DNA from: Tepidamorphaceae bacterium
GTDB lineage: Bacteria; Pseudomonadota; Alphaproteobacteria; Rhizobiales; JAKSCL01
Length of the DNA: 64,000 bases
Assembly: GCA_028289445.1 (NCBI GenBank)
Contig: JANQPO010000012.1
Coordinates: 62,001-126,000, forward strand
Reading direction: 5' to 3'
Shown: positions 1 to 64,000 of the stretch, in pieces
Layout of the letters: the number at the start of each line of letters is the position of its first letter
How positions within the stretch are numbered: the stretch's first letter is position 1
Translations under genes and position numbers: made by a program
Notes under the pieces: generated by a model
Database searches by the model: none
Seen by the model: only the letters and a program-made list of their open reading frames with translations
Told to the model about the DNA's origin: nothing

Positions 1-54
1 CCGAAAGGCCCCGCTATCGACTACGGCGCCCCGCACAACCGCGACCGCTTCTAG
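1..54 (+). CDS. C-terminal tail of a gene entering from the left edge (partial)
   Basis: Frame 1 is open from the first base to a TAG at 52-54 and encodes 17 residues ending in HNRDRF. It ends ten bases before the convergent NUDIX gene, so it could be the end of a plus-strand gene. The fragment is too short to assign a family, and a chance open frame of this length is quite possible. Confidence 0.3.
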   Translation, partial: PKGPAIDYGAPHNRDRF

Positions 55-63
55 AGCGGCGAA

Positions 64-579
64 CTACGGCCACTCTTTCGCGATTGGCGCGTTGCCGGCG
101 ATCTCGGCGAGACGGCGATGGACGCTTCCAGCCGTGTTGTCCGGCAAAGCATCGGGCGAAAAGAAGCCGTGTGCGACGATTTCCCGATTCGGCGGCGGAA
201 AACTGTCGCATCGCACACGATCGACGACGAACAAGGCGACATGGTCGCCGGGCATCGATCTGAAGTTGGTGTAGACGCCAAAAAGGCGCGGCGGCGCGCT
301 GCAATCGGCATTCGCCTCCTCCTTCAGCTCACGGACAAGGGCGCCCGCCAGAGCCTCGCCACGGTCGACACCGCCGCCGGGAAACTGCCATTTCGCCGTG
401 TAGGACTGCCGCACGAGAAGAACATGTCCATTGTCGTCATATGCGACCGCCTGGACGCCAAGCGTCGTGCCCCGCGCGATCCGTGCGATCGGCAGAAGGA
501 CAAACCAGCGAACGGCCAGGGCGGCCCAGCGCGGAAGCGGACGATACCGTCCGCGAATGGTCAGGCCGAATTCGGGCAT
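64..579 (-). CDS. NUDIX hydrolase
   Basis: This 171-residue protein carries a Nudix box at residues 69-91: G69, E75, R83-E84, and E87-E88 of the REUXEE core, which bind the divalent metal. The usual last glycine of the box is replaced by Asn90. Such enzymes hydrolyse nucleoside diphosphates linked to another group; nothing here fixes the substrate. A hydrophobic stretch at about residues 18-34 precedes the domain and is unusual for a soluble Nudix protein, so membrane association is possible. The gene stands alone on the minus strand. Its start codon lies one base from a long perfect palindrome (581-655), which would therefore be in its leader or promoter. Confidence 0.85.
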   Translation of the reverse strand: MPEFGLTIRGRYRPLPRWAALAVRWFVLLPIARIARGTTLGVQAVAYDDNGHVLLVRQSYTAKWQFPGGGVDRGEALAGALVRELKEEANADCSAPPRLFGVYTNFRSMPGDHVALFVVDRVRCDSFPPPNREIVAHGFFSPDALPDNTAGSVHRRLAEIAGNAPIAKEWP

Positions 580-580
580 A

Positions 581-655
581 CTAGAGCCTTCTGTGAACAG
601 GTTGAACCATTCTGCCGGAGCAGGTTTGGTTCAACCTGTTCACAGAAGGCTCTAG
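581..655. repeat. Perfect 29-bp inverted repeat upstream of the NUDIX gene
   Basis: Arms 581-609 and 627-655 are exact reverse complements, separated by 17 bases. The outer ends read CTAGAGCC, like the TAGAGC palindromes at 36206-36308. On the minus strand it would fold into a strong hairpin just before the NUDIX start codon. It may be a dispersed palindromic element, or it may affect transcription or translation of that gene. Confidence 0.85.
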
Positions 656-789
656 CAGCCATGCAGATGCGAGTGGGCTGGGTTGCAGAAGCGGCACTAC
701 AAACTGCATAGGGAAGACCTATGTTGGGCGAAATGAGTAGCGGTTCCCGCCGTTCGGCTGACCGCGCGACCAAACTGACAGGATCGATC

Positions 790-906
790 ATGTTCCGCAA
801 TCTGTTCGCCAAGAGCGAAACAAACACCGCCTACGCGTGGCGGCCGGCTGTCGATATTCGCAGCGGCCGCGTTCTGTGCGCGCTTTCGACGTTTGCCAAC
901 AGCTAA
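790..906 (+). CDS. Possible 38-residue small protein
   Basis: An ATG at 790, preceded by AGGATCGATC, opens a 38-codon frame ending in TAA at 904-906. The predicted peptide has no signal sequence, membrane segment or recognisable motif. It is the only frame I would consider in the 400-base gap between the NUDIX and phosphoesterase genes, and it could be random. Apart from this and the palindrome at 581-655, I see nothing else in 580-980. Confidence 0.2.
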   Translation: MFRNLFAKSETNTAYAWRPAVDIRSGRVLCALSTFANS

Positions 907-980
907 ATCGGCTTTTGAAGCCACCTGAATAGGGCTTGGGTCACTGACCTGACCGCCGAGGCATGATAAGTGCTTGGGTG

Positions 981-1940
981 ATGTTCAAGCTCGCTCATCT
1001 TTCCGATCCGCACCTGGGACCGATGCCGAGGGTCGCCTTGCGCGACCTGGCGTCGAAACGCGTGCTTGGATATGCCAACTGGCATCGCTCGCGCCACCGC
1101 CTTCACCGCGAGGAGGTGCTGGACGCCGTCATCAGCCACATGCTGGCGCAGCATCCAGATCATATCGCCGTGACCGGCGATCTCATCAACATCGCGCTGC
1201 CCTTGGAGTTTCAAGCCGCGCAAACCTGGCTAGCGACCCTCGGCATGCCGGAAGACGTCTCGGTCGTCCCCGGCAATCACGACGCCTATGTGCGAACACG
1301 CTTCGAGGATACGCTGGCGCTCTGGGGCGCCTATATGCAGTCCGACCCCGATGTCGACCCGAAGATCCGGCCCTTCCCGTTTGTCCGGCGCCGTGGATCC
1401 GTTAGTCTCATTGGCATCTCCACGGGGTTTCCGGCACCGCTCTTCAAGGCGGTCGGACGTCTCGGGCATCGGCAGATCGCGCGGTTCGAAGCCGTGCTGA
1501 AGGCGGAGCGCGCCGCCGGGCAATGCCGGGTCGTGCTCATGCACCATCCGCCGCACCCGGAAGGAACGAAGGCACGTAAGCGCCTGATCGATTCGGGACC
1601 ATTCCTGGAGGCACTCAAGTCAGCCGGCGCCGACCTTGTCGTTTACGGTCACAACCACCGATTCGACGTGTCGTGGCTTGAGGGGCCTCAGCACATGATC
1701 CCGGCGGTCGCCGCACCGTCAGCGTCCGCCGCCGTAACCGATACCGGCGATGAAGGCGGCTACCATGTCTTCGAGATCGACGCACGAGACGGCCACGCCG
1801 AGATCGTGGTCACGCGCTATGGCGCCGAAACCAATCGCGCAATTGTTCAAATCGGCGAGCCGATCCGCTTGAACACCGAAGATCAGGACACCGTTGCGGC
1901 GATTTTGAAGGCGTCGGCGTCGCGGGTCGGTTTGATCTGA
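981..1940 (+). CDS. Calcineurin-like metallophosphoesterase
   Basis: A 319-residue cytoplasmic protein with the full two-metal phosphoesterase set: D9-x-H11 in LSDPHLG, GD at 66-67 with N70, GNHD at 98-101, the MHHPPH motif in the middle and GHNHR near the C-terminus. The family (CpdA/Icc and relatives) cleaves phosphodiesters or phosphomonoesters, including cAMP in some members; the substrate is not visible from sequence. I chose the ATG at 981 because the protein then begins directly with the first beta strand (MFKLAHLSDPHLG). An in-frame ATG at 963 would add six residues. The gene is monocistronic, followed by a 520-base repeat-filled gap. Confidence 0.85.
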   Translation: MFKLAHLSDPHLGPMPRVALRDLASKRVLGYANWHRSRHRLHREEVLDAVISHMLAQHPDHIAVTGDLINIALPLEFQAAQTWLATLGMPEDVSVVPGNHDAYVRTRFEDTLALWGAYMQSDPDVDPKIRPFPFVRRRGSVSLIGISTGFPAPLFKAVGRLGHRQIARFEAVLKAERAAGQCRVVLMHHPPHPEGTKARKRLIDSGPFLEALKSAGADLVVYGHNHRFDVSWLEGPQHMIPAVAAPSASAAVTDTGDEGGYHVFEIDARDGHAEIVVTRYGAETNRAIVQIGEPIRLNTEDQDTVAAILKASASRVGLI

Positions 1941-2023
1941 AGCGGAATGACCTGACACTGAGTCATCCCTAATTCGCAGCCCCGGCCGGAGCGAAGCTAA
2001 GAGCCGGGTTTGTGTCAACTCTT

Positions 2024-2297
2024 GGCCCATAATCCTGATCTGCTCCGGGCTACGCCCTTCGCAGGGTTATGGGCTAGGTGACGTGATACGGATTGCTTGG
2101 CGGATTGCAGCCCCGGACCCCGATCCGGGGCCTCTGGCCGCATAGTGTAAGAGTGCGAGGTCCCGGATAGCCGCTTCGCGCCTTCCGGGACGGCGAGAAG
2201 GGGAACCGAGCGTAGCGAGGCAAGGCCGAACGGCCGTCGCGCCTTATGGCGGGCGCCCGCGCAGGCCCGCGCCGCAGGCGCGGAATAGCCGTGAGCG
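2024..2297 (+). repeat. Composite intergenic repeat, left copy, interrupted by palindromes
   Basis: Three blocks lie in the order A (2024-2091), B (2202-2230) and C (2282-2297). The same blocks occur in inverted orientation and contiguously at 4110-4222, on the far side of the porin gene. Between A and B sit GC-rich palindromes at 2111-2130 (CCCCGGA/TCCGGGG) and 2161-2190 (TCCCGGA/TCCGGGA). Between B and C is another GC-rich stretch. Most of the 1941-2463 gap is thus repeat; I see no gene in it. Confidence 0.75.
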
Positions 2298-2329
2298 AAA
2301 TCTTTGACCCCGGTGCTCTAGATCGAACG

Positions 2330-2362
2330 ATCCCGGATAAACGCTATCGCGTTTTCCGGGAT
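2330..2362. repeat. Palindromic element ATCCCGGA/TCCGGGAT
   Basis: Arms ATCCCGGATAAACGC and GCGTTTTCCGGGAT are near-perfect complements around a TATC loop. It resembles the element at 2161-2190 and is one of several palindromes packed downstream of the porin gene. Confidence 0.6.
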
Positions 2363-2404
2363 GACGGACTGTGGAGCGGGGCCGCGCATAAAAGGGGGGA
2401 CCGC

Positions 2405-2438
2405 ACAAAAAAACACCCCCCGGCGAACCGGGGGGTGT
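2405..2438 (-). terminator. Rho-independent terminator of the porin gene
   Basis: The stem ACACCCCCCGG (2413-2423) pairs perfectly with CCGGGGGGTGT (2428-2438) around a CGAA loop. Read on the minus strand, it is followed by seven T (2407-2413). It sits 26 bases past the porin stop codon, as expected for a strongly expressed outer-membrane protein gene. Confidence 0.92.
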
Positions 2439-2463
2439 CTTTCAATCGGATCAGACGATCAGA

Positions 2464-3789
2464 TTAGAACGGGCGCGTGGCACCAACGATGAACGACCAG
2501 ATGTCGCGGCCGTCGTCGCTGAAGTTGCCACCAGCACTGATCACACGATCGTTCTCATGATCGTAGATCACGTCCAGACCGATGTCGAGGTTCGCCAGCG
2601 GCGACCAGGTCATGTAGAGACCCGTATTCCACCAGCTCTCCGTATGACGCACGGCACCAGTGGTGGCGGCATTGGCACGACGCAGAATGTCGTCGATATC
2701 GACAACAGTCGTGTAACCACCAAAGACACCAGCCGTCAGCGTCGGGGTCAGACCAACGTCCAGACCAGCGCGAGCGCTCCAGGTTTCGATCAGCTCAAGA
2801 TCGCCACCAGCATTCTGGACATAGGCATCAGGCGCATAGTCGGCCGCCCAGTTGCTGGCACCGCTCGTGTAGGTACCAACCGCACCAATCGAGCCGCCAT
2901 TGGCCAGGAAGTTGAGGTCGAGCCGCAGCGCACCACGAACCGCCCAACCGATCTCACTGTCACCAGAGAAACCAGCGCTTGTGCCGGAGCGAACGTCACG
3001 GACGATACCGGAGGCGTGGAAACCACCCCAGCCCTGCTCGACACGGAACACCGCAGCGGCATCCGGAACAACGTCGCCAGCGGCAACGTTACCCACGGTC
3101 GCACCCGTGGCAGCCGTCGCGACCGTGGTCGCAGCAGCACCCACAGCAGCACCCGGACCGGCAGCAAGACCAGCAGCCGTACCGGCCGCTGTAACGCCGA
3201 TGATACCGTTGTTGCCATCGGTGTTATCGGACTCTTCGATGCCGACGGCGAACGAGAAGCCGTTGCCGAACGAGAAGGTGTAGTTGATCAGCTGGTTACG
3301 CGACGTACCGTTGTCACCCGAGATCGTGCCGTAGTTCGGGCCGAAACCCTGGCTCAGCGAGCTCATCAGCACGCTGGTGTGACCGGCAGTGATGCCGGCG
3401 ATCTGCAGGTAGGCGTGACGCATGTTGAGCGAACCGCCGGAGTTGGCTTCAAATTCCATGTAGCCGCGGAGGGTTCCCCACTCCGTTTCTTCACGGGCAT
3501 CGAGCCACAGACGGGCACGACCGAGCATATCGAAATACGTCGGATCGTCGATAAAGGCTTCGTTCAAGCCACGATTCCGCTCACGGTGCGTATATGTTGC
3601 ACGCCATTGAACGTAACCACCGATCCGCAGGCAGGTTTCCGTGCCCGGGATGTAGTAGTATTTGGCTCCGTAGGCGTCACAGATGCGGACATAGTCCCAC
3701 ACCTCAGCCGGCGGATCAGCGGCCTGGGCCCCCGAAACAGCGAGGATAGCAGCCGCGGAGCCAAGGAACAGACCCTTGAGTTTAGTCAT
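2464..3789 (-). CDS. Alphaproteobacterial outer-membrane porin (Omp2/porin_2 family)
   Basis: The 441-residue precursor has a signal peptide (basic MTKLK, hydrophobic core, cleavage after AQA at about residue 23) and the family's N-terminal signature, DAYGAKYYYIPGTETCLRI followed by GGYVQW. It ends in Phe, as trimeric beta-barrel porins do for BAM recognition. The two N-terminal cysteines (in RICD and ETCL) are typical of this family. Residues about 196-247 form an Ala/Gly/Thr-rich low-complexity segment, probably an expanded surface loop. A GGAGG ribosome-binding site lies 5 bases before the ATG, a terminator follows the stop, and the gene stands alone. It should form the general diffusion channel for small solutes. 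Confidence 0.93.
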   Translation of the reverse strand: MTKLKGLFLGSAAAILAVSGAQAADPPAEVWDYVRICDAYGAKYYYIPGTETCLRIGGYVQWRATYTHRERNRGLNEAFIDDPTYFDMLGRARLWLDAREETEWGTLRGYMEFEANSGGSLNMRHAYLQIAGITAGHTSVLMSSLSQGFGPNYGTISGDNGTSRNQLINYTFSFGNGFSFAVGIEESDNTDGNNGIIGVTAAGTAAGLAAGPGAAVGAAATTVATAATGATVGNVAAGDVVPDAAAVFRVEQGWGGFHASGIVRDVRSGTSAGFSGDSEIGWAVRGALRLDLNFLANGGSIGAVGTYTSGASNWAADYAPDAYVQNAGGDLELIETWSARAGLDVGLTPTLTAGVFGGYTTVVDIDDILRRANAATTGAVRHTESWWNTGLYMTWSPLANLDIGLDVIYDHENDRVISAGGNFSDDGRDIWSFIVGATRPF

Positions 3790-3952
3790 CCTGACCTCCA
3801 GTTAACTTCTGACAATTCGAGGAACCGGCTGGTTCATGAGGCGGCGCCTCCGAAGTCCACTTCCCCCGTTTAGCTGACCTGGCTTATCGAATTTGCGTTC
3901 GTATCGACCAAACCAACGAAACAACGCCCGGACCCCCGAACGTCTGAGTGAA

Positions 3953-3980
3953 GCATTACCACCCCCGGCCCGGTGTTCAA
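3953..3980 (-). promoter_or_regulatory. Candidate porin promoter
   Basis: On the minus strand, TTGAAC (3975-3980) and TAATGC (3953-3958) are separated by 16 bases, which would give a leader of about 155 bases before the porin start. The match is imperfect. The rest of 3790-4109 holds no gene that I can support; an AT-richer stretch with GTTAAC motifs lies at 4050-4100. Confidence 0.3.
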
Positions 3981-4109
3981 CCTGATTCCGACTGTCCACA
4001 CCCTGCAAGGCCTTGAAAAGCGGTCGGCGTTGCAAAAACACCACACACGGGTAACCTACCGTTAACCGTCTGAAAACAATGGTAAACGATGGGTTAACGG
4101 AATTTCTCT

Positions 4110-4222
4110 CGCTCACGGCTATTCCTCGCCTTCGGCCTTGCCTCGCTACGCTCCGGTTCCGTATCACGTCACCTAGCCCATAACCCCGACGAGCGAAGCG
4201 AGGCGGATGAGGATTATGGGCC
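4110..4222 (-). repeat. Composite intergenic repeat, right copy, compact and inverted
   Basis: Read on the minus strand, block A (4222-4159), block B (4160-4131) and block C (4125-4110) follow each other almost without gap. Block A has the same ends as the left copy (GGCCCATAATCC to GTGACGTGATACGG) but a different centre. Block B differs by one inserted base, and block C is identical over 16 bases. The porin gene therefore lies between inverted copies. This copy looks like the uninterrupted form of the element. Confidence 0.75.
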
Positions 4223-4229
4223 AGGGAAA

Positions 4230-5186
4230 CTATCGATCCGCCCGTGGCGGCTGCCCGAATTTCTGGCGGTAGGCACGGGAAAAATGCGACGCGGAGACGA
4301 ATCCGCAAGCGACCGCCACCTTGAGCACGGATTGGGACGTCTGCCGCAGCATCAGCCGCGCCCGCTTCAGCCGCAAATCCAGGTAATGGTGGCCGAGCGT
4401 GCGCCCCAAATAGGTCTTGAACAGGCGTTCGAGCTGTCGCACGGAGACCCCGGCCACCGCCGCCAATTCGGCCCGCGACAGCGGCTCCTCAAGATTGGCT
4501 TCCATCAGCTCCAACACATTGAGAAGCTTGGCATGGCTAACGCCGAGGCGTTCGCGCAGCGCCATGCGCTGTGGATCGTCGGCAGCGCGCACATGATGAT
4601 GCAGAAACTGCTCCGACACCGCGCCGGAGACCTCCGCGCCATGGTCCCGCTCGATCAGCTTATGCATGAGGTCCAGCGACGCGATCCCGCCGGAACAGGT
4701 GAACCGGTCCCGGTCGATCTCAAACAGCGTATTGGTGACGTCGAGGTCGGGAAACTCCTCGCAATAATTGTCGAGATGCTCCCAATGGATCGTCGAGCGA
4801 TAACCATGCAGAAGCCCGGCCCGTGCTAGCACGATCGCGCCGGTCGAAATGCCCCCGATTCGCACGCCCTTGCGCGCCTGGCGGCGCAACCAGGAAAATG
4901 TCGCCGTATCGCGGAAACGCTCTGCATTGATACCGCAGCACACAATGATTGTGTTGAGCTCAAGCTCGGTATCGAGCCCGCCTTCGGGAATCACTATGAC
5001 GCCGTTCGAGGCCTGCACCGGCTCGCCATCAGGCGACAGGAAATGCCAGCGATAGAGCACTTTGCCGGACGCGCGATTGGCCTGGCGCAGCGGCTCGATC
5101 GTCGCTGAGAAGCACATCATTGAGAAATGCGGAATCAAAAGGAAACCGTAGTCCTTGATATCCGCCCTTACGACTTGTGCGTCCAT
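4230..5186 (-). CDS. GlxA family transcriptional regulator (DJ-1/PfpI plus AraC DNA-binding domain)
   Basis: A 318-residue regulator. Residues about 10-175 form a class I glutamine amidotransferase-like (DJ-1/PfpI) sensing domain, and residues about 215-318 an AraC-type double helix-turn-helix (AELAAVAGVSVRQLERLF and VAVACGFVSASHFSRAYRQ). The opening, with FLLIPHFSMMCF and EPLRQANR, resembles the GbdR/CdhR group that controls betaine, carnitine or amino-acid catabolism, but the effector cannot be read from sequence. It diverges from the formate dehydrogenase operon across a 200-base gap and is a candidate regulator of it; this is inference from position only. Confidence 0.88.
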   Translation of the reverse strand: MDAQVVRADIKDYGFLLIPHFSMMCFSATIEPLRQANRASGKVLYRWHFLSPDGEPVQASNGVIVIPEGGLDTELELNTIIVCCGINAERFRDTATFSWLRRQARKGVRIGGISTGAIVLARAGLLHGYRSTIHWEHLDNYCEEFPDLDVTNTLFEIDRDRFTCSGGIASLDLMHKLIERDHGAEVSGAVSEQFLHHHVRAADDPQRMALRERLGVSHAKLLNVLELMEANLEEPLSRAELAAVAGVSVRQLERLFKTYLGRTLGHHYLDLRLKRARLMLRQTSQSVLKVAVACGFVSASHFSRAYRQKFGQPPRADR

Positions 5187-5387
5187 TCGCGCGCCTTATG
5201 TCGGCAAGCTTTGAATTCAGCCGTTTTGAGTCTGATAAATCGTTATTGACGCCCGCGCAAATCACTGCTGCGTTCGTGGACCAAGCGGTGTCGTATTTGT
5301 GGCAGATTTCCACGAACCGGCTCGGCTAGTACTGCGTCATTCGCCGATGAGGGCGGGTAAAAGGAGCCACGGGAGCTAAAACGGGCC

Positions 5388-7121
5388 ATGAGCGATTCGA
5401 GGACGATCGTATCGCACAACGGTAAGCCGTTGGAGTCGCGCCGCAATCATCCCGGCAGCGGTCGCCGCAAGGCGCCGGTCCACAGCAAGGGACGACAGCT
5501 CGACGATCTCGCCCTGGCCGAGGTCAGCGAGTTGCTTGGCGACGGGCCGCGCGACCGGGAGTTCCTGATTGAGCACTTGCACCGACTCCAGGATCATTTC
5601 GGCTGTTTGCACGCCCGCCATCTGCGGGCGCTGGCCGAGGCGATGCGCATGGCCATGGCTGAGGTCTACGAGGTCGCGACATTCTACGCGCATTTCGATG
5701 TGGTGCTGGAGGACGAAGCGCCTCCGCCCCCGGTGACCGTCCGGGTTTGCGATTCGCTGTCCTGCATGCTGTTCGGCGCCGAAGAACTCCACGACGCGCT
5801 TAGCAACGCTGTCGATCCCAGTGAGGTCCGCATCGTGCGAGCGCCCTGCATGGGGCGGTGCGCCGAAGCGCCGGCGGTCGAGGTCGGTCACCGGACCGTC
5901 GCGCCGGCATCGCTGGCGACCGTGACCGAAACAATCGAAATCGGCGATCTTTCGCCCGCGATGCCTGATTATGTCGATCTCGCCGCTTATCGGGCCGAGG
6001 GGGGCTATCGGCTTCTCGACCGGGTGCGCGCGGGCACCGTTTCCATTGAAGCCGTCACCGAAGCCATGGATGACGCGGGGCTGCGCGGTCTCGGGGGCGC
6101 AGGATTCCCATCGGGGAAGAAGTGGGAGATCGTGCGATCCTTCCCCGGCCCCAGGCTGATGACCGTCAATGGCGACGAGGGCGAACCCGGCACCTTCAAG
6201 GATCGCCATCACCTGGAGCGCGATCCGCATCGGTTCTTCGAAGGCGCGCTGATCGGCGCGTTCGCCGTCGAAGCCGAACGGCTCTACATCTACATGCGCG
6301 ACGAATATCCGGCTGTTCTCAAGATCCTGGCCGCCGAGATCGCCGCGCTGGAGGAGGCCGGCCTGGTCGAGCCGGGCTATATCGTCGTGCGGCGCGGTGC
6401 CGGCGCCTATATCTGCGGCGAAGAGTCGGCAATGCTCGAATCGATCGAGGGCAAGCGCGGCCTGCCCCGACACCGGCCGCCCTACATCGCCGAGGTCGGA
6501 CTCTTCGGCAAACCGACACTGAACCACAATATCGAGACGCTCTTTTGGATCCGCGACATCGTCGAGAAGGGCGCCGATTGGTTTGCATCGAAAGGCCAGA
6601 ACGGCGCGAAAGGGCTACGCTCCTGGTCGGTATCGGGCCGGGTCAAGACTCCAGGCGTTATCGTCGCGCCGGCGGGAATCACGGTGACCGAGCTGATCGA
6701 ACGCGCCGGCGGCATGGCTGAAGGCCACGCCTTTAAGGCTTACCTTCCGGGCGGCGCGTCCGGCGGTATCTTGCCGGCATCGAAGGCCGATATCCCGCTC
6801 GATTTCGGCGGCGAACTGACAAAGCTCGGCTGTTTCGTCGGCTCGCACGCCGTCGTCATCCTGTCGGATCAGGACAATATGCGCGATGTCGCGGTTAATT
6901 TGCTGCGTTTCTTCGAGGATGAAAGCTGCGGCCAGTGCACGCCTTGCCGCAACGGTACGACCAAAGCGGTGGGATTGATGGAAAAGCCGGCCTGGGACAA
7001 GGCCCTTCTCGATGATCTGTGCGATGTCATGGGCGATGCGTCGATTTGCGGCCTCGGCCAGGCGGCACCGAACCCGATACGGTGCGTGATGCAGTATTTC
7101 CCCGAGGATGTGGGCCTATGA
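5388..7121 (+). CDS. NAD-dependent formate dehydrogenase beta subunit, NuoE-NuoF fusion (FdsB/FdwB type)
   Basis: The 577-residue diaphorase subunit takes electrons from the formate-oxidising subunit to NAD+. Residues about 40-185 are NuoE-like, with a thioredoxin-fold [2Fe-2S] site at C121, C126, C154 and C158. Residues about 200-577 are NuoF-like: the glycine-rich FMN/NADH segment (LGGAGFPSGKKW, NGDEGEPGTFKDR), an SLBB-type middle, and a C-terminal [4Fe-4S] site at C514, C517, C520 and C554. Fusion of the E and F parts into one chain is known from two-subunit enzymes such as FDH1 of Methylorubrum extorquens, whereas FdsGBA enzymes keep them separate. It overlaps the next gene by ATGA, so translation is probably coupled. 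Confidence 0.92.
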   Translation: MSDSRTIVSHNGKPLESRRNHPGSGRRKAPVHSKGRQLDDLALAEVSELLGDGPRDREFLIEHLHRLQDHFGCLHARHLRALAEAMRMAMAEVYEVATFYAHFDVVLEDEAPPPPVTVRVCDSLSCMLFGAEELHDALSNAVDPSEVRIVRAPCMGRCAEAPAVEVGHRTVAPASLATVTETIEIGDLSPAMPDYVDLAAYRAEGGYRLLDRVRAGTVSIEAVTEAMDDAGLRGLGGAGFPSGKKWEIVRSFPGPRLMTVNGDEGEPGTFKDRHHLERDPHRFFEGALIGAFAVEAERLYIYMRDEYPAVLKILAAEIAALEEAGLVEPGYIVVRRGAGAYICGEESAMLESIEGKRGLPRHRPPYIAEVGLFGKPTLNHNIETLFWIRDIVEKGADWFASKGQNGAKGLRSWSVSGRVKTPGVIVAPAGITVTELIERAGGMAEGHAFKAYLPGGASGGILPASKADIPLDFGGELTKLGCFVGSHAVVILSDQDNMRDVAVNLLRFFEDESCGQCTPCRNGTTKAVGLMEKPAWDKALLDDLCDVMGDASICGLGQAAPNPIRCVMQYFPEDVGL

Positions 7122-7414
7122 GCGCCATCCCAACGATCCAAGTCGATAATGACCGCGTGCGGGTCACAGAATGGCGTTTTCCGCCGGGTGCCGCGACGGG
7201 CTGGCACCGGCATGAGATGGATTATGTGGTCGTTCCGCAAACGACAGGCGCTCTAACGCTCGTCGACGGCGATGGCAACCGGGCGCAAGCGCAGCTGACC
7301 GCTGGCGTGAGCTACTATCGCGATCGCGGTGTCGAGCACGACGTCATCAACGACAATGACGATGAATTCGTCTTTGTCGAAATTGAAATCAAGGACGGCG
7401 CATCCAATGCTTGA
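7118..7414 (+). CDS. Small cupin-domain protein in the formate dehydrogenase operon
   Basis: A 98-residue single-domain cupin. Motif 1 residues are in GWHRHEMDYVVVP and motif 2 residues in GVEHDVIN, giving a three-His/one-Glu type metal pocket. The start ATG overlaps the beta-subunit stop by four bases, and its end overlaps the alpha-subunit start by eight, so all three genes are read as one translationally coupled unit. It could bind a metal, assist cofactor insertion or act on a small molecule; no function follows from sequence alone. It is much shorter than the FdsC/FdhD sulfurases usually associated with formate dehydrogenases, and is not one of them. Confidence 0.82.
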   Translation: MSAIPTIQVDNDRVRVTEWRFPPGAATGWHRHEMDYVVVPQTTGALTLVDGDGNRAQAQLTAGVSYYRDRGVEHDVINDNDDEFVFVEIEIKDGASNA

Positions 7415-10187
7415 TCCAAAGGGCGTGAAGCCGATCACCTTCAGCCTCGACGGCAAGGACGTCGAGGCCTATCCGAGCGAGACGATCTGGGCCATCGCCA
7501 AGCGCGAGGGCACGTCCATCCCGCATCTGTGCCACGCCGACCAACCCGGTTACCGACCGGACGGCAATTGCCGCGCCTGCATGGTCGAGATCGACGGCGA
7601 GCGTGTGCTGGCCGCCTCATGCATCCGTACGCCGACGCCCGGCATGGTGGTCAAGACCGCGACCGAGCGCGCGCAAAAATCAAGATCCATGGTGTTCGAG
7701 CTTTTGGCCGCCGACCAGCCCACAAAGGACATCGCACCCGATCCAGACTCTAAATTCTGGGCCTGGGCCGACGATGTCGGCGTATCAGAAAGCCGCTTCG
7801 AACCCGATCAGCGCTTCGATCGCGACATCTCGCACCCGGCCATGCATGTCAATCTGGACGCCTGCATCAATTGCGGCCTGTGCGTGCGCGCCTGCCGCGA
7901 GGTCCAGGTTAACGACGTCATCGGCATGGCAATGCGCGGTTTCGGCTCCAAGGTCGTGTTCGACTTCGATGATCCGATGGGCCAATCGACGTGCGTCGCT
8001 TGCGGCGAATGCGTCCAAATCTGCCCGACCGGTGCGCTTCTGGAGAAATCACTCGTCGACGAAGCCGGCAAGCGAACCGAATACGCCGACAAGACGGTGG
8101 ACACGCTGTGCCCCTATTGTGGCGTCGGCTGCCAGACGACCGTGCATGTGAAGGACGATCATATCTTGATGGTCGACGGCCGCGACGGCCCGGCCAATCA
8201 AAACCGGCTGTGCGTCAAGGGTCGTTTCGGCTTCGACTATATCCGCCATCCCAACCGGCTGACGAAGCCGCTCATTCGCCGCGACGATGCGCCGAAGGAC
8301 GCGACCATCGACCTCGCCGACGGGGACTGGTCGGCGACCTTCCGAGAGGCAAGCTGGGACGAGGCGCTCGACCGCGCAGGACAAGGTTTCGTCAAAATCC
8401 GCGACGAGATCGGCCCGCCGGCATTGGCCGGTTTCGGCTCCGCCAAAGGGTCGAACGAGGAGGCCTATCTCCTGCAAAAACTGGTGCGCACCGGTTTTGG
8501 CACCAACAATGTCGACCATTGCACCAGGCTCTGCCACGCCTCTTCCGTCGCCGCCCTGATGGAGTGCGTCGGGTCCGGCGCTGTCTCGGCGCCGTTCACG
8601 GCCGCCAATGAGTCCGATTGCATTGTCATCATCGGCGCCCGCCCCGGCGTAAACCATCCCGTTGCAGCCACCTATTTCAAACAGGCGGCCAAGCGCGGCG
8701 CCAAGCTCGTCCAAATCGATCCGCGGACATCGGGCATGACCCGCCATGCCTGGCGAGCGCTCAACTTCAAGCCCGGACAAGACGTGGCGCTTTTGAACGC
8801 CATGATCCACACGATCGTGACGGAAGACTTGGTCGACACCCAGTACATCCAGGCGATGACGGAAGGCTTCGATGCATTGCGGGAGCGCATCGAGCCGTTC
8901 TCGCCAGAAGCGATGGCGCCCGTGTGCGGCGTCGAAGCCGACACGATCCGCGAAGTGGCCCGGACCTACGCCACCTCGGAGCGCTCGATCATCTTCTGGG
9001 GCATGGGCATTTCGCAGCACGTTCACGGCACCGACAATGCGCGCTGCCTGATCACGCTGGCGCTGATCACCGGTCAGATCGGCCGACCCGGCACGGGCCT
9101 GCACCCGCTACGCGGTCAAAACAACGTCCAGGGCGCCTCCGATGCCGGTCTGATCCCGATGGTCTATCCGGATTACGTGTCCGTCGAGAACGCCGACGCG
9201 CACGCCCGCATGGAAGAGTTCTGGGGCACGAACCTCGATGCCAAGCGCGGCCTGACGGTTGTCGAAATCATGCATGCCATCATCGCCGGCGACATCCGGG
9301 GCATGTATGTCGAAGGCGAGAACCCGGCCATGTCCGATCCCGACCAGAACAAGACGCGCAAGGCGCTTGCCTCGCTCGACCATCTGGTGGTCCAGGACAT
9401 TTTCATGACCGAAACGGCGTGGCACGCCGATGTCGTGCTTCCGGCCTCCGCCCACGCCGAGAAACCCGGTACCTTCACCAATACCAATCGGCAGGTTCAA
9501 CTGGCCCGCCCGGCGGTCGGTCTTCCGGGCGACGCGCGCCAGGACTGGTGGATCATCCAGGAGATCGCTCGCCGCATCGGCCTTGACTGGTCCTATGAAC
9601 ATCCGCGCGACGTGTTTGCGGAGATGGCCGAGGTCATGCCGTCGCTCGCCAACATCACCTGGGAGCGCCTGGAGCGCGAGGAGTCCGTGACCTATCCCTG
9701 CGACGGGCCGGAAGAACCCGGCAACGATATCGTCTTCGCCGAGGCGTTTTCGACGCCGTCAGGGCGCGGGCGGATCGTACCGGCCGATATCGTGCCGCCG
9801 GATGAGCTACCCGACAGCGATTTTCCGCTGGTTTTGACCACCGGTCGGGTTCTTGAACACTGGCATACTGGATCGATGACCCGCCGGGCCGGCGTGCTCG
9901 ACACGATCGAGCCGGAGGCGATTGTCTGCGTCAACCGCCGCGACATCGAGACGTTCGGCCTGACGCCAGGCGAGCCCATCACGGTCGAGACGCGGCGCGG
10001 TGCGATCACGTTGAAGGTGCGCGAGGATCGGGAGGTGTCTCAGGGCCTCATCTTCATCCCGTTCTGCTTTGCCGAGGCGGCCGCGAACTTCCTGACCAAC
10101 CCGCAGCTCGATCCGTATGGCAAGATCCCGGAGTTCAAGTTCTGCGCCGCGCGGTTCACAGAGCCGGCGAAGGAAGCAGCGGAGTAG
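7407..10187 (+). CDS. fdhF: Formate dehydrogenase alpha (catalytic Mo/W) subunit
   Basis: This 926-residue subunit oxidises formate to CO2. In order: an N-terminal [2Fe-2S] domain (C42, C55, C58, C72); a two-cluster ferredoxin domain (CINCGLC at 153-159 with C163, CVACGEC at 196-202 with C206); the [4Fe-4S] site of the molybdopterin domain (C235, C238, C242, C269); the catalytic Cys376 in TRLCHAS; and a C-terminal molydopterin dinucleotide-binding domain with VLTTGRVLEHWHTG. Cys replaces selenocysteine, so no SECIS element is needed. Mo and W forms cannot be told apart by eye. I chose ATG 7407, which overlaps the cupin gene by 8 bases and gives the family's usual N-terminus. No fdhD or fdsD lies nearby. 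Confidence 0.93.
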   Translation: MLDPKGVKPITFSLDGKDVEAYPSETIWAIAKREGTSIPHLCHADQPGYRPDGNCRACMVEIDGERVLAASCIRTPTPGMVVKTATERAQKSRSMVFELLAADQPTKDIAPDPDSKFWAWADDVGVSESRFEPDQRFDRDISHPAMHVNLDACINCGLCVRACREVQVNDVIGMAMRGFGSKVVFDFDDPMGQSTCVACGECVQICPTGALLEKSLVDEAGKRTEYADKTVDTLCPYCGVGCQTTVHVKDDHILMVDGRDGPANQNRLCVKGRFGFDYIRHPNRLTKPLIRRDDAPKDATIDLADGDWSATFREASWDEALDRAGQGFVKIRDEIGPPALAGFGSAKGSNEEAYLLQKLVRTGFGTNNVDHCTRLCHASSVAALMECVGSGAVSAPFTAANESDCIVIIGARPGVNHPVAATYFKQAAKRGAKLVQIDPRTSGMTRHAWRALNFKPGQDVALLNAMIHTIVTEDLVDTQYIQAMTEGFDALRERIEPFSPEAMAPVCGVEADTIREVARTYATSERSIIFWGMGISQHVHGTDNARCLITLALITGQIGRPGTGLHPLRGQNNVQGASDAGLIPMVYPDYVSVENADAHARMEEFWGTNLDAKRGLTVVEIMHAIIAGDIRGMYVEGENPAMSDPDQNKTRKALASLDHLVVQDIFMTETAWHADVVLPASAHAEKPGTFTNTNRQVQLARPAVGLPGDARQDWWIIQEIARRIGLDWSYEHPRDVFAEMAEVMPSLANITWERLEREESVTYPCDGPEEPGNDIVFAEAFSTPSGRGRIVPADIVPPDELPDSDFPLVLTTGRVLEHWHTGSMTRRAGVLDTIEPEAIVCVNRRDIETFGLTPGEPITVETRRGAITLKVREDREVSQGLIFIPFCFAEAAANFLTNPQLDPYGKIPEFKFCAARFTEPAKEAAE

Positions 10188-10200
10188 GATTGGTCCTGAC

Positions 10201-10244
10201 GCATGACCCTGAAAAGTTGAAGACTTTTCAGACAAGGATTATGC
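10201..10244. repeat. GCATG-type palindrome between convergent genes, possible bidirectional terminator
   Basis: CTGAAAAGT (10209-10217) and ACTTTTCAG (10223-10231) form a perfect 9-bp stem with a 5-base loop, inside a longer unit that starts GCATG and ends ATGC. The unit aligns with the one at 36207-36253. It lies between the convergent ends of the formate dehydrogenase and adenylate cyclase genes. Confidence 0.65.
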
Positions 10245-10260
10245 GCCTCCCAAAGAAGGC

Positions 10261-11577
10261 TTAGCGCGCCAGAACCACCAGGTCCTGCTCGCCGTTTAGC
10301 CCGGGCACGGTGACGTCGGTTAGCGTTTCCGGCGCGCCCTTGGTCTTGAAGCCCTGTGCCAAGGCGGCCTGATAGGTTGCGCTGTCCGTCAGTGCGCGTG
10401 TTTGCGCGACTTTGTTGTAGTCCTCCAACTTGGCGGCGCGGTTCACCGGCCGGCCGATGACGGTGTGTTCCAGCCGCTGTTCATCGCCGACAACGCCGAC
10501 GACGACGGTTCCAAAGGCAACCGCGCAGCCGGCCCGCAAAGGCTCGCCAAGGCCGGACGCCGCCATGTTCGCATTACAGGCCGCAACCGCGTTTTGAACC
10601 CGGTCGATAGCCCGAAGTGCATCGGCGGCCGGCGTGTCGGACGGGCGGATCGCGCCGAATGTGGCGAGGATGCCGTCGCCCAGGTATTTGTCGATGGCGC
10701 CACCCGCCGCCTGGATCTCCGGCACCACATGCGCATGGAAACGAGCAAGGATGGCGGCCGTTTCCTCCGGCGTCAGGCGCTGCGCGAGCGTCGTGAACCC
10801 GCGAATGTCGACCATGAGGATCGCCGCTTCGCGATCGACACCATAGCCGGCGCGCAAATGCTCCGGGTCCTCGCTGCCGACGATGGTCGCAACATCGGCT
10901 GAAAAGAACCGGCTGAGATTGGAAACGGCCGCGGACTCGCGCACTGCCACGAACAGGACCCGGCGTGCCCGCACCAGCGCGTAGACCAAAAGCGCGGTGA
11001 CGGCGAGGATGACAAGCACCTTGTCCAGCTCGGCGCCGAACAGCACCATATTGCCGCTGATATACATGGGAAAATCGCGGGTGCGCCCGGGAAAGGCCGG
11101 ATCGACCATGACCGCGTATCCAAGCAATCCCAGCCAGCCGGCCGCACCGGCAAGTCCGGTAATCGCCACATAGATCGGGTCGAAGCGGAGCGCCCGAAGC
11201 GCGATGAACAGGAAGATGTAGAGCATGGTCGGCGCCTTCAGATAAAACGCCGCCGGCTCGTAGTACTGGATGTGGAAGGAAAAGATCAGCCCGCAAATGA
11301 GGCCGATATCGACCAAGATGGAGAGAATGAGGATCGGCGGGAACAGCCAATTGCGATAGGCGAGAAACAGCCGCACCAGCGTGAATGCCCCATAGGCCAA
11401 GAGCGCATAGGGCACGAAGTTGAACCCTTCCGTGCCCTCCGCGCGGGGCGCGAGGGCATAGAGCACGCCGAAAACCGTCACCAGGCCCAGTTGCACCCAG
11501 GAGATACGGATCTCTGCGTTGGCGTCTTGGCGTGCGATTTCTGCGGCAAGCCGTGGGGGTATAGATGGCGATGTCAT
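10261..11577 (-). CDS. Membrane adenylate/guanylate cyclase (class III)
   Basis: A 438-residue protein with about six membrane segments in residues 25-210, then a class III cyclase domain (about 225-400). Metal-binding aspartates are in LMVDIRGFT and KYLGDGILATFG, and the nucleotide-binding stretch reads HTVIGRPVNRAAKLED, with Lys where many cyclases have the transition-state Arg. It should make cAMP (or cGMP) at the inner membrane. It is the last gene of a minus-strand unit with an ABC exporter-like protein, a cNMP-binding protein and a metallo-beta-lactamase hydrolase; 124 bases separate it from the hydrolase, so it may also have its own promoter. Confidence 0.88.
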   Translation of the reverse strand: MTSPSIPPRLAAEIARQDANAEIRISWVQLGLVTVFGVLYALAPRAEGTEGFNFVPYALLAYGAFTLVRLFLAYRNWLFPPILILSILVDIGLICGLIFSFHIQYYEPAAFYLKAPTMLYIFLFIALRALRFDPIYVAITGLAGAAGWLGLLGYAVMVDPAFPGRTRDFPMYISGNMVLFGAELDKVLVILAVTALLVYALVRARRVLFVAVRESAAVSNLSRFFSADVATIVGSEDPEHLRAGYGVDREAAILMVDIRGFTTLAQRLTPEETAAILARFHAHVVPEIQAAGGAIDKYLGDGILATFGAIRPSDTPAADALRAIDRVQNAVAACNANMAASGLGEPLRAGCAVAFGTVVVGVVGDEQRLEHTVIGRPVNRAAKLEDYNKVAQTRALTDSATYQAALAQGFKTKGAPETLTDVTVPGLNGEQDLVVLAR

Positions 11578-11701
11578 CGTATCGACTTGCCAGCCGCCCG
11601 CGAAAAGCTCAATGCCCGGTCACGCATTCGTGCGGGATGAAGGGGCACTTTGTGTTGCCGCGCGATCCATCGCGAGCAGCGCAAGATCTTCGAAATCCGC
11701 G

Positions 11702-12544
11702 TCAGAGCCGGGTCACGTCGATCGTGACCCCCTCCGTGGCGATCGCGCCGCGTTGTGACACCGCTTTCATGTCCTTGCCGATCTGGTCGAGCTGATCGTC
11801 GCTTCGGTGTGGTGCATGATGAAACATATAGACCTTCTTGACGTCGGCCACTTCGCCGATCTCCAGGCCTTTTTGCCAGGTCGAATGCCCCCAGCCGACG
11901 AAGTTCTCGTACTCGGCTTCGGTGTAGTTGGCGTCATAGATCATCGCCTCCGTGCCGCCAACGAAGGTGGTGATCGCGGCATCGATGTCCGCATTGCCAT
12001 GTTCGTGATCGGTGATGATCGCCACCGACCGGCCCTGCCATTCAACTCGGAAGCCGCAACAGCCGCCAGGATGGTTGAGAAGAATGGTGCGGACCGAAAG
12101 CCCCTGTCCAAATTCCAGCGTCTCGCCCGGCTCGAACATATTGAGACGTGATCCCTTCAGGCTAGAGATCGGCACGGGGAACAGCGCCGGGTCCATAAGC
12201 CTGGACAACACGTCGTGGAGAGTCTCGTCGGCACGCAAATGCCCGGCCCAGCACGGATAGTCGCCGTCCGACCGGTAGGCCGGCTTGAAAAAGGGCAGCC
12301 CGCAGACGTGATCCAGATGGGTGTGCGTGAAGAGCATGTGGGCCGACAGCCGGTTCTCTTCTAAAAGCCGCTTGCCGAGTGCGTACGCGCCGGAACCACC
12401 GTCGATGATGAGGGTCTGCTCGCCGGCACGGATCTCGATACAGGCCGTGTTGCCGCCATAGCGCAAGGTGTGCGGTCCCGGCACCGGCAATGACCCGCGA
12501 ACGCCCCAAAAGCGCAGCGTAAATCGGTCGGACCCTTCGGTCAT
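11702..12544 (-). CDS. Metallo-beta-lactamase-fold hydrolase, possible cyclic-nucleotide phosphodiesterase
   Basis: A 280-residue protein. The N-terminus (FWGVRGSLPVPG, RYGGNTACIEI) and the metal motif THTHLDHVCGLPF are typical of the PhnP/YcbX-like branch of the metallo-beta-lactamase superfamily; further His/Asp ligands lie in ITDHEHGNAD and WGHSTWQ. Proteins of this type are known in fusions with cNMP-binding domains and receivers. Its start codon overlaps the stop of the cNMP-binding gene by four bases. Hydrolysis of cAMP/cGMP is an attractive inference from its partners, but other phosphodiester substrates are equally compatible with the fold. Confidence 0.82.
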   Translation of the reverse strand: MTEGSDRFTLRFWGVRGSLPVPGPHTLRYGGNTACIEIRAGEQTLIIDGGSGAYALGKRLLEENRLSAHMLFTHTHLDHVCGLPFFKPAYRSDGDYPCWAGHLRADETLHDVLSRLMDPALFPVPISSLKGSRLNMFEPGETLEFGQGLSVRTILLNHPGGCCGFRVEWQGRSVAIITDHEHGNADIDAAITTFVGGTEAMIYDANYTEAEYENFVGWGHSTWQKGLEIGEVADVKKVYMFHHAPHRSDDQLDQIGKDMKAVSQRGAIATEGVTIDVTRL

Positions 12545-13011
12545 CCGTTCGCCGTGGCTCGCGCCAGTTCACCGCGTACGTCGGCGAGATCGCGCGTTGT
12601 GCGCTCAAGCCGAGCCGCCAGAACGCGCATGATCTCAATCGTCATTTCCGGGAATTCGCTCATCATCTTCAAGAACTGATCCTTCGAGATGGTGAGTGTG
12701 TGGACTTCGGTTTTCGCGATAACGCTGGCGGTGCGCGGTACGTCGCACAAGATGGCGATTTCACCCACGATATCGTTGGTCCCGACCACCGCGACCGTCT
12801 TGGGTCCGGTATCGGTGTCGACGACGATATCCGCTTCACCGTCCAGCACGATAAACGCGCTGTCGCCGATATCACCCTGTTTGCAAAGTGTCTCGCCCGG
12901 ACCGTAGACCATGCGCTCGCTGATAAAGGCAAGAAGGCGCAGTTTTCCTTTCTCGATGCCGCGCAGCATCGGAACGCGTTGAAGCGCCTCAACTTCCTGA
13001 TCGATACTCAC
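12541..13011 (-). CDS. Cyclic nucleotide-binding (CRP-like sensor) domain protein
   Basis: A 156-residue stand-alone cNMP-binding domain without a DNA-binding part. The beta-roll (PGETLCKQGDIGDSAFIVL) is followed by a phosphate-binding cassette, GEIAILCDVPRTASV, which keeps the Glu and Arg that contact the cyclic nucleotide. A C-terminal helix (about 118-150) may pair with a partner protein. Lying between an ABC exporter-like gene (42 bases upstream) and the hydrolase gene (ATGA overlap), it is probably the cNMP sensor of this operon and could gate the transporter; the partner is inferred from position. Confidence 0.9.
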   Translation of the reverse strand: MSIDQEVEALQRVPMLRGIEKGKLRLLAFISERMVYGPGETLCKQGDIGDSAFIVLDGEADIVVDTDTGPKTVAVVGTNDIVGEIAILCDVPRTASVIAKTEVHTLTISKDQFLKMMSEFPEMTIEIMRVLAARLERTTRDLADVRGELARATANG

Positions 13012-13053
13012 TCTTTCCTCCTGCCTTTCGTGCGCGCGATGCCTTGCGCAAGG

Positions 13054-15684
13054 CTACTCTGCCGCCTGTCTAAGTGGGGTCAATGACGCCTGTACGGAGT
13101 CATAGGTGCCAGCGGCAACCAGACCGCCATTTTGCAACGCGATGATGTAGTCGAAGGTCTCAGCCGAATCGGCGTTTGCCATGCCGCAGACGACAGTCGA
13201 GTCCGGCGCCACCTGTTTGATGAACCGCAAGACCGGATCGTCGCCCGGCGCGCCAGTCACGAGGCCATCCAGAAGAATGATGTCCGGCCGCCTCAGGATG
13301 GCACGCACCAGCGCGATGCGTTGCTTTTGCCCTGTCGACAGACGGGACCCGGCGATCCCGACTTCGAATTCGAGGCCGGCGCGCATAATGACTTCACGCA
13401 AGCTCATCTCGTCCACGATCTGGCCGATAAAACGCTCGATCGCCTCGCGCGCCTTCGGACGGTCGAGGCGCGGCCGGCCGAACAGAAGATTGTCCTCGAT
13501 CGAAAGGCTGGGAACGATCTTGTCGGCCTGGAAATGCTCGAACGCATCCGGCGCGTCCTTATCGAGCCGTTCGCGCATCGGCGCCCGCGCGGCGACGACC
13601 TTCTCCTGGAAGTCCTCCGTCGACAGGCCGAGACGGTGCCGGGTCGGCACCAGCATGAAGGCCAGGCCGATCAGCTTGGCCGCTTCGTCATCGGTAAGTT
13701 CGCTCTTGTTCTTCGTGCGGTTGAGCAGGGCGTCATAGTCCGAGATCTCGTCCTTCGGAATGAACGAGTAGGTCGACAGCAACTCGTTCTCGTCGCTGAC
13801 ATCGGCAAACAGTTCGACCATGGTCTCGGCGATGCTGCGGCCGATCCCGACCAGATCGTCGTGCAAACCGTTTTCGCGAATGACGTCCTTGATCTCCGGC
13901 ATCGCCGCCATGTCATGGGGGGTCACCGCCGGATCGACGGGCAGGCCATAGACGATGTTCTCGATCACCGAGGCGGATCGGTTGAAGCTGTCAGGCGTCC
14001 ACAGATGGACATACTCGCCGAACTCCGGCTCCGACAGCACCCGCTCCCGGATCGCGGCACGGGCACCCAGGATGCGCTCCGACAACTCAGAATCAGTGTG
14101 CCCTTCAACCGTCGACTGAAGCCCCATGCGGTAGATGTCATCGCCGAGACCGACGCCGGATACCAGCTCGATCATGCGTTCGTCGAGCGCTTCCAGCGAC
14201 TCGACGCCGGCGGCATCGATGTCTTCCCACCGAAGGTTGATTTCATAGCCACGGGCACCCGTCAGTTGGGCCTCCGTCAGGCGCCGTTGCAGGAGCGCAT
14301 CGTCGATTTCTTCACCGTCCAGCAGGGGTAGCGGCCGGTGATAGAGGCCATAGGTCAAATTGTTGCGGATCGTGCCGGTGAAGATGTGAGGTGAACTGTC
14401 CAGATACGCCAGTTTCCGGCCAAGCACGGAATCCGGCAGCGTGTCGGTCGCCTGATCGCCGATTTGCGCGCGACCCGACGATGGTGCCAGCAACCCCGCC
14501 AAGATCTGCATGAGCTGCGGGCGACCGCTACCCTCGCCGCCGATGACAGCAGTGGTTCCAGGAATCGGGATGGTCGCCGCGATTCCGTCCAGATTCTGCC
14601 CCGCGCCCTCGCCGACATAGCTGACATTCTGCAGTGCGATGCTGTCGGCACCGGACAGGTCGATATCGCCCGGATCGTCCAGCCGCTCGACCGGGAAGAT
14701 GTCCGACGCGTCGAACTGCTCGATCACGGCATCGTATTTGACGATCGTGTCGGCCAGCATCTGATAGTAGGCCAAAAGCTCTTTCCATGGGCCGGCCAAG
14801 TCCTTGTAGGCCGCAAGAACGGCGACCAGCGCGCCGAAGGAGATGTTGCCCTGGATCACCAGATAACCGCCGATCGAGTAGAAAAAGAACGGCGTGAGCT
14901 GGTTCAAGAAATTGTTGAGAAACTTGATCGCGTATTTGCGTTTGAAGATTTCAAACCGGATCTCGAAATTCGTCTGCAACCGATCCGACACGTCCGCCAT
15001 GTGATAGGCGGTGGTGTCGTTGGCGTGGATCTCGCGGATGCCGGAGATCGATTCACCGACCCGGTCGGACAATTGCCTTAGATTGCGGACGCGCTCCTTG
15101 CCGAGTTGGTTCACCCGCCGTTGCAGACGCGGAATGATATAGCCCTGGATCGGATAAAGCGCGACGGCAGCCGCACCGAGCAGCGGGTCCTGCACGAAAA
15201 TAAAGGTCAGATAGACGAGAAGCGTGCCGCCCTGGAACGCCGGCGTGGCAATGGCATCGGCGATGAAACCGCCAAGCGGCTGCACTTCCGCCGTGATCAT
15301 GGAGATGATCTCGCCCGCCGAAATCTTACCGAAATGCGCCAGCCGGAAGCGCAAAACGCGCTCAAACAGCTGATAACGGATGCGGCGCAGCATCCGCTCT
15401 CCGGTCAGGCCTTTGTAAGTGTTCAGGCAGAACTTGACGACATTGTTGAGGACGACAAGGCCGAGGAATGCAAAGCAAAGCGCTAGCAGGAATGGAATCT
15501 GATCGAGTTCCATTCCCAGAAAATTGCGCGGAAATTGCGTGCCGCCGATCGCCTCGTTGATGATGCGCTTCGGCAGTTCCAGCGTCGTGTACAGAATCGG
15601 GAACGACAGCGTAGTGATCAGCACGATGGTGATCTGCTGCCGCTTACTGTACTTCCAGACGAACTTGAAGAGGCTCTTTTCCAT
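13054..15684 (-). CDS. ABC exporter-like protein with degenerate, enlarged nucleotide-binding domain
   Basis: An 876-residue protein from ATG 15684; ATG 15711 would add nine residues. Residues about 10-330 are an ABC exporter membrane domain. The ATPase part is strange: Walker A is GGEGSGRP (382-389), with Arg in place of the essential Lys; Walker B is IILLDG (802-807), lacking the catalytic Glu; the switch region VVCGMANAD has no His; the signature LSTGQKQR (782-789) is intact. Walker A and signature lie 400 residues apart instead of about 110-130. The intervening region contains three copies of the post-Q-loop motif: IRNNLTYG, IENIVYGL and IEDNLLFG. It is first gene of the cNMP operon and divergent from a glycosyltransferase operon. 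ATP hydrolysis is doubtful. Confidence 0.85.
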   Translation of the reverse strand: MEKSLFKFVWKYSKRQQITIVLITTLSFPILYTTLELPKRIINEAIGGTQFPRNFLGMELDQIPFLLALCFAFLGLVVLNNVVKFCLNTYKGLTGERMLRRIRYQLFERVLRFRLAHFGKISAGEIISMITAEVQPLGGFIADAIATPAFQGGTLLVYLTFIFVQDPLLGAAAVALYPIQGYIIPRLQRRVNQLGKERVRNLRQLSDRVGESISGIREIHANDTTAYHMADVSDRLQTNFEIRFEIFKRKYAIKFLNNFLNQLTPFFFYSIGGYLVIQGNISFGALVAVLAAYKDLAGPWKELLAYYQMLADTIVKYDAVIEQFDASDIFPVERLDDPGDIDLSGADSIALQNVSYVGEGAGQNLDGIAATIPIPGTTAVIGGEGSGRPQLMQILAGLLAPSSGRAQIGDQATDTLPDSVLGRKLAYLDSSPHIFTGTIRNNLTYGLYHRPLPLLDGEEIDDALLQRRLTEAQLTGARGYEINLRWEDIDAAGVESLEALDERMIELVSGVGLGDDIYRMGLQSTVEGHTDSELSERILGARAAIRERVLSEPEFGEYVHLWTPDSFNRSASVIENIVYGLPVDPAVTPHDMAAMPEIKDVIRENGLHDDLVGIGRSIAETMVELFADVSDENELLSTYSFIPKDEISDYDALLNRTKNKSELTDDEAAKLIGLAFMLVPTRHRLGLSTEDFQEKVVAARAPMRERLDKDAPDAFEHFQADKIVPSLSIEDNLLFGRPRLDRPKAREAIERFIGQIVDEMSLREVIMRAGLEFEVGIAGSRLSTGQKQRIALVRAILRRPDIILLDGLVTGAPGDDPVLRFIKQVAPDSTVVCGMANADSAETFDYIIALQNGGLVAAGTYDSVQASLTPLRQAAE

Positions 15685-15951
15685 CGCCGCCCCAATTGAC
15701 CCGGACTCCATTATATGACGGCTCCGGACCGTCTTCGCCAATAGTTTTTCCCTGCCGCGTGTTTGATGCGGCAAAGCCCTGCGGGACTTGGCGTTTGCCA
15801 TCGACCGTGATTAAGTGTCGCCGAGGCGGCGGAAGAGGCTCTTTTTTCAGCGATGCGGAAAGACGACCGAATAGGCATATCCTGGCCTGCCGCGAGGACC
15901 GCGTAGCGTTAGCGCAAGCGTCGTCGCCCTTTTTCAATCATCGATGGCTGC

Positions 15952-17172
15952 ATGTCCCAAACTCTGAAACCGACGCATCCGCGTGTGTTGATCTACAGCC
16001 ACGATACGTTCGGGCTCGGCCACCTGCGCCGCTGCCGCGCGATCGCCCATGCGCTGGTCGAAGCGACAGACAAGATGTCCGTGCTCATCCTGTCGGGTTC
16101 GCCGATCATCGGCAGTTTCGATTTTCGCTCGCGGGTCGATTTCGTCCGCGTTCCCGGCGTCATCAAACTCCGCAACGGCGAATATACGGCCCTTAGCCTT
16201 CATCTCGATATCGATCAGACGCTCGCCATCCGCTCGTCAATCATCGAACACACGGCGAAGGTCTTCCAGCCGGACATCTTCATCGTCGACAAGGAACCGA
16301 CCGGTCTGCGCGGCGAGGTCGCCTGGACATTGGAGATCCTGCGCGAAATGGGCACGCGCAACGTGCTTGGGCTACGCGACGTGCTCGACGCGCCGGAAGT
16401 CCTCAAGGAAGAGTGGGAGCGCAAGCACGCCTTCGCCGCGATCGAGGACCTTTACGACGACATCTGGGTTTACGGCCTAAAGTCGATCTACGACCCATTG
16501 ACCGATCTGCCGATCTCCGACGATGTCCGCCGCCGGACGCGCTTCACCGGCTATCTGCGGCGCGGACAGCCGAGGCGGAAATATTTCGAGCCGACCGCTT
16601 ATAAAGACGAGCCGTTCATTCTGGTGACGCCGGGCGGTGGCGGCGACGGCATCGAACTGGTGGACTGGGTCATGCGCGCCTACGAGGCACAGCTTCAGCC
16701 GCTTTTTCCTGCGATGATCGTCCTTGGGCCGTTCATGCCGCAGGACAAGCAATCGGAGTTTTTCGCCCGCGCCCAGAAGCTGCGCAATGTTCGCATGCTC
16801 CGCTTCACGCCGAACATCGAGGCCATCATGAACAAGGCGACGGCCGTCGTGGGCATGGGCGGCTACAACACGTTTTGCGAGATCATCTCCTTCGACAAGC
16901 CTGCGTTGATGGTACCCCGCGTCGTGCCGCGTCGCGAACAGGCGATCCGCGCCCAGCGGGCGGAAGAAGTCGGGCTCGTCCGGACCTTGCCGATCGACGG
17001 CTATCCCGATGTCGATCAGATGACCGAGGCGCTTGCAGCCCTGCCGACGCAAGCCCATCCATCGGTCAGCGGACACAACGGGCTGCTGGACGGCCTCGAC
17101 GTAATCAACGCCATGACCAGAGACGTCATCGAGGGCCATGTCGAAGCGGAAGCGCGCGCGGCGCTCGCCTAG
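15952..17172 (+). CDS. MurG-like (GT-B) glycosyltransferase
   Basis: A 406-residue soluble GT-B glycosyltransferase. The N-terminal glycine-rich loop is in FGLGHLRRC (about 20-28). The C-terminal half carries a nucleotide-sugar site typical of GT28: LVTPGGGGDGIE, then GMGGYNTFCEIISFDKP. MurG transfers GlcNAc to a lipid carrier; the donor and acceptor here are unknown. It opens a five-gene plus-strand unit of glycan genes and diverges from the ABC/cNMP operon across a 267-base gap in which I see no other gene. The fourth gene of the unit (19488-20642) is a visible paralogue. Confidence 0.82.
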   Translation: MSQTLKPTHPRVLIYSHDTFGLGHLRRCRAIAHALVEATDKMSVLILSGSPIIGSFDFRSRVDFVRVPGVIKLRNGEYTALSLHLDIDQTLAIRSSIIEHTAKVFQPDIFIVDKEPTGLRGEVAWTLEILREMGTRNVLGLRDVLDAPEVLKEEWERKHAFAAIEDLYDDIWVYGLKSIYDPLTDLPISDDVRRRTRFTGYLRRGQPRRKYFEPTAYKDEPFILVTPGGGGDGIELVDWVMRAYEAQLQPLFPAMIVLGPFMPQDKQSEFFARAQKLRNVRMLRFTPNIEAIMNKATAVVGMGGYNTFCEIISFDKPALMVPRVVPRREQAIRAQRAEEVGLVRTLPIDGYPDVDQMTEALAALPTQAHPSVSGHNGLLDGLDVINAMTRDVIEGHVEAEARAALA

Positions 17173-17191
17173 AGTCTGGGTCTGATATCAA

Positions 17192-18400
17192 ATGGCGCGC
17201 ATCGCGGTTCTGGTGAAAGGCTATCCGCGCCTGTCGGAGACCTTCATTGCGCAGGAGCTGCACGGGCTGGAACAGCGCGGCCTTGAGCTGCTCATCGTAT
17301 CGCTGCGTCATCCGACCGATCCCCATCGCCATCCCGTTCACGATGCGATCAAGGCCGACGTGCTTTACCTGCCGGAGTACCTCAAGGACGATCCGCCGCG
17401 CGTGCGGGCCGGGCGGACATGGGCCCAGGCGCGACCGGCATATCGTAAACTACGACCCGTGTTCGATAGAGACCTGGCGCGCGACCGCACCGTTAACCGC
17501 TGGCGACGGCTCGGACAGGCCTGTGTCCTTGCCCGCGAACTGCCCGAGGACGTTGTCGGCCTTTATGTTCACTATCTTCACACACCGGCGTCCGTCGCAC
17601 GCTATGCCGCTATCCTGACCGGCCGCCCTTTCGCGTTTTCGGCCCACGCCAAGGACATCTGGACGACACCGGACTGGGAGGTGAGAGAAAAGATCGCCGA
17701 TGCCCGTTGGGGCGTCACCTGCACGGCGATCAATCGCGATCATCTGGCGGCCCTTGCCGATCGGCCGGAGAAAGTCGACCTTGTCTATCACGGGCTCGAT
17801 CTTTCGGCGTTTCCAAAACCGCCCGACAGGCGTCGCCGCGCCGGGCCGCTGACCATCCTCTCCGTCGGTCGCTTGGTGGAGAAAAAGGGCTATGGCGATC
17901 TTCTCTCCGCGCTCGCGAAACTGCCGAGCGACCTTGATTGGAATTTCGTTCATATCGGCGGCGGGCCGCTTGCATCGACCCTTCGCGAGCGTGCGGAACG
18001 GCGCGGATTGACTGACCGGATTTCCTGGCGTGGCATGCAGCCCCGCGACGCGGTCATCGCCGCTGGGCTTCAAGCAGACCTCTTTGTTCTACCTTCGCGG
18101 ATCGCCCGATCCGGCGACCGTGACGGCCTGCCCAATGTTTTGATGGAAGCACAGGCGCTGGGCCTGCCGGTCGTCGCCACGCGCCTGTCGGCGATCCCCG
18201 AGCTTGTCATCGATGGCGAGACCGGCTTGCTGGTTCCCGACCGCGATCCCAAGGCCCTTGCAAATGCGATCCAGAAGTTGGCGCGCGACCCGGATCTCCG
18301 TCACCGGTACGGCATAGCTGGGGCAAAGCGCGTGCGCGAGGCATTCTCCGAGGCGCCAGGGCTTGATCGCCTTGCGGCCAAGCTGAAGGACTTGCGGTGA
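17192..18400 (+). CDS. Glycosyltransferase family 4
   Basis: A 402-residue GT-B enzyme with the GT4 C-terminal signature: SVGRLVEKKGYGDLL for the nucleotide-binding start, and an E-x7-E type motif in GLPNVLMEAQALGLPVV. The N-terminus (LVKGYPRLSETFIAQELHGL) is typical of enzymes that extend exopolysaccharide or glycolipid chains. It starts 19 bases after the preceding glycosyltransferase and overlaps the next gene by GTGA, so it belongs to the same transcript. The sugar is not predictable from sequence. Confidence 0.88.
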   Translation: MARIAVLVKGYPRLSETFIAQELHGLEQRGLELLIVSLRHPTDPHRHPVHDAIKADVLYLPEYLKDDPPRVRAGRTWAQARPAYRKLRPVFDRDLARDRTVNRWRRLGQACVLARELPEDVVGLYVHYLHTPASVARYAAILTGRPFAFSAHAKDIWTTPDWEVREKIADARWGVTCTAINRDHLAALADRPEKVDLVYHGLDLSAFPKPPDRRRRAGPLTILSVGRLVEKKGYGDLLSALAKLPSDLDWNFVHIGGGPLASTLRERAERRGLTDRISWRGMQPRDAVIAAGLQADLFVLPSRIARSGDRDGLPNVLMEAQALGLPVVATRLSAIPELVIDGETGLLVPDRDPKALANAIQKLARDPDLRHRYGIAGAKRVREAFSEAPGLDRLAAKLKDLR

Positions 18401-19491
18401 GAATTGCCTTCTACGCGCCGATGAAACCGCCGGACCACCCGACACCGTCCGGCGACCGGCAGATGGGCCGCCTGCTGATCGAGACGCTGGAGGCGATGGG
18501 CCACACCGTGGAGCTCGTTTCGCGCCTGCGGACGTGGCAAAGGGAACTCAATCCCGACCGGACAGCAAAGCTTGCCGCCGAAAGCGCCGGAGAAGCGGAG
18601 AAAATCGTCGCAACAACGCAGCGGCCTGACCTGTTCGTCACCTATCACGTCTACCACAAGGCGCCCGACTGGATCGGCCCCGCCGTCGCGACCGCACTCG
18701 ACATTCCCTATGCCATTATCGAAGCCAGCCATGCCGAACACCGACGCGAGGGGCCGTGGCGGTCGGGGCTGGAAGCCTCCGAGGCGGCGATTCAGGCTGC
18801 TGACGCTGTTGTCGCGATGAATGCACGTGATCGGCGCGGACTGACGGGTATCGTCGCCGAACACAGGCTCTTTGACCTCAAACCGTTCATCGATGCTGCG
18901 CCGTTTCTCTCGACCGTGCACCGATCGGCCGATGGCCCTGTTCGACTGCTGACAGTCGCGATGATGCGGCCTGGCGACAAATCGGTGAGCTACCGGACGC
19001 TTGCGGACGCGCTGGCGCGGCTTAGCGACCTCGACTGGACGTTGACGATTGTCGGCGACGGCCCGGCCCGCACCGATCTCGCACCGCTTTTCCCGACGGA
19101 TCGCACGACACTCCTGGGCGCCGTGCCGGCCGATGCCCTGCCGGCGCTTTATGCCGACGCGGATGTCTTTGTCTGGCCCGGTTTCAAGGAGGCCTACGGA
19201 CTGGTCTATCTGGAGGCAATGGCGTCCGGACTGCCGGTGATCGGCGGCCGAAATGGCGGCGTGCCCGACATCGTGCTTGATGGCAAGACCGGTATCCTCG
19301 CGCCACCCGAGGACAGCGCCGCACAGGCTGCGGCGATCCGCCAGTTGATCGAGGACGCCGACCTGCGCCGTCGCATGGGCCCCGCGGCGCGCACCCACGT
19401 TGCCGAACACCACGACATCAAGGCAGCCAAGACGACGCTAGCGGCTATTCTGTCAGCCGCTAGCGAAAATGCGACGGAGCGCCGGCCGTGA
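18397..19491 (+). CDS. Glycosyltransferase family 4
   Basis: A 364-residue GT-B enzyme. The N-terminus MRIAFYAPMKPPDHPTPSGD is characteristic of GT4 enzymes. The catalytic E-x7-E element is in FKEAYGLVYLEAMASGLPVI, and a PDIVLDGKTG loop follows. The start is a GTG inside the GTGA overlap with the preceding gene, which indicates coupled translation; the end overlaps the next gene the same way. Substrate unknown. Confidence 0.87.
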   Translation: MRIAFYAPMKPPDHPTPSGDRQMGRLLIETLEAMGHTVELVSRLRTWQRELNPDRTAKLAAESAGEAEKIVATTQRPDLFVTYHVYHKAPDWIGPAVATALDIPYAIIEASHAEHRREGPWRSGLEASEAAIQAADAVVAMNARDRRGLTGIVAEHRLFDLKPFIDAAPFLSTVHRSADGPVRLLTVAMMRPGDKSVSYRTLADALARLSDLDWTLTIVGDGPARTDLAPLFPTDRTTLLGAVPADALPALYADADVFVWPGFKEAYGLVYLEAMASGLPVIGGRNGGVPDIVLDGKTGILAPPEDSAAQAAAIRQLIEDADLRRRMGPAARTHVAEHHDIKAAKTTLAAILSAASENATERRP

Positions 19492-20642
19492 AGACGCTAA
19501 TCTGGGTTCAGCATCTGCTTGGCATGGGTCATCTGATGCGCGCCGCGGCCTTGGCGCGGGCGCTGGCGGACAAGGGCATCGATACGCTTCTGGTCAGCGG
19601 CGGCGCCGTGCCAAGCCTGGTCGATAGCGGTGCCGCGAAGATCGCGACCCTGCCGCCCTGCCGCGCCGCCGATGTGACCTTTAAGGTCATCCTCGACGAA
19701 AACGACGCGCCTGTCACCGACGCCTGGTGGACGGAGCGGGCCGCCCGGCTGAACCGGATCGTCGACGACTTCGATCCCGATGTTCTGATCACCGAGACCT
19801 TTCCCTTCGGGCGCAGACGCTTCCGCGACGAACTCCTACCCGTCATCGAAAAGCGCCGCGCGGCGCGGCGACAGACCATGACCGTCGCCTCGGTCCGCGA
19901 CATCCTGGTCACCGCCACGCCGGAGAAGGATGACTGGATGGTGGAGGCCGCCCGGCGCAGCTACGACCTGATCCTGATTCATGGCGATCCAAAGACCATC
20001 AGCTTCGATGACAGTTTTCGCCGTGCCGCCGACATCATGCACTTGGCCGAATACACCGGCTACATCGTTTCGGCATCGAATGTCGCGGCACCACCCGGCG
20101 ACGGCGTCGGTGAAGTCATCGTATCCTGCGGCTCCGGCGCGCTCGGCACATCGCTGTTTCGCGCCACGGTGGGCGCCCGCGCGCTGAGCAATAGCGCCGC
20201 CGACCTGACATGGCGCATGTTGGCGGGCTACGGCATATCCGAAACGCTCTTTGGCGAGATCAAGGATAGAGCGCCGGCCGGCATGATCATCGAGCGCGCA
20301 CGGCCGGACTTCATGGCGCTGCTTGGACGTGCGCGTCTATCGATCAATCTGGGCGGCTACAACACGATCATGGATGTTATCTCGACTGGCGTTCCGTCCG
20401 TCATCGTGCCGATTTCGGCGGAAGGAGAGACGGAGCAGGAGCAGCGCGCTCGACTGTTCGCCGAACGGGGTTTGGTGGTCTGTTTGCCGGAGCGGGACCT
20501 GACGCCCCAGTCTCTCGCCGCCGCTGCCGACCAGGCCATGGCGCTGACCCCGCCGCCCCACGGTATCGATACCGCGGGGATCAACCGAAGCGTGGAGATC
20601 CTTGTTGCGCGCTACCGAGCATGGGCGGACCATGGACGCTGA
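19488..20642 (+). CDS. MurG-like (GT-B) glycosyltransferase
   Basis: A 384-residue GT-B protein, similar in plan to the first gene of the unit. The N-terminal loop is GMGHLMRAAALARAL, and the C-terminal nucleotide-sugar site includes INLGGYNTIMDVISTGVP. The GTG start sits in a GTGA overlap with the upstream GT4 gene. Together the two MurG-like and two GT4 enzymes could build a short oligosaccharide of up to four sugars; that count is inference. Confidence 0.82.
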   Translation: MKTLIWVQHLLGMGHLMRAAALARALADKGIDTLLVSGGAVPSLVDSGAAKIATLPPCRAADVTFKVILDENDAPVTDAWWTERAARLNRIVDDFDPDVLITETFPFGRRRFRDELLPVIEKRRAARRQTMTVASVRDILVTATPEKDDWMVEAARRSYDLILIHGDPKTISFDDSFRRAADIMHLAEYTGYIVSASNVAAPPGDGVGEVIVSCGSGALGTSLFRATVGARALSNSAADLTWRMLAGYGISETLFGEIKDRAPAGMIIERARPDFMALLGRARLSINLGGYNTIMDVISTGVPSVIVPISAEGETEQEQRARLFAERGLVVCLPERDLTPQSLAAAADQAMALTPPPHGIDTAGINRSVEILVARYRAWADHGR

Positions 20643-21393
20643 TACCGAACGCGACCGTTTCGTCTCTCTCCTCGACGAGGCTGCAAGGCGCCGAACGCCG
20701 ATCCGGTTCTGGTGGCGCGACGACGACGCGGTCTCCGTCACGCCGGCGCTTGAGGCAATGACTGCCGTGCAAGCGCGCCACCGGGTCCCGTTGGCGCTTG
20801 CCGTGATCCCGAAGCCAGCGGAACCGTCGCTTGCCGCCTATCTCGGCGACTTTCCCGAGATCGCCGTGTTCCAGCATGGCTGGCAACACAAGAGTCACCG
20901 CGACAAGGCGCGCGGTGAGCGGGCATCAGAGTTTCCGCGCAGCCGTCCGATCGACGAGTCGCTCGACGACCTGACACATGGATTCGCTCGACTGACCGAC
21001 CTATTCGGTGAGCGCTTCCTGCCCGTGTTGACCCCGCCCTGGAACCGGATCTCAAAGCCCGCGCGCACCCGCCGGAGAGAGGCCGGCCTGATCGGTCTCT
21101 CCGGCTTCAGCCGCATCAAGTTTGCGGACGCCCATCTCGTCAATTGTCATGTCGACATCATCAAGTGGCGCGGCGTGAACGCATTTACCGGCCGGCTGAC
21201 TGGCTTTCGTCGACTGGTCGCGCAAACGCGCCGGTGCCTGGCGGGGCTCGATCAGCCCATTGGCCTTTTGACCCATCACCTCGTCCACGACGACGCGGCC
21301 AATGCCTTCGTCGACGAGGTGCTTACGATCACGGCGAACCACCCCGGCGCCGTCTGGCCAGCCCTGCCTGATCTGTTCAAACTGCCGAAGTGA
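20632..21393 (+). CDS. Polysaccharide deacetylase-like protein (NodB-related)
   Basis: A 253-residue protein with a carbohydrate esterase 4-like layout: FWWRDDDAV for the catalytic/metal Asp, QHGWQHKSH for the two metal histidines, and TPPWNRIS as the third motif. These enzymes remove N-acetyl groups from GlcNAc-containing glycans. I chose ATG 20632, which overlaps the preceding gene by 11 bases; an in-frame start at 20602 would add ten residues. It has no signal peptide, so it would act on a cytoplasmic, probably lipid- or nucleotide-linked, intermediate. It closes the five-gene glycan unit and is convergent with the methyltransferase. Confidence 0.82.
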   Translation: MDADTERDRFVSLLDEAARRRTPIRFWWRDDDAVSVTPALEAMTAVQARHRVPLALAVIPKPAEPSLAAYLGDFPEIAVFQHGWQHKSHRDKARGERASEFPRSRPIDESLDDLTHGFARLTDLFGERFLPVLTPPWNRISKPARTRRREAGLIGLSGFSRIKFADAHLVNCHVDIIKWRGVNAFTGRLTGFRRLVAQTRRCLAGLDQPIGLLTHHLVHDDAANAFVDEVLTITANHPGAVWPALPDLFKLPK

Positions 21394-21394
21394 C

Positions 21395-21997
21395 CTAGTC
21401 CGCGCGCCCGACCAACCGCATTTTGAATGTCGTCGTCTTGACGCCGCCGCGAATGGTGACGTCGTCGATCACCCGATATCCGGGACCGTCGGTCTCGGCC
21501 CAGACCGCGTCGATGTGCTTATGCGCGCCGCTGTCGGCACGGTCCGGCGCATACATGGAGACGACGATGACGCCGCCGGGCGAAAGGTAGTCGAGATAGC
21601 GGCGCACCTCACCCGCCGGATCGGCGGCGAAATAGAGAACTTCGTTGAAGATGATCGCCGAATAGGTCTCGCCCTCCGCCTTAAACTCCTCCAAGGCAGC
21701 GGTTACCAACCGATCCTCCGGACCGACCTTGGCAAGCGCCAACGCCTTCGCCGAAACATCCACACCGGTGTAGCGTGCCATCCCATAGGGCTTCAGGAAA
21801 TCCCAGACGAGGCCCTCGCCGCAGCCGACGTCCAAAACATGAGCGAGCGCGTCGGTCTGCTTCAGCCACGCGGCGATCATTCCAGAGCGTGCCTGCTGCT
21901 TCAGGCCACGCAGGAAATCGAGGCTGCCGGCGTCGTATTCCTCGTCCCAATGACGGGCAATAACGGCCGGGTCTTTACTTGTAGGGGTCGGCCGCAT
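21395..21997 (-). CDS. Class I SAM-dependent methyltransferase
   Basis: A 200-residue Rossmann-fold methyltransferase with the SAM-binding motif VLDVGCGEG and an acidic residue after the second strand (YTGVDVSAKAL). The chosen ATG 21997 overlaps the end of the upstream permease gene by 23 bases; an earlier in-frame start at 22036 is possible. It is the last gene of the transporter unit by position, but its product could equally serve the convergent glycan cluster, for example by methylating a sugar. Confidence 0.82.
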   Translation of the reverse strand: MRPTPTSKDPAVIARHWDEEYDAGSLDFLRGLKQQARSGMIAAWLKQTDALAHVLDVGCGEGLVWDFLKPYGMARYTGVDVSAKALALAKVGPEDRLVTAALEEFKAEGETYSAIIFNEVLYFAADPAGEVRRYLDYLSPGGVIVVSMYAPDRADSGAHKHIDAVWAETDGPGYRVIDDVTIRGGVKTTTFKMRLVGRAD

Positions 21998-23150
21998 CGC
22001 GCAATCCGTCTCCGAAGAAGTTAAAGGCAAGGACAACGACGATCACCGGAATGACCGGCGCCATCAGCCAGGGATAGACGGTAATGATGGTGATGTTTTG
22101 CGCCTCGTTCAACAGCACGCCCCACGAAACCACCGGCCTTCGTAGACCGAGATCGAGAAAGGAGAGCGCCGTCTCGCCCAGGATCATCGACGGGATCGAC
22201 AGGGACGCAGACGCAATCAAATGGCTCATAAAGCCAGGCACCAGGTGCCGTCCGATCACTCGCGTCGGCTTGGCACCCATCAGCACGGCGGCCCGCGCAT
22301 ACTCCTCCTCCCTGAGTGCCAGGAGCTTCGAGCGCACGGCCCGCGCCAGGCCAGGCCAGTCGAGAAGGCCCAAAATGACCGTGATGCCGAGGTAAATCAG
22401 GATCGGGTTCCAAGTCACCGGCAATGCGGCCGACAAGGCCATCCACAAGGGCAACTCCGGCAGCGAACGCAGGATCTCGATGACGCGCTGAACGAAGGAA
22501 TCCACAATGCCGCCGAAATACCCGGCCGCCCCGCCGATGATGATGCCGAGCAGCATCGATATCGCGACCCCGATCAGACCGACGGTGAGCGAGATACGGG
22601 CGCCGTAGACGATGCCGGAGAAGACGTCGCGGCCGAGCCTATCCGTGCCGAGGAGAAAGACGGTGCCGCCTTCCGCCGGACAAAACAGGCGAAAACTGGC
22701 CTCAAATCCCATCCAGTAGTCGTAGGGATCGCTGAAGCAGAAGAAGCGGATCGGCTGGACATCGTTGAGATTGGGTTTGAACTCCCGCTGCATCAGGTCC
22801 AGGTTGATCGTCGATTCCATGCCGTAGACGAACGGTCCGACGAACCGGCCTTCGTGGAACAGGTGTAGGCCCTGCGGCGGCGCGTAGATGTGTTCGGAGT
22901 GGCGCTGGTTCGGCGAATAGGGCGCCATCTGCTCGGCGAACGGCACAGCCAGATAGAAGATGAAGAGGATAACGCCAGCCCACATCGCTGGTTTGTGGCG
23001 GCGGAATTTCCACCACATGATCTGCATTTGCGAGGCTTGGAAGAAGCGCTCCTGCTCCGGCGTGATCACCTCGCGGCTGGTTGGGTCGAACGGATCGGGA
23101 TTGACGTAGTGGTCCGGCGCCAGCGAGGTGGTTTCTCGTTGATCGGTCAC
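21975..23150 (-). CDS. ABC transporter permease, DppC/YejE/OppC type
   Basis: A 391-residue inner-membrane permease with an N-terminal membrane anchor (about 57-75), a long periplasmic segment (about 75-165), the LGTDRLGRDVFSGIVYGAR entry to the transport domain, and the EAA-loop motif (EEYARAAVLMGAKPTRVIG) that docks on the ATPase. It is longer than ordinary DppC (about 300); this long form is seen in family-5 importers of oligosaccharides or large peptides (YejE, AgpC). It overlaps the companion permease by four bases. Confidence 0.9.
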   Translation of the reverse strand: MTDQRETTSLAPDHYVNPDPFDPTSREVITPEQERFFQASQMQIMWWKFRRHKPAMWAGVILFIFYLAVPFAEQMAPYSPNQRHSEHIYAPPQGLHLFHEGRFVGPFVYGMESTINLDLMQREFKPNLNDVQPIRFFCFSDPYDYWMGFEASFRLFCPAEGGTVFLLGTDRLGRDVFSGIVYGARISLTVGLIGVAISMLLGIIIGGAAGYFGGIVDSFVQRVIEILRSLPELPLWMALSAALPVTWNPILIYLGITVILGLLDWPGLARAVRSKLLALREEEYARAAVLMGAKPTRVIGRHLVPGFMSHLIASASLSIPSMILGETALSFLDLGLRRPVVSWGVLLNEAQNITIITVYPWLMAPVIPVIVVVLAFNFFGDGLRDAADPYK

Positions 23151-24172
23151 GACCGCGCTCCCTGGCCGAGACGAATGCGCGGATCGAGCAGCGCCAGAAG
23201 CAGGTCGGAGATCAACATGCCGACCAGGGTAAGAACCGCGACGAACATCAAGATGAAGCTCGCCAGAAACTGATCCTGGGACTGCAGCGCGCTCAAGAGG
23301 ATCGGTCCGACCGTCGGCAGATTGAGCACGACCGAGACGATGACCGATCCCGACACCAGCGAAGGAATGAGATTGCCGATATCGGCAACGAATGGATTAA
23401 GCGCCATCCGCAGCGGGTATTTCAGGATCAGGCGATTTTCCTTCAGTCCCTTGGCCCGCGCGGTCGTCACATATTGCTTGTGAAGTTCATCGAGCAGATT
23501 GGCACGCAAGCGCCGGATCATGCCGGCGGTGCCCGATGTGCCGATGACGATGGTCGGGATGATCAAGTGCGACAGCACCGATTTGATCTTCTCCCAACTC
23601 CACGGCTGATCGATGTATTTGGGATCCATCAGCCCGCCGATCGACAGGCCGAACCAAACATTGGAGTAGTAGAGCAGGATGAGCCCAAGCAGGAAGTTCG
23701 GCGTCGCCAGGCCGATATAGCCCAGGAAGGTGAACCCATAATCGCCCCAAGAATACTGCCGCGTCGCGGAATAGATCCCGATCGGCAGCGACACGATGTA
23801 AACGAACAAAATGGTCGTGAAGTTGAGGATCACGGTCAAGAGCAGGGTCGGCCCGACGACCGTGTTGACCGGTTGATCGTATTCGAACGACCAGCCCCAA
23901 TTGCCCTGCAAGATACCCGAAAATCCGGACGCTCCAGGCCAAAGTCCGACCCACATCAAATAGCGAACGAGAAACGGGCGATCGAGACCGAACTCCTTGC
24001 GCAGGAACTCGATCTTGGCGACACCCGCCCCCTCGCCCGACGCCTGAAGCGCGGCGATCTGGTTCGACAGATAATCGCCCGGCGGCAGTTCGATGATGGC
24101 AAAGGTCAAAAGCGAGATCACGAACAAAGTCGGGATCATCGTGAATATGCGGCGGACGATATAGGCCAGCAT
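23147..24172 (-). CDS. ABC transporter permease, DppB/YejB type
   Basis: A 341-residue permease with six predicted membrane segments. The family N-terminus is MLAYIVRRIFTMIPTLFVIS, and the EAA-like loop (KQYVTTARAKGLKENRLILKY) contacts the ATPase. It pairs with the permease encoded next, to which it is coupled by an ATGA overlap, and with the binding protein whose gene ends 35 bases upstream. Confidence 0.92.
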   Translation of the reverse strand: MLAYIVRRIFTMIPTLFVISLLTFAIIELPPGDYLSNQIAALQASGEGAGVAKIEFLRKEFGLDRPFLVRYLMWVGLWPGASGFSGILQGNWGWSFEYDQPVNTVVGPTLLLTVILNFTTILFVYIVSLPIGIYSATRQYSWGDYGFTFLGYIGLATPNFLLGLILLYYSNVWFGLSIGGLMDPKYIDQPWSWEKIKSVLSHLIIPTIVIGTSGTAGMIRRLRANLLDELHKQYVTTARAKGLKENRLILKYPLRMALNPFVADIGNLIPSLVSGSVIVSVVLNLPTVGPILLSALQSQDQFLASFILMFVAVLTLVGMLISDLLLALLDPRIRLGQGARS

Positions 24173-24207
24173 CGAACCCTGCCTTCACAAAACGCGCTGG
24201 GACCGAG

Positions 24208-26127
24208 CTAGCCGTCGACCGGGCGATCGAGCCAGAATTCGTCCATGCGATGAAGGCCGTATTGCGCGCCCGGGTCCCACCCATAGATGCCGGCTTCCGG
24301 CACATTGCGCACATCGGTTTTGACGACCACGGGCTGACGAATCTCCGAAAGCACGCCGATGGTCAGCATCTGGTCCGCATGGATCGCTAACATATCACGC
24401 CAGATCGTCGCACGCTCATCGTTTGTCTGAGCCTGAAGCCATGCCTTGTAATGCTGAAGCAGGTCCATCGCCGGCTTGAAGTCGGGCGGAGAACCGACCT
24501 TGCCGTTCGATTCGAAGTGATCGCCCCAGGCGCCCCAGCTCGGCTGAATGTGACTGGTCGGCGCCAGGAAGGCCGGGCTCATCGCCGGCGTCGGAATGCC
24601 GTTGTTGAAGCCTTCCCAAACCGAGATTTGCAGTTCACCGGAGTAAGCGCGCCGACGGATGTTGTCGCGCTGCGACGGCTTCGGAAACAGTCCGACGCCG
24701 ATCTCGGCCCAGGTCTCCTTGATCAGCTCCAAGACGTCGATCTGCTCGGCGCTCTCACCGGCGGTCTCGACGATAATTTCAAGCGGCCGCCCGTCGGGCA
24801 AAAGCCTGAGACCGTCGCCGCGCCGCTCCGTTAACCCGATATCGTCGAGCAGCTTATTGGCCTTCTTCGGATCGAACTCCGTGCCCGCCCGGCGCAAATG
24901 CTCATCGAAAAGCGGGCTTTGCGGCAATGCCGTGTTATTGCCCGGAGCACCGAGCCCGAAGAACAGCGCTTCATTGATCATCAACCGGTCGATGCCGTGC
25001 GACAGCGCCAGACGGAACCGCGGATCCCACATGAGCTTGCGCATCGACGGATCGGCAACGTTGAAGTTCGGGTAAAGCGCCATGTGCGAGGCCTTGGCGA
25101 TCGGCCATAGATATGTCTTGTAGCCGCTGTCGGCCTCGCCCTGTTTCAATACGGTGATGTCGGAAAAGCCGAGATTGCGGGCCTGAAGATCGGATTCTCC
25201 GGCCCTCGTCTTGGCCGGGATCAGCCGGCCATCGGCAACCGAAAACACCACGCGATCGATGTAAGGAAGCTGGCGACCTTCCGAGTCGATCCGATGATAA
25301 TAGGGGTTGCGGATCGCTTCGAAGCGCTGACCGGCGATATCGCGGCTGACGACCCAGGGCTGAAGCGAGGGCAGTTCCAGATTACGACCGTTGTACATAT
25401 CATCGAGCTTGTTATGAAGCGCCGCCCAGTTGCGCGCCTCAGCCGTCTTGACCGCTTCCTCGATGAACGCCGGATCGCCGGTGCTTTGATTGAATTTTCC
25501 AAGATAGTGTGCGGGCCGGTAAATGAACGGCGGTCGCGCCGCCGCAAGATTGGTCAGGAAGTCAGGGTTCGGGCTTGGCCAGGAATAGCGAACCGTCAAG
25601 GGATCGATGACCTCGAACTCAGGCCCGGCGCCATCGACCTTTAGGAAGCCCGGCAAACCGGCCGGGTTCAGCTCTTCGTTCGACGCAACGTCTTCGAAAT
25701 AGTAGCGGAAATCCTCTGCCGTGAAGGGATGGCCGTCGGACCATTTGTGCCCATCGCGCAGGTGCAGTGTGAAGCTTCGTCCCTCTTCGACATCGACGCC
25801 CTTGAGAATATCCGGCTCAAGGTTGAGCTTGTCGTCGAATCCGACCAAGCGCGCATAGCCCCACACATTGATCAAGCGCACATCCTTGGCCCGACCGATC
25901 AGCGTCTGCAGATCGCCGCCATGGCGTCCCGACACCCGACCCTTGGTCGCCAGATCGACAATCAGCGGTTCGGCCGGGATGCGTTCCGACACCGGCGGCA
26001 AGTCGCCCTCGTGCGTGCGGGCAAGCGTCGGCGTTTCCTTAAGCGGCGGCAACGCGCTCGCCGCCGCCGGTTCAACAACGGCGAGCGCGACAAGGCCGGT
26101 CAATAAAACGAAAATACGCGGTGTCAT
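24208..26127 (-). CDS. ABC transporter periplasmic binding protein, family 5
   Basis: A 639-residue precursor. From ATG 26127 it has a clear signal peptide (basic MTPR, hydrophobic core, cleavage near AAAS-A). The family-5 signature region lies around LHLRDGHKWSDGHPFTAEDF. At more than 600 residues it is larger than DppA/OppA (about 530) and closer to YejA or the alpha-galactoside-binding AgpA, so an oligosaccharide or large peptide ligand is as likely as a dipeptide. The start codon overlaps the stop of the ATPase gene by four bases. Confidence 0.9.
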   Translation of the reverse strand: MTPRIFVLLTGLVALAVVEPAAASALPPLKETPTLARTHEGDLPPVSERIPAEPLIVDLATKGRVSGRHGGDLQTLIGRAKDVRLINVWGYARLVGFDDKLNLEPDILKGVDVEEGRSFTLHLRDGHKWSDGHPFTAEDFRYYFEDVASNEELNPAGLPGFLKVDGAGPEFEVIDPLTVRYSWPSPNPDFLTNLAAARPPFIYRPAHYLGKFNQSTGDPAFIEEAVKTAEARNWAALHNKLDDMYNGRNLELPSLQPWVVSRDIAGQRFEAIRNPYYHRIDSEGRQLPYIDRVVFSVADGRLIPAKTRAGESDLQARNLGFSDITVLKQGEADSGYKTYLWPIAKASHMALYPNFNVADPSMRKLMWDPRFRLALSHGIDRLMINEALFFGLGAPGNNTALPQSPLFDEHLRRAGTEFDPKKANKLLDDIGLTERRGDGLRLLPDGRPLEIIVETAGESAEQIDVLELIKETWAEIGVGLFPKPSQRDNIRRRAYSGELQISVWEGFNNGIPTPAMSPAFLAPTSHIQPSWGAWGDHFESNGKVGSPPDFKPAMDLLQHYKAWLQAQTNDERATIWRDMLAIHADQMLTIGVLSEIRQPVVVKTDVRNVPEAGIYGWDPGAQYGLHRMDEFWLDRPVDG

Positions 26128-28010
26128 GCGGCTTCTCCAAGCGTGTCCGATCGATCGGTCGGAATACAAACCAGATGCCCCGGCGACACTTCTTCCAGAT
26201 GCGGATAGAGGTCGTCGGTCAGGCGATAGGGGGCCGGCCAAGCATCTGGGATCGATGCCCGAGAGTCGGCCAAATGATCAAAATCCAAGCGGTTGTTGAG
26301 GTCGGGTTCTGGAATCGCCATCAACAGCGCTTGTGTGTAGGGATGGCGCGGATCGTCGATGATTGCCGCCTTCGGACCGACCTCGACGATCCGGCCACGG
26401 CACATCACGGCAATCCGGTCGGCGATATAGTCGACGACCGCCAGATTGTGACTGACGAAGAGATAGGTCAGCCCAAGATCGGCCTTCAAATCGCGCAGCA
26501 AGTTAAGGATTTGCGCTTGGACTGAAACGTCGAGCGCCGAAACCGGCTCGTCGCATAACAGGAAATCCGGCGCGAGCGCCAGGGCCCGTGCGATGCCGAT
26601 GCGCTGCCTCTGACCGCCGGAAAAGGAATGCGGATAGCGGCGCAAATGCCGGATATCGAGGCCAACCAGGCGCATCAATTCGCGCACCCGCTCGGACCGC
26701 TCATCAGGCGTGCCCACGGAGTGGATAATGAACGGCTCAAGCAGAATGTCGTTGACCGTCATACGCGGGTTGAGCGACGAAAACGGGTCCTGAAACACCA
26801 GCTGCATGTCGCGCCGATAGGCCAGAAGCCGTTCCCGCGACATTGTGCTGACGTCTTCGAATTCGTCATCCATGCGGTACGAGATCGCACCGCTGTCGGC
26901 GGGCTCGGCACGCAAGATAACCTTGGCCGTCGTCGTCTTGCCCGATCCGGACTCGCCAACGAGACCAAGACACTCGCCCGTCGCAACCGTCAGGTTGACG
27001 CAATCCATCGCCTTGATGGTGCGGGTCGGCCCGCCGATCGAACCGGATTTCTTGAGTTCGTAGACCTTTGAGACATCGCGCAACTCAAGCAGCGACGCGC
27101 CAGTCGGCGGTCCCGGATTGCTCTCGCGCGATTGCACCAACAAAGCGCCGGCTTCGGCCGCAATCGGCCGGATCGGCTTCAAGCGTTCCTCGGCGCCCAT
27201 GTGAAAACGCGGCACAGCGCCGAGCAAAGCTTTGAGATAGTCGTGTTGCGGATTACCGAAGATGGTCTCAGCGGACCCCGACTCCATCACTTTGCCATGG
27301 TAGACCACGACAACTTCATCGGCCATGTTGGCGACAACGCCGAAGTCGTGGGTGATAAGGAGCACGGCCATCTGCAATTCGGCCTGAACGTCGCGGATCA
27401 GGCGCAGGATTTCGGCCTGAATCGTAACGTCGAGCGCCGTGGTCGGCTCATCCGCGATCAAGAGCGCCGGCCGGCACATGAGCGCCATGGCAATCATCGC
27501 CCGCTGCCGCAAACCGCCGGAAAGCTCAAAGGGATAGGAATCGACCGAGCGCTCCGGATTGGGAAACTGCACCAGCCGCAGCATCTCTATCGTTAGGTCA
27601 CGCGCTTCGTTGCGGGTCTTGCCGCGATGCAGCCGCACCACCTCGCCAAGCTGATCGCCAATGGTGTGAAGCGGCGAGAGCGATGTCATGGGTTCTTGAA
27701 ATACGATGGAAATCCGATCGCCACGAATATCCCGCATCTGATCGCCGTCGCGCGGGAGCTTGACGATATCGGCCGGCTGCCCGCCGGTCTCCGGGTCGCG
27801 AAACTCGATCTTGCCGCCAAGGATCGAGGCGTTGTCCGCCAACAGGCCGGTGATCGCCTGAGAGATCACCGATTTGCCGGACCCGGACTCGCCGACAAGG
27901 GCGACGGTCTTACCATGCGGGACGACGAACGACACGCCGTCGACGGCTCGCGTCAAGCCATCGCTTCCGGCAAATTCGATGACGAGATCTTCGATCTCGA
28001 TCACGTTCAT
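26124..28010 (-). CDS. ABC transporter ATPase with two fused nucleotide-binding domains (DppD-DppF/YejF type)
   Basis: A 628-residue cytoplasmic protein. NBD1 has Walker A GESGSGKS, signature LSGGLRQR and Walker B LLIADEPTTALD; NBD2 has Walker A GESGSGKTT, signature FSGGQRQR and Walker B FLLCDEPVSALD. Each is followed by the oligopeptide-type C-terminal extension (GNPQHDYLKALL and DDPRHPYTQALL), and the second also by a region ending in HLVCIPT. One chain therefore supplies both ATPases of the importer. It is the first gene of the unit. Confidence 0.93.
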   Translation of the reverse strand: MNVIEIEDLVIEFAGSDGLTRAVDGVSFVVPHGKTVALVGESGSGKSVISQAITGLLADNASILGGKIEFRDPETGGQPADIVKLPRDGDQMRDIRGDRISIVFQEPMTSLSPLHTIGDQLGEVVRLHRGKTRNEARDLTIEMLRLVQFPNPERSVDSYPFELSGGLRQRAMIAMALMCRPALLIADEPTTALDVTIQAEILRLIRDVQAELQMAVLLITHDFGVVANMADEVVVVYHGKVMESGSAETIFGNPQHDYLKALLGAVPRFHMGAEERLKPIRPIAAEAGALLVQSRESNPGPPTGASLLELRDVSKVYELKKSGSIGGPTRTIKAMDCVNLTVATGECLGLVGESGSGKTTTAKVILRAEPADSGAISYRMDDEFEDVSTMSRERLLAYRRDMQLVFQDPFSSLNPRMTVNDILLEPFIIHSVGTPDERSERVRELMRLVGLDIRHLRRYPHSFSGGQRQRIGIARALALAPDFLLCDEPVSALDVSVQAQILNLLRDLKADLGLTYLFVSHNLAVVDYIADRIAVMCRGRIVEVGPKAAIIDDPRHPYTQALLMAIPEPDLNNRLDFDHLADSRASIPDAWPAPYRLTDDLYPHLEEVSPGHLVCIPTDRSDTLGEAA

Positions 28011-28145
28011 TATCCCCTCCCCGAATTGTCAGCTAACCAAATCGAATAGCGAGCGGCGTGACAACCACTTTCCGCCGCGATGCGGTCCGCATGGTCAGAA
28101 TCGGCAAGTGCCGTGACCATTCGACGACAGTCCAGGATCGGAATG

Positions 28146-30089
28146 TCAGATGTCGAGTTGATAGACCTGGATCGCTGCTTCGCGACCAGGAACCCTGTAG
28201 GAGGAGAGCTGGGTCGTGCCGACGGTCTCCGGCAGGCAGGCATGCGTTTCGACACTCATGAGGACAATGCACTCGGCATCCGGCGCCACCACTTTGCCAA
28301 GCTCCTCGATCCGCTGACCGGTGTTCACGGTATCGCCGACGATGGTGTAGTTCATGCGATCGCGGGCGCCAATGTTGCCGACGACAACGGGACCGGTGTG
28401 CAGCCCGATACGCAGCCGCACCGGCGGCTCGCCAATAGCGCGTCGCCGTTCGTTGTTGCTCGTAATCGCCTTTGCCATCGCGCTGGCCGCAGCGCAGGCC
28501 CTTTCCGCGTGATCGTCGAGCGGATCGGGCGCGCCCCAAAACGCCATCATTCCGTCGCCAAGAAACTTGTCCACCGTGCCGCTGTTTGCCTCGACCTCGG
28601 CGCACAAAATCGAAAAGAGCTCGTTTAGGTAGCTCGCCGTCTCGGCTGCGGTCATACGCTCCGATTGCGCGGTGAAGCCGGCGACATCGGTGAACATGAC
28701 GGTCAAAACACGCTCATGGGATCGTGCCGCCTCGTCGACGCCCCACTCGATTAGCCTTGAAACCAGCCGGCGTGGCACATAGGCCGCAAACGCCTTAAGC
28801 GTCGACACCATGCTGCTGAGCACGCTTGCGGTCTGGTTGAATTCGCGAAACCGCGACGGCGGAATAGGCTTCACATGGTCGAAGTCGAGCTTGGAGACGC
28901 TGACCGCCATACCGTTCAAATCAGCCACGAGTTTGCCGATACGCCGGCCGATCCAAAAGGCAATCAGCGTACCGATCGCCAGGAACCCGATACCGACCAT
29001 CGTCGACCCGAAAAGTCGGCGAATCTCATCGCTCACGTCCTCGCCCGGGAAATAAACGCCGACAATCCATGGCCGATCCGCATACGACCCAATCGCCGTC
29101 GTCATCATGATGTAGGTCTCGTCGCCAATCTCGACCGTACTGACCTCGACACCGGCCTCCGCGGCCGCCTCAAAGAGATCGTCGCCGGTGTCACGCTTCG
29201 GGTAAGCGACTAGAACCGGATCATCAAATTCTGCCAGAGGCACCGTTGCCGGCGGTCGCTCCTGCTGACCCAAGCCGCGCCCAGCCATGTCCGAGGACCC
29301 TCCCGGCGGGGGTTGAGCACCAGCTTCCGGTGTATACTCCTCAGCCACCAAGCTGCTTTCGGGCGAGCCCTCAGGCGGAGGAGGCGGGGCCAGGTTCGGA
29401 TGGGCCAGGACACGATCTCCCCCATCCAATATGAAGGCCGTCCCAGACCGCTCGCGGCTGATCTGCCGGACAAGCGCTGACATGCGCGGCAATGGCACCG
29501 CAGCGATAAGGTGGCCGACATGCTCGCCACCGACCACGAGCGCCTGCCCGACATTGGCATGAACAACGCCATTTTCCTCGATGAGCGTGCCCCAATGCGG
29601 CCGCCCATCCTTGGGGATCAGCTTAATCCCCTCGCGTATCTCGGGATTTTGGATCGTCGAGCGATCCGATCGGCCGAAGAGTGGCCCTTGGCGAAACACC
29701 CCACGCACGTTGTAATCAAGATCATAGGTCTCGATGACGACAACCATCCGGTTGGCGGCGATGGCGCCATGCAGGACTTCGCCGAAACCATCCTCGTCCG
29801 AGAGCGACAACTCCCCTTTCGAGATTTGCCCGGCAAGGGAGCGCACCGTCAATTCGACCGGCTCCAGATAGGCGTCGATCAGAAGCGTCAGCGATTCGAC
29901 CGTTTCCATCGATCGCGTATTGAGCAGCGAAAACGTATTGCGGACGTTAGCCACTACGGTGAGCGACAGAACCGCCAAGATCGACAATCCGGTGACCAGC
30001 GCGAAGGAGATGCTCAAAAGGCGCGCGATCGGCATGTCGCGCTTGGTCCGCGCGCGGCTTTCGGGCTTCATCGCCAAGCCGTCATCCAT
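28146..30089 (-). CDS. Receptor-type adenylate/guanylate cyclase (sensor-HAMP-cyclase)
   Basis: A 647-residue membrane receptor. A first membrane segment at about 24-48 and a second at about 345-370 flank a periplasmic Cache-like sensor, followed by a HAMP linker and a class III cyclase domain (about 450-630). Metal aspartates are in MFTDVAGFT and KFLGDGMMAFWG, and the nucleotide site in YTIVGDTVNTGQRIEE. The sensor domain contains a Pro/Gly-rich insert (about residues 230-270, with PPPPPEGSPESS and PPPGGSSDM). It should make cAMP in response to an extracellular ligand. The gene is divergent from the sulfotransferase gene, with only 34 bases between start codons. Confidence 0.88.
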   Translation of the reverse strand: MDDGLAMKPESRARTKRDMPIARLLSISFALVTGLSILAVLSLTVVANVRNTFSLLNTRSMETVESLTLLIDAYLEPVELTVRSLAGQISKGELSLSDEDGFGEVLHGAIAANRMVVVIETYDLDYNVRGVFRQGPLFGRSDRSTIQNPEIREGIKLIPKDGRPHWGTLIEENGVVHANVGQALVVGGEHVGHLIAAVPLPRMSALVRQISRERSGTAFILDGGDRVLAHPNLAPPPPPEGSPESSLVAEEYTPEAGAQPPPGGSSDMAGRGLGQQERPPATVPLAEFDDPVLVAYPKRDTGDDLFEAAAEAGVEVSTVEIGDETYIMMTTAIGSYADRPWIVGVYFPGEDVSDEIRRLFGSTMVGIGFLAIGTLIAFWIGRRIGKLVADLNGMAVSVSKLDFDHVKPIPPSRFREFNQTASVLSSMVSTLKAFAAYVPRRLVSRLIEWGVDEAARSHERVLTVMFTDVAGFTAQSERMTAAETASYLNELFSILCAEVEANSGTVDKFLGDGMMAFWGAPDPLDDHAERACAAASAMAKAITSNNERRRAIGEPPVRLRIGLHTGPVVVGNIGARDRMNYTIVGDTVNTGQRIEELGKVVAPDAECIVLMSVETHACLPETVGTTQLSSYRVPGREAAIQVYQLDI

Positions 30090-30123
30090 TATGCAATCCT
30101 AGCCGTCCACAAACTGGTCCGGA

Positions 30124-31233
30124 ATGACCGTGCCGAACGAAACCAGACCGCCAATCCCCGAGGCCGAATTGAAGCGCAGTCTTCGCGACGCGAAGCTCGC
30201 CGAGTGGTTCGCTGACGCCGAACCGCAAATAGTGCTTATCGGTCATCGGCCCTTGCTCGAATCGCTCGGCCTCTCTTCCGGCGAACATATACTACTCTCA
30301 ATGACTGATGTTGCGACTCCGGACGGCCAAAACAAGGCCCGAACCGCTCCGGCGGTATTCGTTCTCGATCTGGACGACGAGCCGGTGGCGATTCACGCAT
30401 TGAAGGCGAGCCTTGGCCATGACCGTGTCTACGGACTGATCGGCGACCTAGTCGTTGCACGAACGCTCGGTCTGGAACCCGGAGACGACCGCGAAGCACT
30501 GCGTTGCGCCCAATCACCGGACAGCTGTTTCGCGGTTTTGTGCACGGCGCGCTCCGGCAGCACATGGTTCTGCCATCTGCTGCAAAACACCGGCGTCCTC
30601 GGGCACCCGAGCGAGCATTTGCGGCCAACCATCGTCTTCCTCACGCGGCATGCCACCCGGTTTGGGTTCTCGATTGTCGATTGGACGGAGACCCTGATCC
30701 GCGCGAAGGCGAAGAACGGCGTATTCGGGACCAAAGTCATCGACAATTTCGTCGACGACATCCTGCCGGCCTTGTCGACCGACGACAGGAGGCGGCTTGA
30801 GCAGCTTCTATCGGGCTTTCGGTTCATCCATTTCGAGCGGCGCGACAAGGTTGCGCAAGCCGTCTCGAAGTTCATGGCGACCAAAAGCCATGTTTGGCAC
30901 CTTCGCACCACCGATGCCGCGCGGGCGTATCGGGAGAAGAAAGCGCAGGTTGAATACGACGGCTCGGCTTTGAACAAGATTCATGATGGACTAAATAAAA
31001 ATGAAGATCGTTATCGTCATTTCCTTGCGTCGACCGGCGCTCAAGCTCTTCATCTGACCTACGAAGATGTCCTTGCCGATCCCGCACCCGCCATTCGCGC
31101 CGTTGCCGAATTCCTCCTAGATGACGTCCCGGACAGTTTACCGATCGTCCATGAGCGCTATTTCCCCATGGCCGATGATCTCAACGCGGCCTTCGCAGAG
31201 CGGTTGCGCCTCGAATACGATCTCGGCGGATAG
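30124..31233 (+). CDS. Stf0-like sulfotransferase
   Basis: A 369-residue cytoplasmic protein. Residues from about 137 on match the Stf0 group: the PAPS phosphosulfate-binding loop CTARSGSTWFCHLLQ, the GHPSEHL segment and the FERRDKVAQAVS helix that contacts the 3'-phosphate. Stf0 itself sulfates trehalose in mycobacteria; the acceptor here is unknown. The first 130 residues are not Stf0-like and I do not recognise them. The downstream FkbM methyltransferase begins 12 bases later, so the two enzymes probably decorate the same glycan, lipid or peptide. Confidence 0.83.
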   Translation: MTVPNETRPPIPEAELKRSLRDAKLAEWFADAEPQIVLIGHRPLLESLGLSSGEHILLSMTDVATPDGQNKARTAPAVFVLDLDDEPVAIHALKASLGHDRVYGLIGDLVVARTLGLEPGDDREALRCAQSPDSCFAVLCTARSGSTWFCHLLQNTGVLGHPSEHLRPTIVFLTRHATRFGFSIVDWTETLIRAKAKNGVFGTKVIDNFVDDILPALSTDDRRRLEQLLSGFRFIHFERRDKVAQAVSKFMATKSHVWHLRTTDAARAYREKKAQVEYDGSALNKIHDGLNKNEDRYRHFLASTGAQALHLTYEDVLADPAPAIRAVAEFLLDDVPDSLPIVHERYFPMADDLNAAFAERLRLEYDLGG

Positions 31234-31245
31234 AAGTCGCCCGCA

Positions 31246-32010
31246 ATGTCCGACCCCGATACCGCCCTCCTTCAATCCGACGATCCCTATGATCTGATCG
31301 GCCAACTCAATGGAGGCGCCTATCGGGTCTATCAGCGTGACGGCTATCGCATTTGGCTGAATGTGTCTGAATCGCGCGACATGGCGAAACGGGCGGTCGG
31401 CCGCTATGAGCCGGATAAGTTCGCCGCGCTGGACGAGCAGTTGAAAGCCGGCCAAACCGTCTTCGACATCGGCGCCAACAAGGGCGACTTCGCTCTGTTC
31501 GCCGCTTCGCGCGTGGGGTCCACAGGCTGCGTCGTCGCCTTCGAGCCGCACCCGGACAATGTCGGATGGTTGCGAAAATCGGTTGCCTTGAACGGTTTTC
31601 AGACTGTGACGATCAAAGAGACAGCGCTTGCCGACACTGCCGGTGAGGCGCCGCTTCACATCGGGCCGAAATCCGGGCATCACGCCCTCGAACCGCTGTC
31701 GCGCGATCGCGGAACGATCACCGTCACCGTCGACACACTCGACCGGGTCTGGCACGAGTTGCGACAGCCGACTATCGACATCGTCAAGATCGACGTTGAG
31801 GGCGCCGAAGACCGGGTCATCGCCGGCGGTCGGGCCATGTTGGCAGAATGCCGGCCGGTGATTTTTCTCGATGTACATGACATCGGCTCAGATCGCCTCA
31901 CAGCGCTGAATGCAACGCTTTCCGATCTTGGCTACACCATCGCCGCGCTCGACGATCCCGACATCGCCACGCTTCTGCCCGATAAGGACTACATCCTTAT
32001 CCCGCAATGA
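31246..32010 (+). CDS. FkbM family methyltransferase
   Basis: A 254-residue SAM-dependent O-methyltransferase. Motif I is VFDIGANKGDFALFAAS, the acidic motif AFEPHPDNV follows, and the FkbM-specific post-core VKIDVEGAE is present. FkbM proteins methylate sugar or polyketide hydroxyls and are common in glycan loci. It follows the sulfotransferase at a 12-base spacing and is likely co-transcribed with it. Confidence 0.9.
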   Translation: MSDPDTALLQSDDPYDLIGQLNGGAYRVYQRDGYRIWLNVSESRDMAKRAVGRYEPDKFAALDEQLKAGQTVFDIGANKGDFALFAASRVGSTGCVVAFEPHPDNVGWLRKSVALNGFQTVTIKETALADTAGEAPLHIGPKSGHHALEPLSRDRGTITVTVDTLDRVWHELRQPTIDIVKIDVEGAEDRVIAGGRAMLAECRPVIFLDVHDIGSDRLTALNATLSDLGYTIAALDDPDIATLLPDKDYILIPQ

Positions 32011-32056
32011 CACTTGACCCCTATAGTTGTGACGTATCGCACAACCAAACCGCGCA

Positions 32057-34273
32057 ATGGGGTTCACACTTGCGACCATGCGTGCAGAAATCCAAACAGA
32101 GCCGGACCCGATCCCGGCGAACGATGCGCCCCGGGAGACACGCATGACGTCACAGGTCCAAGGTGTCGATATGGGCGTGTTCGGCGATATCCGGCTGGCG
32201 GCGGCGCGTGACCTGCCGGACCTGCGCGACCAGTTCTATCGCCCGACCTTGAGCCCGCTTCGTCCTGTCCGCGAACGCGACGATATCCTGTTCTATCCGC
32301 GCAAGAAGGCGCTGCGGATCGCCATTCGCGATCAAGGATCGACGGGCACATGCACCGGCCAGGCCCTCGCGTCGCTCATCGACATCATGCGCCTTCGCCG
32401 CGCCAACGGAAACGCTCTCGAACCCGCTAGCGCGATGATGCTTTATCGCCAGGCGAAGGAATATGAGCTTGGTCGCAACCCGGATCGCGGTCTCTTGAGT
32501 CTCCGCTCCGTCATCAAGGCCTTTTACCACTACGGTGTATGCGCCGACGGCCGCATCCATGCGCCAGGCCAATCCAAGGCCAAGGCAACGTATGAAAGCC
32601 GGCACTGGAGCTTCCTGGATGACGCAGGGCAGCCGATCGACGCCGAGACGATTGACGAAAATCTGACGGTCGCGCGCGCCAAATCCGCGCGCGGCGTCCC
32701 CCTCGGTGCCTATTACCGCATCGCGCCGCGCCTCAACGACTACCACGCCGCGCTCAACGAGGCCGGCGCTATTCTGGTATCGGCCTATATCCACGATGGC
32801 TGGACGCACAAATCCGTTGCCGCCAAGACGGATCGCAAAGGCAGCGGCGAGATCGACTACCAGGCGATCGACCCCCTCGGCGCCCATGCCTTTGTGATCA
32901 TCGGCTACAACGACGAAGGCTTTCTGGTCCTCAATTCCTGGGGCGAGACCTGGGGCGGCTACCGCGGCTATCCGGGTATCGCTCTGTGGCGCTATGGCGA
33001 CTGGGCCGACTCCATCCTCGACGGATGGATCCTGCGGCTTGGCGTGCCGACGAAGAACGCCTTTCAGTTCTCCATCGGGGAACAGGGTCTGGGCAGTTCA
33101 GACGGGCCAATCGAGGCAGCCGGCGACAGTCGGCGCGGTGGCTCGACGCCCTGCTTTGAGATTCTCGGCCACTTCGCGCATCTCGATGACGGCGCGCACG
33201 TCGAGCGCGGCGCCTACGCGACTTCGCCGATCGCGGTCAAAGAGACCATTTCCTACCTGCACGGCACCGATGCGAAGCTCTCCGACGCCCAGACCATGGC
33301 AAAGCTCTCAGCCGCCGACGGCGAACGGGCGGTCCTCGCCAAAAAACCCGGCGCGACGAAGGGCTATTCGGGCGTGCTGCTTTGGATCGGTGGCAGCCTG
33401 GAGAGCATGAAGGACGCCGTGACCCTTGCCGTTGGCCGCAAGGATCGGATCAAGGCGGAACAGCTCTATCCTTACTCCATCTTCTGGTGTTCCGACTTCG
33501 TCGAACAAACGAGCCGCGTCCTGGCCCGCATGTTCGACGACGTGGTGGAGCGGATCGGCCGGACAAGCCCCGACCTCGACACGGTGATCGAGAACGCCTG
33601 TCGCGGCGTCGGGCGGGCGTTTTGGCGCGATATCGAGACGGGCGCCCGCAAGGCGAACTTTCCCGGCAGCCATGGCGCGGAGATCCTCGACGGCATTTTG
33701 GGTCTGAAGCGATTGAGCGTCCATGTGATCGTCGACGGCGCCGGCGCGGTCTTCTTGTCCGAATATCTCAAGCGCGTTTACGCGGTCGAAGGCGAACGGG
33801 CGGCGTTTCCGGATCGTATCCGTTCAATCGACTTCATCACACCGGCCATTCGGCTGATCTCGGCTGAAAAGGAAGCGCACTGGCTGCGATTCTTCGCTGG
33901 CTTCGACAAGGGCGACGCCGACCGCCGGGCGCGGATCTGGCTGCCCTCGGCGGAGATCGAGGACCGAATACAGGTCGACGTCTACTCGAAATCGATCCTC
34001 CATCTGGTCGCCAACGCCTTTGAAGAGCCCCTGAAAAAGCCCAACACCCGGCGCGGGCTTAGAGGTCCCGCCCTGCTGGGCATGGCCAAGGAGACATCCG
34101 GTCTCAAGCGCGGTGCGATTGCCAATTTGGACATCAGGACGATTCCGACCGATGCACGCAAATCCGACCCATTGACCCATCAACAGCTCACGGAAAGCCC
34201 GGACCTTTTCAAGGCGATCCTCGAGGACATTTCCCTTCAGATGAAGGGAACACGCGCCACACGTGGCAGTTGA
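32057..34273 (+). CDS. Papain-like C1 peptidase with large uncharacterised C-terminal domain
   Basis: A 738-residue protein from ATG 32057. An alternative ATG at 32144 has a better ribosome-binding site (GGGAGA). The peptidase domain (about 85-320) shows all four catalytic positions: Q93 and C99 in DQGSTGTC, H277 in GAHAFVIIGYN and N293 in NSWGETWGG. It lacks a signal peptide, so it should act in the cytoplasm. Residues about 370-738 form a second region; phrases such as GVLLWIGG and IVDGAGAVFLSEYL suggest an alpha/beta fold, but I do not recognise a family. It is the first of several peptidase genes on this strand. Confidence 0.85.
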   Translation: MGFTLATMRAEIQTEPDPIPANDAPRETRMTSQVQGVDMGVFGDIRLAAARDLPDLRDQFYRPTLSPLRPVRERDDILFYPRKKALRIAIRDQGSTGTCTGQALASLIDIMRLRRANGNALEPASAMMLYRQAKEYELGRNPDRGLLSLRSVIKAFYHYGVCADGRIHAPGQSKAKATYESRHWSFLDDAGQPIDAETIDENLTVARAKSARGVPLGAYYRIAPRLNDYHAALNEAGAILVSAYIHDGWTHKSVAAKTDRKGSGEIDYQAIDPLGAHAFVIIGYNDEGFLVLNSWGETWGGYRGYPGIALWRYGDWADSILDGWILRLGVPTKNAFQFSIGEQGLGSSDGPIEAAGDSRRGGSTPCFEILGHFAHLDDGAHVERGAYATSPIAVKETISYLHGTDAKLSDAQTMAKLSAADGERAVLAKKPGATKGYSGVLLWIGGSLESMKDAVTLAVGRKDRIKAEQLYPYSIFWCSDFVEQTSRVLARMFDDVVERIGRTSPDLDTVIENACRGVGRAFWRDIETGARKANFPGSHGAEILDGILGLKRLSVHVIVDGAGAVFLSEYLKRVYAVEGERAAFPDRIRSIDFITPAIRLISAEKEAHWLRFFAGFDKGDADRRARIWLPSAEIEDRIQVDVYSKSILHLVANAFEEPLKKPNTRRGLRGPALLGMAKETSGLKRGAIANLDIRTIPTDARKSDPLTHQQLTESPDLFKAILEDISLQMKGTRATRGS

Positions 34274-34371
34274 CCGATGGCTAGGCGTCGCAACCTGTCA
34301 TGCTATCGTCAGCCGAAGGGGCAATGGTTGGGTGGGCCAGACAACAACGAGCCGCATGAGGAAGCACGATA

Positions 34372-36207
34372 ATGGCCAAGAAAATCACCCTTGACGAACT
34401 CTACGAAAAGCTCGCGGACCCGAACGTTCCCGAAGAAGAGCTGCGCGCCTATTTCGACGTCGACATCGCGGCATCGACGGCTTTCGACCCCCGCTTATCG
34501 GTGAACACCCGATCCGTCCAGATCCCGGATACGCCGGCCGGTCGGGCGCGGTCCGGCCAGCTTTTGAACACCGTCAACTGGGCCTCCCGCATGCGGCGGC
34601 GCTCCGCGTTCCACCGCAAGATGTCGAGCGGTAACTACAAGGGCCCGGTTATCGTGTCGGAAGGCGACAGCTGGTTTCAGTATCCCATCAAACTGACCGA
34701 TGTGATCGATCATCTGTCGCGCGATTTCGCGATTTTGAGCCTCGGCGCCGCAGGCGACACCATGGCCAACATGATCAAGCGCGCCGAATACATGCGGGCC
34801 ATCGAACAAACGAATGCGGCGGTGCTGCTGTTTTCGGCCGGCGGCAACGATTTGGTCGCCGACGGCAATCTGGCCACGCATCTCAAGCCCTTCGATCCGA
34901 ACCTGACGCCCGTCGAACATCTCCTGCCGAGTTTCGACCGCCTCGTTGAGTCCGTGGTTCAGAAATACGACCGCATCTTCCGGCAAGTCTCGTCGAAATT
35001 CCCCAAGCTTCATATCCTTTGCCACGGATATGACTATGCGATCCCGGACAAGGGACCCTGGCTCGGCAAGCCGATGATTTCCCGGAGCATCGAGGACGCA
35101 AAGGTGCAAAAGGCCATCGCCCGGGAGATGATGGAGCGCTTCAATCGGTCGCTGAAGGCGCTCGCCGGCCGCTATGGCCAGGTCACCTATGTCAACAATC
35201 GCGGCATCGTCAAAGACACGCGCTGGGCCGACGAACTGCACCCGAACGACGAGGGGTATGGCGCCGTCGCGGCCGGCTACAAGAAGATCATCAACAAGCT
35301 GACCGGCCAGCCCCGCGGACGCAGCGCCGTTCGCCGGTCCGCGCCGGCGGCCAAGGGCCGCTCCCTCCACCTCGGGCTCAATTTCCTCGATCCCAACCAC
35401 TATGGCGGCTGGGACGGCGAATTGCAGTCAGCCGAGTTCGATGCGGAAGACATGGAGGCGCTTGCCAAGGACATCGGCTACAAGACCAAAATCCTCAAGC
35501 GCAACAAAGTGACTCGCGCCGCCGTCCTAAGCGAACTCGACCGCGCCGCGCGCGACTTGAAGGCCGGTGACATCTTCTTCGTGACCTATGCCGGGCATGG
35601 CGGCCAGGTGCCGGACTTTAACGCGGATGAGGAAAACGACCGCACCGATGAGACCTGGTGCCTGTTCGACGCTCAGTTGATCGACGATGAGCTGGCGGTG
35701 AAGTGGTCGAAGTTCAAGCCCGGCGTGCGGATCGTCGTGGTCTCCGACTCCTGCCACTCGGGTTCGGTCATCCGCGCCATGACGCCGCGCACTACGGTTC
35801 CCGTCGAGAGCGACGACCCGGCCACCGCCGGATTCCGGCCGCGCGAGATGCCGTGGCGCGTTGCTGCTAGAACCGCGCGACAGAACCGCGCGCAATACCG
35901 TGCCATCTCGCGTTCGCTCGGACCGATCAATGAAGAGCTACTGTCGCGCGAACTCAACAATCCCATCGCCTGTAGCGTCCGGCTCCTCTCCGGCTGCCAG
36001 GACAATCAGGTGTCGATGGACGGACCCGGCAATGGTGCGTTCACGTCGGCGCTTCTGACGATCTGGGACGAAGGCCGGTTCGAGGGCAATTACGACCGGT
36101 TCCATCGCGAGATCGTCGCGCAGATGCTGCCGACACAAACGCCAAACCACTGGTCGATCGGCACACGCGATCCGTTATTCGACGGCCAAAGGCCGTTTGC
36201 GATCTAG
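34372..36207 (+). CDS. SGNH hydrolase-caspase fusion protein
   Basis: A 611-residue protein with two enzymatic domains. Residues about 90-310 are an SGNH/GDSL esterase: S100 in EGDSW, the glycine block LGAAGD, N159 in GGND, and D287/H290 in DELHP. Residues about 330-605 are a C14 caspase-like peptidase, with H409 in TYAGHGGQ and C461 in VVSDSCHSGS, the metacaspase/orthocaspase dyad. No signal peptide or membrane segment is present. The gene starts 98 bases after the C1 peptidase gene. Prokaryotic caspases typically cleave after Arg or Lys and often act in regulated self-damage or defence; coupling one to an esterase in one chain is uncommon. Confidence 0.88.
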   Translation: MAKKITLDELYEKLADPNVPEEELRAYFDVDIAASTAFDPRLSVNTRSVQIPDTPAGRARSGQLLNTVNWASRMRRRSAFHRKMSSGNYKGPVIVSEGDSWFQYPIKLTDVIDHLSRDFAILSLGAAGDTMANMIKRAEYMRAIEQTNAAVLLFSAGGNDLVADGNLATHLKPFDPNLTPVEHLLPSFDRLVESVVQKYDRIFRQVSSKFPKLHILCHGYDYAIPDKGPWLGKPMISRSIEDAKVQKAIAREMMERFNRSLKALAGRYGQVTYVNNRGIVKDTRWADELHPNDEGYGAVAAGYKKIINKLTGQPRGRSAVRRSAPAAKGRSLHLGLNFLDPNHYGGWDGELQSAEFDAEDMEALAKDIGYKTKILKRNKVTRAAVLSELDRAARDLKAGDIFFVTYAGHGGQVPDFNADEENDRTDETWCLFDAQLIDDELAVKWSKFKPGVRIVVVSDSCHSGSVIRAMTPRTTVPVESDDPATAGFRPREMPWRVAARTARQNRAQYRAISRSLGPINEELLSRELNNPIACSVRLLSGCQDNQVSMDGPGNGAFTSALLTIWDEGRFEGNYDRFHREIVAQMLPTQTPNHWSIGTRDPLFDGQRPFAI

Positions 36208-36253
36208 AGCATGTTCCGAAAAGTGCGTGCGGTTTTCGGACAAGATCATGCTC
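36207..36253. repeat. GAGCATG palindromic intergenic repeat
   Basis: GAGCATG at the left and CATGCTC at the right enclose inner arms CCGAAAA and TTTTCGG. It begins at the last base of the caspase stop codon. The same layout, with changes, is found at 10201-10244. Such units are common intergenic elements in Hyphomicrobiales genomes. Confidence 0.7.
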
Positions 36254-36266
36254 AAAATCAAAGAGA

Positions 36267-36308
36267 TAGAGCATTCTCGGTAACTCAACTTTCACCGAGA
36301 ATGCTCTA
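36267..36308. repeat. TAGAGCATTCTCGGT inverted repeat
   Basis: A perfect 15-bp inverted repeat, arms 36267-36281 and 36294-36308, with a 12-base loop. It directly follows the GAGCATG unit and precedes the next gene by about 50 bases. It may act as terminator or RNA-processing site between the caspase and S8 parts of the strand. Confidence 0.75.
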
Positions 36309-36350
36309 AAGACGGGGCATCTCAGGGGAAACGGGGGCGAGAAGGAGCGA

Positions 36351-36356
36351 AGGAGG
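36351..36356 (+). promoter_or_regulatory. Strong Shine-Dalgarno AGGAGG that fixes a TTG start
   Basis: AGGAGG lies five bases before TTG 36362. No in-frame ATG gives a similar arrangement, so the small gene that follows very probably begins with this TTG. Confidence 0.75.
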
Positions 36357-36361
36357 GCCCA

Positions 36362-36646
36362 TTGGCCTCCGAGGTGATCACGCTTGTCGCCGTCTTGTCG
36401 GCGGGGCTTGCCGCCGACATCGCTGACACACCTGACCAGCCGACCTCGGCGTTCGAGCGCACGCTCGACGCCCACCGTGCAACGCTGGCGCCGACCCGCT
36501 ACGCCAGCCGCGACGACGACGGTAGTCTCTACGTTACCGTCACCGTCACCAATGGCGGCAACGCCGACACCCTTCAATCCGCTCTCACCCAATTGCCCGG
36601 TGTGCTTGCCGTTTACCGCAAGCCGCCGGACGCCCTGCCCGATTAG
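36362..36646 (+). CDS. Small protein resembling a subtilisin pro-domain/I9 inhibitor
   Basis: A 94-residue protein starting at TTG, supported by an AGGAGG site. Its N-terminus has a short hydrophobic stretch (about 3-19). The C-terminal half reads like a ferredoxin-like half: strand SLYVTVTVTNG, helix NADTLQSALTQLP, strand GVLAVYRKP. This is the pattern of peptidase-inhibitor I9 pro-domains that chaperone and inhibit subtilisins. It lies 31 bases before the S8 peptidase gene, so it could be a separately encoded inhibitor or chaperone. The family assignment is inference. Confidence 0.65.
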   Translation: MASEVITLVAVLSAGLAADIADTPDQPTSAFERTLDAHRATLAPTRYASRDDDGSLYVTVTVTNGGNADTLQSALTQLPGVLAVYRKPPDALPD

Positions 36647-36677
36647 GGCCAGTTCAACGTGAAAGGGAGACGCGACA

Positions 36678-38492
36678 ATGGCCAAACGACCCCGCAAACG
36701 CTCCGGTGGACGCGACGACGGTAATCCGCTTGAGGCGCCGCGTGAATTGATCGTCATGATGCGGCCACAGGCCGGCATGCGCGCCTCGCGATCGCGGCTT
36801 GAGTCCGCGACCGGCGCCACCGTGTCGGACATCCGCAAGATCCTAAAGGATGCCGGCGCCCATATGCTGCCCTTGTTCGGCTCCAACGAGGAGCGCGTCA
36901 TGGCCCGCTCGCAAGTGCAATCGGAGGCGGCGCAAATATCGCTGGAGGATCTCTCGGTCTACTACCGTGTTGCAGCGGACGACGACAAACTGGAGGGCTT
37001 GAGCGATAAGCTTCTCAAACAGGAACTGGTCGAAGCGGCCTATGTGAAACCGCCGGCAAGCCCGCCGATTGGACCGGCCGAGGAAGGCGAAGCCGATATC
37101 GGTATTCCCGAAGCGGCGGCGCCGACCACCGCCGGTTTCGAAGCGCGGCAAGGGTATCTCGATCCGCCGCCGGTCGGCATCGATGCACGCTGGGCCTGGA
37201 CCCAGGCGGGCGGCACCGGGCATGGTATCAGCATCATCGACATTGAGGGTGCTTGGCGGTTCACGCACGAGGACCTTTTGACGGCTCAGGCCGGCGTTGT
37301 CGGCGGCACTGAGTTCGACGATATCCGCTGGCGTAATCACGGCACCGCCGTGCTGGGCGAATACTCCGGCGACCGCAACCCATTCGGCGTGACCGGCATT
37401 GCGCCAGACGCTGTCGCCATGGCGGTGTCCATAGGCGGCCTTGGCTCATCCGCCGCGCTCAACATGGCGGCGGCCAGGCTCCAGGCGGGCGACATCATCC
37501 TGATCGAGCTGCATCGCCCTGGCCCGCGTTTTGACTTCATGTCGCGATGGGATCAGCGCGGCTACATCGCGATGGAATGGTGGCCGGATGACTATGTGGC
37601 CATTTTGAACGCCACGCGGCGCGGCATCATCGTGGTCGAGGCCGCCGGCAACGGTGCGGAAAACCTCGATGACGACATCTACGAGACCCGACCGCCCTGG
37701 TTCCCGGCGTCCTGGCGCAATCCTTTCCGCCGGGTCAATCGCGATTCGGGCGCCATTGTCGTCGGTGCCGGCGCACCGCCGGCTGGAACGCATGGTCGCG
37801 ACCATGGCCCGGACCGCTCGCGCCTCGGGTTTTCAAACCATGGCGACATCGTCGACTGCCAGGGCTGGGGACGCGAGGTGACGACCTGCGGCTATGGCGA
37901 CCTGCAAGGCGGTCCGGACGAAGACCTCTGGTATACGGACCGTTTCTCCGGCACCTCTAGCGCGTCGCCGATCGTCGTCGGAGCGGTGGCCGGCGTCGTT
38001 TCCATGGCGGCAGCGCGTGGCAAGCCGATCCCAACGCCGGCGCGCCTGCGCAACTGCCTACGCACGACCGGTTCGCCGCAACAGGACGCGCCCGGTCGCC
38101 CGGCGTCCGAGCACATTGGCAACCGGCCCGACATGCAGGCGCTCGCCACTTGTCTCTACGGCACCAAGTCTTTCCTGAAAGACGCGAAGGACACCAAGGA
38201 AGGCAAGGAGAAGGAAGCCAAAGAACACAAGGAGCACATCAAGGACTTCAAGGATGTCCGCAAGGATCGAAAGGAGAAGGACGGTAAGGAGGTGATGGAA
38301 GGTCCGGTCGCGCGCGGGGCGCCTAGTCCAGCCGGTCCTGGCGATATCGAGTCCAGACTGGCAGCGCTAGAGGACACGATCGGTCAGCTCAGCCATTTCA
38401 TTTCAGGCGATCTGCGGCCCGACCTCGACGATGGCTCGGGCGGCAAGCACGACAAGGACGTGAAGGACACCGAGAAGCCGCGCGACCGGTGA
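36678..38492 (+). CDS. Subtilisin-like (S8) serine peptidase with charged C-terminal tail
   Basis: A 604-residue peptidase. The catalytic triad is D188 (SIIDIEG), H221 (RNHGTAV) and S427 (SGTSSASP), with the oxyanion Asn at N325 (AAGNG). Residues about 20-125 form a pro-domain-like region. The tail (about 500-540) is extremely rich in Lys, Glu and Asp, followed by a short coiled-coil-like helix (IESRLAALEDTIGQL) and a second charged end. There is no signal peptide, so an intracellular location is likely. The gene overlaps the next by GTGA. Maturation might be controlled by the small I9-like protein encoded just upstream. Confidence 0.9.
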   Translation: MAKRPRKRSGGRDDGNPLEAPRELIVMMRPQAGMRASRSRLESATGATVSDIRKILKDAGAHMLPLFGSNEERVMARSQVQSEAAQISLEDLSVYYRVAADDDKLEGLSDKLLKQELVEAAYVKPPASPPIGPAEEGEADIGIPEAAAPTTAGFEARQGYLDPPPVGIDARWAWTQAGGTGHGISIIDIEGAWRFTHEDLLTAQAGVVGGTEFDDIRWRNHGTAVLGEYSGDRNPFGVTGIAPDAVAMAVSIGGLGSSAALNMAAARLQAGDIILIELHRPGPRFDFMSRWDQRGYIAMEWWPDDYVAILNATRRGIIVVEAAGNGAENLDDDIYETRPPWFPASWRNPFRRVNRDSGAIVVGAGAPPAGTHGRDHGPDRSRLGFSNHGDIVDCQGWGREVTTCGYGDLQGGPDEDLWYTDRFSGTSSASPIVVGAVAGVVSMAAARGKPIPTPARLRNCLRTTGSPQQDAPGRPASEHIGNRPDMQALATCLYGTKSFLKDAKDTKEGKEKEAKEHKEHIKDFKDVRKDRKEKDGKEVMEGPVARGAPSPAGPGDIESRLAALEDTIGQLSHFISGDLRPDLDDGSGGKHDKDVKDTEKPRDR

Positions 38493-39208
38493 TCCTCTTC
38501 CTCTGCCACCCAGGCGACGCCGTTGCCGTCTGGGTGGCCGACGGTTTAGCGGCGCGATTGGATGTGCCGGTCGAGGTGATCACGCTCGATGCGGTTCTTA
38601 CCGCGCCGCACGTTTCGCTCGCATTCGGATCGACTGAACGCCGAAGCCGTATCGAACTGGCGGATGGGCGGATCATCGACAGCGGCACCGTGACGAGCGT
38701 CGTCAATCGCCTTGCTGGCCTGCCGGACCGAGCGGCGGCGAACATCTCTCATGACGATCGTGCCTATGTGCACGAGGAACTCTACGCTTTCGTCCTTGCA
38801 TGGTTAGCGTCGTTCGACGGTGCGACGGTCAACCCTCCGCACGCGCGAGCGCTCTCCGGTCTGTGGCCGGATCCGTTGGCCCTTCGACATCTGGCGGCAC
38901 GCGCCGGGCTTCCAACCGACGCAGCTATCCTGGGCAACATGAAGCGCCTCGCGCCAGCCACTGCGCCAGCGGCAACGCTCGTCGTCTGTAACGGCCAGGT
39001 TTTCGGCCCATCCATCGACGACGAGATCGCAGCCGCGGCAGCGCGGGTGACGGCTGAACTGGGGTTACAGGTTCTGACCGTCGTCTTCGAGCATTCGTCG
39101 AGCGGCGCGCTCCGGTTTTCCCATGCCGATCCTCGCGGCGATTGGCGCATCGGCGGTCCGCCCATGCTCGACAGCCTTACCTCATGCCTGGACCGCGCGG
39201 CGTCATGA
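38489..39208 (+). CDS. Protein of unknown function coupled to an ATP-grasp enzyme (possible pre-ATP-grasp domain)
   Basis: A 239-residue protein with a GTG start in a GTGA overlap with the S8 gene, and an ATGA overlap with the following ATP-grasp gene. I do not recognise a family with confidence. The segment around SVVNRLAGLPDRAAAN and DRAYVHEELYAFVLAWLAS looks like the N-terminal substrate domain of MvdC/MvdD-type ATP-grasp peptide ligases, in which such a domain precedes the ATP-grasp fold. It may thus be a partner subunit or a degenerate ligase. Confidence 0.6.
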   Translation: MILFLCHPGDAVAVWVADGLAARLDVPVEVITLDAVLTAPHVSLAFGSTERRSRIELADGRIIDSGTVTSVVNRLAGLPDRAAANISHDDRAYVHEELYAFVLAWLASFDGATVNPPHARALSGLWPDPLALRHLAARAGLPTDAAILGNMKRLAPATAPAATLVVCNGQVFGPSIDDEIAAAAARVTAELGLQVLTVVFEHSSSGALRFSHADPRGDWRIGGPPMLDSLTSCLDRAAS

Positions 39209-40107
39209 TCGCGATCGCCGGTTATCCCGACGAAGCGCCCGTGCGGCTTGTGACTGAGGCGCTCGACGCCATCGGCGCTGCTCACATCACGCTCGATCCG
39301 CACAAGGCCTCGGCGATCGATCTGGACGTGAGGATCGGTGGCAGCGGCGATGGCGGTGCGATCACCGGTCGGCTTATGACCGATGACGCAACGATTGAAA
39401 TCGAGCACATCAAAGGCGTCTATTTCAGATCTCTGGGCACTGATCCCGCGCCCGCGCTCGCTCGATTTGGCGCCTTGATGGACGTCTTGCCCGCTCGCGT
39501 GCTCAATCGCCCGGCGGCCATGGCCTCGAATGCCTCGAAGCCCTACCAGAGTCTGGCGGCACGCGCCTGCGGTTTCGCGATCCCCGAAACGCGTGTCACC
39601 AACGACCCGCTGACCGCACGCGCCTTTATCGAAGCCGCCTGGGCTGCAGGACATGATGTCGTCTACAAGTCGATGAGCGGTGTCCGATCGATCGTTCAGA
39701 CTTTCAGCGAACACGACTGGTCCCGGTTGATTCATCTCGGAACCTGCCCCGTACAGTTTCAACACCGGATCGCCGGCGACGACATCCGCGTCCATGTCAT
39801 CGGCCGAACGGTTCATGCCGCCCGCATCCAGTCATCGGCCACCGATTACCGCTATGCCGAACGGCAGGGGAGCGAGGCGGCTCGACTCGCGCCTATCGAC
39901 CTTCCTATCGAGGACGCACGGCGGTGCGTTGCTTTGGCAGAAAGTCTCGACCTGCCGCTCGCCGGGATCGACCTGCGCCGTGACCGGACGGGCGTGCTCT
40001 ATTGTTTCGAGGCGAACCCCTCGCCGGCCTTCAGCTACTACGAAACGGCAACGGGCCTGCCGATTGCCGCGGCTATCGCCAGCTATCTCGTTGGAAGCAG
40101 CGCATAA
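39205..40107 (+). CDS. RimK-like ATP-grasp ligase
   Basis: A 300-residue ATP-grasp enzyme. The core includes GFAIPETRVTNDP (linker), VVYKSMSGVRSI (glycine-rich nucleotide loop with the phosphate-binding Lys), PVQFQHRIAGDDIRVHVIG and the Mg2+-binding end GIDLRRDRTG with FEANPSPAFSYYE. Such enzymes join a carboxylate to an amine or alcohol using ATP, as in RimK (glutamate ligation to a protein) or in graspetide maturases. The ATG at 39205 overlaps the previous stop by four bases. With a peptidase operon upstream, a protein or peptide substrate is likely, but not shown. Confidence 0.85.
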   Translation: MIAIAGYPDEAPVRLVTEALDAIGAAHITLDPHKASAIDLDVRIGGSGDGGAITGRLMTDDATIEIEHIKGVYFRSLGTDPAPALARFGALMDVLPARVLNRPAAMASNASKPYQSLAARACGFAIPETRVTNDPLTARAFIEAAWAAGHDVVYKSMSGVRSIVQTFSEHDWSRLIHLGTCPVQFQHRIAGDDIRVHVIGRTVHAARIQSSATDYRYAERQGSEAARLAPIDLPIEDARRCVALAESLDLPLAGIDLRRDRTGVLYCFEANPSPAFSYYETATGLPIAAAIASYLVGSSA

Positions 40108-40181
40108 ATGCGGGCCAGCGCACATCATGCCGATTGACGTTCGGTCAAGATACGTCGTAACGACCATGATGGGAGAGTACT

Positions 40182-40790
40182 ATGGGTGATCGGGCGACGC
40201 ATTCGTTTGCCATGCGGCCATTGGCCAGTAAGGACATCGAGAAGCTGGCGGCATGGTTTCAAGACCTCAACGATCTTGCCATGTTCGATCGATCGGCGCC
40301 GATCCCTGTCGGCCCTGAGGCTGTCGAAAAGCTATGGAAGGATGACCTCGACAGTGAACCGCCGCGCACGTCGTATTGGTATATCGGCGAAGATGACGAC
40401 GGCGAGCCGCTCGGCATCTGTGGCATTCGAGATATCAATTATGTCCACGGCGACGGAACGATTCCCTTGTTTGTGGCGAAGGCTGCGCGGGGCCGGGGCG
40501 TCGGCATGGAGATGGGTGCCCGGATGCTGAACCTGGCGTTCGATAACTTGCGGCTAAGGCGCGTGAGCACGTTTCATCGTGTCGACAACAAGGCGACCGA
40601 AGTGCTCATCAAAAAGTTGGGCTTCTCCCATGAAGGCGTGGTGCGCCAAGCCTGGTTTACCGACGGCAACCATATCGATATCGCGCTGGCCGGAATCCTG
40701 CAGGAAGAGTGGGCCGCGCATCGCGATACCCTTCCGAGCCTAGCGACAATGGACGGACAACGTCACTTCAAAGCGACAATCAATGGATAA
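40182..40790 (+). CDS. GNAT family N-acetyltransferase
   Basis: A 202-residue GNAT acetyltransferase of the RimJ/RimL type, with the acetyl-CoA loop in VAKAARGRGVGMEMGARML and the NKATEVLIKKLGFSHEG motif that ends the domain. These enzymes acetylate protein N-termini, amines or antibiotics; no substrate is apparent. A weak -35/-10 pair (TTGACG 40134-40139, TAACGA 40158-40163) and a GGGAGAG ribosome-binding site precede the ATG, so it may be transcribed independently. Confidence 0.88.
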   Translation: MGDRATHSFAMRPLASKDIEKLAAWFQDLNDLAMFDRSAPIPVGPEAVEKLWKDDLDSEPPRTSYWYIGEDDDGEPLGICGIRDINYVHGDGTIPLFVAKAARGRGVGMEMGARMLNLAFDNLRLRRVSTFHRVDNKATEVLIKKLGFSHEGVVRQAWFTDGNHIDIALAGILQEEWAAHRDTLPSLATMDGQRHFKATING

Positions 40791-40828
40791 GACGGGGCAG
40801 GCGTTGCAGGTGGACGAGAGGCGACCAG

Positions 40829-42598
40829 GTGACTGACGACAGCGGCACAGTCAGGCGCCGTCTCGGCGCGGTTCTGTTTGCCGACATGGTTAATTATTCG
40901 CGCATGATGGGCCAGGACGAGCTGGGCACGCGCGCGGCCGTAAAGTCGCGTGTGACGATTTTCGAGGATCTGTGCGCGGCCCATTCCGGCGAGATCGTTC
41001 AGTTGACCGGCGATGGCTTGTTTTTGTTGTTCGACAGCGCCGTCGATGCCGTCTCGTTCTCCATGGACATCCAGAAGCGGATGGCGACCGAGAATGAAGT
41101 CCTTCCCGAAGAACGCAGGGTTGTGTTTCGGATCGGCATCAACCTCGGTGAGATCATTTTCGATGAGCGCGGCCCGACAGGCGAGAGCGTGAACATTGCC
41201 GCCCGGCTCGAACCGCTGGCTTTGCCGGGCAATGTCTGCATTTCGGGCGCCGTTTACGAACAGGTCCGCACCCGACTCACCTATGGCTATGAATATCTCG
41301 GCGAACAGCGCCTGAAGAACATCGCCGATCCGATCGACGCGTTTCAGGTGCATGAAGATGCTACCGGCGCGACGATGACAACCGGCCGCCGCCGCGTCGT
41401 CTCGCGGCAGTCGCGCGGCAATGCGCTCGGCAACGACCTCTCCCTCGTCGTCCTGCCCTTCAAGTTTCAAGGCAGCGAAACATCGGAGAGCTGGTTCGCC
41501 GACGGCTTGACGGAAGACATCACCACCAATTTGTCGCGCTTTCACAGCTTCTCGGTGATCTCACGCACATCCGCCTACGTCTTCGCCGATCGCAATCTGC
41601 CACCCCAAGACGCCGCCCGAGAGCTGGGCGCCCACTACGTCGTCGCCGGAACCGTGCGCAAGGCCGGGCCGCGGATTCGTATTGCCATTCAGCTGCAGGA
41701 CGCCGTCAGCGACCGGTTGATCTGGGGCGAGCAATACGATCGGGTCATCGAAGACATCTTCGATCTGCAGGACGAAATCACACAGATCATCGTCGCCGCG
41801 ACGGCGGTTCAGATCGAGACCACAGAGCGCGAACGGCTGCGTTCGGTGCCACCGGCCAGTCTCCTCGCCTACGGGTTTGTTCTACAAGGCCAGCAGCACA
41901 TCTTCCGCTACACCAAACCGGAAGTCAGCAGCGCCCGATCGCTCTACGAGGCAGCGCTTCAATCCGATCCACGCTATGCCCGAGCGCTGGCGGCCAAGTC
42001 CCGCACGTTCAATCTCGACTGGCGCTACGATTGGTCGGACGATCCTGACCACGCGCTCGACACCGCGCTTGACCTGGCGATACGGGCGATCGAGATCGAC
42101 CAAACCGACGCCCGTGGCTTCGGCGAACTCGGTTTCGCCCATCTCTACCGCAAGGAACACGACGCCTCGATAAGCGCCTATCGCCGAGCGCTGTCGCTCA
42201 ATCCCAATGACGCCGACCTGATGTCGGACATGGCCGACGCGTTGGCCCATTCGGGTGAATCGGAAAAAGCCGTCGAGCTTCTGCAAAAGGCAATGCACCT
42301 AAACCCGTTCTATCCGGACCAATATCTCTGGCACCTCGCCGGCGCCTACTACAATCTCTATCGCTATGAAGACGCGGCGCAGACGATTCTATCGATGCAG
42401 AACCCGACGGAGGGTCGGCGCATCCTAGCGGCAAGCTATGCTCAGCTTGGGCGCATGGAGGAAGCGCGCGAGGCCGCCGAGCAGGTCCGAAAGGCTCATC
42501 CCGAATTCGATCTGGACAAATGGGCGGCCGTCCAGCCGGATAAGCTGGAAGAAGAACACGAGCGCTTCAAGGAGGGCCTGCGCAAGGCGGGGCTCTGA
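40829..42598 (+). CDS. Adenylate/guanylate cyclase with TPR domain
   Basis: A 589-residue cytoplasmic protein from GTG 40829. Residues about 10-180 are a class III cyclase domain (FADMVNYSRMM, TGDGLFLLFDSA, GESVNIAARLEP). Residues about 210-350 are a domain often following cyclase or winged-helix domains in rhizobia (LVVLPFKFQG, AHYVVAGTVRKAG, LIWGEQYDR). Residues about 360-585 contain tetratricopeptide repeats for protein contacts. Such cyclases respond to a partner bound at the TPR part. The gene ends the plus-strand run and is convergent with the pentapeptide-repeat gene. Frames reading farther upstream from 40709 overlap the GNAT gene and look non-coding. Confidence 0.87.
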   Translation: MTDDSGTVRRRLGAVLFADMVNYSRMMGQDELGTRAAVKSRVTIFEDLCAAHSGEIVQLTGDGLFLLFDSAVDAVSFSMDIQKRMATENEVLPEERRVVFRIGINLGEIIFDERGPTGESVNIAARLEPLALPGNVCISGAVYEQVRTRLTYGYEYLGEQRLKNIADPIDAFQVHEDATGATMTTGRRRVVSRQSRGNALGNDLSLVVLPFKFQGSETSESWFADGLTEDITTNLSRFHSFSVISRTSAYVFADRNLPPQDAARELGAHYVVAGTVRKAGPRIRIAIQLQDAVSDRLIWGEQYDRVIEDIFDLQDEITQIIVAATAVQIETTERERLRSVPPASLLAYGFVLQGQQHIFRYTKPEVSSARSLYEAALQSDPRYARALAAKSRTFNLDWRYDWSDDPDHALDTALDLAIRAIEIDQTDARGFGELGFAHLYRKEHDASISAYRRALSLNPNDADLMSDMADALAHSGESEKAVELLQKAMHLNPFYPDQYLWHLAGAYYNLYRYEDAAQTILSMQNPTEGRRILAASYAQLGRMEEAREAAEQVRKAHPEFDLDKWAAVQPDKLEEEHERFKEGLRKAGL

Positions 42599-42666
42599 GG
42601 GCCTCGCCCTGCTTCCGTCGCTAGCGCAAAATGAGTTCAAATTGGAACCATTCCGCTTCTCGGTAA

Positions 42667-42710
42667 TCCCGGGCGCGGTGCAGCACTTTCATGCTGCGGC
42701 GCATCCGGGA
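42667..42710. repeat. Near-palindrome between convergent genes, possible bidirectional terminator
   Basis: TCCCGGGCGCGGTGCAGCA and TGCTGCGGCGCATCCGGGA pair except at a few positions around a short loop. It lies in the 149-base gap between the cyclase-TPR stop and the pentapeptide-protein stop. I see no gene in this gap. Confidence 0.6.
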
Positions 42711-42747
42711 CGACGCGGAAGGTGAGCGGACCTGACCCAATTCCGAT

Positions 42748-43380
42748 CTAGTCGGAGGCATCGCCCGAAAGCTTGGCGCCGGAAACCTTAGCACCGGAGA
42801 CCTTGGCACCGGAGACTTTCGCGCCGGAAACCTTGGCGCCGGAGACTTTCGCGCCGGCAACCTTGGCACCCGACAGTTTCGCGCCGGCAACGCTCATGCC
42901 GCCAAGACCGAGCGCAACCAGTACTTCTTCGAACGTCCCGGATTGCACATCGAGGCGGATGGTGAAATCGGACTGGTCGTAGGACCAAACGCGCATATCG
43001 TCGGAGAACTTCACGTCGCGCGTTGCAAGCCCGGTGATCGACATGCCAGCATTGGAGAGTTTTGCGCTGGCACCCGATCCTGTCGTTTTGGTGGCCGGCT
43101 CGCCATCGCCATGGACGAGGAACAGCGACGGCGTCGGCATCTCGAAATAGGTGCCCTCAAAGCCGAACCCGTAAATACGAGCGAATTTGGCCATTTGCAC
43201 CGTTTTCCTGGCGCTGCCCGACCCGGTGGTCTTGGTCATGGCAAGCTGCGATTCCAACAATGCGTTGCCGCCGATGGTGTCGGCATCGGAAGGACTGTGC
43301 GATCCTGCGCCGACCGACAAATCTTCGACAACACGGCCGAACAACAATACGTTGGATGCGCTCAGTAGTGTTTCGGCCAT
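42748..43380 (-). CDS. Protein with eight C-terminal (A/S)GAK(V/L) pentapeptide repeats, candidate substrate of the YcaO operon
   Basis: A 210-residue protein of unknown family. The first 160 residues contain two Thr/Gly/Ser-rich segments (MTKTTGSGSARK and ATKTTGSGASAK) that resemble each other. The C-terminus has eight tandem 5-residue units, AKLSG, AKVAG, five AKVSG, AKLSG, in sequence order read backwards, then DASD. The pattern fits the A-(N/D)-L-x-G pentapeptide-repeat beta-helix, with Lys at the Asn/Asp position. Alternatively, a repeated Ser/Gly-rich tail beside YcaO-TfuA genes could be a repeated modification site. No signal peptide. It is the last gene of the minus-strand YcaO unit. 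Confidence 0.75.
   Translation of the reverse strand: MAETLLSASNVLLFGRVVEDLSVGAGSHSPSDADTIGGNALLESQLAMTKTTGSGSARKTVQMAKFARIYGFGFEGTYFEMPTPSLFLVHGDGEPATKTTGSGASAKLSNAGMSITGLATRDVKFSDDMRVWSYDQSDFTIRLDVQSGTFEEVLVALGLGGMSVAGAKLSGAKVAGAKVSGAKVSGAKVSGAKVSGAKVSGAKLSGDASD
42763..42882 (-). repeat. Eight tandem 15-bp coding repeats
   Basis: Eight 15-base units encode the (A/S)GAK(V/L) pentapeptides. Units differ at synonymous positions (GCC/GCG/GCT, AAG/AAA, GTC/GTT, TCC/TCG), so the peptide pattern is kept while the DNA has diverged. This argues against recent slippage. Confidence 0.9.
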
Positions 43381-43449
43381 TACTTGATCCCGCCTCTTAG
43401 AAGTATCGATCGTTTATTTGATCGGAATACCATATTCGTATCCCTCCGA

Positions 43450-44709
43450 TTAATCCAGCGGAACGACAGTCCGGACCGAGTTCGCGTGGCTATCCTTGTC
43501 CAGCGGCGCCAGTTGCGGCCCGACGCGGACATCGCCGATATCGCGCATCTTGAAGTTCCCGAATGAGAGGCGCTGAAAGCGACCGTCGCTAAGCTCCGCG
43601 TCGACATCGAGAAACGCCTCGGCGACATCGACGTAATCGAGATAATCGGCATCGAGCCGCTGCCACGTCTCGGCCAGATAGGTGCCCATCACGTCGCGTG
43701 CATGCATGAGCGCCTGTTTGAAGCCGTGCGGGTGTTCGGCGAAGGCCTCATCGAACAGACGCTGCATCACCGGGTGATAATCGGGCGACGACAGAAGCTG
43801 ATCCGAAAGCTCCTCCACGTCGGGTGAGATCATACCTTCTTCCATGAGCACTTCGTGGAAGATGTCGACGAAGATATCGAAGAATGCGCCGGTCAGCGGT
43901 TGCGAAAGCTTGTGCTCCTTCACCCACCCCTTCGCAAAGGCCGACAGGCGAACATCGTTCGCCGCGATCCGGATTTGCTCGTTGTCCGACAGCTCCGCCA
44001 TGCGGTTCGCCGCGTTCAGCGTGTAAAGATTGCCACGGGTCGACAGCAGCAGATGATCGATGACGGAGTTGAAGTGAAGCGACGAGATCAGCGCGACCAG
44101 ATCGGCGGCGGACTCGTGAAAGCCGAAGTATTCGCCGATCGCCGCTTGTGGGTCCGGAATGCCGACCTCCGAGTAGATGATCGCATGGCCGACCTCGTGG
44201 GCAATGACGTCGAAATTGAGACTGTAGGGTTTGAAATCGTCGTCCTTTTGATGAGCGCCGACTTCGATGAAGCCATAGCCCGAATAGGCGTTGTCGAGCG
44301 AGTGGAGGATAGACAGCTCGACACGATCGTAATGCCGGGCGCTGTGCCAGGGTATCTCGCGGCCGAAGTATCCCTCCCAGATATCGAGGACGAAGCGAAC
44401 GATGCCGAACAAGTGCGCCGCCTCGAATTGCGGTGTGCCCGGTTCCAGGTAATCGAAGTGCCCCTCCTCGTCCGGTTCGGCGGGAAGCAGGATATCGCCG
44501 TGCCACGGCGGCATTGGCGCGTCCTCGTTGCCAGTCGGCGCGATGCCGTAGGGCGCCGGCTTGTCGACTGGAAAGACGGTATACATGCGATGGTCGGCCG
44601 GTCCCGGCATCAGGCTGCCGGCGGGCGACGACACATAGACGGTCTCCGGCTCGTCGAAGGCGTCAATGAACGACGGCTGGGGGAAAATCTTAAACCGCGT
44701 TCCCGTCAT
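43450..44709 (-). CDS. HExxH zinc metallopeptidase (gluzincin-like)
   Basis: A 419-residue protein from ATG 44709, which overlaps the TfuA gene end by 20 bases and has an AGGTCCAGG site upstream; the frame stays open farther, but that part lies inside TfuA. Residues H171-E172-H175 (AHEVGHAII) with E199 in FHESAAD form the M4/M36-like zinc site, on helices typical of gluzincins. There is no signal peptide or pro-domain, unlike secreted thermolysins, so it is probably cytoplasmic. Lying between the TfuA gene and the pentapeptide-repeat gene, it could process the modified product or its leader. Confidence 0.83.
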   Translation of the reverse strand: MTGTRFKIFPQPSFIDAFDEPETVYVSSPAGSLMPGPADHRMYTVFPVDKPAPYGIAPTGNEDAPMPPWHGDILLPAEPDEEGHFDYLEPGTPQFEAAHLFGIVRFVLDIWEGYFGREIPWHSARHYDRVELSILHSLDNAYSGYGFIEVGAHQKDDDFKPYSLNFDVIAHEVGHAIIYSEVGIPDPQAAIGEYFGFHESAADLVALISSLHFNSVIDHLLLSTRGNLYTLNAANRMAELSDNEQIRIAANDVRLSAFAKGWVKEHKLSQPLTGAFFDIFVDIFHEVLMEEGMISPDVEELSDQLLSSPDYHPVMQRLFDEAFAEHPHGFKQALMHARDVMGTYLAETWQRLDADYLDYVDVAEAFLDVDAELSDGRFQRLSFGNFKMRDIGDVRVGPQLAPLDKDSHANSVRTVVPLD

Positions 44710-45982
44710 TGCCTGGACCTTCGTCGCCATCGCCGCACAACCGGCAGTATAGGTGCTCGTCGGCCAGAACGCGATAGATTGTGTCGTTGTCGGCGAGATC
44801 GAAGTCGACCCGCCAATGGTCGAGATGATCCCGATGGTCGACCATCCGCTGTTCGAACCATGCCAGGAGAACAGGCGGCAGCACAGATTCGGAGACGCCG
44901 GCCTCAAGCCGCCGCGCCTTATCCTCGGCACGGGTGCGAAGCTTGGCATAGACGCCGGTCAGCTTGGCCTCGGCCAGAAGATGGGGGGCTAGGGGACCAG
45001 CACCACGTTCCGTGTCGGACAGTCGCGCTGCACCGGCAAGCACGCGTTCCAAACCCGCCTCATCTAACCCGTTCTCGGCAAGCCACTCATCAAGCACCGA
45101 GCGGCTAAAAAGCCCCTGATCGCGGCGTGTCTTATCGAGAATTGACAATAATGCAGCGCGATCCGGCAACCGCGCTGTTGGTTCCGCATCGGCGAGTCGT
45201 CTCAGACGCGCCGCCACACGGAGCTGCGCATAAAGCGTTGGCTGGAGAGCTAGCTCAACCAGCACGGCGTTGTCCTCGTTTGACGCTGGAATTGCGTTCG
45301 ACCACGCGCGCGCCGCGCGCTGGAAGGCGTAGGTCCATGAAAAGTCCTGATCAGCTGGGCGGTCACGTAAATCGTCCTTGATTGCAGTCAGCAGCGCCAG
45401 CGCATCGACCCGCTTCTGGTCGACCGCGTTATCGGATGCCCAATCGATCAGATCGGATGCTCCAGCAAGCGCGGCCGCCCATGTTCTGTCCTTGTAGTGC
45501 ACGGCCTTCGCCGCTGCCGTGTGCTTGTCCGCCTCTGCGCGGCTGATCACGCCGGCGTCGACCGCCGCATCGAGCGTCGCGCGGACGTTCACCATGGGAA
45601 CGGTCACGGCCGGGAAGCCCGCTTCCGCCGGCCCATGCAGAACGGCGACTTCGTCATCGTCTTCATAGACGCCGTCGCGATAGGCCTCGTAGATCGCGCC
45701 CACACCGATCATGCCATGAACATCGAGTTCGGCGGCGCGCAGCGCCCCCATGCTGGCCGCGCCAAAGACCGGGATGCCATGGCTCAGCGCAAAGAGGATC
45801 TCCTTATGCCAGACCGACGGCACGCCTTCGAAGTAGCCATCGACGATGCCTATGGCGTCCGGATTTTCCAAGGCGGCCTTATAGACGTCGCCTTGGCGTG
45901 CCGGCGGTCGAAAATCGATGTCAGAGTGTTCTGCGGCGATATCCGGCGGAAGCGACGGTCCGGCAAAGACGATCCGGCTCAT
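44690..45982 (-). CDS. TfuA-like protein
   Basis: A 430-residue protein. Residues about 1-180 carry the TfuA domain, with the opening IVFAGPSLP, the motif IGIVDGYFEGVPSVWHKEIL and the segment GIPVFGAASMGALRAAEL. TfuA proteins accompany YcaO enzymes in trifolitoxin and thioamide pathways, where they are thought to help supply sulfur to the activated backbone amide. The remaining 250 residues are helical and less conserved, ending in a possible metal-binding pair, YCRLCG. The start overlaps the YcaO stop by ATGA, as is typical for the pair. Confidence 0.92.
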   Translation of the reverse strand: MSRIVFAGPSLPPDIAAEHSDIDFRPPARQGDVYKAALENPDAIGIVDGYFEGVPSVWHKEILFALSHGIPVFGAASMGALRAAELDVHGMIGVGAIYEAYRDGVYEDDDEVAVLHGPAEAGFPAVTVPMVNVRATLDAAVDAGVISRAEADKHTAAAKAVHYKDRTWAAALAGASDLIDWASDNAVDQKRVDALALLTAIKDDLRDRPADQDFSWTYAFQRAARAWSNAIPASNEDNAVLVELALQPTLYAQLRVAARLRRLADAEPTARLPDRAALLSILDKTRRDQGLFSRSVLDEWLAENGLDEAGLERVLAGAARLSDTERGAGPLAPHLLAEAKLTGVYAKLRTRAEDKARRLEAGVSESVLPPVLLAWFEQRMVDHRDHLDHWRVDFDLADNDTIYRVLADEHLYCRLCGDGDEGPGNDGNAV

Positions 45983-47190
45983 CCGGTGCCCCCGGAGCGG
46001 GGTCCGGGCGTGTATCCCGGATCGTCATGCGGGGCTTCAAGTCCGGGGACGATCACACGGACGACGTGGATGCCGCTGTCCGGGCGCGACAGATCGACGA
46101 CGATAGGCGGTCCAAGACCGACATCCGCGAGGCGCGCCAGGATGGCATCAAGATCCTCACAGAGCGTTTCGTGTATGATATCCGGCACGTCCGGAAAACT
46201 GCATGGCACGACATCGGAGTTGGCCAGTCGCGTCACCATGTCCGACTTTTCCGCCCGCCCCGCTTCGCTGAATTCGTCGCCGGCCAGGTCGTCGCGCGAT
46301 CCGGTGATATAGGTCATCCGGGTTTGCGCCGCTTCCGATAAGGCGCGCGCCAGCGCAACGTCCCGGTCGAAATGCGCACCGGAGCCCGCACCCACATGGC
46401 CGTCTCCCGCACCGCCGCCGATCAGGACATAGAAGCTGGCAATTCCGACATCCGACGTCACGTCCCAAACCGCGACCGGGAGGCCCGCATCGACGACTCG
46501 CTCCACAAGCAGCGTCGATCGCTTCCCGTCAATCGTCGAAAGATCGATCCGCCGCGTGGTGCGATCCTCGTCACCCCCGGCAAAAAACAGCGACACCGCA
46601 TCGCGCTCGATCACTTCATAGAGCGCGTGGCAGCGAGCCTCCAAGGGATGATTGCCGGAGGCCAGACCATTGGTGGATGCCGGAAAGTAGCCGTGACCCG
46701 GATAGCCCGGTGCACAATAGTCGGCGTGCACCATCTCAAAGGGCACGTAGACGACCCGATCCGCCGCCAGGTCCATACCGGGTGCCCAAAGGATCGGCTC
46801 CGAACCATCCCTCGCCTTGCCGTGCAATCGCGGGAGCGCCTCCGTGTCGATGAGCGGCAAGGTCTCTTGCAATCGATTGACGGCGCCGTAGCGCAGATCA
46901 AGGATGGGATTTTCGGCGTGCCAGAGTTCGATTGCTTCCATGAGGCCGGAGGCGCGCGCGTCGGCTAGCGCGACACCCTTGCCCTGCGACACGGCGACAG
47001 AGCGCGCGTCCGGCCGGATGGCCAACGTCACTGGGATGCCGATCCGATCGAGGCCGGTGACATTGGCAATCCGTGTGACGCCGAAGCTGTGGCGCTTCGG
47101 GTGGACGCACTCGAAGGTTTCTTCCGCCGGGCAGGTGCGATGAGATCCGATGTCCAGCCGCTTGACGCCGTGGTCCTCACCCTCAGCCAC
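45979..47190 (-). CDS. YcaO-domain protein (TfuA-associated)
   Basis: A 403-residue YcaO enzyme with GTG start. ATP-binding motifs are present: S68-x-x-K71 in SQGKGVALADARASG, E85 and E88 in LMEAIELWHAE, E and R in ALYEVIERDA, and the SEAAQTR helix. YcaO proteins phosphorylate a backbone amide oxygen so that a side chain or sulfide can attack, giving azolines or thioamides; with TfuA, thioamidation is the documented pairing. The end (PGLE, then a Pro/Gly-rich tail) lacks the PxPxP terminus of azoline cyclodehydratases. It starts 12 bases after the RND pump gene. Confidence 0.93.
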   Translation of the reverse strand: MAEGEDHGVKRLDIGSHRTCPAEETFECVHPKRHSFGVTRIANVTGLDRIGIPVTLAIRPDARSVAVSQGKGVALADARASGLMEAIELWHAENPILDLRYGAVNRLQETLPLIDTEALPRLHGKARDGSEPILWAPGMDLAADRVVYVPFEMVHADYCAPGYPGHGYFPASTNGLASGNHPLEARCHALYEVIERDAVSLFFAGGDEDRTTRRIDLSTIDGKRSTLLVERVVDAGLPVAVWDVTSDVGIASFYVLIGGGAGDGHVGAGSGAHFDRDVALARALSEAAQTRMTYITGSRDDLAGDEFSEAGRAEKSDMVTRLANSDVVPCSFPDVPDIIHETLCEDLDAILARLADVGLGPPIVVDLSRPDSGIHVVRVIVPGLEAPHDDPGYTPGPRSGGTG

Positions 47191-47202
47191 GACGCGTATG
47201 CC

Positions 47203-50200
47203 TTACTCCGCCGGGGTTGTCGAAGGTGTAGCGGCCGGCTCGCGATCCGCCATGTGTCTGGCGCCAAGCGTCAGCCGGAGCAAAGGCGGCACGGTCAGGA
47301 GCGTCAAAAGCGCGGACAGCATCAGCCCGCCCACGACAACTGAGCCCAGACCGCGATAAAGCTCAGACCCAGCGCCAGGGAACAGAACCAAGGGCATCAT
47401 GCCGACGACGCTGGTCAGGGTCGACATGAAGATCGGACGGATACGGTTCTTGGTCGCTTCGACGATGGCGTCGGCTGGCGCCATGCCGTCCTGGCGCAGA
47501 TGGATCAGCGACTGGTGGACCAACAGGATGGCATTGTTGACGACGATGCCGACGAGGATGACGAAACCGAGCAGCGTCAGCATATCGAGCGGCTGCGTCT
47601 GATAGAGGTTAAGCGCCGCCAGCCCCCCGACCCCGCCCGCCGCCGCCACGGGCACCGAGATCATAATGACCAGCGGCAGGATGAAGCTCTCAAACAATAC
47701 GGCCATGACCAAGAACACGATGATCATGGCAAGCGCCAGATTGATCTGAATGGCGTTCCATGTCTGGGTCAGCTCGTCCGCCGTTCCCGACAGCGAGAGC
47801 CGGATACCGGGCGGCAAGCCCTGCTCCGTCAGCGGCGCAAGCACGTCCGCCTGCAGAATGTCCAGCGCCTCTTCCAGGGGCATCGCATTGGCCGGGCGAA
47901 CTTCCAGCGTCACGGTCCGCAGGCGCTCCCGATGGCGGATCTCGGTCGGCCCCGCCGTGATGATGACGTCGGCAAGCGCGGAAACCGGAACGATCCGCCC
48001 ATCGGGAGTGACAACGGGGAAACCGCCGATATCCTGGGTTCTCTGGTCGACCGGCTCCTCGGCTTGCCCCTTCAGCGTCAAGTCGACACGCTCACCGCCG
48101 ACGGTGATCTCGGCGACGCGCACGCCGTCGTTGTAGGCATCGACGGTAGAGGCCAACGTGCTGGCATTGACCCCGGCATCTGCCAAGCGCACGCGGTTCG
48201 GCGCCAATCGTACCTCGGGCGCGCCCAGTTCCAAGCCCGGAAGCGGCCGGAACTGATGTCCTTCGGAGCGCGGTAGCCGTCCGGCGACCATGCCGGCAGC
48301 CTGGCCGGCCACGCCTAAGATCGTCTCCAGGTCGGGCCCCGAAATGTTCAGCTCGATCGCACGACCGCCGCCGATTCCGCGTCCGAACAATGATGGCTGG
48401 GTCATGAAGCCGAAGGTGCCGGGCTCGGCGAAAATCGGACGTGACAGGGCGGGGATCAGCTCAGCCACTCGCGATCCGTCATGGGCGTTGGCGCCGACAA
48501 AGCTGTTGCCCGGCGTGGCGACGAAGAAAAAGTTCTCCATCGCCGGCGGGCCCTCGGGATCGGCCGGGTCCTTCTCCCAAAGCGGCTTTGCCACCGCCTC
48601 GATCCGCTGGGCGATATCGTAGGTGGTGTCTAGATTGTAGCCGGGCGGCGGGATGATAACGCCGAAGATGAGATTGCGGTTGCCCTCCGGCAGATACTCC
48701 AGCTTTGGCAGGAACGTCGCCGCGAACAGAGCCGCGCCGCCGGCAATCGCCGCAACCATGACCAGCCCGAAAACCCGGCTTTGTGCCGATGCCCTGACAT
48801 AGACCATGACGAGGCGCGCGAAGGCGCCGGCCAGGTGATCGATGATCGGCAGGCGCACCGGCTCCAAGCGGTCCTTGTGCGCCAAAAGCCGGCTGGACAG
48901 CGCCGGAATGACGGTGACTGCGACGACCAGCGATAAGAGAACCGCTACGGAAATCGCCACCGCGATGTCGCGGAAGAGCTGGCCGGCCTCCAGCTGCATG
49001 GTGAGGATGGGAATGAACACCATGACCGTCGTTAGCGCGGAAACCAGGATCGCGCCCCAAACCTGGCTCGCGCCCTTATAGGCCGCCTCGCGCGCGCGCA
49101 TGCCCTGTTGCCGGAACCGGAAGATGTTCTCCAGAACGACGATCGCCGCGTCGACGACCATGCCGACGGCAAAGGCGATACCGGCGAGTGAAATCACATT
49201 GATCGTTCGACCCATCAGCGCCATCGCGACGAAGGATGCAACGATCGAGACGGGGATCGAGATCGAGATGACCAACGTCGCGCGCGGCGAACGCAGGAAG
49301 AGCAAGAGGACCAGCGCCGCCAGCGCGCCGCCGACCCAGATATTCTGAATGACGAGACTGATGGCCGAATTGATATAGATCGTCTCGTCGTAGACTTGGT
49401 TCAGGACGAGGTCCGCATTGGCGATCTCTGTCTCGCTCAATTCTTGAATGGCCTCGCGCACACCCTCCATCGTCTCGATCACATTGGCGCCGGTTTCGCG
49501 CACGGCATTGACGGCGATCGCAGGCTTGCCCTGATGGCGAATGCGCGCTCCGGGTTCCTTGTGGCCAGACCGGATCGTTGCAATATCGCCGAGCAGGACC
49601 CGGCCGATCCGGCCCGATTGCTGGTCGGCGCTGCTGCGCAGTACAACGCCGCGGATCGCCTCGATCGTGTTCAACTCGCCTTCCGCACGGACGATGTAGC
49701 GGCGCTTGCCTTCATCGATGTCGCCGGCGGACAGCGAGATGTTCTCCGCCCGTAACCGCGCGACGACGTCTGGGATAGTCAGCCGGTATTGCGCTAGACG
49801 CGCCGGCTCGACGATGATTTGAAGCTCGCGCTCCGAACCGCCGAAGACATTGACCGTCGAAACACCCTCGACGCGCTCGATGCGCTCCTTGACCACATCC
49901 TCCGTGAAATCGCCGAAATGGTGGATCGGCGTCGTATTGCCTTCCGCGCGGGTCAGGATGAACCAAGCGATCGCGTTGTCTTCCGCCCCCGAAGTTCTCA
50001 GGGTCGGCTCGTCGGCCTCCGCCGGATAGCTCGACACCCGGTCGAGTCGGTTCGACACCAGGAGCAGAGATCGGTCCATATTGGTCCCGACCTTGAACTC
50101 CAGCGTGATCTGGCCACGACTGGTTTGGGACGACGAAATCATGCTTTCCAGGCCATCCAGGCCCTTCAACTCGTCTTCCTGGGGATTGATGATCTCGCGT

Positions 50201-50379
50201 TCGATTTCCGCCGGCGCGGCACCGCCCCAGGTCGTCTCGACGATGATCACCGGCTTGCGCACGTCCGGCGCAAGCTGAACCGGTATGGCGGTCAGCGCGA
50301 CATAGCCGAAGGTGACCGCCATGAGCACCGCGGCGATGACAGCGATCGGCCGGTCGATGGCGTAGCGGATCAGGTCCAT
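47203..50379 (-). CDS. RND efflux transporter permease
   Basis: A 1058-residue inner-membrane pump of the AcrB superfamily with twelve membrane segments and two large periplasmic regions. The TM4 motif reads GMVVDAAIVVLEN: only one Asp, where multidrug AcrB-type pumps have two, so proton coupling or substrate class may differ. The conserved start MDLIRYAIDRPIAVIAAVLM and the repeat of the fold (second half from about residue 520) are clear. It lies between its adaptor gene (5 bases upstream) and the YcaO gene (12 bases downstream). No outer-membrane TolC-type factor is in the window. Confidence 0.94.
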   Translation of the reverse strand: MDLIRYAIDRPIAVIAAVLMAVTFGYVALTAIPVQLAPDVRKPVIIVETTWGGAAPAEIEREIINPQEDELKGLDGLESMISSSQTSRGQITLEFKVGTNMDRSLLLVSNRLDRVSSYPAEADEPTLRTSGAEDNAIAWFILTRAEGNTTPIHHFGDFTEDVVKERIERVEGVSTVNVFGGSERELQIIVEPARLAQYRLTIPDVVARLRAENISLSAGDIDEGKRRYIVRAEGELNTIEAIRGVVLRSSADQQSGRIGRVLLGDIATIRSGHKEPGARIRHQGKPAIAVNAVRETGANVIETMEGVREAIQELSETEIANADLVLNQVYDETIYINSAISLVIQNIWVGGALAALVLLLFLRSPRATLVISISIPVSIVASFVAMALMGRTINVISLAGIAFAVGMVVDAAIVVLENIFRFRQQGMRAREAAYKGASQVWGAILVSALTTVMVFIPILTMQLEAGQLFRDIAVAISVAVLLSLVVAVTVIPALSSRLLAHKDRLEPVRLPIIDHLAGAFARLVMVYVRASAQSRVFGLVMVAAIAGGAALFAATFLPKLEYLPEGNRNLIFGVIIPPPGYNLDTTYDIAQRIEAVAKPLWEKDPADPEGPPAMENFFFVATPGNSFVGANAHDGSRVAELIPALSRPIFAEPGTFGFMTQPSLFGRGIGGGRAIELNISGPDLETILGVAGQAAGMVAGRLPRSEGHQFRPLPGLELGAPEVRLAPNRVRLADAGVNASTLASTVDAYNDGVRVAEITVGGERVDLTLKGQAEEPVDQRTQDIGGFPVVTPDGRIVPVSALADVIITAGPTEIRHRERLRTVTLEVRPANAMPLEEALDILQADVLAPLTEQGLPPGIRLSLSGTADELTQTWNAIQINLALAMIIVFLVMAVLFESFILPLVIMISVPVAAAGGVGGLAALNLYQTQPLDMLTLLGFVILVGIVVNNAILLVHQSLIHLRQDGMAPADAIVEATKNRIRPIFMSTLTSVVGMMPLVLFPGAGSELYRGLGSVVVGGLMLSALLTLLTVPPLLRLTLGARHMADREPAATPSTTPAE

Positions 50380-50384
50380 GGTGG

Positions 50385-51554
50385 TTAGCCGCTATCCGAA
50401 GTGGCCGGGCTTGCGGCAGCCGGCGTACCGTCACCGGACGGTTCGGCGGCAGGCATCGCCTGCACCGGCTGCCCCGGTCTCAGGCGTTCATTGCCTCGGA
50501 TCACCACGTCCATGCCTTCGTCCAGACCGGAGCGAACCTCGAAACGGTCGCCGACGGCCTTGCCGATTTGCACCGGGCGCGGTGCGGCCTTGCCATCTTC
50601 GATGATGTAGACGATCCAGCCACCGGACGCTTGCACAAGCGCATCCTTAGGGACTGCCAGCACTGGCCGCGCATCGCCGATCGGAATGTCAACCGTGACA
50701 GATTGGCCGATGGCAAAAGGCGTCCCGTTCTCGACAAGCTCGGCTGTGAAGCGAACCGGGCGCGTGCGGGTGGTCGCCGCTTCCTGCGGGATCAGGGCAC
50801 GCACGGTCGCCGACAGCGTCGCACCATCTGCCAAGCGCGCGTCAATCGTCTGGCCGACCGAAAGCGCGCCCACGATCTCGGTAGGGACTTCCACTTCGAT
50901 CTCCAGATGATTGTCGTCCAGAAGTGTCAGCACAGCGGCACCCGTGGTGATGTACTGACCCGGCTGCGCGCGCTTGTCGACGACAACGCCGGAAAACGGC
51001 GCGCGGATTTCCGTGTGCCGCAGATTGTATTCCGCCCGCGCGAACGCTGCCTCGGCATTCAAGATGCGCGCTTCGGCTTGGACGATCTCGCTTTGCGCGC
51101 GTTCCATCTGTTCGCGCAGATCGTCGAACTGCCCTCTGGAAAAGGCCGCGGACTCCTTAAGGCGGTCCATCCGATCGAAGGATTGTCGCGCCAGCTCGAA
51201 ATTAGAGGCCGCGATCTCTCGTCCAGCGCGCGCCTCGCGCAAGGAAGCGGCGGCGGCATCGCGCTCAATGCGCAACAGCATGTCGTCGAGCCGCACCAGA
51301 GGGCGGTCTTCTTCGACATGATCGCCAACCGCGATTTCGACCGATTGGACGATCCCAGGCACCCGGCTCGCCACAACGCTGTTTGTCACGGCAATCAGCT
51401 GACCGATGACCGGCATGGTTTCGGCGAACTCACGGGTCTCCACGGTCGCAACACCGACCATGGCCGGCCCACCTTGGGACGACGCCGGTTCTGAAACACC
51501 CAAGCCCACGGTCAGCGCGGCCAAAAACCCGCCGACACGGAAATACGATCTCAT
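50385..51554 (-). CDS. RND periplasmic adaptor (membrane fusion) protein
   Basis: A 389-residue precursor from ATG 51554, with a signal peptide (MRSYFRVGGFLAALTVGLG, cleavage near SSQ). It has the HlyD/AcrA plan: a first lipoyl half (VASRVPGIVQSVEIAVGDHV), an alpha-helical hairpin rich in Glu/Arg (about 95-165), a second lipoyl half (IRAPFSGVVVDKRAQPGQY), then beta-barrel and membrane-proximal domains. It connects the pump encoded next to an outer-membrane channel. It is the first gene of the RND-YcaO unit. Confidence 0.93.
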   Translation of the reverse strand: MRSYFRVGGFLAALTVGLGVSEPASSQGGPAMVGVATVETREFAETMPVIGQLIAVTNSVVASRVPGIVQSVEIAVGDHVEEDRPLVRLDDMLLRIERDAAAASLREARAGREIAASNFELARQSFDRMDRLKESAAFSRGQFDDLREQMERAQSEIVQAEARILNAEAAFARAEYNLRHTEIRAPFSGVVVDKRAQPGQYITTGAAVLTLLDDNHLEIEVEVPTEIVGALSVGQTIDARLADGATLSATVRALIPQEAATTRTRPVRFTAELVENGTPFAIGQSVTVDIPIGDARPVLAVPKDALVQASGGWIVYIIEDGKAAPRPVQIGKAVGDRFEVRSGLDEGMDVVIRGNERLRPGQPVQAMPAAEPSGDGTPAAASPATSDSG

Positions 51555-51647
51555 AGTAATCACCCTGCGGGGCAATAGGCCCCGAGCTTTAGCCCTAACT
51601 TAGCGTCTTTTTTGCAGGTTAACAGCCTTGCGGGCGGATTCACTGTC

Positions 51648-52091
51648 CTAAGCTGACATTTGCGCGGCGACCCAGGCGAGTGCGAGCGCATAGCTTTCCA
51701 CGCCGAAGCCGGCGATCGATCCGTCAACGACGTCACTCAGATAGGACCGGCGGCGGAAAGGTTCGCGGGCGTGGATATTGCTCATATGCACTTCCACCTT
51801 GGGTGCGTTCACCAAGTCGAGCGCGTCGCGCAGCGCCACGGACGTGTGCGTGAGACCGCCGGCGTTGATGATTACGGGTGTCCCCTCTGTAGTGATTTCA
51901 TGCAGCCAGTCGATCAAGACGCCTTCATGGTTCGACTGGCGAATGACCGCCTCAAGCCCAACCGCCCCGGCTCGTTCCTGAAGAAGCCGGCCCATCTCGT
52001 CGTAATCCACGCCACCGTAGTGCGCGGCATCACGCTTGCCGGTCATGTTGATGTTCGGTCCGTTCAGGATATGGACGACATGGGTGGTCAT
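51648..52091 (-). CDS. aroQ: Type II 3-dehydroquinate dehydratase
   Basis: A 147-residue enzyme that converts 3-dehydroquinate to 3-dehydroshikimate. Motifs are in place: NGPNINM at the start, the catalytic Tyr in AAHYGG, QSNHEGVLIDWLHE, THTSVALRDAL and the catalytic His/Arg region SNIHAREPFRRRS. It differs from the usual housekeeping form at INAGGLTHTS (commonly INPGAYTHTS). I chose ATG 52091; an open frame extends to 52259 but reaches into the divergent aldolase gene. Its location beside sugar-catabolic genes may indicate a paralogue with a catabolic role. Confidence 0.9.
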   Translation of the reverse strand: MTTHVVHILNGPNINMTGKRDAAHYGGVDYDEMGRLLQERAGAVGLEAVIRQSNHEGVLIDWLHEITTEGTPVIINAGGLTHTSVALRDALDLVNAPKVEVHMSNIHAREPFRRRSYLSDVVDGSIAGFGVESYALALAWVAAQMSA

Positions 52092-52231
52092 GGCGCGTCT
52101 CGGCTCAGATTTTCGTCTTTGTGGCCAATCCCCGCTCTGTCCGCAAGCCATTTCCCCGCGCGCGGTCTTGCCTTGCCGTCGTGAAGGCGTAATGCTCGTT
52201 GCTCCATTTGGCCAACGCCTGGAGACCGACG

Positions 52232-52999
52232 ATGTCGCTTGCCGCCCTTTCCGACCCAACGCGGTCGAACTTTCCCTTCTACGATGACCGGGTCGATCTC
52301 GCCTGCGCGTTCCGCTGGACGGTCAAACTGAACATGCACGAGGCCGTCGCCAATCACTTCTCGCTGGCGGTCAACGACGACGGCACGCAGTTTTTGATGA
52401 ACCCCAACCAAATGCACTTCGCTCGGATCAAGGCGAGCGATCTTCTGCTCCTGGATGCCAACGACCCAACGACCATGGAACGCCCGGATGCGCCGGACCC
52501 CACGGCCTGGGGCCTCCACGGCGCCGTGCATCGCGCCTGTCCGCACGCCCGTTGCATTTTACACGTTCACTCGGTTCACGCGACGGTGCTGGCGAGCTTG
52601 GCCGATTCAACACTCCCGCCAATCGATCAAAATTCCGCAATGTTCTTCAACCGCGTCGTTGTCGACGATCAGTATGGCGGTCTGGCCTTCGAAGAAGAGG
52701 GCGCGCGCTGCGCCGAACTCTTCACCGATCCGAAGGTGAAGGTCATGGTCATGGGCAATCACGGCATCATGGTTATCGGCGACACGGTGGCGGACGCATT
52801 TAACCGAATGTTCTATTTCGAGCGGGCGGCCGAAACTTATATCAAGGCGCTCTGGACCGGCCGGCCCTTGCGCGTCTTAAGCGATGAGATCGCAGAGAAA
52901 ACGGCTTCCGAGATCGAAACCTATCCGGCACAGGCCAACCGTCATTTCGAGGAACTCAAGCTCTTGCTGGATGCCGAGCAACCGGAGTACCGGGACTAG
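52232..52999 (+). CDS. Class II aldolase/adducin family protein
   Basis: A 255-residue class II aldolase-like enzyme. Zinc ligands are in LHVHSVHATVLAS, with the third His in NHGIMVIG; the opening NMHEAVANHFSLAV is typical. The family includes L-fuculose-phosphate aldolase and sugar-acid decarboxylases. ATG 52232 has a GGAGA site seven bases upstream. First gene of a plus-strand sugar catabolic unit; divergent from aroQ over a 140-base gap that should hold its promoter. Confidence 0.88.
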   Translation: MSLAALSDPTRSNFPFYDDRVDLACAFRWTVKLNMHEAVANHFSLAVNDDGTQFLMNPNQMHFARIKASDLLLLDANDPTTMERPDAPDPTAWGLHGAVHRACPHARCILHVHSVHATVLASLADSTLPPIDQNSAMFFNRVVVDDQYGGLAFEEEGARCAELFTDPKVKVMVMGNHGIMVIGDTVADAFNRMFYFERAAETYIKALWTGRPLRVLSDEIAEKTASEIETYPAQANRHFEELKLLLDAEQPEYRD

Positions 53000-53053
53000 C
53001 ACCAACGCACCGCACCATTCGCGCGACCGTCGGCCCAACCTGGACCCCTGACC

Positions 53054-54178
53054 ATGGACACCATCGGCGTCGGCCTGATCGGCAGCGGCTTCATGGGCAA
53101 ATGCCACGCGCTGGCCTGGTCCGCCGTTAAGCCGGTTTTCGGGAGCAATCGGACACCGCACCTTGTCGCACTGGCGGATGTCGATTCCGACGTCGCCACA
53201 AAGCGGGCCACTGAGTTCGGATTCGAACGCGCGACCGCCGATTGGCGCGACCTCTTGGCCGACCCCGCCGTCGACGTCATCTCGATTACGGCGCCAAACC
53301 AGTTCCACGCCGAGATGGCGATCGCCGCGTTGGGCGCCGGCAAGCACGTTTGGTGCGAGAAGCCCATGGCGCCGACGCTCGACGAAGCTCTTGCCATGCG
53401 CGACGCGGCAGCGGCCTCCGATGCAGTGGCCATTCTGGGCTACAACTACATCCAAAACCCAGCCATTCGCCACATTGCCAAACTGCTTGGCGAAGGCGCG
53501 ATCGGCCGCGTCAGTCACGTCCGTTTCGAGATGGACGAAGACTTCATGGCCAGCCCCGATGCACCTTTCGGCTGGAAGCACGACGCGGCATCGGGCTACG
53601 GCGCGCTCGACGATTTCGCGGTCCATCCGCTTTCGATACTGCATGTGCTCATCGGCGATGTGCGAGAGGTCATGATCGACATGGCCAAGCCCTTTGACGA
53701 CCGCGCGACGGCGGACGGATCGCGGCGGGCGGTTGAAACCTATGACGTGGCATCCGCGCTCATCCGGCTCGATGACGGCATTTCCGGCACGCTCCTGGTC
53801 AGCCGCGCGGCCTGGGGGCGAAAGGGCCGGTTGGCGATCCAGATCTTTGGAACCCACGGCGCCATTTTGTTTGATCAGGAGCGCGGCAATGAGCTTCAGC
53901 TCTACCGCTCTGAAGATCCCGTGGGCGAACAAGGCTTTCGGACGGTGCTGACCGCGCCGATCCACTCTCCTTACGACCGCTTCCTGCCGGCGCCGGGTCA
54001 CGGGCTTGGCTTCAATGACTTCAAGACGATCGAGTGCCACGAGTTGCTTGAGTGCATTGCCGACCGCAACGGCATGACCATCGATTTCGACGTCGGCCTG
54101 ACCATAGAGCGGACCGTTCATGCAATGGCGCGGTCGTTCGAGACCGGTCAATGGCAAGAGGTCAATCCCGCAGATTGA
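53054..54178 (+). CDS. Gfo/Idh/MocA family oxidoreductase
   Basis: A 374-residue NAD(P)-dependent sugar dehydrogenase-like protein. The Rossmann motif is GLIGSGFMGKCHA, the family signature WCEKPMAP contains the catalytic Lys, and the C-terminal alpha/beta domain has GYGALDDFAVHPLSIL, with the usual His. Substrates in this family are cyclic polyols and sugars. It lies between the aldolase and a sugar ABC transporter. Confidence 0.92.
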   Translation: MDTIGVGLIGSGFMGKCHALAWSAVKPVFGSNRTPHLVALADVDSDVATKRATEFGFERATADWRDLLADPAVDVISITAPNQFHAEMAIAALGAGKHVWCEKPMAPTLDEALAMRDAAAASDAVAILGYNYIQNPAIRHIAKLLGEGAIGRVSHVRFEMDEDFMASPDAPFGWKHDAASGYGALDDFAVHPLSILHVLIGDVREVMIDMAKPFDDRATADGSRRAVETYDVASALIRLDDGISGTLLVSRAAWGRKGRLAIQIFGTHGAILFDQERGNELQLYRSEDPVGEQGFRTVLTAPIHSPYDRFLPAPGHGLGFNDFKTIECHELLECIADRNGMTIDFDVGLTIERTVHAMARSFETGQWQEVNPAD

Positions 54179-54293
54179 GGAAACCCAATCAAATGGGATT
54201 CGTCATTTGCAACCCGTATAGCCCGATAGTAGCATTTCGGATCGCGGTCGAAGCCCAGACGAACATGGGCCGGCGATCTAGGGAGTTTTGGCG

Positions 54294-55034
54294 TTGAGCC
54301 TATTGAAGTTAAGCGGGATTTCGAAAAATTTCGGCGCGATCCAGGCGCTTCAAGACGTCAACCTGGACATTGCAGCCGGCGAGGTCGTTGGCCTGATGGG
54401 CGACAACGGTGCCGGCAAATCGACGCTCGTGAAGATCATTGCCGGCAACTTTCCGCCGTCCAGCGGCACGATCGCCGTCGACGACAAAGAGGTCCATTTC
54501 ACTAAGCCCGTCGATGCGCGTAATGCCGGGATCGAGATCGTCTATCAGGATCTCGCGCTCTGCGACAATCTCACGGCCGCTGCCAATGTCTTTCTTGGGC
54601 GCGAGGCGAAACGCAGCATCGGCCCGGTCAAGATTCTCGACTACCCGACGATGTACAAGCGCTCCGCTGAACTCTTCCAGGAATTGAAATCGGAGACGAG
54701 GCCGCGCGACCTCGTGCGCCAGATGTCCGGCGGACAACGCCAGGCCGTGGCCATCGCGCGCACCCGGCTGAGCGATCCGAAGATCGTCTTGATGGACGAG
54801 CCGACGGCGGCGATCTCCGTGCGCCAAGTCGCCGAGGTTCTCGACCTCATCCGGCGCCTGAAGGAAACCAATCACGCCGTAGTCCTTATCTCCCACCGCA
54901 TGCCGGACGTGTTTTCCGTGTGCGATCGCGTTGCCGTACTCCGGCGCGGCCAAAAGGTCGCGGACAAAGTGATCGCCGAGTCATCGCCCGAGGAAGTCAC
55001 CGCCTTGATCACCGGCGCATTGGAGGCCGCATGA
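54294..55034 (+). CDS. Sugar ABC transporter ATPase (single domain, Frc/Rbs type)
   Basis: A 246-residue ATPase with Walker A GDNGAGKS, signature MSGGQRQAVAIAR and Walker B VLMDEPTAAI. It has one nucleotide-binding domain, as in FrcA of Sinorhizobium, not the two of RbsA. The start is a TTG; I prefer the TTG about seven bases after AGGGAG, giving MSLLKLSGISKNFG, over one two codons earlier. It overlaps the permease gene by ATGA. Confidence 0.9.
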   Translation: MSLLKLSGISKNFGAIQALQDVNLDIAAGEVVGLMGDNGAGKSTLVKIIAGNFPPSSGTIAVDDKEVHFTKPVDARNAGIEIVYQDLALCDNLTAAANVFLGREAKRSIGPVKILDYPTMYKRSAELFQELKSETRPRDLVRQMSGGQRQAVAIARTRLSDPKIVLMDEPTAAISVRQVAEVLDLIRRLKETNHAVVLISHRMPDVFSVCDRVAVLRRGQKVADKVIAESSPEEVTALITGALEAA

Positions 55035-56053
55035 CAAGCGCCGAAGAAACGGGGCCTGTCACGCACGCCGATGTTCGCGACGTCGCCGAAAAGCGCGAGG
55101 TCAACTGGCTTCAGGCGATCGTCCGGACTCAGCCCTTCTGGGTGCTCGTTGCCATTTTGGCGATTGGCATCGCCATGTCGTTTATCTCCGATGCCTTCCT
55201 GACCGAGCGGAATTTCTTCAATATTTTCAGGAACTTTGCCTTCTTCGGGATCATGGCGCTGGGAATGACGGCGGTCATCATCACCGCCGGGATCGACCTG
55301 TCTGTCGGCTCCTTGATGGGCCTGACCGGCATTGTGACCGGACTGGTCATGCAGGCCGGCTATTCGATTGGTCTGGGTTTCGGCGCCTGCATGGCGACGG
55401 CCATCATCATCGGACTGATCAATGGCTCGCTGATCGCCTATGTGAAGCTCGCGCCCTTTGTCGTGACCCTCGGCATGTTGGCGATTGCGCGATCGATCGC
55501 CATGGTGCTCTCGAACAACAAGATGATCTATCAGTTCGGCCCCGACCAGGATTTGTTCGAGTGGATTGGCGGCTCGTCCATGCTCGGCATTCCGAATCCC
55601 GTTTGGGTGCTTCTGGTCCTGACCATCGCCTTCACCTTCGCCTTCCGCTACACGACCTGGGGGCGCTGGGTTTTCGCTGTCGGCGGCAATGCGGAAGCCG
55701 CCAAGATGTCCGGCATTCCCGTCGAGCGCGTGATCGTCTCCGTCTATGTCGTGTCGTCGATGACGGCCGGCCTGGCGGCCTTCTTGATGGTCGGCTGGTT
55801 TGGTTCCGTCACCAACGCCATCGGTCAGACCTATGAATTGAACGTGATTGCAGCCTCGGTCATCGGCGGTGCCAATCTCATGGGCGGCATCGGCTATGCC
55901 ATCGGCGCACCCATCGGTGCCGCCCTCGTCGAGCTTATTCGTAATTCTCTATTGCTCGCCGGTGTCGATGCCCTTTGGCAGGGCTTCTTCGTCGGCGTGT
56001 TCATCATTCTTGCGGTGCTTCTGGAGAAATTCCGCGGGAAGAATGGGGGGTAA
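55031..56053 (+). CDS. Sugar ABC transporter permease (Frc/Rbs type)
   Basis: A 340-residue inner-membrane permease with about ten hydrophobic segments and the family motifs TAGIDLSVGSLMGL and GGNAEAAKMSGIPVERV. ATG 55031 lies in the ATGA overlap with the ATPase gene. With the ATPase and binding protein, it forms a high-affinity importer for a monosaccharide or polyol. Confidence 0.93.
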   Translation: MTSAEETGPVTHADVRDVAEKREVNWLQAIVRTQPFWVLVAILAIGIAMSFISDAFLTERNFFNIFRNFAFFGIMALGMTAVIITAGIDLSVGSLMGLTGIVTGLVMQAGYSIGLGFGACMATAIIIGLINGSLIAYVKLAPFVVTLGMLAIARSIAMVLSNNKMIYQFGPDQDLFEWIGGSSMLGIPNPVWVLLVLTIAFTFAFRYTTWGRWVFAVGGNAEAAKMSGIPVERVIVSVYVVSSMTAGLAAFLMVGWFGSVTNAIGQTYELNVIAASVIGGANLMGGIGYAIGAPIGAALVELIRNSLLLAGVDALWQGFFVGVFIILAVLLEKFRGKNGG

Positions 56054-56101
56054 ACACCCTTTGTCAAAGCGCGGCATAAGCGCGAAACGTGGAGGACTGA
56101 T

Positions 56102-57094
56102 ATGAAGAAATGGGTTCTGGCGGCATGCATGGCCGCCATTGCGGTGCCAAGCGTGGCATCGGCGCAAGACGTCATGAAATTCGCGCTCGTTCCAAAGGCG
56201 ATGAACAATCCGTTCTTCGACTTGGCGCGCGATGGCTGCCAGAAGGCCGACGCCGAGCTCGACGATGTCGAGTGCGTCTATATCGGCCCAGGCGAGCACA
56301 CTGAGCTTGAGCAGATCCAGATCGTTCAGGATCTCATCAGCCAGGGTGTTGATGGCATCGCCGTGTCACCATCGAACGCACCGGCCATGGGCAAGGCACT
56401 CAAGGCAGCGGTCGATGCCGGCATTCCGGTGATGACTTGGGACGCTGATCTGATCGAGGAAGACAAGGGCATCCGCGCCACCTTCGTCGGCACCAAGAAC
56501 TACGACATCGGTGTCAATCTGGCGAAAATCGCCCAGGGCCTGCATGCCGACGGCGGCAAGATTTGCTTGCAGACCGGCGGCGCCGCGGCGGCCAATCACA
56601 ACGAACGGTTGCTTGGCATCCGCGAAACCCTTGCCGGCACCAGCGGCGGCACGCCTCCGGGCGATCCGCTTTCGGGCCAAAACGGTTGGACGGAAATCGC
56701 TGGCTGCCCGCTGATTACCGACGATGACGGCAACAAGGCGGTGCAGGGCATGACCGACATCCTCGCCAAGGAAGGCGATCTGACGGCATTCATCTCGACC
56801 GGCGCGTTCACGCAATGGTTCGATAATGCCTATCGCCAAGCGGTCGAGCCCTATAAGGCGCGCCTCGACGACGGCTCACTGTCGATCATCGTCGCCGACA
56901 CGCTGCCGATGCAGATGGACCAACTGAAGGACGGCCTGTCTAAGGGCCAGGTCGGTCAGCGGCCGTTCGAGATGGGCTACCGCTCGATGTTCGTGCTTAA
57001 GGACCTCGTTGCCGGCAAGGCCGTCGAGGATCCGATCTATACGGGCCTCGACGTCTGCACGCCCGACAACGCGGATAGCTGCCTCGTACAGTAG
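56102..57094 (+). CDS. Sugar ABC transporter periplasmic binding protein (RbsB type)
   Basis: A 330-residue precursor with signal peptide MKKWVLAACMAAIAVPSVAS, cleaved before AQD. The mature part has the pentose/hexose-binding layout: ALVPKAMNNPFF at the start, DLISQGVDGIAVSPSN, and VMTWDADLIEEDKG. A GTGGAGGACTG ribosome-binding region precedes the start, and a stem-loop follows the stop, as is usual for binding-protein genes that are expressed above their neighbours. Confidence 0.93.
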   Translation: MKKWVLAACMAAIAVPSVASAQDVMKFALVPKAMNNPFFDLARDGCQKADAELDDVECVYIGPGEHTELEQIQIVQDLISQGVDGIAVSPSNAPAMGKALKAAVDAGIPVMTWDADLIEEDKGIRATFVGTKNYDIGVNLAKIAQGLHADGGKICLQTGGAAAANHNERLLGIRETLAGTSGGTPPGDPLSGQNGWTEIAGCPLITDDDGNKAVQGMTDILAKEGDLTAFISTGAFTQWFDNAYRQAVEPYKARLDDGSLSIIVADTLPMQMDQLKDGLSKGQVGQRPFEMGYRSMFVLKDLVAGKAVEDPIYTGLDVCTPDNADSCLVQ

Positions 57095-57110
57095 CCACGA
57101 ATACTTCCGG

Positions 57111-57132
57111 CCGGGGCGGTGCGCCGTCCCGG
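57111..57132 (+). terminator. Stem-loop after the binding-protein gene (partial terminator or mRNA stabiliser)
   Basis: CCGGGGCGG (57111-57119) pairs with CCGTCCCGG (57124-57132), with one G-T pair, around a 4-base loop. There is no T-run, so it more likely protects the upstream mRNA or lowers read-through into the dehydrogenase genes than ends transcription. Confidence 0.5.
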
Positions 57133-57166
57133 TCGACCCTTAAAGTCTTCCTGCCACGGACCGACC

Positions 57167-58165
57167 ATGTCCCACTATCCGATTGCGTTGTTCGGCGCCG
57201 GCCGGATCGGTCGCATTCACGCGGCGAGCATCGCCGGCGATCCCCGCTCCTCGTTGAGAGCAGTGGTCGACGTCAATGCCGACTTCGCAGCATCGATGGC
57301 CAAGGATTTCGGCGCGACAGCGATGTCGCCGAACGATGCACTTGGCGATCCGAACATCGCCGCGATCGTGATTGCGTCCTCGACCGACACCCATGTCGAT
57401 CTGATCGAGGCCGGAGCAGCCGCCGGCAAGCATGTGTTTTGTGAGAAGCCGATCGATCTCGACATCGATCGGGTCAACGCCTGTCTCGAAGCAATCGCCG
57501 ATGCATCGACGCAGCTTTTCGTTGCCTTCAACCGCCGGTTCGACACGAATTTCGGCGATTTGCGGCGTCGGGTCGCTGCCGGCGAGATCGGCGATCTGGA
57601 ACTCCTTACGATCATTTCCAAGGATCCCGAATCGCCGCCCCGCGCCTATCAGGAGGTCGCCGGCGGCTTGATCCGCGACATGATGATTCATGACATCGAC
57701 TTGGCCCGCTTCATCTTGAATGAGGAGCCGATCCGGGTCGTCGCTACCGGCGGCGCACTGTTCGACGATGTGGCGCGCTCTCTCGGCGACCTCGATACAG
57801 CCGTTTTGACCTTGCAAACCGCATCCGGAAAGATCGCCACCATCACCAATTCCAGGCGCGCGACGTTCGGCTATGACCAGCGCATCGAGGCGCTCGGCTC
57901 CAAGGGCATGTTGAGCGCCGGCAACGTCGTCGAAAACACCGTGCACCTTGCCAATGGCGACGGGATTACTGGCGCGAAGGTGATGCATTTCTTCCTGGAG
58001 CGCTATGCCGCCGCCTACCGCACCGAGTGGTCGGCCTTTCTCGATCATCTCGACGACGGATCGACACCGAGCCCGACCGGAATCGATGGGCAACGCGCGC
58101 TGATGATCGCCGATGCCGGCTATGAGAGCCTCAAGACCGGTCGCGCGGTGGACCTCATCTACTAG
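57167..58165 (+). CDS. Inositol 2-dehydrogenase-like Gfo/Idh/MocA oxidoreductase
   Basis: A 332-residue enzyme from ATG 57167. The Rossmann loop is LFGAGRIGRIHA, the catalytic Lys lies in FCEKPIDLD, and the catalytic motif MIHDIDLARFIL is that of inositol 2-dehydrogenase (IolG), as is YDQRIEALGSKGML. IolG oxidises myo-inositol with NAD+, but relatives act on other polyols and sugars. No iolBCDE gene is in the window, so iolG would be premature. It is transcribed with the transporter and the aldo/keto reductase that starts 10 bases later. Confidence 0.87.
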   Translation: MSHYPIALFGAGRIGRIHAASIAGDPRSSLRAVVDVNADFAASMAKDFGATAMSPNDALGDPNIAAIVIASSTDTHVDLIEAGAAAGKHVFCEKPIDLDIDRVNACLEAIADASTQLFVAFNRRFDTNFGDLRRRVAAGEIGDLELLTIISKDPESPPRAYQEVAGGLIRDMMIHDIDLARFILNEEPIRVVATGGALFDDVARSLGDLDTAVLTLQTASGKIATITNSRRATFGYDQRIEALGSKGMLSAGNVVENTVHLANGDGITGAKVMHFFLERYAAAYRTEWSAFLDHLDDGSTPSPTGIDGQRALMIADAGYESLKTGRAVDLIY

Positions 58166-58174
58166 GAGACGGCA

Positions 58175-59191
58175 ATGGCAGGGATCGGACGCAGGACCAT
58201 CGGCAAGACGGCGCTCAGCGTGTCGGAGCTTGGCCTGGGCGGGGCACCGCTTGGCGATCTCTTTGCCTGTCTTTCCGACGACGAGGCCCGCGGCACGATC
58301 GAGGCGGCTGCCGACAGCGTCGACGTCACGCTCTTCGACACCGCGCCGCTTTATGGACAGGGATTGAGCGAACATCGCTTCGGCGAGGTCTTGCGCTCCC
58401 GCCCGCGCGACAGCTTTCAGATTTCCACCAAGGTCGGCCGCTGGCTGCGTCCGCCGACCGGCGAGATCGAGCGCGGCGCCTTTGTCGGCGGCTTCGATTT
58501 CGAGGCGGTCTACGACTATTCCTATGACGGCGCCATGCGCGCCGTTGAGCAATCGATGGCCCGCCTTGGGCTACCGAAGCTGGATATCTTGCTGATCCAC
58601 GACGTCGACATCTGGACCCACGGCCCCGACAAGGTCGAAGGTTACTACAAGGACACGATGGAGGGCGCCTATAAGGCCCTCGACAAGCTGCGCGCGGACG
58701 GCACGATCGCCGCGATCGGCGTCGGCATTAACGAAGCGGATATGAGCGCTCGATTCGCCCGCGACGGCGATTTCGACTGCTTCCTGCTCGCCGGCCGCTA
58801 TTCGCTCCTGGAGCAACCGGCGCTCGATGACTTCCTGCCGATCTGCGAGGAAAAGACGATCTCGGTTCTGGCCGGCGGCGTTTTCAACTCCGGCATCCTG
58901 GCGACCGGCGCCGTGCCCGGAGCGAAGTATAATTACGCCGACGCACCGCCGGAGATCATGGATCGGGTCAAGAAGATCGAGGCGGTCTGCCAAGCCCATG
59001 ACACGCCGATCGCCGTCGCGGCCGCGCAGTTCCCGCTCGGTCATGCCCGTATCGCCAGCGTCGTGTTAGGTGCCGTCGCGCCGACCGAAGTGGAGCGAAA
59101 CATCGCAGCGTTCAATCATGCCGTCCCAGCTAGTCTATGGTCGGACTTGAAGACCGAGGGCCTTCTGCGCGCAGATGCTCCAACGCCCTAA
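58175..59191 (+). CDS. Aldo/keto reductase (L-fucose/D-threo-aldose 1-dehydrogenase type)
   Basis: A 338-residue TIM-barrel NAD(P)-dependent enzyme. The catalytic tetrad is visible: Asp and Tyr in FDTAPLYGQGLSEHRFG, Lys in ISTKVGR, His in LLIHDVDIW. This group of reductases oxidises L-fucose, L-galactose or related aldoses to the 1,5-lactone. The lactonase-type gene that follows after nine bases fits as next step. Confidence 0.9.
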   Translation: MAGIGRRTIGKTALSVSELGLGGAPLGDLFACLSDDEARGTIEAAADSVDVTLFDTAPLYGQGLSEHRFGEVLRSRPRDSFQISTKVGRWLRPPTGEIERGAFVGGFDFEAVYDYSYDGAMRAVEQSMARLGLPKLDILLIHDVDIWTHGPDKVEGYYKDTMEGAYKALDKLRADGTIAAIGVGINEADMSARFARDGDFDCFLLAGRYSLLEQPALDDFLPICEEKTISVLAGGVFNSGILATGAVPGAKYNYADAPPEIMDRVKKIEAVCQAHDTPIAVAAAQFPLGHARIASVVLGAVAPTEVERNIAAFNHAVPASLWSDLKTEGLLRADAPTP

Positions 59192-59200
59192 CCCAACACC

Positions 59201-60034
59201 ATGACCATGATCGATGCTCATCAGCACTATTGGCAGGTTTCGCGTGGTGACTACTTTTGGATGCCGGACGACCCCGACTCGCCGCTGACGCACGACTACG
59301 GTCCGAGCGATCTCGAACCGATCCTAGAAAAGTATGGGATCACCGGTACCGTCCTGGTGCAGGCCGCACCGACGGAGGCAGAATCCGAGTTCATGCTGTC
59401 CATCGCCGACCGCACGCCTACGGTAAAGGCCGTCGTCGGCTGGATCGATTTCCAAAGGTCCGATGCGCCGGATCGCGTCGCCGCGTTTGCCGAGCGTGAG
59501 AAGTTCGTCGGCTTCCGGCCAATGATCCAGGACATCCCGGACGATAACTGGATGCTGCGCGCGGACCTGGCACCGGCATTCGAGGCCCTGATGGCACACA
59601 GACTGCGGTTCGATGCCCTCACCTTCCCGCGTCATTTGCCCAATCTTTTGACGTTCATCGACCGCTGGCCGGACCTTAAGATCGTCGTCGATCACTGTTC
59701 GAAGCCGCAAATCCGGTACCAGGAGTTTCAGCCCTGGGCCGATCACATGCGCGCCGTGGCGGCCAATCCAGCAATCGTTTGCAAACTTTCGGGCGTGGTC
59801 ACGGAATCCAATCCCGATTGGACCGTCGACGATGTTCGCCCCTATGTCGAACACATCGTCGACGTTTTCGGTGCCGACCGCGTGATGTGGGGGAGCGATT
59901 GGCCCGTGGTGAACGTGGCTGGCGGCTATGAGCGCTGGCGCGATGCCGCCGAGACGATCCTCGCTGGCCTATCGGACGCGGAAAAATCGGCGATATACGG
60001 CGGCACCGCCACGCGGTTCTATGGGTTCGGCTAG
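59201..60034 (+). CDS. Amidohydrolase family lactonase (L-fucono/L-rhamnono-lactonase type)
   Basis: A 277-residue metal-dependent TIM-barrel hydrolase. It begins MIDAHQHYW (HxH motif), has VDHCSKPQIRY in the middle and ends with the Asp motif MWGSDWPVVNVAGGY. This is the COG3618 type, which opens sugar 1,5-lactones in fucose and rhamnose oxidation. It follows the aldo/keto reductase and meets the macrodomain gene tail to tail, with no gap. Confidence 0.9.
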   Translation: MTMIDAHQHYWQVSRGDYFWMPDDPDSPLTHDYGPSDLEPILEKYGITGTVLVQAAPTEAESEFMLSIADRTPTVKAVVGWIDFQRSDAPDRVAAFAEREKFVGFRPMIQDIPDDNWMLRADLAPAFEALMAHRLRFDALTFPRHLPNLLTFIDRWPDLKIVVDHCSKPQIRYQEFQPWADHMRAVAANPAIVCKLSGVVTESNPDWTVDDVRPYVEHIVDVFGADRVMWGSDWPVVNVAGGYERWRDAAETILAGLSDAEKSAIYGGTATRFYGFG

Positions 60035-60550
60035 TTAGTCCGATTGCACAAAGCCGCGCAGGCAGTCCGCCGTCGTCTTGTCGAAGGCGACGAGCGAGAT
60101 CGACAGACCGGTCCGATCCGCCTCTTCCTCGCATACGTCCGTCGCCTCACGGCAGGCATCCTCTAGCGGGTAGCCGTAGATTCCCGTGCTGATGGCGGGA
60201 AAGGCGATGGACCCGCAGCCGTTTTCGATGGCGACACGGATCGCCGACTGATAGGCCGCGCGAAGGAGCCGGCGCGCTTCGTCCGGCGTATGGTCATGGT
60301 ACACCGGCCCGACGGCATGGACGATGACCTTGGCGGTCTCGATCTCAAAGGCCGGTGTGGCAATGGCGCTTCCCGTCGGGCAGCCGCCGATTGATTGGCA
60401 GGCGGCGGTTAGCTTGTCCGCGCCCGCCGCCCGAAAGATCGCACCGCACACACCGCCGCCCGCCATCAAACCGCTGTTGGCCGCGTTGACGATCGCATCC
60501 GCTTCGATCCGGGTGATGTCTCCCTCGACGACGGCGACCGTCCCCGTCAC
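60035..60550 (-). CDS. Macrodomain protein, O-acetyl-ADP-ribose deacetylase type
   Basis: A 171-residue macrodomain. ADP-ribose-binding motifs: GDITRIEADAIVNAAN, the glycine loop GLMAGGGVCGAIF and the phosphate loop FPAISTGIYGYP. MacroD/YmdB relatives hydrolyse O-acetyl-ADP-ribose and protein-linked ADP-ribose. The start is a GTG that overlaps the UxaA-family stop by four bases, so the two are translated together. That is an odd partner for a sugar-acid dehydratase; it might clear ADP-ribose-linked by-products, but no link is established. Confidence 0.9.
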   Translation of the reverse strand: MTGTVAVVEGDITRIEADAIVNAANSGLMAGGGVCGAIFRAAGADKLTAACQSIGGCPTGSAIATPAFEIETAKVIVHAVGPVYHDHTPDEARRLLRAAYQSAIRVAIENGCGSIAFPAISTGIYGYPLEDACREATDVCEEEADRTGLSISLVAFDKTTADCLRGFVQSD

Positions 60551-62067
60551 ATCACCGCCCCGATCTGCCAGGGCACGAATTCGTTATCGCCGATGCCGAG
60601 CGCCTCGCTTTTGGTCTGTTCGCCCGAAGCGACAGCCAAAATGCGCGCGAAAATTTCCCGTCCCTTCTGCTCGATCGTCACATCACCGTCGGCAATGTCT
60701 CCGCAATTGATGTCCATGTCTTCCGTCATGGTCTCATAGGTGCGGGAATTGGTGCACAGCTTGATCGAGGGTGCGGGCTTGCATCCAAATGCCGATCCGC
60801 GCCCGGTCGTGAAGCAGACGACGTTCGAGCCGGACGCCACCTGGCCCGTCACGGACGCCGGATCGTAGCCCGGCGAATCCATGAAGACGAAACCACGCGT
60901 GTCGACCCGCTCGCCATAGTGATAGACGCCGGTGAGCGGCGTCGTGCCGCCCTTTGCCGCCGCGCCGAGGGATTTTTCCAAGATCGTCGTGAGCCCGCCC
61001 GCTTTGTTGCCGGGCGAGGGATTGTTATCCATCTCCCCGCCGTTGCGCGCCGTATAGTCCTCCCACCACTGGATGCGCTCGATCAGTTTCTCACCGACAT
61101 CGCGGCTAACCGCGCGGCGAGTCAAAAGGTGTTCAGCGCCATAGATCTCAGGTGTCTCTGCCAGAACAGCCGTACCGCCCTGCGCAACCAGAAGGTCGGC
61201 GGCATAACCGAGCGCCGGATTGGCGGTAATGCCCGAATAGCCGTCCGAGCCGCCACATTGGAGCGCCACCGTCAGTTCGCTTGCCGGAACGGTCTCGCGC
61301 ACGGCCGCATTGGCCGCCGGCAGCATGGCCTTGACCCGTTCGACTGCTTCCTCGATCGACTTACGTGTGCCGCCTGTGGCTTGGATCGTCATGCGGTGGA
61401 AGCGGTCAGGATCCGAGAGATCGTATTTCTCCGAGAGGCGGGCGATCTGGAACACTTCACAGCCGAGGCCGATAACGAGCGCCGAAGCGACATTGGGGTG
61501 GGTCGCGTGCCCCCAAATCACCCGCTCCAAATTATCGAAACCGGGGCCGCTATCGGCCATGCCGCAACCGGTCTGATGGGAAAAGGCGACGACACCGTCG
61601 ATGTTCGGGTAATCGTCCAGAATCCCCGAGCGGTTGACGGCATCGGCGACATAGCGCGAGACGCTCGCCGAGCAGTTTACCGTTGAGGAAATGCCGATGA
61701 AATTGCGCGTCCCCACCCGGCCGTCTGTCCGGCGAAAGCCCTCAAATGTGGCGCGCTCGGCTTCCGGAACGACATCGATCGGGCGCGCTTCCGTGCCGAA
61801 AGCATAGTCGCGGTCGAACGTTCCCATGTTGCAATTGTGGCTGTGGACATGCTCGCCGGGCGCAATGTCGGCCGAGGCGAAGCCGATGATTTGGCCGAAC
61901 TTGCGGATCGGATCGCCTGCCGCGATCGCCACGGTCGCAACTTTATGGCCGGGCGGGATGCGCGCACCTACGGTAACGTCTTCAATCATTGTGTCGGGCG
62001 CAATCGTCGCGCGGGCGACGACCACATTGTCCGACGCATCAAGCCGGATGGTTTGCGTTTCGCTCAT
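60547..62067 (-). CDS. UxaA family sugar-acid dehydratase (altronate dehydratase-like)
   Basis: A 506-residue enzyme with the UxaA layout: an N-terminal SAF domain (about 1-95, including HSHNCNMG) and a long C-terminal domain with GFRRTDGRVGTRN, AFSHQTGCGM, GLGCEVFQ and ALQCGGSDGYSGITANP; its His and Cys residues probably hold the catalytic iron. UxaA/GarD dehydrate altronate or galactarate. In this neighbourhood, the likely substrate is the acid made by the lactonase, for example L-fuconate. It is divergent from the SDR gene across 117 bases, where promoters of both should lie. Confidence 0.9.
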   Translation of the reverse strand: MSETQTIRLDASDNVVVARATIAPDTMIEDVTVGARIPPGHKVATVAIAAGDPIRKFGQIIGFASADIAPGEHVHSHNCNMGTFDRDYAFGTEARPIDVVPEAERATFEGFRRTDGRVGTRNFIGISSTVNCSASVSRYVADAVNRSGILDDYPNIDGVVAFSHQTGCGMADSGPGFDNLERVIWGHATHPNVASALVIGLGCEVFQIARLSEKYDLSDPDRFHRMTIQATGGTRKSIEEAVERVKAMLPAANAAVRETVPASELTVALQCGGSDGYSGITANPALGYAADLLVAQGGTAVLAETPEIYGAEHLLTRRAVSRDVGEKLIERIQWWEDYTARNGGEMDNNPSPGNKAGGLTTILEKSLGAAAKGGTTPLTGVYHYGERVDTRGFVFMDSPGYDPASVTGQVASGSNVVCFTTGRGSAFGCKPAPSIKLCTNSRTYETMTEDMDINCGDIADGDVTIEQKGREIFARILAVASGEQTKSEALGIGDNEFVPWQIGAVM

Positions 62068-62184
62068 GACCGGGTCTTAGGTATCCTCGGGATCGACCTT
62101 TTCGGACCGTTTTGCCACACTTCCTAGACCATCGCCAAGCCGCGCATCCAAACGCGGCAGTTCAATACAACCGGGGAGGAATGA

Positions 62185-63009
62185 ATGTCCGACATGAGCG
62201 GGAAAGTTGCCGCGATCACCGGCGGCACACAGGGCCTGGGCGCGGCGATCGCGCGCCTGTTCGCCGAGCGCGACGCAGCCGGCATCGTCATCTGCGGCCG
62301 GTCAAAGAACAAGGGCGAAACCGTTACCGCTGCGATCAACACCGACACCGGCGCCGATGTCCGCTTCGTTCAGGCCGATCTAACATCTGTCGCCGATTGC
62401 CGTGCCGTGATCGCGGCAACCGATCAGGCTTTCGGGCGGATCGATTGTCTGGTCAATGCCGCCGGCATGACCGATCGCGGCACCATCCTCGACACGTCCG
62501 AGGAGCTGTTCGACGCAATGTTCGCGACAAACATCAAAGCGCCGTTCTTCCTCATGCAGGATGCCGCCAAGATCATGATCCGCGAGAATATCCCGGGCAC
62601 CATCGTCAATATCGGCTCGACTTCGGCGCTGACTGGCCAACCGTTCATCTCCGCCTATTGCGCATCGAAAGGGGCGCTCGCCACGGCCACCCGCAACGTG
62701 GCCTTTTCGCTTTTGCGCAATCGCATCCGCGTCAACCAGCTCAATATCGGCTGGATGGGATCGGATGGCGAAGACCGGATCCAGAAGGAATATCATGGTG
62801 CCGCCGACAACTGGCTTGCCGAAGCAGGCAAGACGCAGCCCTTTGGCCGCCTGATCGACCCGAATGAGGTGGCGCGCGCCGTGGCATTTCTGTCCTGCGA
62901 CGAGTCCGGCCTGATGACCGGTTCGGTCGTCAATTTCGATCAGTCGGTGTGGGGCGGCTATCCGGCCGCGCCGCCAACGCCGGACACGCCGATGACGCTT
63001 CCAACCTGA
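62185..63009 (+). CDS. Short-chain dehydrogenase/reductase
   Basis: A 274-residue SDR. Cofactor loop ITGGTQGLGAAIA, NAAG motif, catalytic Ser in GSTSAL and Tyr/Lys in SAYCASKG. A GGGGAGGAA ribosome-binding site precedes ATG 62185. By position it could oxidise a 2-keto-3-deoxy sugar acid (as in non-phosphorylative fucose oxidation), the step after the dehydratase. Confidence 0.9.
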   Translation: MSDMSGKVAAITGGTQGLGAAIARLFAERDAAGIVICGRSKNKGETVTAAINTDTGADVRFVQADLTSVADCRAVIAATDQAFGRIDCLVNAAGMTDRGTILDTSEELFDAMFATNIKAPFFLMQDAAKIMIRENIPGTIVNIGSTSALTGQPFISAYCASKGALATATRNVAFSLLRNRIRVNQLNIGWMGSDGEDRIQKEYHGAADNWLAEAGKTQPFGRLIDPNEVARAVAFLSCDESGLMTGSVVNFDQSVWGGYPAAPPTPDTPMTLPT

Positions 63010-63020
63010 GCACCAGATCG

Positions 63021-64000
63021 TCAGCCGCCCGTCAGATGTGGTCGGCCGAGCGAGACATAATCGATGCTCTTAAGCGCCGGTGAATCCTGATCGTAAATGT
63101 TGCGCAGATCGATCACGAGGTTCTGGCTCATCTGCACACCAAACGTCTCCCACGGCAGATGCCGGTAGTCGTCCCATTCTGTCAGAATGACGGCCGCATC
63201 GGCACCCTTGAGCGCCTCTTCGATACTGTCGGCCACGTTGAGGTCGGGCAGGTAGTCGGCAATGTGCCGGCCGGCATGGGGGTCGTGGCCAATCAGATCG
63301 GCACCCTCCGCCGCCAAGCCTGGAACGATGGTCAGTGCAGGCGCATCGCGCATGTCATCCGTATCGGCTTTGAAGGCAAGGCCCAGAACCGCAATCCGCT
63401 TTCCCGACAGCGATCCGCCCAGCGCGTCTCGGATCTTCGCCACCATCTCATCCTTGTGGCGATCGTTCGAGGCGATCACGGTCTCGACGATGCGGATCGG
63501 GCAGTCGAAGTCCGTCGCTGTCTTGACCAGCGCAGCGGTGTCTTTGGGAAAGCACGATCCGCCATATCCGGGACCAGGCCGCAAAAAGGCGCTGCCGATC
63601 CGCCGGTCTAGGCCGACGCCAAGCGACAACTCCTCGACATTGGCGCCGGCGCGCTCGCACAGCCGCGCCAACTCGTTGATGAACGACACCTTGGTCGCAA
63701 GGAAGGCGTTGGCGGCGTACTTGATGAGTTCGGCCGTGGCCACAGTCTCGGTCACGACGACCGGCCGCCCGGCTCGCGTCAATGGTCGGTAGAGTTCCTC
63801 CAGCGTGCTGCGGGCGCGTTCCGATTCCGACCCGATGACGATCCGATCCGGCGCCATGAAGTCGTGAACCGCGTTGCCCTCGCGCAGAAACTCCGGATTC
63901 GAGGCCACACCGAAACGATCTTCGGGAATGTGGCGGGACACCGCTTCATGAAGCTGCACGCTGGTGCCGACGGGCACCGTCGATTTCGTCACGAAAATGT
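63021..64000 (-). CDS. UDP-glucose 6-dehydrogenase (partial, runs off the right edge)
   Basis: The visible 326 C-terminal codons encode the end of the first and all of the second domain of a UDP-glucose/GDP-mannose dehydrogenase. Seen are FVTKSTVPVGTS, NPEFLREGNAVHDFM with the substrate-contact residues, KYAANAFLATKVSFINE with the catalytic Lys, and PGPGYGGSCFPKDTAAL with the catalytic Cys. Coding continues to the window edge, so the start lies outside. The product UDP-glucuronate feeds exopolysaccharide or LPS synthesis. The gene meets the SDR gene tail to tail. Confidence 0.93.
   Translation of the reverse strand, partial: IFVTKSTVPVGTSVQLHEAVSRHIPEDRFGVASNPEFLREGNAVHDFMAPDRIVIGSESERARSTLEELYRPLTRAGRPVVVTETVATAELIKYAANAFLATKVSFINELARLCERAGANVEELSLGVGLDRRIGSAFLRPGPGYGGSCFPKDTAALVKTATDFDCPIRIVETVIASNDRHKDEMVAKIRDALGGSLSGKRIAVLGLAFKADTDDMRDAPALTIVPGLAAEGADLIGHDPHAGRHIADYLPDLNVADSIEEALKGADAAVILTEWDDYRHLPWETFGVQMSQNLVIDLRNIYDQDSPALKSIDYVSLGRPHLTGG

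Follow-up and report, generated by a model that had tools for sequence, protein, structure and literature searches.

An exporter-fold ABC protein with degenerate nucleotide-binding motifs and its cyclic-nucleotide-binding neighbor in a conserved glycosyltransferase locus of Alphaproteobacteria

A 64,000-nucleotide stretch of DNA from a Tepidamorphaceae bacterium (here, the window) carries four minus-strand genes that encode an ABC protein (ABC), a cyclic-nucleotide-binding domain (CNB), a metallo-beta-lactamase-fold hydrolase (MBL), and a nucleotide cyclase (CYC) (Table 1). Do these genes form a self-contained operon, as a first-pass annotation had claimed, and what might a cyclic nucleotide do to an exporter-like protein? 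The arrangement described by that annotation, four genes on one strand with tight spacing of the first three, was confirmed: ABC and CNB are 42 bp apart, CNB shares 4 bp with MBL, and 124 bp separate MBL from CYC. The quartet is not the conserved unit, however. Of 80 named loci, 12 have the four genes contiguous, every one from close kin of the window; the 80 were the best of 569 relatives and are thus biased to close kin. Contiguity was found in none of the 99 loci of a class survey. The conserved unit is instead a locus of ∼20 kb of Alphaproteobacteria and some Gammaproteobacteria, in which ABC with CNB is accompanied by a glycosyltransferase/deacetylase-like block in divergent orientation and an ABC importer of the peptide type, often joined by MBL and a cyclase; in the window, it extends through the divergent genes to ∼28 to 30 kb. 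Co-conservation of the four genes, which the annotation had offered as a check, thus holds in the broad sense of membership in this larger locus but not as contiguity. The degenerate nucleotide-binding domain (NBD) motifs of ABC, the insert of ∼290 residues that splits them, and the extent of the conserved unit had gone unmentioned. We give about an even chance to the reading that the window genes make up the regulatory end of an envelope-glycan locus that is conserved, with CNB as the regulatory subunit of ABC and a nucleotide switching the latter.

Table 1. Features of the locus in the window (positions are those of the window)
Feature	Positions	Strand	Description
CYC	10261-11577	minus	438 aa; membrane class III nucleotide cyclase
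MBL	11702-12544	minus	280 aa; metallo-beta-lactamase-fold hydrolase
CNB	12541-13011	minus	156 aa; stand-alone cyclic-nucleotide-binding domain
ABC	13054-15684	minus	876 aa; type IV ABC-exporter fold, degenerate NBD
NBD insert segment	13453-14349	minus	∼299 residues; two extra Q-loop/helical-subdomain copies (hhalign, AF2, VIA)
GTa	15952-17172	plus	GT28-C-like glycosyltransferase; Pfam Glyco_tran_28_C; divergent from ABC, conserved
GTb	17192-18400	plus	GT4 glycosyltransferase; Pfam Glycos_transf_1; conserved
GTc	18397-19491	plus	GT4 glycosyltransferase; Pfam Glyco_trans_1_4; conserved
GTd	19488-20642	plus	GT28-C-like glycosyltransferase; Pfam Glyco_tran_28_C; conserved
PDA	20602-21393	plus	possible polysaccharide deacetylase-like protein; start uncertain; Pfam DUF2334 subthreshold, E 0.029
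MT	21395-22036	minus	SAM-dependent methyltransferase; Pfam Methyltransf_23
PERMC	21975-23150	minus	Opp/Dpp-type importer permease; NCBIfam Opp4C under cut-off; conserved
PERMB	23147-24172	minus	Opp/Dpp-type importer permease; NCBIfam Opp4B under cut-off; conserved
SBP	24208-26241	minus	family 5 solute-binding protein; Pfam SBP_bac_5 2e-52
OPPDF	26124-28010	minus	fused two-NBD importer ATPase; Pfam ABC_tran
CYC2	28146-30089	minus	Cache-like sensor plus class III cyclase, beside importer

The divergent glycan genes, already tied to the ABC set in the first-pass annotation, are part of this conserved locus. Three or more of the four glycosyltransferase families recur in 60 of the 99 class-survey loci, PDA (a possible deacetylase, going by motif resemblance) in 44, and importer parts in 49 (short windows), in counts made with thresholds of our choosing and with many neighborhoods truncated by contig ends. 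At 31 of the 99 loci, the fetched stretch contains none of these glycosyltransferases, so some ABC-CNB pairs operate apart from them. The importer ATPase OPPDF has canonical motifs (GESGSGKS, GESGSGKT, and DEP). The start of SBP is probably downstream of the listed TTG.

A probable counterpart in Sinorhizobium meliloti gives the locus a phenotype to be compared with. The ABC homologue of strain 1021 maps at 842 to 844 kb of pSymB, and by gene order the probable ortholog of the locus appears to lie within the interval smb21252-smb21271 (PMC10128002, PMC11387232). Insertions in genes of this interval lower phazolicin resistance, an effect attributed to an uncharacterized surface polysaccharide termed phazolicin-protecting polysaccharide (PPP); glycosyltransferase mutants lose resistance, and a cyaA insertion is likewise depleted (PMC10128002). 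Unlike our reading, the passages of that paper that deal with the interval present its genes as polysaccharide synthesis and do not discuss a pseudo-ABC/CNB role (PMC10128002). Another pSymB locus, the MsbA2 operon (SMb21188-21191), similarly places a symbiosis-related exporter beside glycosyltransferases; it was rejected as the counterpart, as its genes are near 938 kb (PMC3687685). Searches of open-licence PubMed Central, including by locus tag, retrieved no description of the gene set, and PPP itself was found there in a single paper.

How firmly MBL and the cyclase belong to the locus was judged from their families and positions. MBL matches Pfam Lactamase_B_2 (4e-16) and retains the metal-binding HxHxDH motif of the metallo-beta-lactamase fold, as do 36 of 37 aligned sequences. 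CYC matches Guanylate_cyc (1e-07) and, in phmmer, the adenylate cyclases 2w01, 3r5g, and 1wc0; its metal-binding D257 and D301 and its transition-state N379 are conserved and the ATP-type Lys/Thr is retained, while the transition-state Arg is Lys in the window and in 24 of 31 aligned sequences in all. It is possible, if somewhat doubtful, that both are mere neighbors, with the cyclase serving global cAMP signaling, MBL being an unrelated hydrolase, and the system comprising only ABC-CNB and the glycan genes. MBL indeed lies beyond 25 kb of ABC or on another contig in 32 of the 51 genomes holding both, it occurs in ABC-lacking genomes, and its match to the NCBIfam cyclic-nucleotide phosphodiesterase model NF041851 is weak (28.3 bits against a cut-off of 400). 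This alternative is at odds with the four-gene contiguity seen among the best-matching relatives, with the presence of a cyclase in gammaproteobacterial copies of the locus, and with the association of MBL with ABC, which exceeds chance both in co-occurrence (51 of 57 ABC-positive versus 33 of 132 ABC-negative genomes) and in proximity (at most 25 kb apart in 19 of the 57), counts that ignore phylogeny. Where they join the locus, MBL and cyclase take one of two places, directly after CNB in the window lineage or, outside it, at the far end of the larger locus with the importer; on many contigs, 14 to 20 kb separate MBL from ABC, and MBL and/or a cyclase are found beyond the importer. A first impression that the two were unrelated to the locus was dropped on these grounds. 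CYC-family cyclases (at least 200 bits) occur in 30 loci, and gammaproteobacterial copies of the locus contain one, although the family is absent from the fetched stretch in 97 of 99 near windows and in 22 of 31 far sides (which cover 31 ABC genomes). The recurrence of both families agrees with their link to the ABC/CNB set drawn in the first-pass annotation. In the window, CYC2 matches Guanylate_cyc (9.5e-25) and, under the cut-off, dCache_1 (1e-07); the S. meliloti importer block is headed by a cyclase weakly similar to it (57 bits). MBL may remove a cyclic nucleotide, as the first-pass annotation had proposed.

The ABC protein has the architecture of type IV exporters such as TM287/288, TmrAB, PCAT1, and the MsbA family, i.e., a transmembrane domain (TMD) followed by a C-terminal NBD. 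It matches Pfam ABC_membrane (PF00664; 7e-24) and ABC_tran (1e-14), and its AF2 model (pLDDT 86) resembles solved ABC exporters over the whole chain with Z of ∼24 in VIA (9iqg_A: Z 24.9, rmsd 3.9, 433 aligned residues). The family departs from these exporters in the loss of Mg-ATP residues, the insert, and the CNB partner. The window protein reads GGEGSGRPQ and LLDG where a complete Walker A motif (GxxGxGK[ST]) and the DE of Walker B would be expected. Among 93 of the 96 full-length ABC open reading frames (L081, L101, and L110 were excluded from the alignment), Walker A K[ST] is present in 4, the Walker B Asp in 16, and Walker B DE in 3; the Mg-ligand position is acidic in 71, and only one sequence is canonical at all nucleotide-site motifs. 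Most members lack the Mg-binding residues, namely the Ser/Thr of Walker A, the Gln of the Q-loop, and the Asp of Walker B. Motif loss is uneven: the window lineage retains the Asp of Walker B, and Roseibium is among the relatives that read GSGRS. Seven further ABC loci of the same genome (six genes) were scanned, and all have a canonical Walker A, as does OPPDF. The label of ABC exporter-like protein given in the first-pass annotation therefore fits the fold, whereas "exporter" needs care given the family-wide loss of ATP-binding residues.

These losses suggest that the family may have lost ATPase function. We consider it fairly unlikely that ABC is still an ATP-driven glycan exporter, working through nonstandard residues or with a canonical half-transporter and merely modulated by CNB. 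The intact and conserved TMD, the fold similarity to solved exporters, the Walker A Lys/Arg retained in 89 of 93 sequences, and the mostly retained signature L..Q would all suit such an exporter; the disappearance of Mg-binding residues from most members does not, and the query families conserved in the locus included no canonical half-transporter. The heterodimeric exporters TM287/288, TmrAB, and BmrCD have one degenerate site. The ABC family shares with them a degenerate nucleotide site within an exporter fold, but it is a single-gene family in which both Walker A and Walker B are lost.

The conserved insert within the NBD holds two additional Q-loop/helical-subdomain copies. In hhalign, R2core aligned with R3core at E 6.7e-18, and R1 with R2core and R3core at 4.9e-06 and 1e-06, respectively. 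The insert model draws on 80 of the 93 ABC sequences. Folded alone by AF2 (pLDDT 92.4), the insert weakly matched ABC NBD segments in all 11 top VIA hits (Z 3.6 to 5.1; best, rmsd 2.8 over 71 residues), while Foldseek returned no match to the PDB at E ≤ 0.001.

CNB has the cNMP_binding fold (PF00027; 8e-22) with an intact phosphate cassette, the Arg being present in 157 of 157 homologues and the Glu in 151; a cyclic nucleotide is its putative ligand. Its gene adjoins ABC in 78 of the 99 class-survey loci, and in 9 more CNB is fused to the ABC C terminus (9 of 96 open reading frames of >800 aa). Adjacency or fusion in 87 of 99 loci is more than chance association, in line with the partnership proposed in the first-pass annotation, and on these genomic grounds a putative regulatory link between the two proteins is well supported. 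TIGR03896 bacteriocin-type transport-associated proteins likewise associate a cNMP-binding domain with an ABC exporter; CNB scored 38.5 bits (E 8e-10) against that model, short of the 161.05 cut-off, there are no bacteriocin genes here, and CNB is either stand-alone or on the ABC C terminus. CNB and the cyclase domains also match PADLOC Pycsar models, which is to be expected of class III cyclases and CNB domains in general. An anti-phage defense system was set aside as unlikely, with these matches taken as generic similarity; no Pycsar effector domain was seen, and the conserved locus is glycan-related.

A last alternative, that ABC is a membrane scaffold or sensor rather than a transporter and couples the importer and the cyclic-nucleotide level to glycan synthesis, would suit the importer genes with canonical ATPase in the same locus and the ABC-CNB pairs kept without glycosyltransferases, but the invariance of the TMD matches that of a transporter, and ABC has no known contact with the importer; we hold this alternative to be quite improbable.

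We return to control of ABC by a nucleotide through CNB. In the scheme that we propose, GTa to GTd and the deacetylase-like protein would make a glycan or glycolipid, and ABC would be a membrane protein of exporter fold in which the two NBDs have lost standard Mg-ATP binding and two extra copies enlarge the helical subdomain. The locus cyclase would produce the nucleotide bound by CNB, the presumed regulatory subunit, and this binding would flip ABC between states, controlling glycan export, assembly, or sensing. MBL may clear the nucleotide or act on another substrate, and the adjoining peptide-type importer, whose ATPase motifs are normal, may salvage material derived from the glycan. Transport by ABC, and its gating, direction, and cargo, are what we infer; the four genes, the motif loss in ABC, and their place in the locus suggest that control of this exporter-like protein may fall to a cyclic nucleotide and not to ATP. 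In a bolder version, which we put forward only tentatively and regard as rather unlikely, the exporter fold would have swapped ATP for a cyclic nucleotide as gating ligand; CNB, stand-alone or fused and fed by the locus cyclase, would open or close a transport or flippase path for the envelope glycan, with the extra helical-subdomain copies as its docking platform.

ATP-driven cycling is the defining feature of ABC transporters. If the proposal is true, this would be a bacterial ABC protein gated directly by a cyclic nucleotide, and a widespread exporter-fold family devoid of Mg-ATP residues and tied to CNB through gene fusions would represent another way to power or gate the fold. cAMP-type signaling would then act at the envelope transporter itself, not at transcription. 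In Sinorhizobium, where PPP protects against antimicrobial peptides, the locus provides named candidates, amenable to knockout, for the unexplained steps of this polysaccharide.

Re-reading of the open reading frames (ORFs), their coordinates, and their spacing confirmed the positions of the four genes described in the first-pass annotation as a self-contained cyclic-nucleotide operon built around an ABC exporter-like protein (hereafter, ABC).

Gene layout of the locus in the window
Feature	Position	Strand	Remarks
Class III cyclase	10261-11577	-	124-bp gap to MBL
Metallo-beta-lactamase-fold hydrolase (MBL)	11702-12544	-	4-bp overlap with CNB
Cyclic-nucleotide-binding protein (CNB)	12541-13011	-	42-bp gap to ABC
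ABC	13054-15684	-	exporter-fold protein
Four glycosyltransferases and a deacetylase-like gene	15952-21393	+	divergent from ABC
Methyltransferase		-	past the glycan block
Peptide-type ABC importer	21975-28010	-	past the glycan block
Second cyclase, class III	28146-30089	-	Cache-like sensor; adjoins the importer ATPase

With the sensor-linked second cyclase beside the importer ATPase, there are two cyclases in the locus, and their inputs would differ. This second cyclase is adjoined by a Stf0-type sulfotransferase and an FkbM methyltransferase (30124-32010); an FkbM gene also follows CNB in Sinorhizobium meliloti (locus L221). Two large ORFs at 32057-36207 had no match in an NCBIfam search; as read from their sequences, one is a putative papain-like C1 peptidase, and the other appears to resemble an SGNH hydrolase plus a caspase-like domain.

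A survey of the class recovered ABC in 96 of 289 genomes (E ≤ 1e-80), giving 99 loci. CNB was adjacent downstream of ABC in 78 of these and fused to its C terminus in 9; in the remainder, it was near (5), absent (6), or cut by a contig end (1). Among the named loci (the best 80 of 569 relatives), 64 had CNB adjacent to ABC; in the others, it was near (6), absent (8), or cut (2). Its phosphate-binding cassette is intact across homologues (Arg in 157/157, Glu in 151/157). CNB very probably regulates ABC.

Conservation extended to the glycan genes. Within survey windows reaching only about 8.6 kb either side of ABC, at least three of the four glycosyltransferase families occurred in 60/99 loci and one or more importer genes in 49/99; 31/99 had no glycosyltransferase of the set. 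The best 80 of 569 relatives carried at least three families in 62 cases and importer gene(s) in 53. Much of the same set accompanies gammaproteobacterial copies, e.g., in Marinobacterium zhoushanense (L210) and in records labeled as Gammaproteobacteria metagenome-assembled genomes (L193, L195, L201, and L212). In all likelihood, the locus makes an envelope glycan. The clusters listed by unbiased neighbor clustering included a histidine phosphatase (55 loci; e.g., L188:5594-6343), a small bPH-like membrane protein (48 loci; L039:1941-2702), and a Methyltransf_17 protein (31 loci; L130:7575-8096), which may also belong to the locus.

MBL and the cyclase were less constant in position. All four genes were contiguous in 12 of the best 80 of 569 relatives (Breoghania, Afifella, Rhodobiaceae, Stappia, Roseibium/Labrenzia, and Pseudovibrio), and MBL directly followed CNB in 17. 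The near windows of the class survey contained MBL in 2/99 loci and the cyclase in 2/99, adjacent in neither case. When the far side was fetched for 31 ABC genomes, 16 had MBL there and 9 had a cyclase scoring at least 200 bits; the usual arrangement was MBL, cyclase, importer, glycan genes, ABC, CNB. A 32nd locus, from another genome of the window's family picked by its cyclase, had cyclase and MBL together. Across 189 genomes, MBL (E ≤ 1e-25) was present in 51/57 ABC-positive versus 33/132 ABC-negative genomes, kinship ignored. It lay within 25 kb of ABC in 19 of the 57, against roughly 1 genome by chance (a rough reckoning that ignores kinship), farther away on the same contig in 8, and only on another contig in 24; 6 lacked it. 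An OmpR-type response regulator, named from sequence, occurred in 16 loci (e.g., L264:12649-13419), beside MBL in several. The MBL motif HxHxDH is retained in 36/37 sequences, and the match to the NCBIfam cyclic-nucleotide phosphodiesterase fell far under the cutoff; that MBL degrades the cyclic nucleotide is a tentative proposal. The cyclase family retains the metal Asp residues, the ATP-type Lys and Thr, and Asn, with Lys at the expected transition-state Arg position in 24/31.

The AF2 model of ABC is a type IV exporter (mean pLDDT of 86; 93 sequences), with 9iqg_A as the top VIA match (Z of 24.9, rmsd of 3.9, 433 residues). Of the 93 members in the alignment, 4 retain Walker A K[ST], 16 the Walker B Asp, 3 Walker B DE, and 1 all these motifs together; Asp or Glu replaces the Mg-ligand Ser/Thr of Walker A in 71. 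Loss is uneven: relatives within the window's lineage, Roseibium for example, read GSGRS, with Arg for Lys. In the genome from which the window comes, Walker A is canonical at 7/7 other ABC-type loci scanned (6 genes, as one gene accounts for two of the loci) and also in the locus's importer ATPase. ABC probably lacks normal ATPase activity. One genome encodes a second, short relative (G107:C4:21623-22552; model positions 3-322 only, 425-codon open frame) comprising the membrane part without the nucleotide-binding domain.

In ABC, approximately 290 residues are inserted between the Q-loop and the signature of the nucleotide-binding domain. Two repeats within the insert match each other (hhalign E of 6.7e-18) as well as the canonical post-Q-loop segment (E of 4.9e-06 and 1e-06), and five positions of the segment (Arg 97, Asn 131, Arg 255, Asn 287, and Gly 291) do not vary among 80 members. 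Folded alone, the segment reached a pLDDT of 92.4. Foldseek returned zero PDB matches at E ≤ 0.001; with a closer aligner, the top 11 rows were all Q-loop/helical segments of ABC-type nucleotide-binding domains, at low Z (3.6 to 5.1). We read the insert as two putative extra copies of the helical subdomain, for which the sequence repeat is strong and the structural support weak by itself.

In S. meliloti, the ABC homologue lies at 842-844 kb of pSymB, and strain ml46 shows the order cyclase, polysaccharide lyase, importer, glycosyltransferases, methyltransferase, ABC, CNB, FkbM, LacI. PMC11387232 lists SMb21272 as a LacI regulator, and smb21265 is named a glycosyltransferase family protein in PMC10128002, the phrase also used for the first glycosyltransferase (GTa) in Rhizobium. 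Gene counting would place the locus at about smb21259-smb21271. According to PMC10128002, PPP, an uncharacterized surface polysaccharide that protects against phazolicin, depends on nine genes in the interval from smb21252 to smb21271; smb21252 and smb21265 mutants are phazolicin sensitive, an insertion in cyaA (smc00339) was likewise depleted, and cAMP is named as a surface-polysaccharide regulator. PMC5498481 describes transcriptional control of the adjacent polysaccharide cluster nodP2-smb21248 by cAMP/Clr. The S. meliloti 1021 pSymB record (L220, 15944-18651) splits the ABC homologue into two ORFs, which score 69 and 461 bits; it is one ORF in S. medicae (L218), and the split is possibly a frameshift or sequencing error.

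We propose that the locus cyclase would make a cyclic nucleotide, suggested by its ATP-type residues to be cAMP, which CNB would bind. Because CNB partners or fuses with ABC, whose normal use of Mg-ATP seems to be lost, the cyclic nucleotide is the better candidate for the ligand switching ABC; supply by the locus cyclase is somewhat favored. The output would be envelope glycan export, assembly, or sensing. The four-gene reading stands in part: CNB is tied to ABC and the glycan genes are co-conserved, but the four-gene set is seldom contiguous. Given this partial support, the interpretation should take in the entire glycan locus and, more specifically, name an exporter-fold pseudo-ATPase that has a cyclic-nucleotide subunit. 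If direct gating were shown, the system could well be of a categorically new kind.

Follow-up and report, generated by a model that had tools for sequence, protein, structure and literature searches.

The window analysed here, 64,000 nt of contig JANQPO010000012.1 from a Tepidamorphaceae bacterium, was followed up at positions 32057–40107, where genes for a papain-like (C1) protein, an SGNH–caspase fusion, a small I9-like protein, an S8 subtilase and two proteins of ATP-grasp origin, graspN and grasp, lie in succession (Table 1). All genes listed by the original prediction are real, and so are its three peptidase types, as borne out by the papain-like motifs of the first protein and the Pfam matches of the other two; no signal peptides were seen on inspection by eye, and the HExxH protein reported nearby is present. 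Its description of one plus-strand array needs adjustment. The genes are arranged as listed, but a hairpin separates the C1–caspase pair from the small–S8–graspN–grasp genes, and, judging from the sequence, the SGNH–caspase gene is likely to lie on a separate transcript from the S8 unit. The latter four genes (36362–40107) form the conserved unit. The S8/graspN and graspN/grasp genes overlap by 4 bp each (GTGA and ATGA). Only the second gene of the pair is catalytically complete, the first encoding a truncated homologue.

Table 1. Features of the locus in coordinates of the window.
Feature	Position	Strand	Remarks
C1 papain-like protein with degenerate alpha/beta-hydrolase-like domain	32057..34273	+	not shown to be a module member
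SGNH–caspase fusion	34372..36207	+	Pfam SGNH 1.2e-11, caspase 1.2e-20
Perfect 15-bp inverted repeat	36267..36308	.	between caspase gene and small gene
Small I9-like protein	36362..36646	+	94 aa; putative propeptide-type inhibitor/chaperone of S8
S8 subtilase	36678..38492	+	604 aa; N-terminal I9-like domain, catalytic domain, C-terminal tail; PF00082 7.1e-9; predicted cargo and substrate
Lys/Glu/Asp-rich C-terminal tail of S8	38163..38489	+	aa 496-604; predicted ATP-grasp substrate
Tail signature FISGDLRPDL	38397..38426	+	aa 574-583; predicted recognition element
Lys-x3-Asp motifs KHDKD, KDVKD	38445..38468	+	aa 590-597; predicted isopeptide sites
graspN	38489..39208	+	239 aa; truncated pseudo-ATP-grasp partner
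grasp	39205..40107	+	300 aa; ATP-grasp ligase, graspetide-synthetase family, predicted active
HExxH protein	43450-44949		facing operon

Hydrolases upstream of the conserved unit

For comparison, 80 phylogenetically non-independent loci (L099–L178) were collected with ATP-grasp patterns. The C1 protein is absent from all of them. Its Pfam C1 score (14.2 bits) is below the cut-off of 20.7, and an alignment with five relatives matches its Cys, His and Asn-Ser-Trp-Gly motifs to theirs. Its C-terminal alpha/beta-hydrolase-like domain, overlooked previously, is degenerate, with VDGAGA where the relatives have GHSAGS. Seven Roseobacter-type loci encode a homologue of the SGNH half (38–41% identity) divergently beside the small–S8–graspN–grasp genes, with trypsin and EEP-nuclease-like parts attached to it in place of the caspase half; across the collection, the SGNH half occurs in 7/80 loci and the caspase half in 0/80. 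A first contig scan with the caspase protein as query gave no match. The SGNH–caspase protein is probably a functional neighbour of the module. In another locus (L063), the alpha/beta-hydrolase domain of the C1 type is fused to a caspase and adjoins an HExxH protein, which, together with the seven SGNH neighbours, gives some support to a loose association of mosaic hydrolases.

The region had been interpreted as a bacterial conflict or regulated-death system, in which C1, caspase, S8 and HExxH proteases would form a proteolytic cascade accompanied by ATP-grasp tagging. The physical clustering of the genes, the recurrence of SGNH–effector fusions beside the S8 module and the arrangement in L063 are consistent with such a cascade, yet no sensor or defence genes were recognised, and homologues of the C1, caspase–SGNH and S8 proteins lie at different places in 100 genomes of the order. 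Lack of co-occurrence in other genomes, together with independent expression, had been named beforehand as what would speak against the proposal. Because the homologues are dispersed, neither C1 nor caspase accompanies the ATP-grasp module in the 80 loci, and the hairpin lies between the two halves, the peptidase trio largely fails as a unit, and a cascade is very improbable. The SGNH–caspase protein shares the caspase His and Cys motifs with EACC1-associated caspases and caspase defence systems, but it scores 24 bits against the EACC1 cut-off of 140, gives a weak PADLOC match and is fused to SGNH with no effector-associated domains; assignment to a known caspase defence system was rejected.

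The subtilase, its tail and exchangeable cargo

The catalytic Asp, His, Asn and Ser motifs of the S8 protein (DIEGAW, NHGTA, AAGNG and GTSSASP) can be read in its translation, and S8 proteins of 48–60% identity adjoin graspN–grasp in about 20 loci. The small gene also stands ahead of the S8 gene in a further 15 S8-type loci of the collection and in L053, and its product has an invariant C-terminal Y..P...P. It is thus a real conserved gene, as predicted, whose I9-like character is supported by homology to the subtilase pro-domain, seen on profile comparison with the N-terminal domain of the S8 protein (hhalign P 98.2, E 4.5e-14), and by a predicted ferredoxin-like fold (pLDDT 82). Both properties are shared with subtilase I9 propeptides and stand-alone I9-type inhibitors; unlike these, the small protein has no Pfam I9 match, and Foldseek returned nothing beyond generic ferredoxin-like matches. 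Its putative inhibition of the S8 protease is plausible.

The C-terminal tail of the S8 protein carries the motif F-[IV]-x3-5-R-P, which was found in 78 of the 79 proteins encoded directly upstream of graspN–grasp (66 by gene chain and 12 by frame scan); the 79 loci represent at least ten phyla. The motif is absent from all 79 graspN proteins and rare in the next genes further upstream (3/44), and the background among neighbouring genes is 2/625 for the last 90 aa. Five further loci outside the derivation set all fit the motif. When 54 otherwise unrelated cargo proteins were aligned, F574, R580 and P581 were the sole invariant columns. The tail is missing from S8 homologues that are not accompanied by the ligase, no second tailed protein was found in the genome, and no NCBIfam or Pfam model matched the tails or the tail-only proteins.

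The domains preceding the tail belong, by Pfam, to S8, NAL1-like trypsin, M6, kelch, lectin, Ig-like and S-layer classes. Tail-only proteins take the place of the cargo in 11 loci, and one graspN–grasp pair (L104) accompanies two tailed genes. On the ATP-grasp tree, the cargo class switches at least 11 times. Since the cargo is interchangeable, the most fitting view of the pair is that of a machine that modifies the tail of whichever protein is encoded just upstream. Genes, tail, pairing and cargo swapping are established at the level of sequence. A different role for the peptidases was suggested in the survey of Makarova et al. (2022; PMC8939145): in its account of branches 7 and 8, ATP-grasp ligases are accompanied by peptidases from unrelated families, no precursor was found, and the peptidases were suggested to supply the peptides. 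Transferred to this locus, the S8 protein would be a processing enzyme and not a substrate, cutting another protein of the cell so that a peptide is provided or matured for the ligases. We consider this improbable, as many upstream partners are non-peptidases by Pfam and others consist of the tail alone, yet nearly all bear the motif, and the surroundings of the pair in the 80 loci revealed no alternative precursor that is small and conserved.

The FI..RP motif comes after Lys/Glu repeats and is followed by a short end whose C-terminal residues vary. Lys-x3-Asp occurs in 37 of the 47 tails that continue past the motif, against 12.7 expected, while the spacings i+3 and i+5 in these extensions number 4 and 0. 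Within the Lys/Glu repeats, the enrichment of spacing 4 does not exceed that of 5 or 11; this statistic does not settle the matter, as repeats of triplets and longer units raise several spacings at once. Lys-x3-Asp is missing after the motif in cyanobacteria, several Acidobacteriota and some tail-only proteins; this counts against self-stapling, and a single chemistry may therefore not fit all lineages. Lys/Glu-rich stretches often form single helices. Together with the tails devoid of Lys-x3-Asp, such stretches and helices would also suit a tail that is a mere charged spacer with a docking motif, graspN–grasp acting on another cellular protein. The conservation of Lys-x3-Asp and the free-standing tails that replace cargo argue against a spacer, which we regard as quite unlikely.

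The graspN–grasp pair and the proposed stapling

graspN is encoded in 79/80 loci and is related to grasp by profile comparison (hhalign P 98.4, E 6.3e-15); its AF2 model (pLDDT 94) has MdnB, MdnC, PruB and PsnB as top Foldseek matches. For grasp, TIGR04187 is the best NCBIfam match, although at 124 bits it falls under the cut-off of 350. By profile, grasp matches PsnB (7drm) at 2e-44 and groups with PsnB, CdnC and MdnB/C, and the ATP/Mg residues required of a ligase (K155, D256, E269 and N271) are invariant among 48 sequences. No second ATP-grasp pair was found in the genome, and ORF clustering of the 80 loci gave no recurrent transporter family beside the pair, so that neither a peptidase-exporter nor another conserved exporter is evident. 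A mobile or phage origin of the module was rejected, with one distant match each in plasmids and phages and one viral contig.

RimK relatives are the next profile matches of grasp, and the tails are rich in acceptors. Hence the ligase could instead extend the side chains of the tail, or the C-terminus, by Glu or another amino acid, with no internal cross-links. However, among solved structures the nearest relatives are macrocyclases, which score far better, the tight Lys-x3-Asp spacing is explained by internal lactams and not by additions, and the terminal residues differ from tail to tail; amino acid addition is accordingly unlikely.

The reading that we favour, and hold to be fairly probable, is a four-gene cassette whose graspN–grasp pair staples the tail of the upstream S8 protein. 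The tail would present, in order, Lys/Glu/Asp repeats, a helix ending in FI-x3-RPDL and a short end with Lys-x3-Asp. The pseudo-enzyme graspN and the active ligase grasp would work as a pair, probably a heterodimer, recognise the FI..RP element and, driven by ATP, link the side chain of each Lys to that of an Asp/Glu four positions further along. The tail is the likely substrate, Lys–Asp/Glu isopeptides are its probable modification, and the product would be a stapled, stiff extension, while the small protein, related to the subtilase pro-domain but encoded separately, would keep the protease in check. Such an extension may function in autoinhibition, tethering, controlled release or protection. 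The idea that ATP-grasp tags or caps substrates in the cluster is supported in so far as a protease may be modified, and in a sharper form, because what is likely to be modified is the S8 protein's own tail. Against self-stapling count the long branch on which this grasp sits in the ATP-grasp tree, its sub-cut-off TIGR04187 score and the leaders of the fuscimiditide type, which are naturally N-terminal and C-terminal solely by engineering (PMC13003496). Only tentatively do we extend the proposal to a general protein-stapling machine, in which any FI..RP-tailed protein would receive a covalent Lys–Asp/Glu ladder.

Relation to known graspetide systems

The closest counterpart, judged by gene content, is branch 8 as described in PMC8939145: both have a graspetide-family ATP-grasp, a truncated inactive ATP-grasp alongside, unrelated peptidases and a presence in cyanobacteria, whose upstream protein bears the same tail signature. 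The difference is that here the proposed substrate is the upstream protein's tail. As many unrelated proteins encoded beside the ligase, in at least ten phyla, bear this tail, it is a likely answer to the question of what this orphan peptide-stapling group acts on. The analysis thus proposes a substrate for a branch lacking one, supplies a short signature by which it can be located and accounts for the mixture of peptidases as swappable cargo. The proposal is new beside the 2022 survey's account of these branches, while supplements of a 2026 survey (groups 32, 34, 35 and 41) may list some tails as precursors. If correct, it would bring the chemistry of ribosomal peptides to full-size enzymes, at their tails, and offer a simple genetic tag for stapling proteins. 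Should the general machine exist, enzymes, lectins and proteases in at least ten phyla would bear a rigid tail made post-translationally, a class of protein rather than peptide modification so far undescribed.

The short precursor with N-terminal leader and C-terminal core expected of graspetides is not seen here, the tail standing behind folded cargo in most loci; a recognition motif and donor/acceptor residues are present in altered form, as FI..RP and Lys-x3-Asp on a C-terminal tail. Plesiocin and microviridin synthetases (PsnB, MdnB/MdnC) share the fold and ligase family, with repeated cores in plesiocin and paired ligases in microviridin, but they act on small precursors with N-terminal leaders, and the microviridin pair, unlike graspN–grasp with its truncated member, consists of two active enzymes. 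Corallotide (CorA/CorB, graspetide group 15) offers a precedent for the chemistry, since CorB, a TIGR04187 ligase, makes Lys–Asp isopeptides at KxxxD (PMC13097080). It has in common with the present module a ligase of that family, repeated KxxxD and a large substrate; it differs in its stand-alone precursor, single ligase, oxygenase and restriction to Corallococcus, and neither a truncated partner nor enzyme cargo is described for it.

The ATP-grasp pair and the C-terminal tail

In the window, grasp, an ATP-grasp ligase of the graspetide-synthetase family, follows graspN, its truncated pseudo-ATP-grasp partner, and an S8 subtilase with a Lys/Glu/Asp-rich C-terminal tail. The 4-bp overlaps S8/graspN and graspN/grasp (GTGA and ATGA) suggest that translation of the three genes is coupled. 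The closest solved relative of grasp is PsnB (2e-44), and the ATP/Mg residues are retained. By hhalign (P 98.4), graspN is a shortened homologue of grasp; the first matches to the predicted structure of graspN (pLDDT 94) are MdnB, MdnC, PruB, AMdnB, and PsnB.

A scan with A1, an alignment of three ATP-grasp proteins, collected 80 loci from Pseudomonadota, Actinomycetota, Bacteroidota, Acidobacteriota, Cyanobacteriota, Myxococcota, Nitrospirota, Planctomycetota, Verrucomicrobiota, Chloroflexota, Gemmatimonadota, WOR-3, and one archaeal bin. GraspN lies directly 5′ of grasp in 79 of them; in L134, the contig start is too near. The module occurs in about 1% of the genomes sampled in three groups, and an additional genome sample contained only the window's own copy. 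The window's genome has a single copy, and collections of plasmids and phages are essentially devoid of the module.

The protein encoded just 5′ of graspN has a C-terminal tail in which Lys/Glu/Asp repeats are followed by a short, helix-like segment and the motif F-[IV]-x3-5-R-P-[DE]-L. This motif was found in 66 of 69 such genes by simple chaining; a frame scan added 12 of the remaining loci, giving 78/79 loci having upstream DNA. It is also present in all five loci found later, which had no part in its definition. Among the controls, it occurred in none of 79 graspN proteins, in 3/44 next genes further upstream, and in the last 90 residues of 2/625 non-module ORFs. Only F574, R580, and P581 are invariant in an alignment of 54 tailed proteins. 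S8 homologues without the ligase, one at 63% identity, carry no tail.

The cargo, i.e., the protein part ahead of the tail, is S8 (15), NAL1-like trypsin (7), M6 (4), or, more rarely, kelch, lectin, Ig, S-layer, or DUF6519 according to Pfam, and its class switches at least 11 times on the ATP-grasp tree. Tail-only proteins lacking cargo occur in 11 loci, and at L104 two tailed genes (S8 and mannose-lectin-like) precede a single graspN–grasp pair. Based on these motif counts, controls, cargo changes, tail-only loci, and tail-less S8 proteins without ligase, sequence comparison indicates that the ligase's partner is the tail and not the cargo.

Two variants were also observed. In L186 (reverse strand), an Acidobacteriota-type tail consists of KKREPD/KKLEPD rather than KE repeats and retains the FI..RP motif. 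The S8 of L105 (same contig as L095) keeps the tail and lacks about 150 residues including the catalytic Ser, either because they were truly deleted or because the contig is misassembled.

The small protein's I9-like assignment in the original prediction agrees with a profile match to the S8 N-terminal domain (P 98.2) and a predicted ferredoxin-like fold (pLDDT 82). It lies 5′ of S8 in 15 other S8-type loci. Because it adjoins a tail-less S8 in L053, the small protein is tied to S8, the tail not being its partner.

Features in the window and in compared loci
Feature	Position	Strand	Remark
Class III nucleotide cyclase-like gene	28146-30089	-	identified by eye only
Stf0 sulfotransferase, FkbM methyltransferase genes	30124-32010		immediately 5′ of C1
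C1	32057-34273	+	papain-like; Cys/His/Asn motifs intact
C1 hydrolase domain, nucleophile region	33700-33780	+	VDGAGA here in place of GHSAGS; nucleophile Ser lost
SGNH-caspase fusion	34372-36207	+	3′ of C1
Inverted repeat	36267-36308		perfect, 15 bp; between SGNH-caspase and small-protein genes
Small protein	36362-36646	+	I9-like
S8 subtilase	36678-38492	+	tailed
graspN	38489-39208	+
grasp	39205-40107	+
Class III nucleotide cyclase-like gene	40709-42598	+	TPRs (Pfam); flanks the region together with the cyclase-like gene at 28146-30089
Facing operon	42748-51575	-	YcaO, TfuA, HExxH protein without Pfam match, pentapeptide protein, RND efflux pair
Two tailed genes, one pair	L104:5637-9177
Caspase-hydrolase fusion, HExxH protein	L063:6669-11299
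SGNH-hydrolase fusions	L049:9517-12024, L050:9203-10909, L051:9213-10997, L100:3984-6710

The peptidase trio

All genes were found where the original prediction had placed them; the alpha/beta-hydrolase-like domain at the C1 C-terminus had been overlooked. The proposed cascade of C1, caspase-SGNH, and S8 as one unit did not hold up, as their homologues lie at separate places in the 100 genomes compared from the window's order. Neither C1 nor the caspase occurs in the 80 loci carrying the ATP-grasp gene. In seven Roseobacter-type loci, the SGNH half is divergently encoded beside small protein–S8–graspN–grasp, fused to trypsin-like and EEP-nuclease-like parts; further SGNH relatives have amidase and M15 peptidase domains as fusion partners. 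At L063, a caspase is fused to the alpha/beta-hydrolase domain known from the C1 protein, and the next gene encodes an HExxH protein with distant similarity to that of the window. Given the separate positions and varied SGNH and caspase fusions, these mosaic hydrolases are a loose guild, and a fixed cascade is not indicated. The SGNH fusions are a swappable-effector family, their partners elsewhere being hydrolases of widely differing kinds (amidase + M15, trypsin-like, M15, trypsin + EEP nuclease). The facing operon looks like a separate peptide-modifying cluster.

Predicted staples and known systems

Lys-x3-Asp occurs in 37 of the 47 tails extending past the motif, against 12.7 expected from shuffling, and across at least eight phyla; in these extensions, the spacings of 3 and 5 were found in 4 and 0, respectively. 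It is absent after the motif in cyanobacteria, several Acidobacteriota, and some tail-only proteins. CorB, the TIGR04187 ligase of corallotide, forms a Lys-Asp isopeptide within KxxxD, as NMR and mutants showed (PMC13097080). From this analogy, the enrichment, and KHDKD and KDVKD in the window's tail, we infer that the tail would carry Lys-Asp staples, and perhaps Lys-Glu staples as well.

The module resembles graspetide biosynthesis in ligase family and logic, but differs from it in lacking the usual short precursor with N-terminal leader and the usual associated exporter. Group 32 (diverse proteases) of a 2026 graspetide survey might overlap these loci. The module matches what Makarova et al. 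describe as branch 8 loci, which combine a truncated ATP-grasp with assorted peptidases and for which a precursor was not found (PMC8939145).
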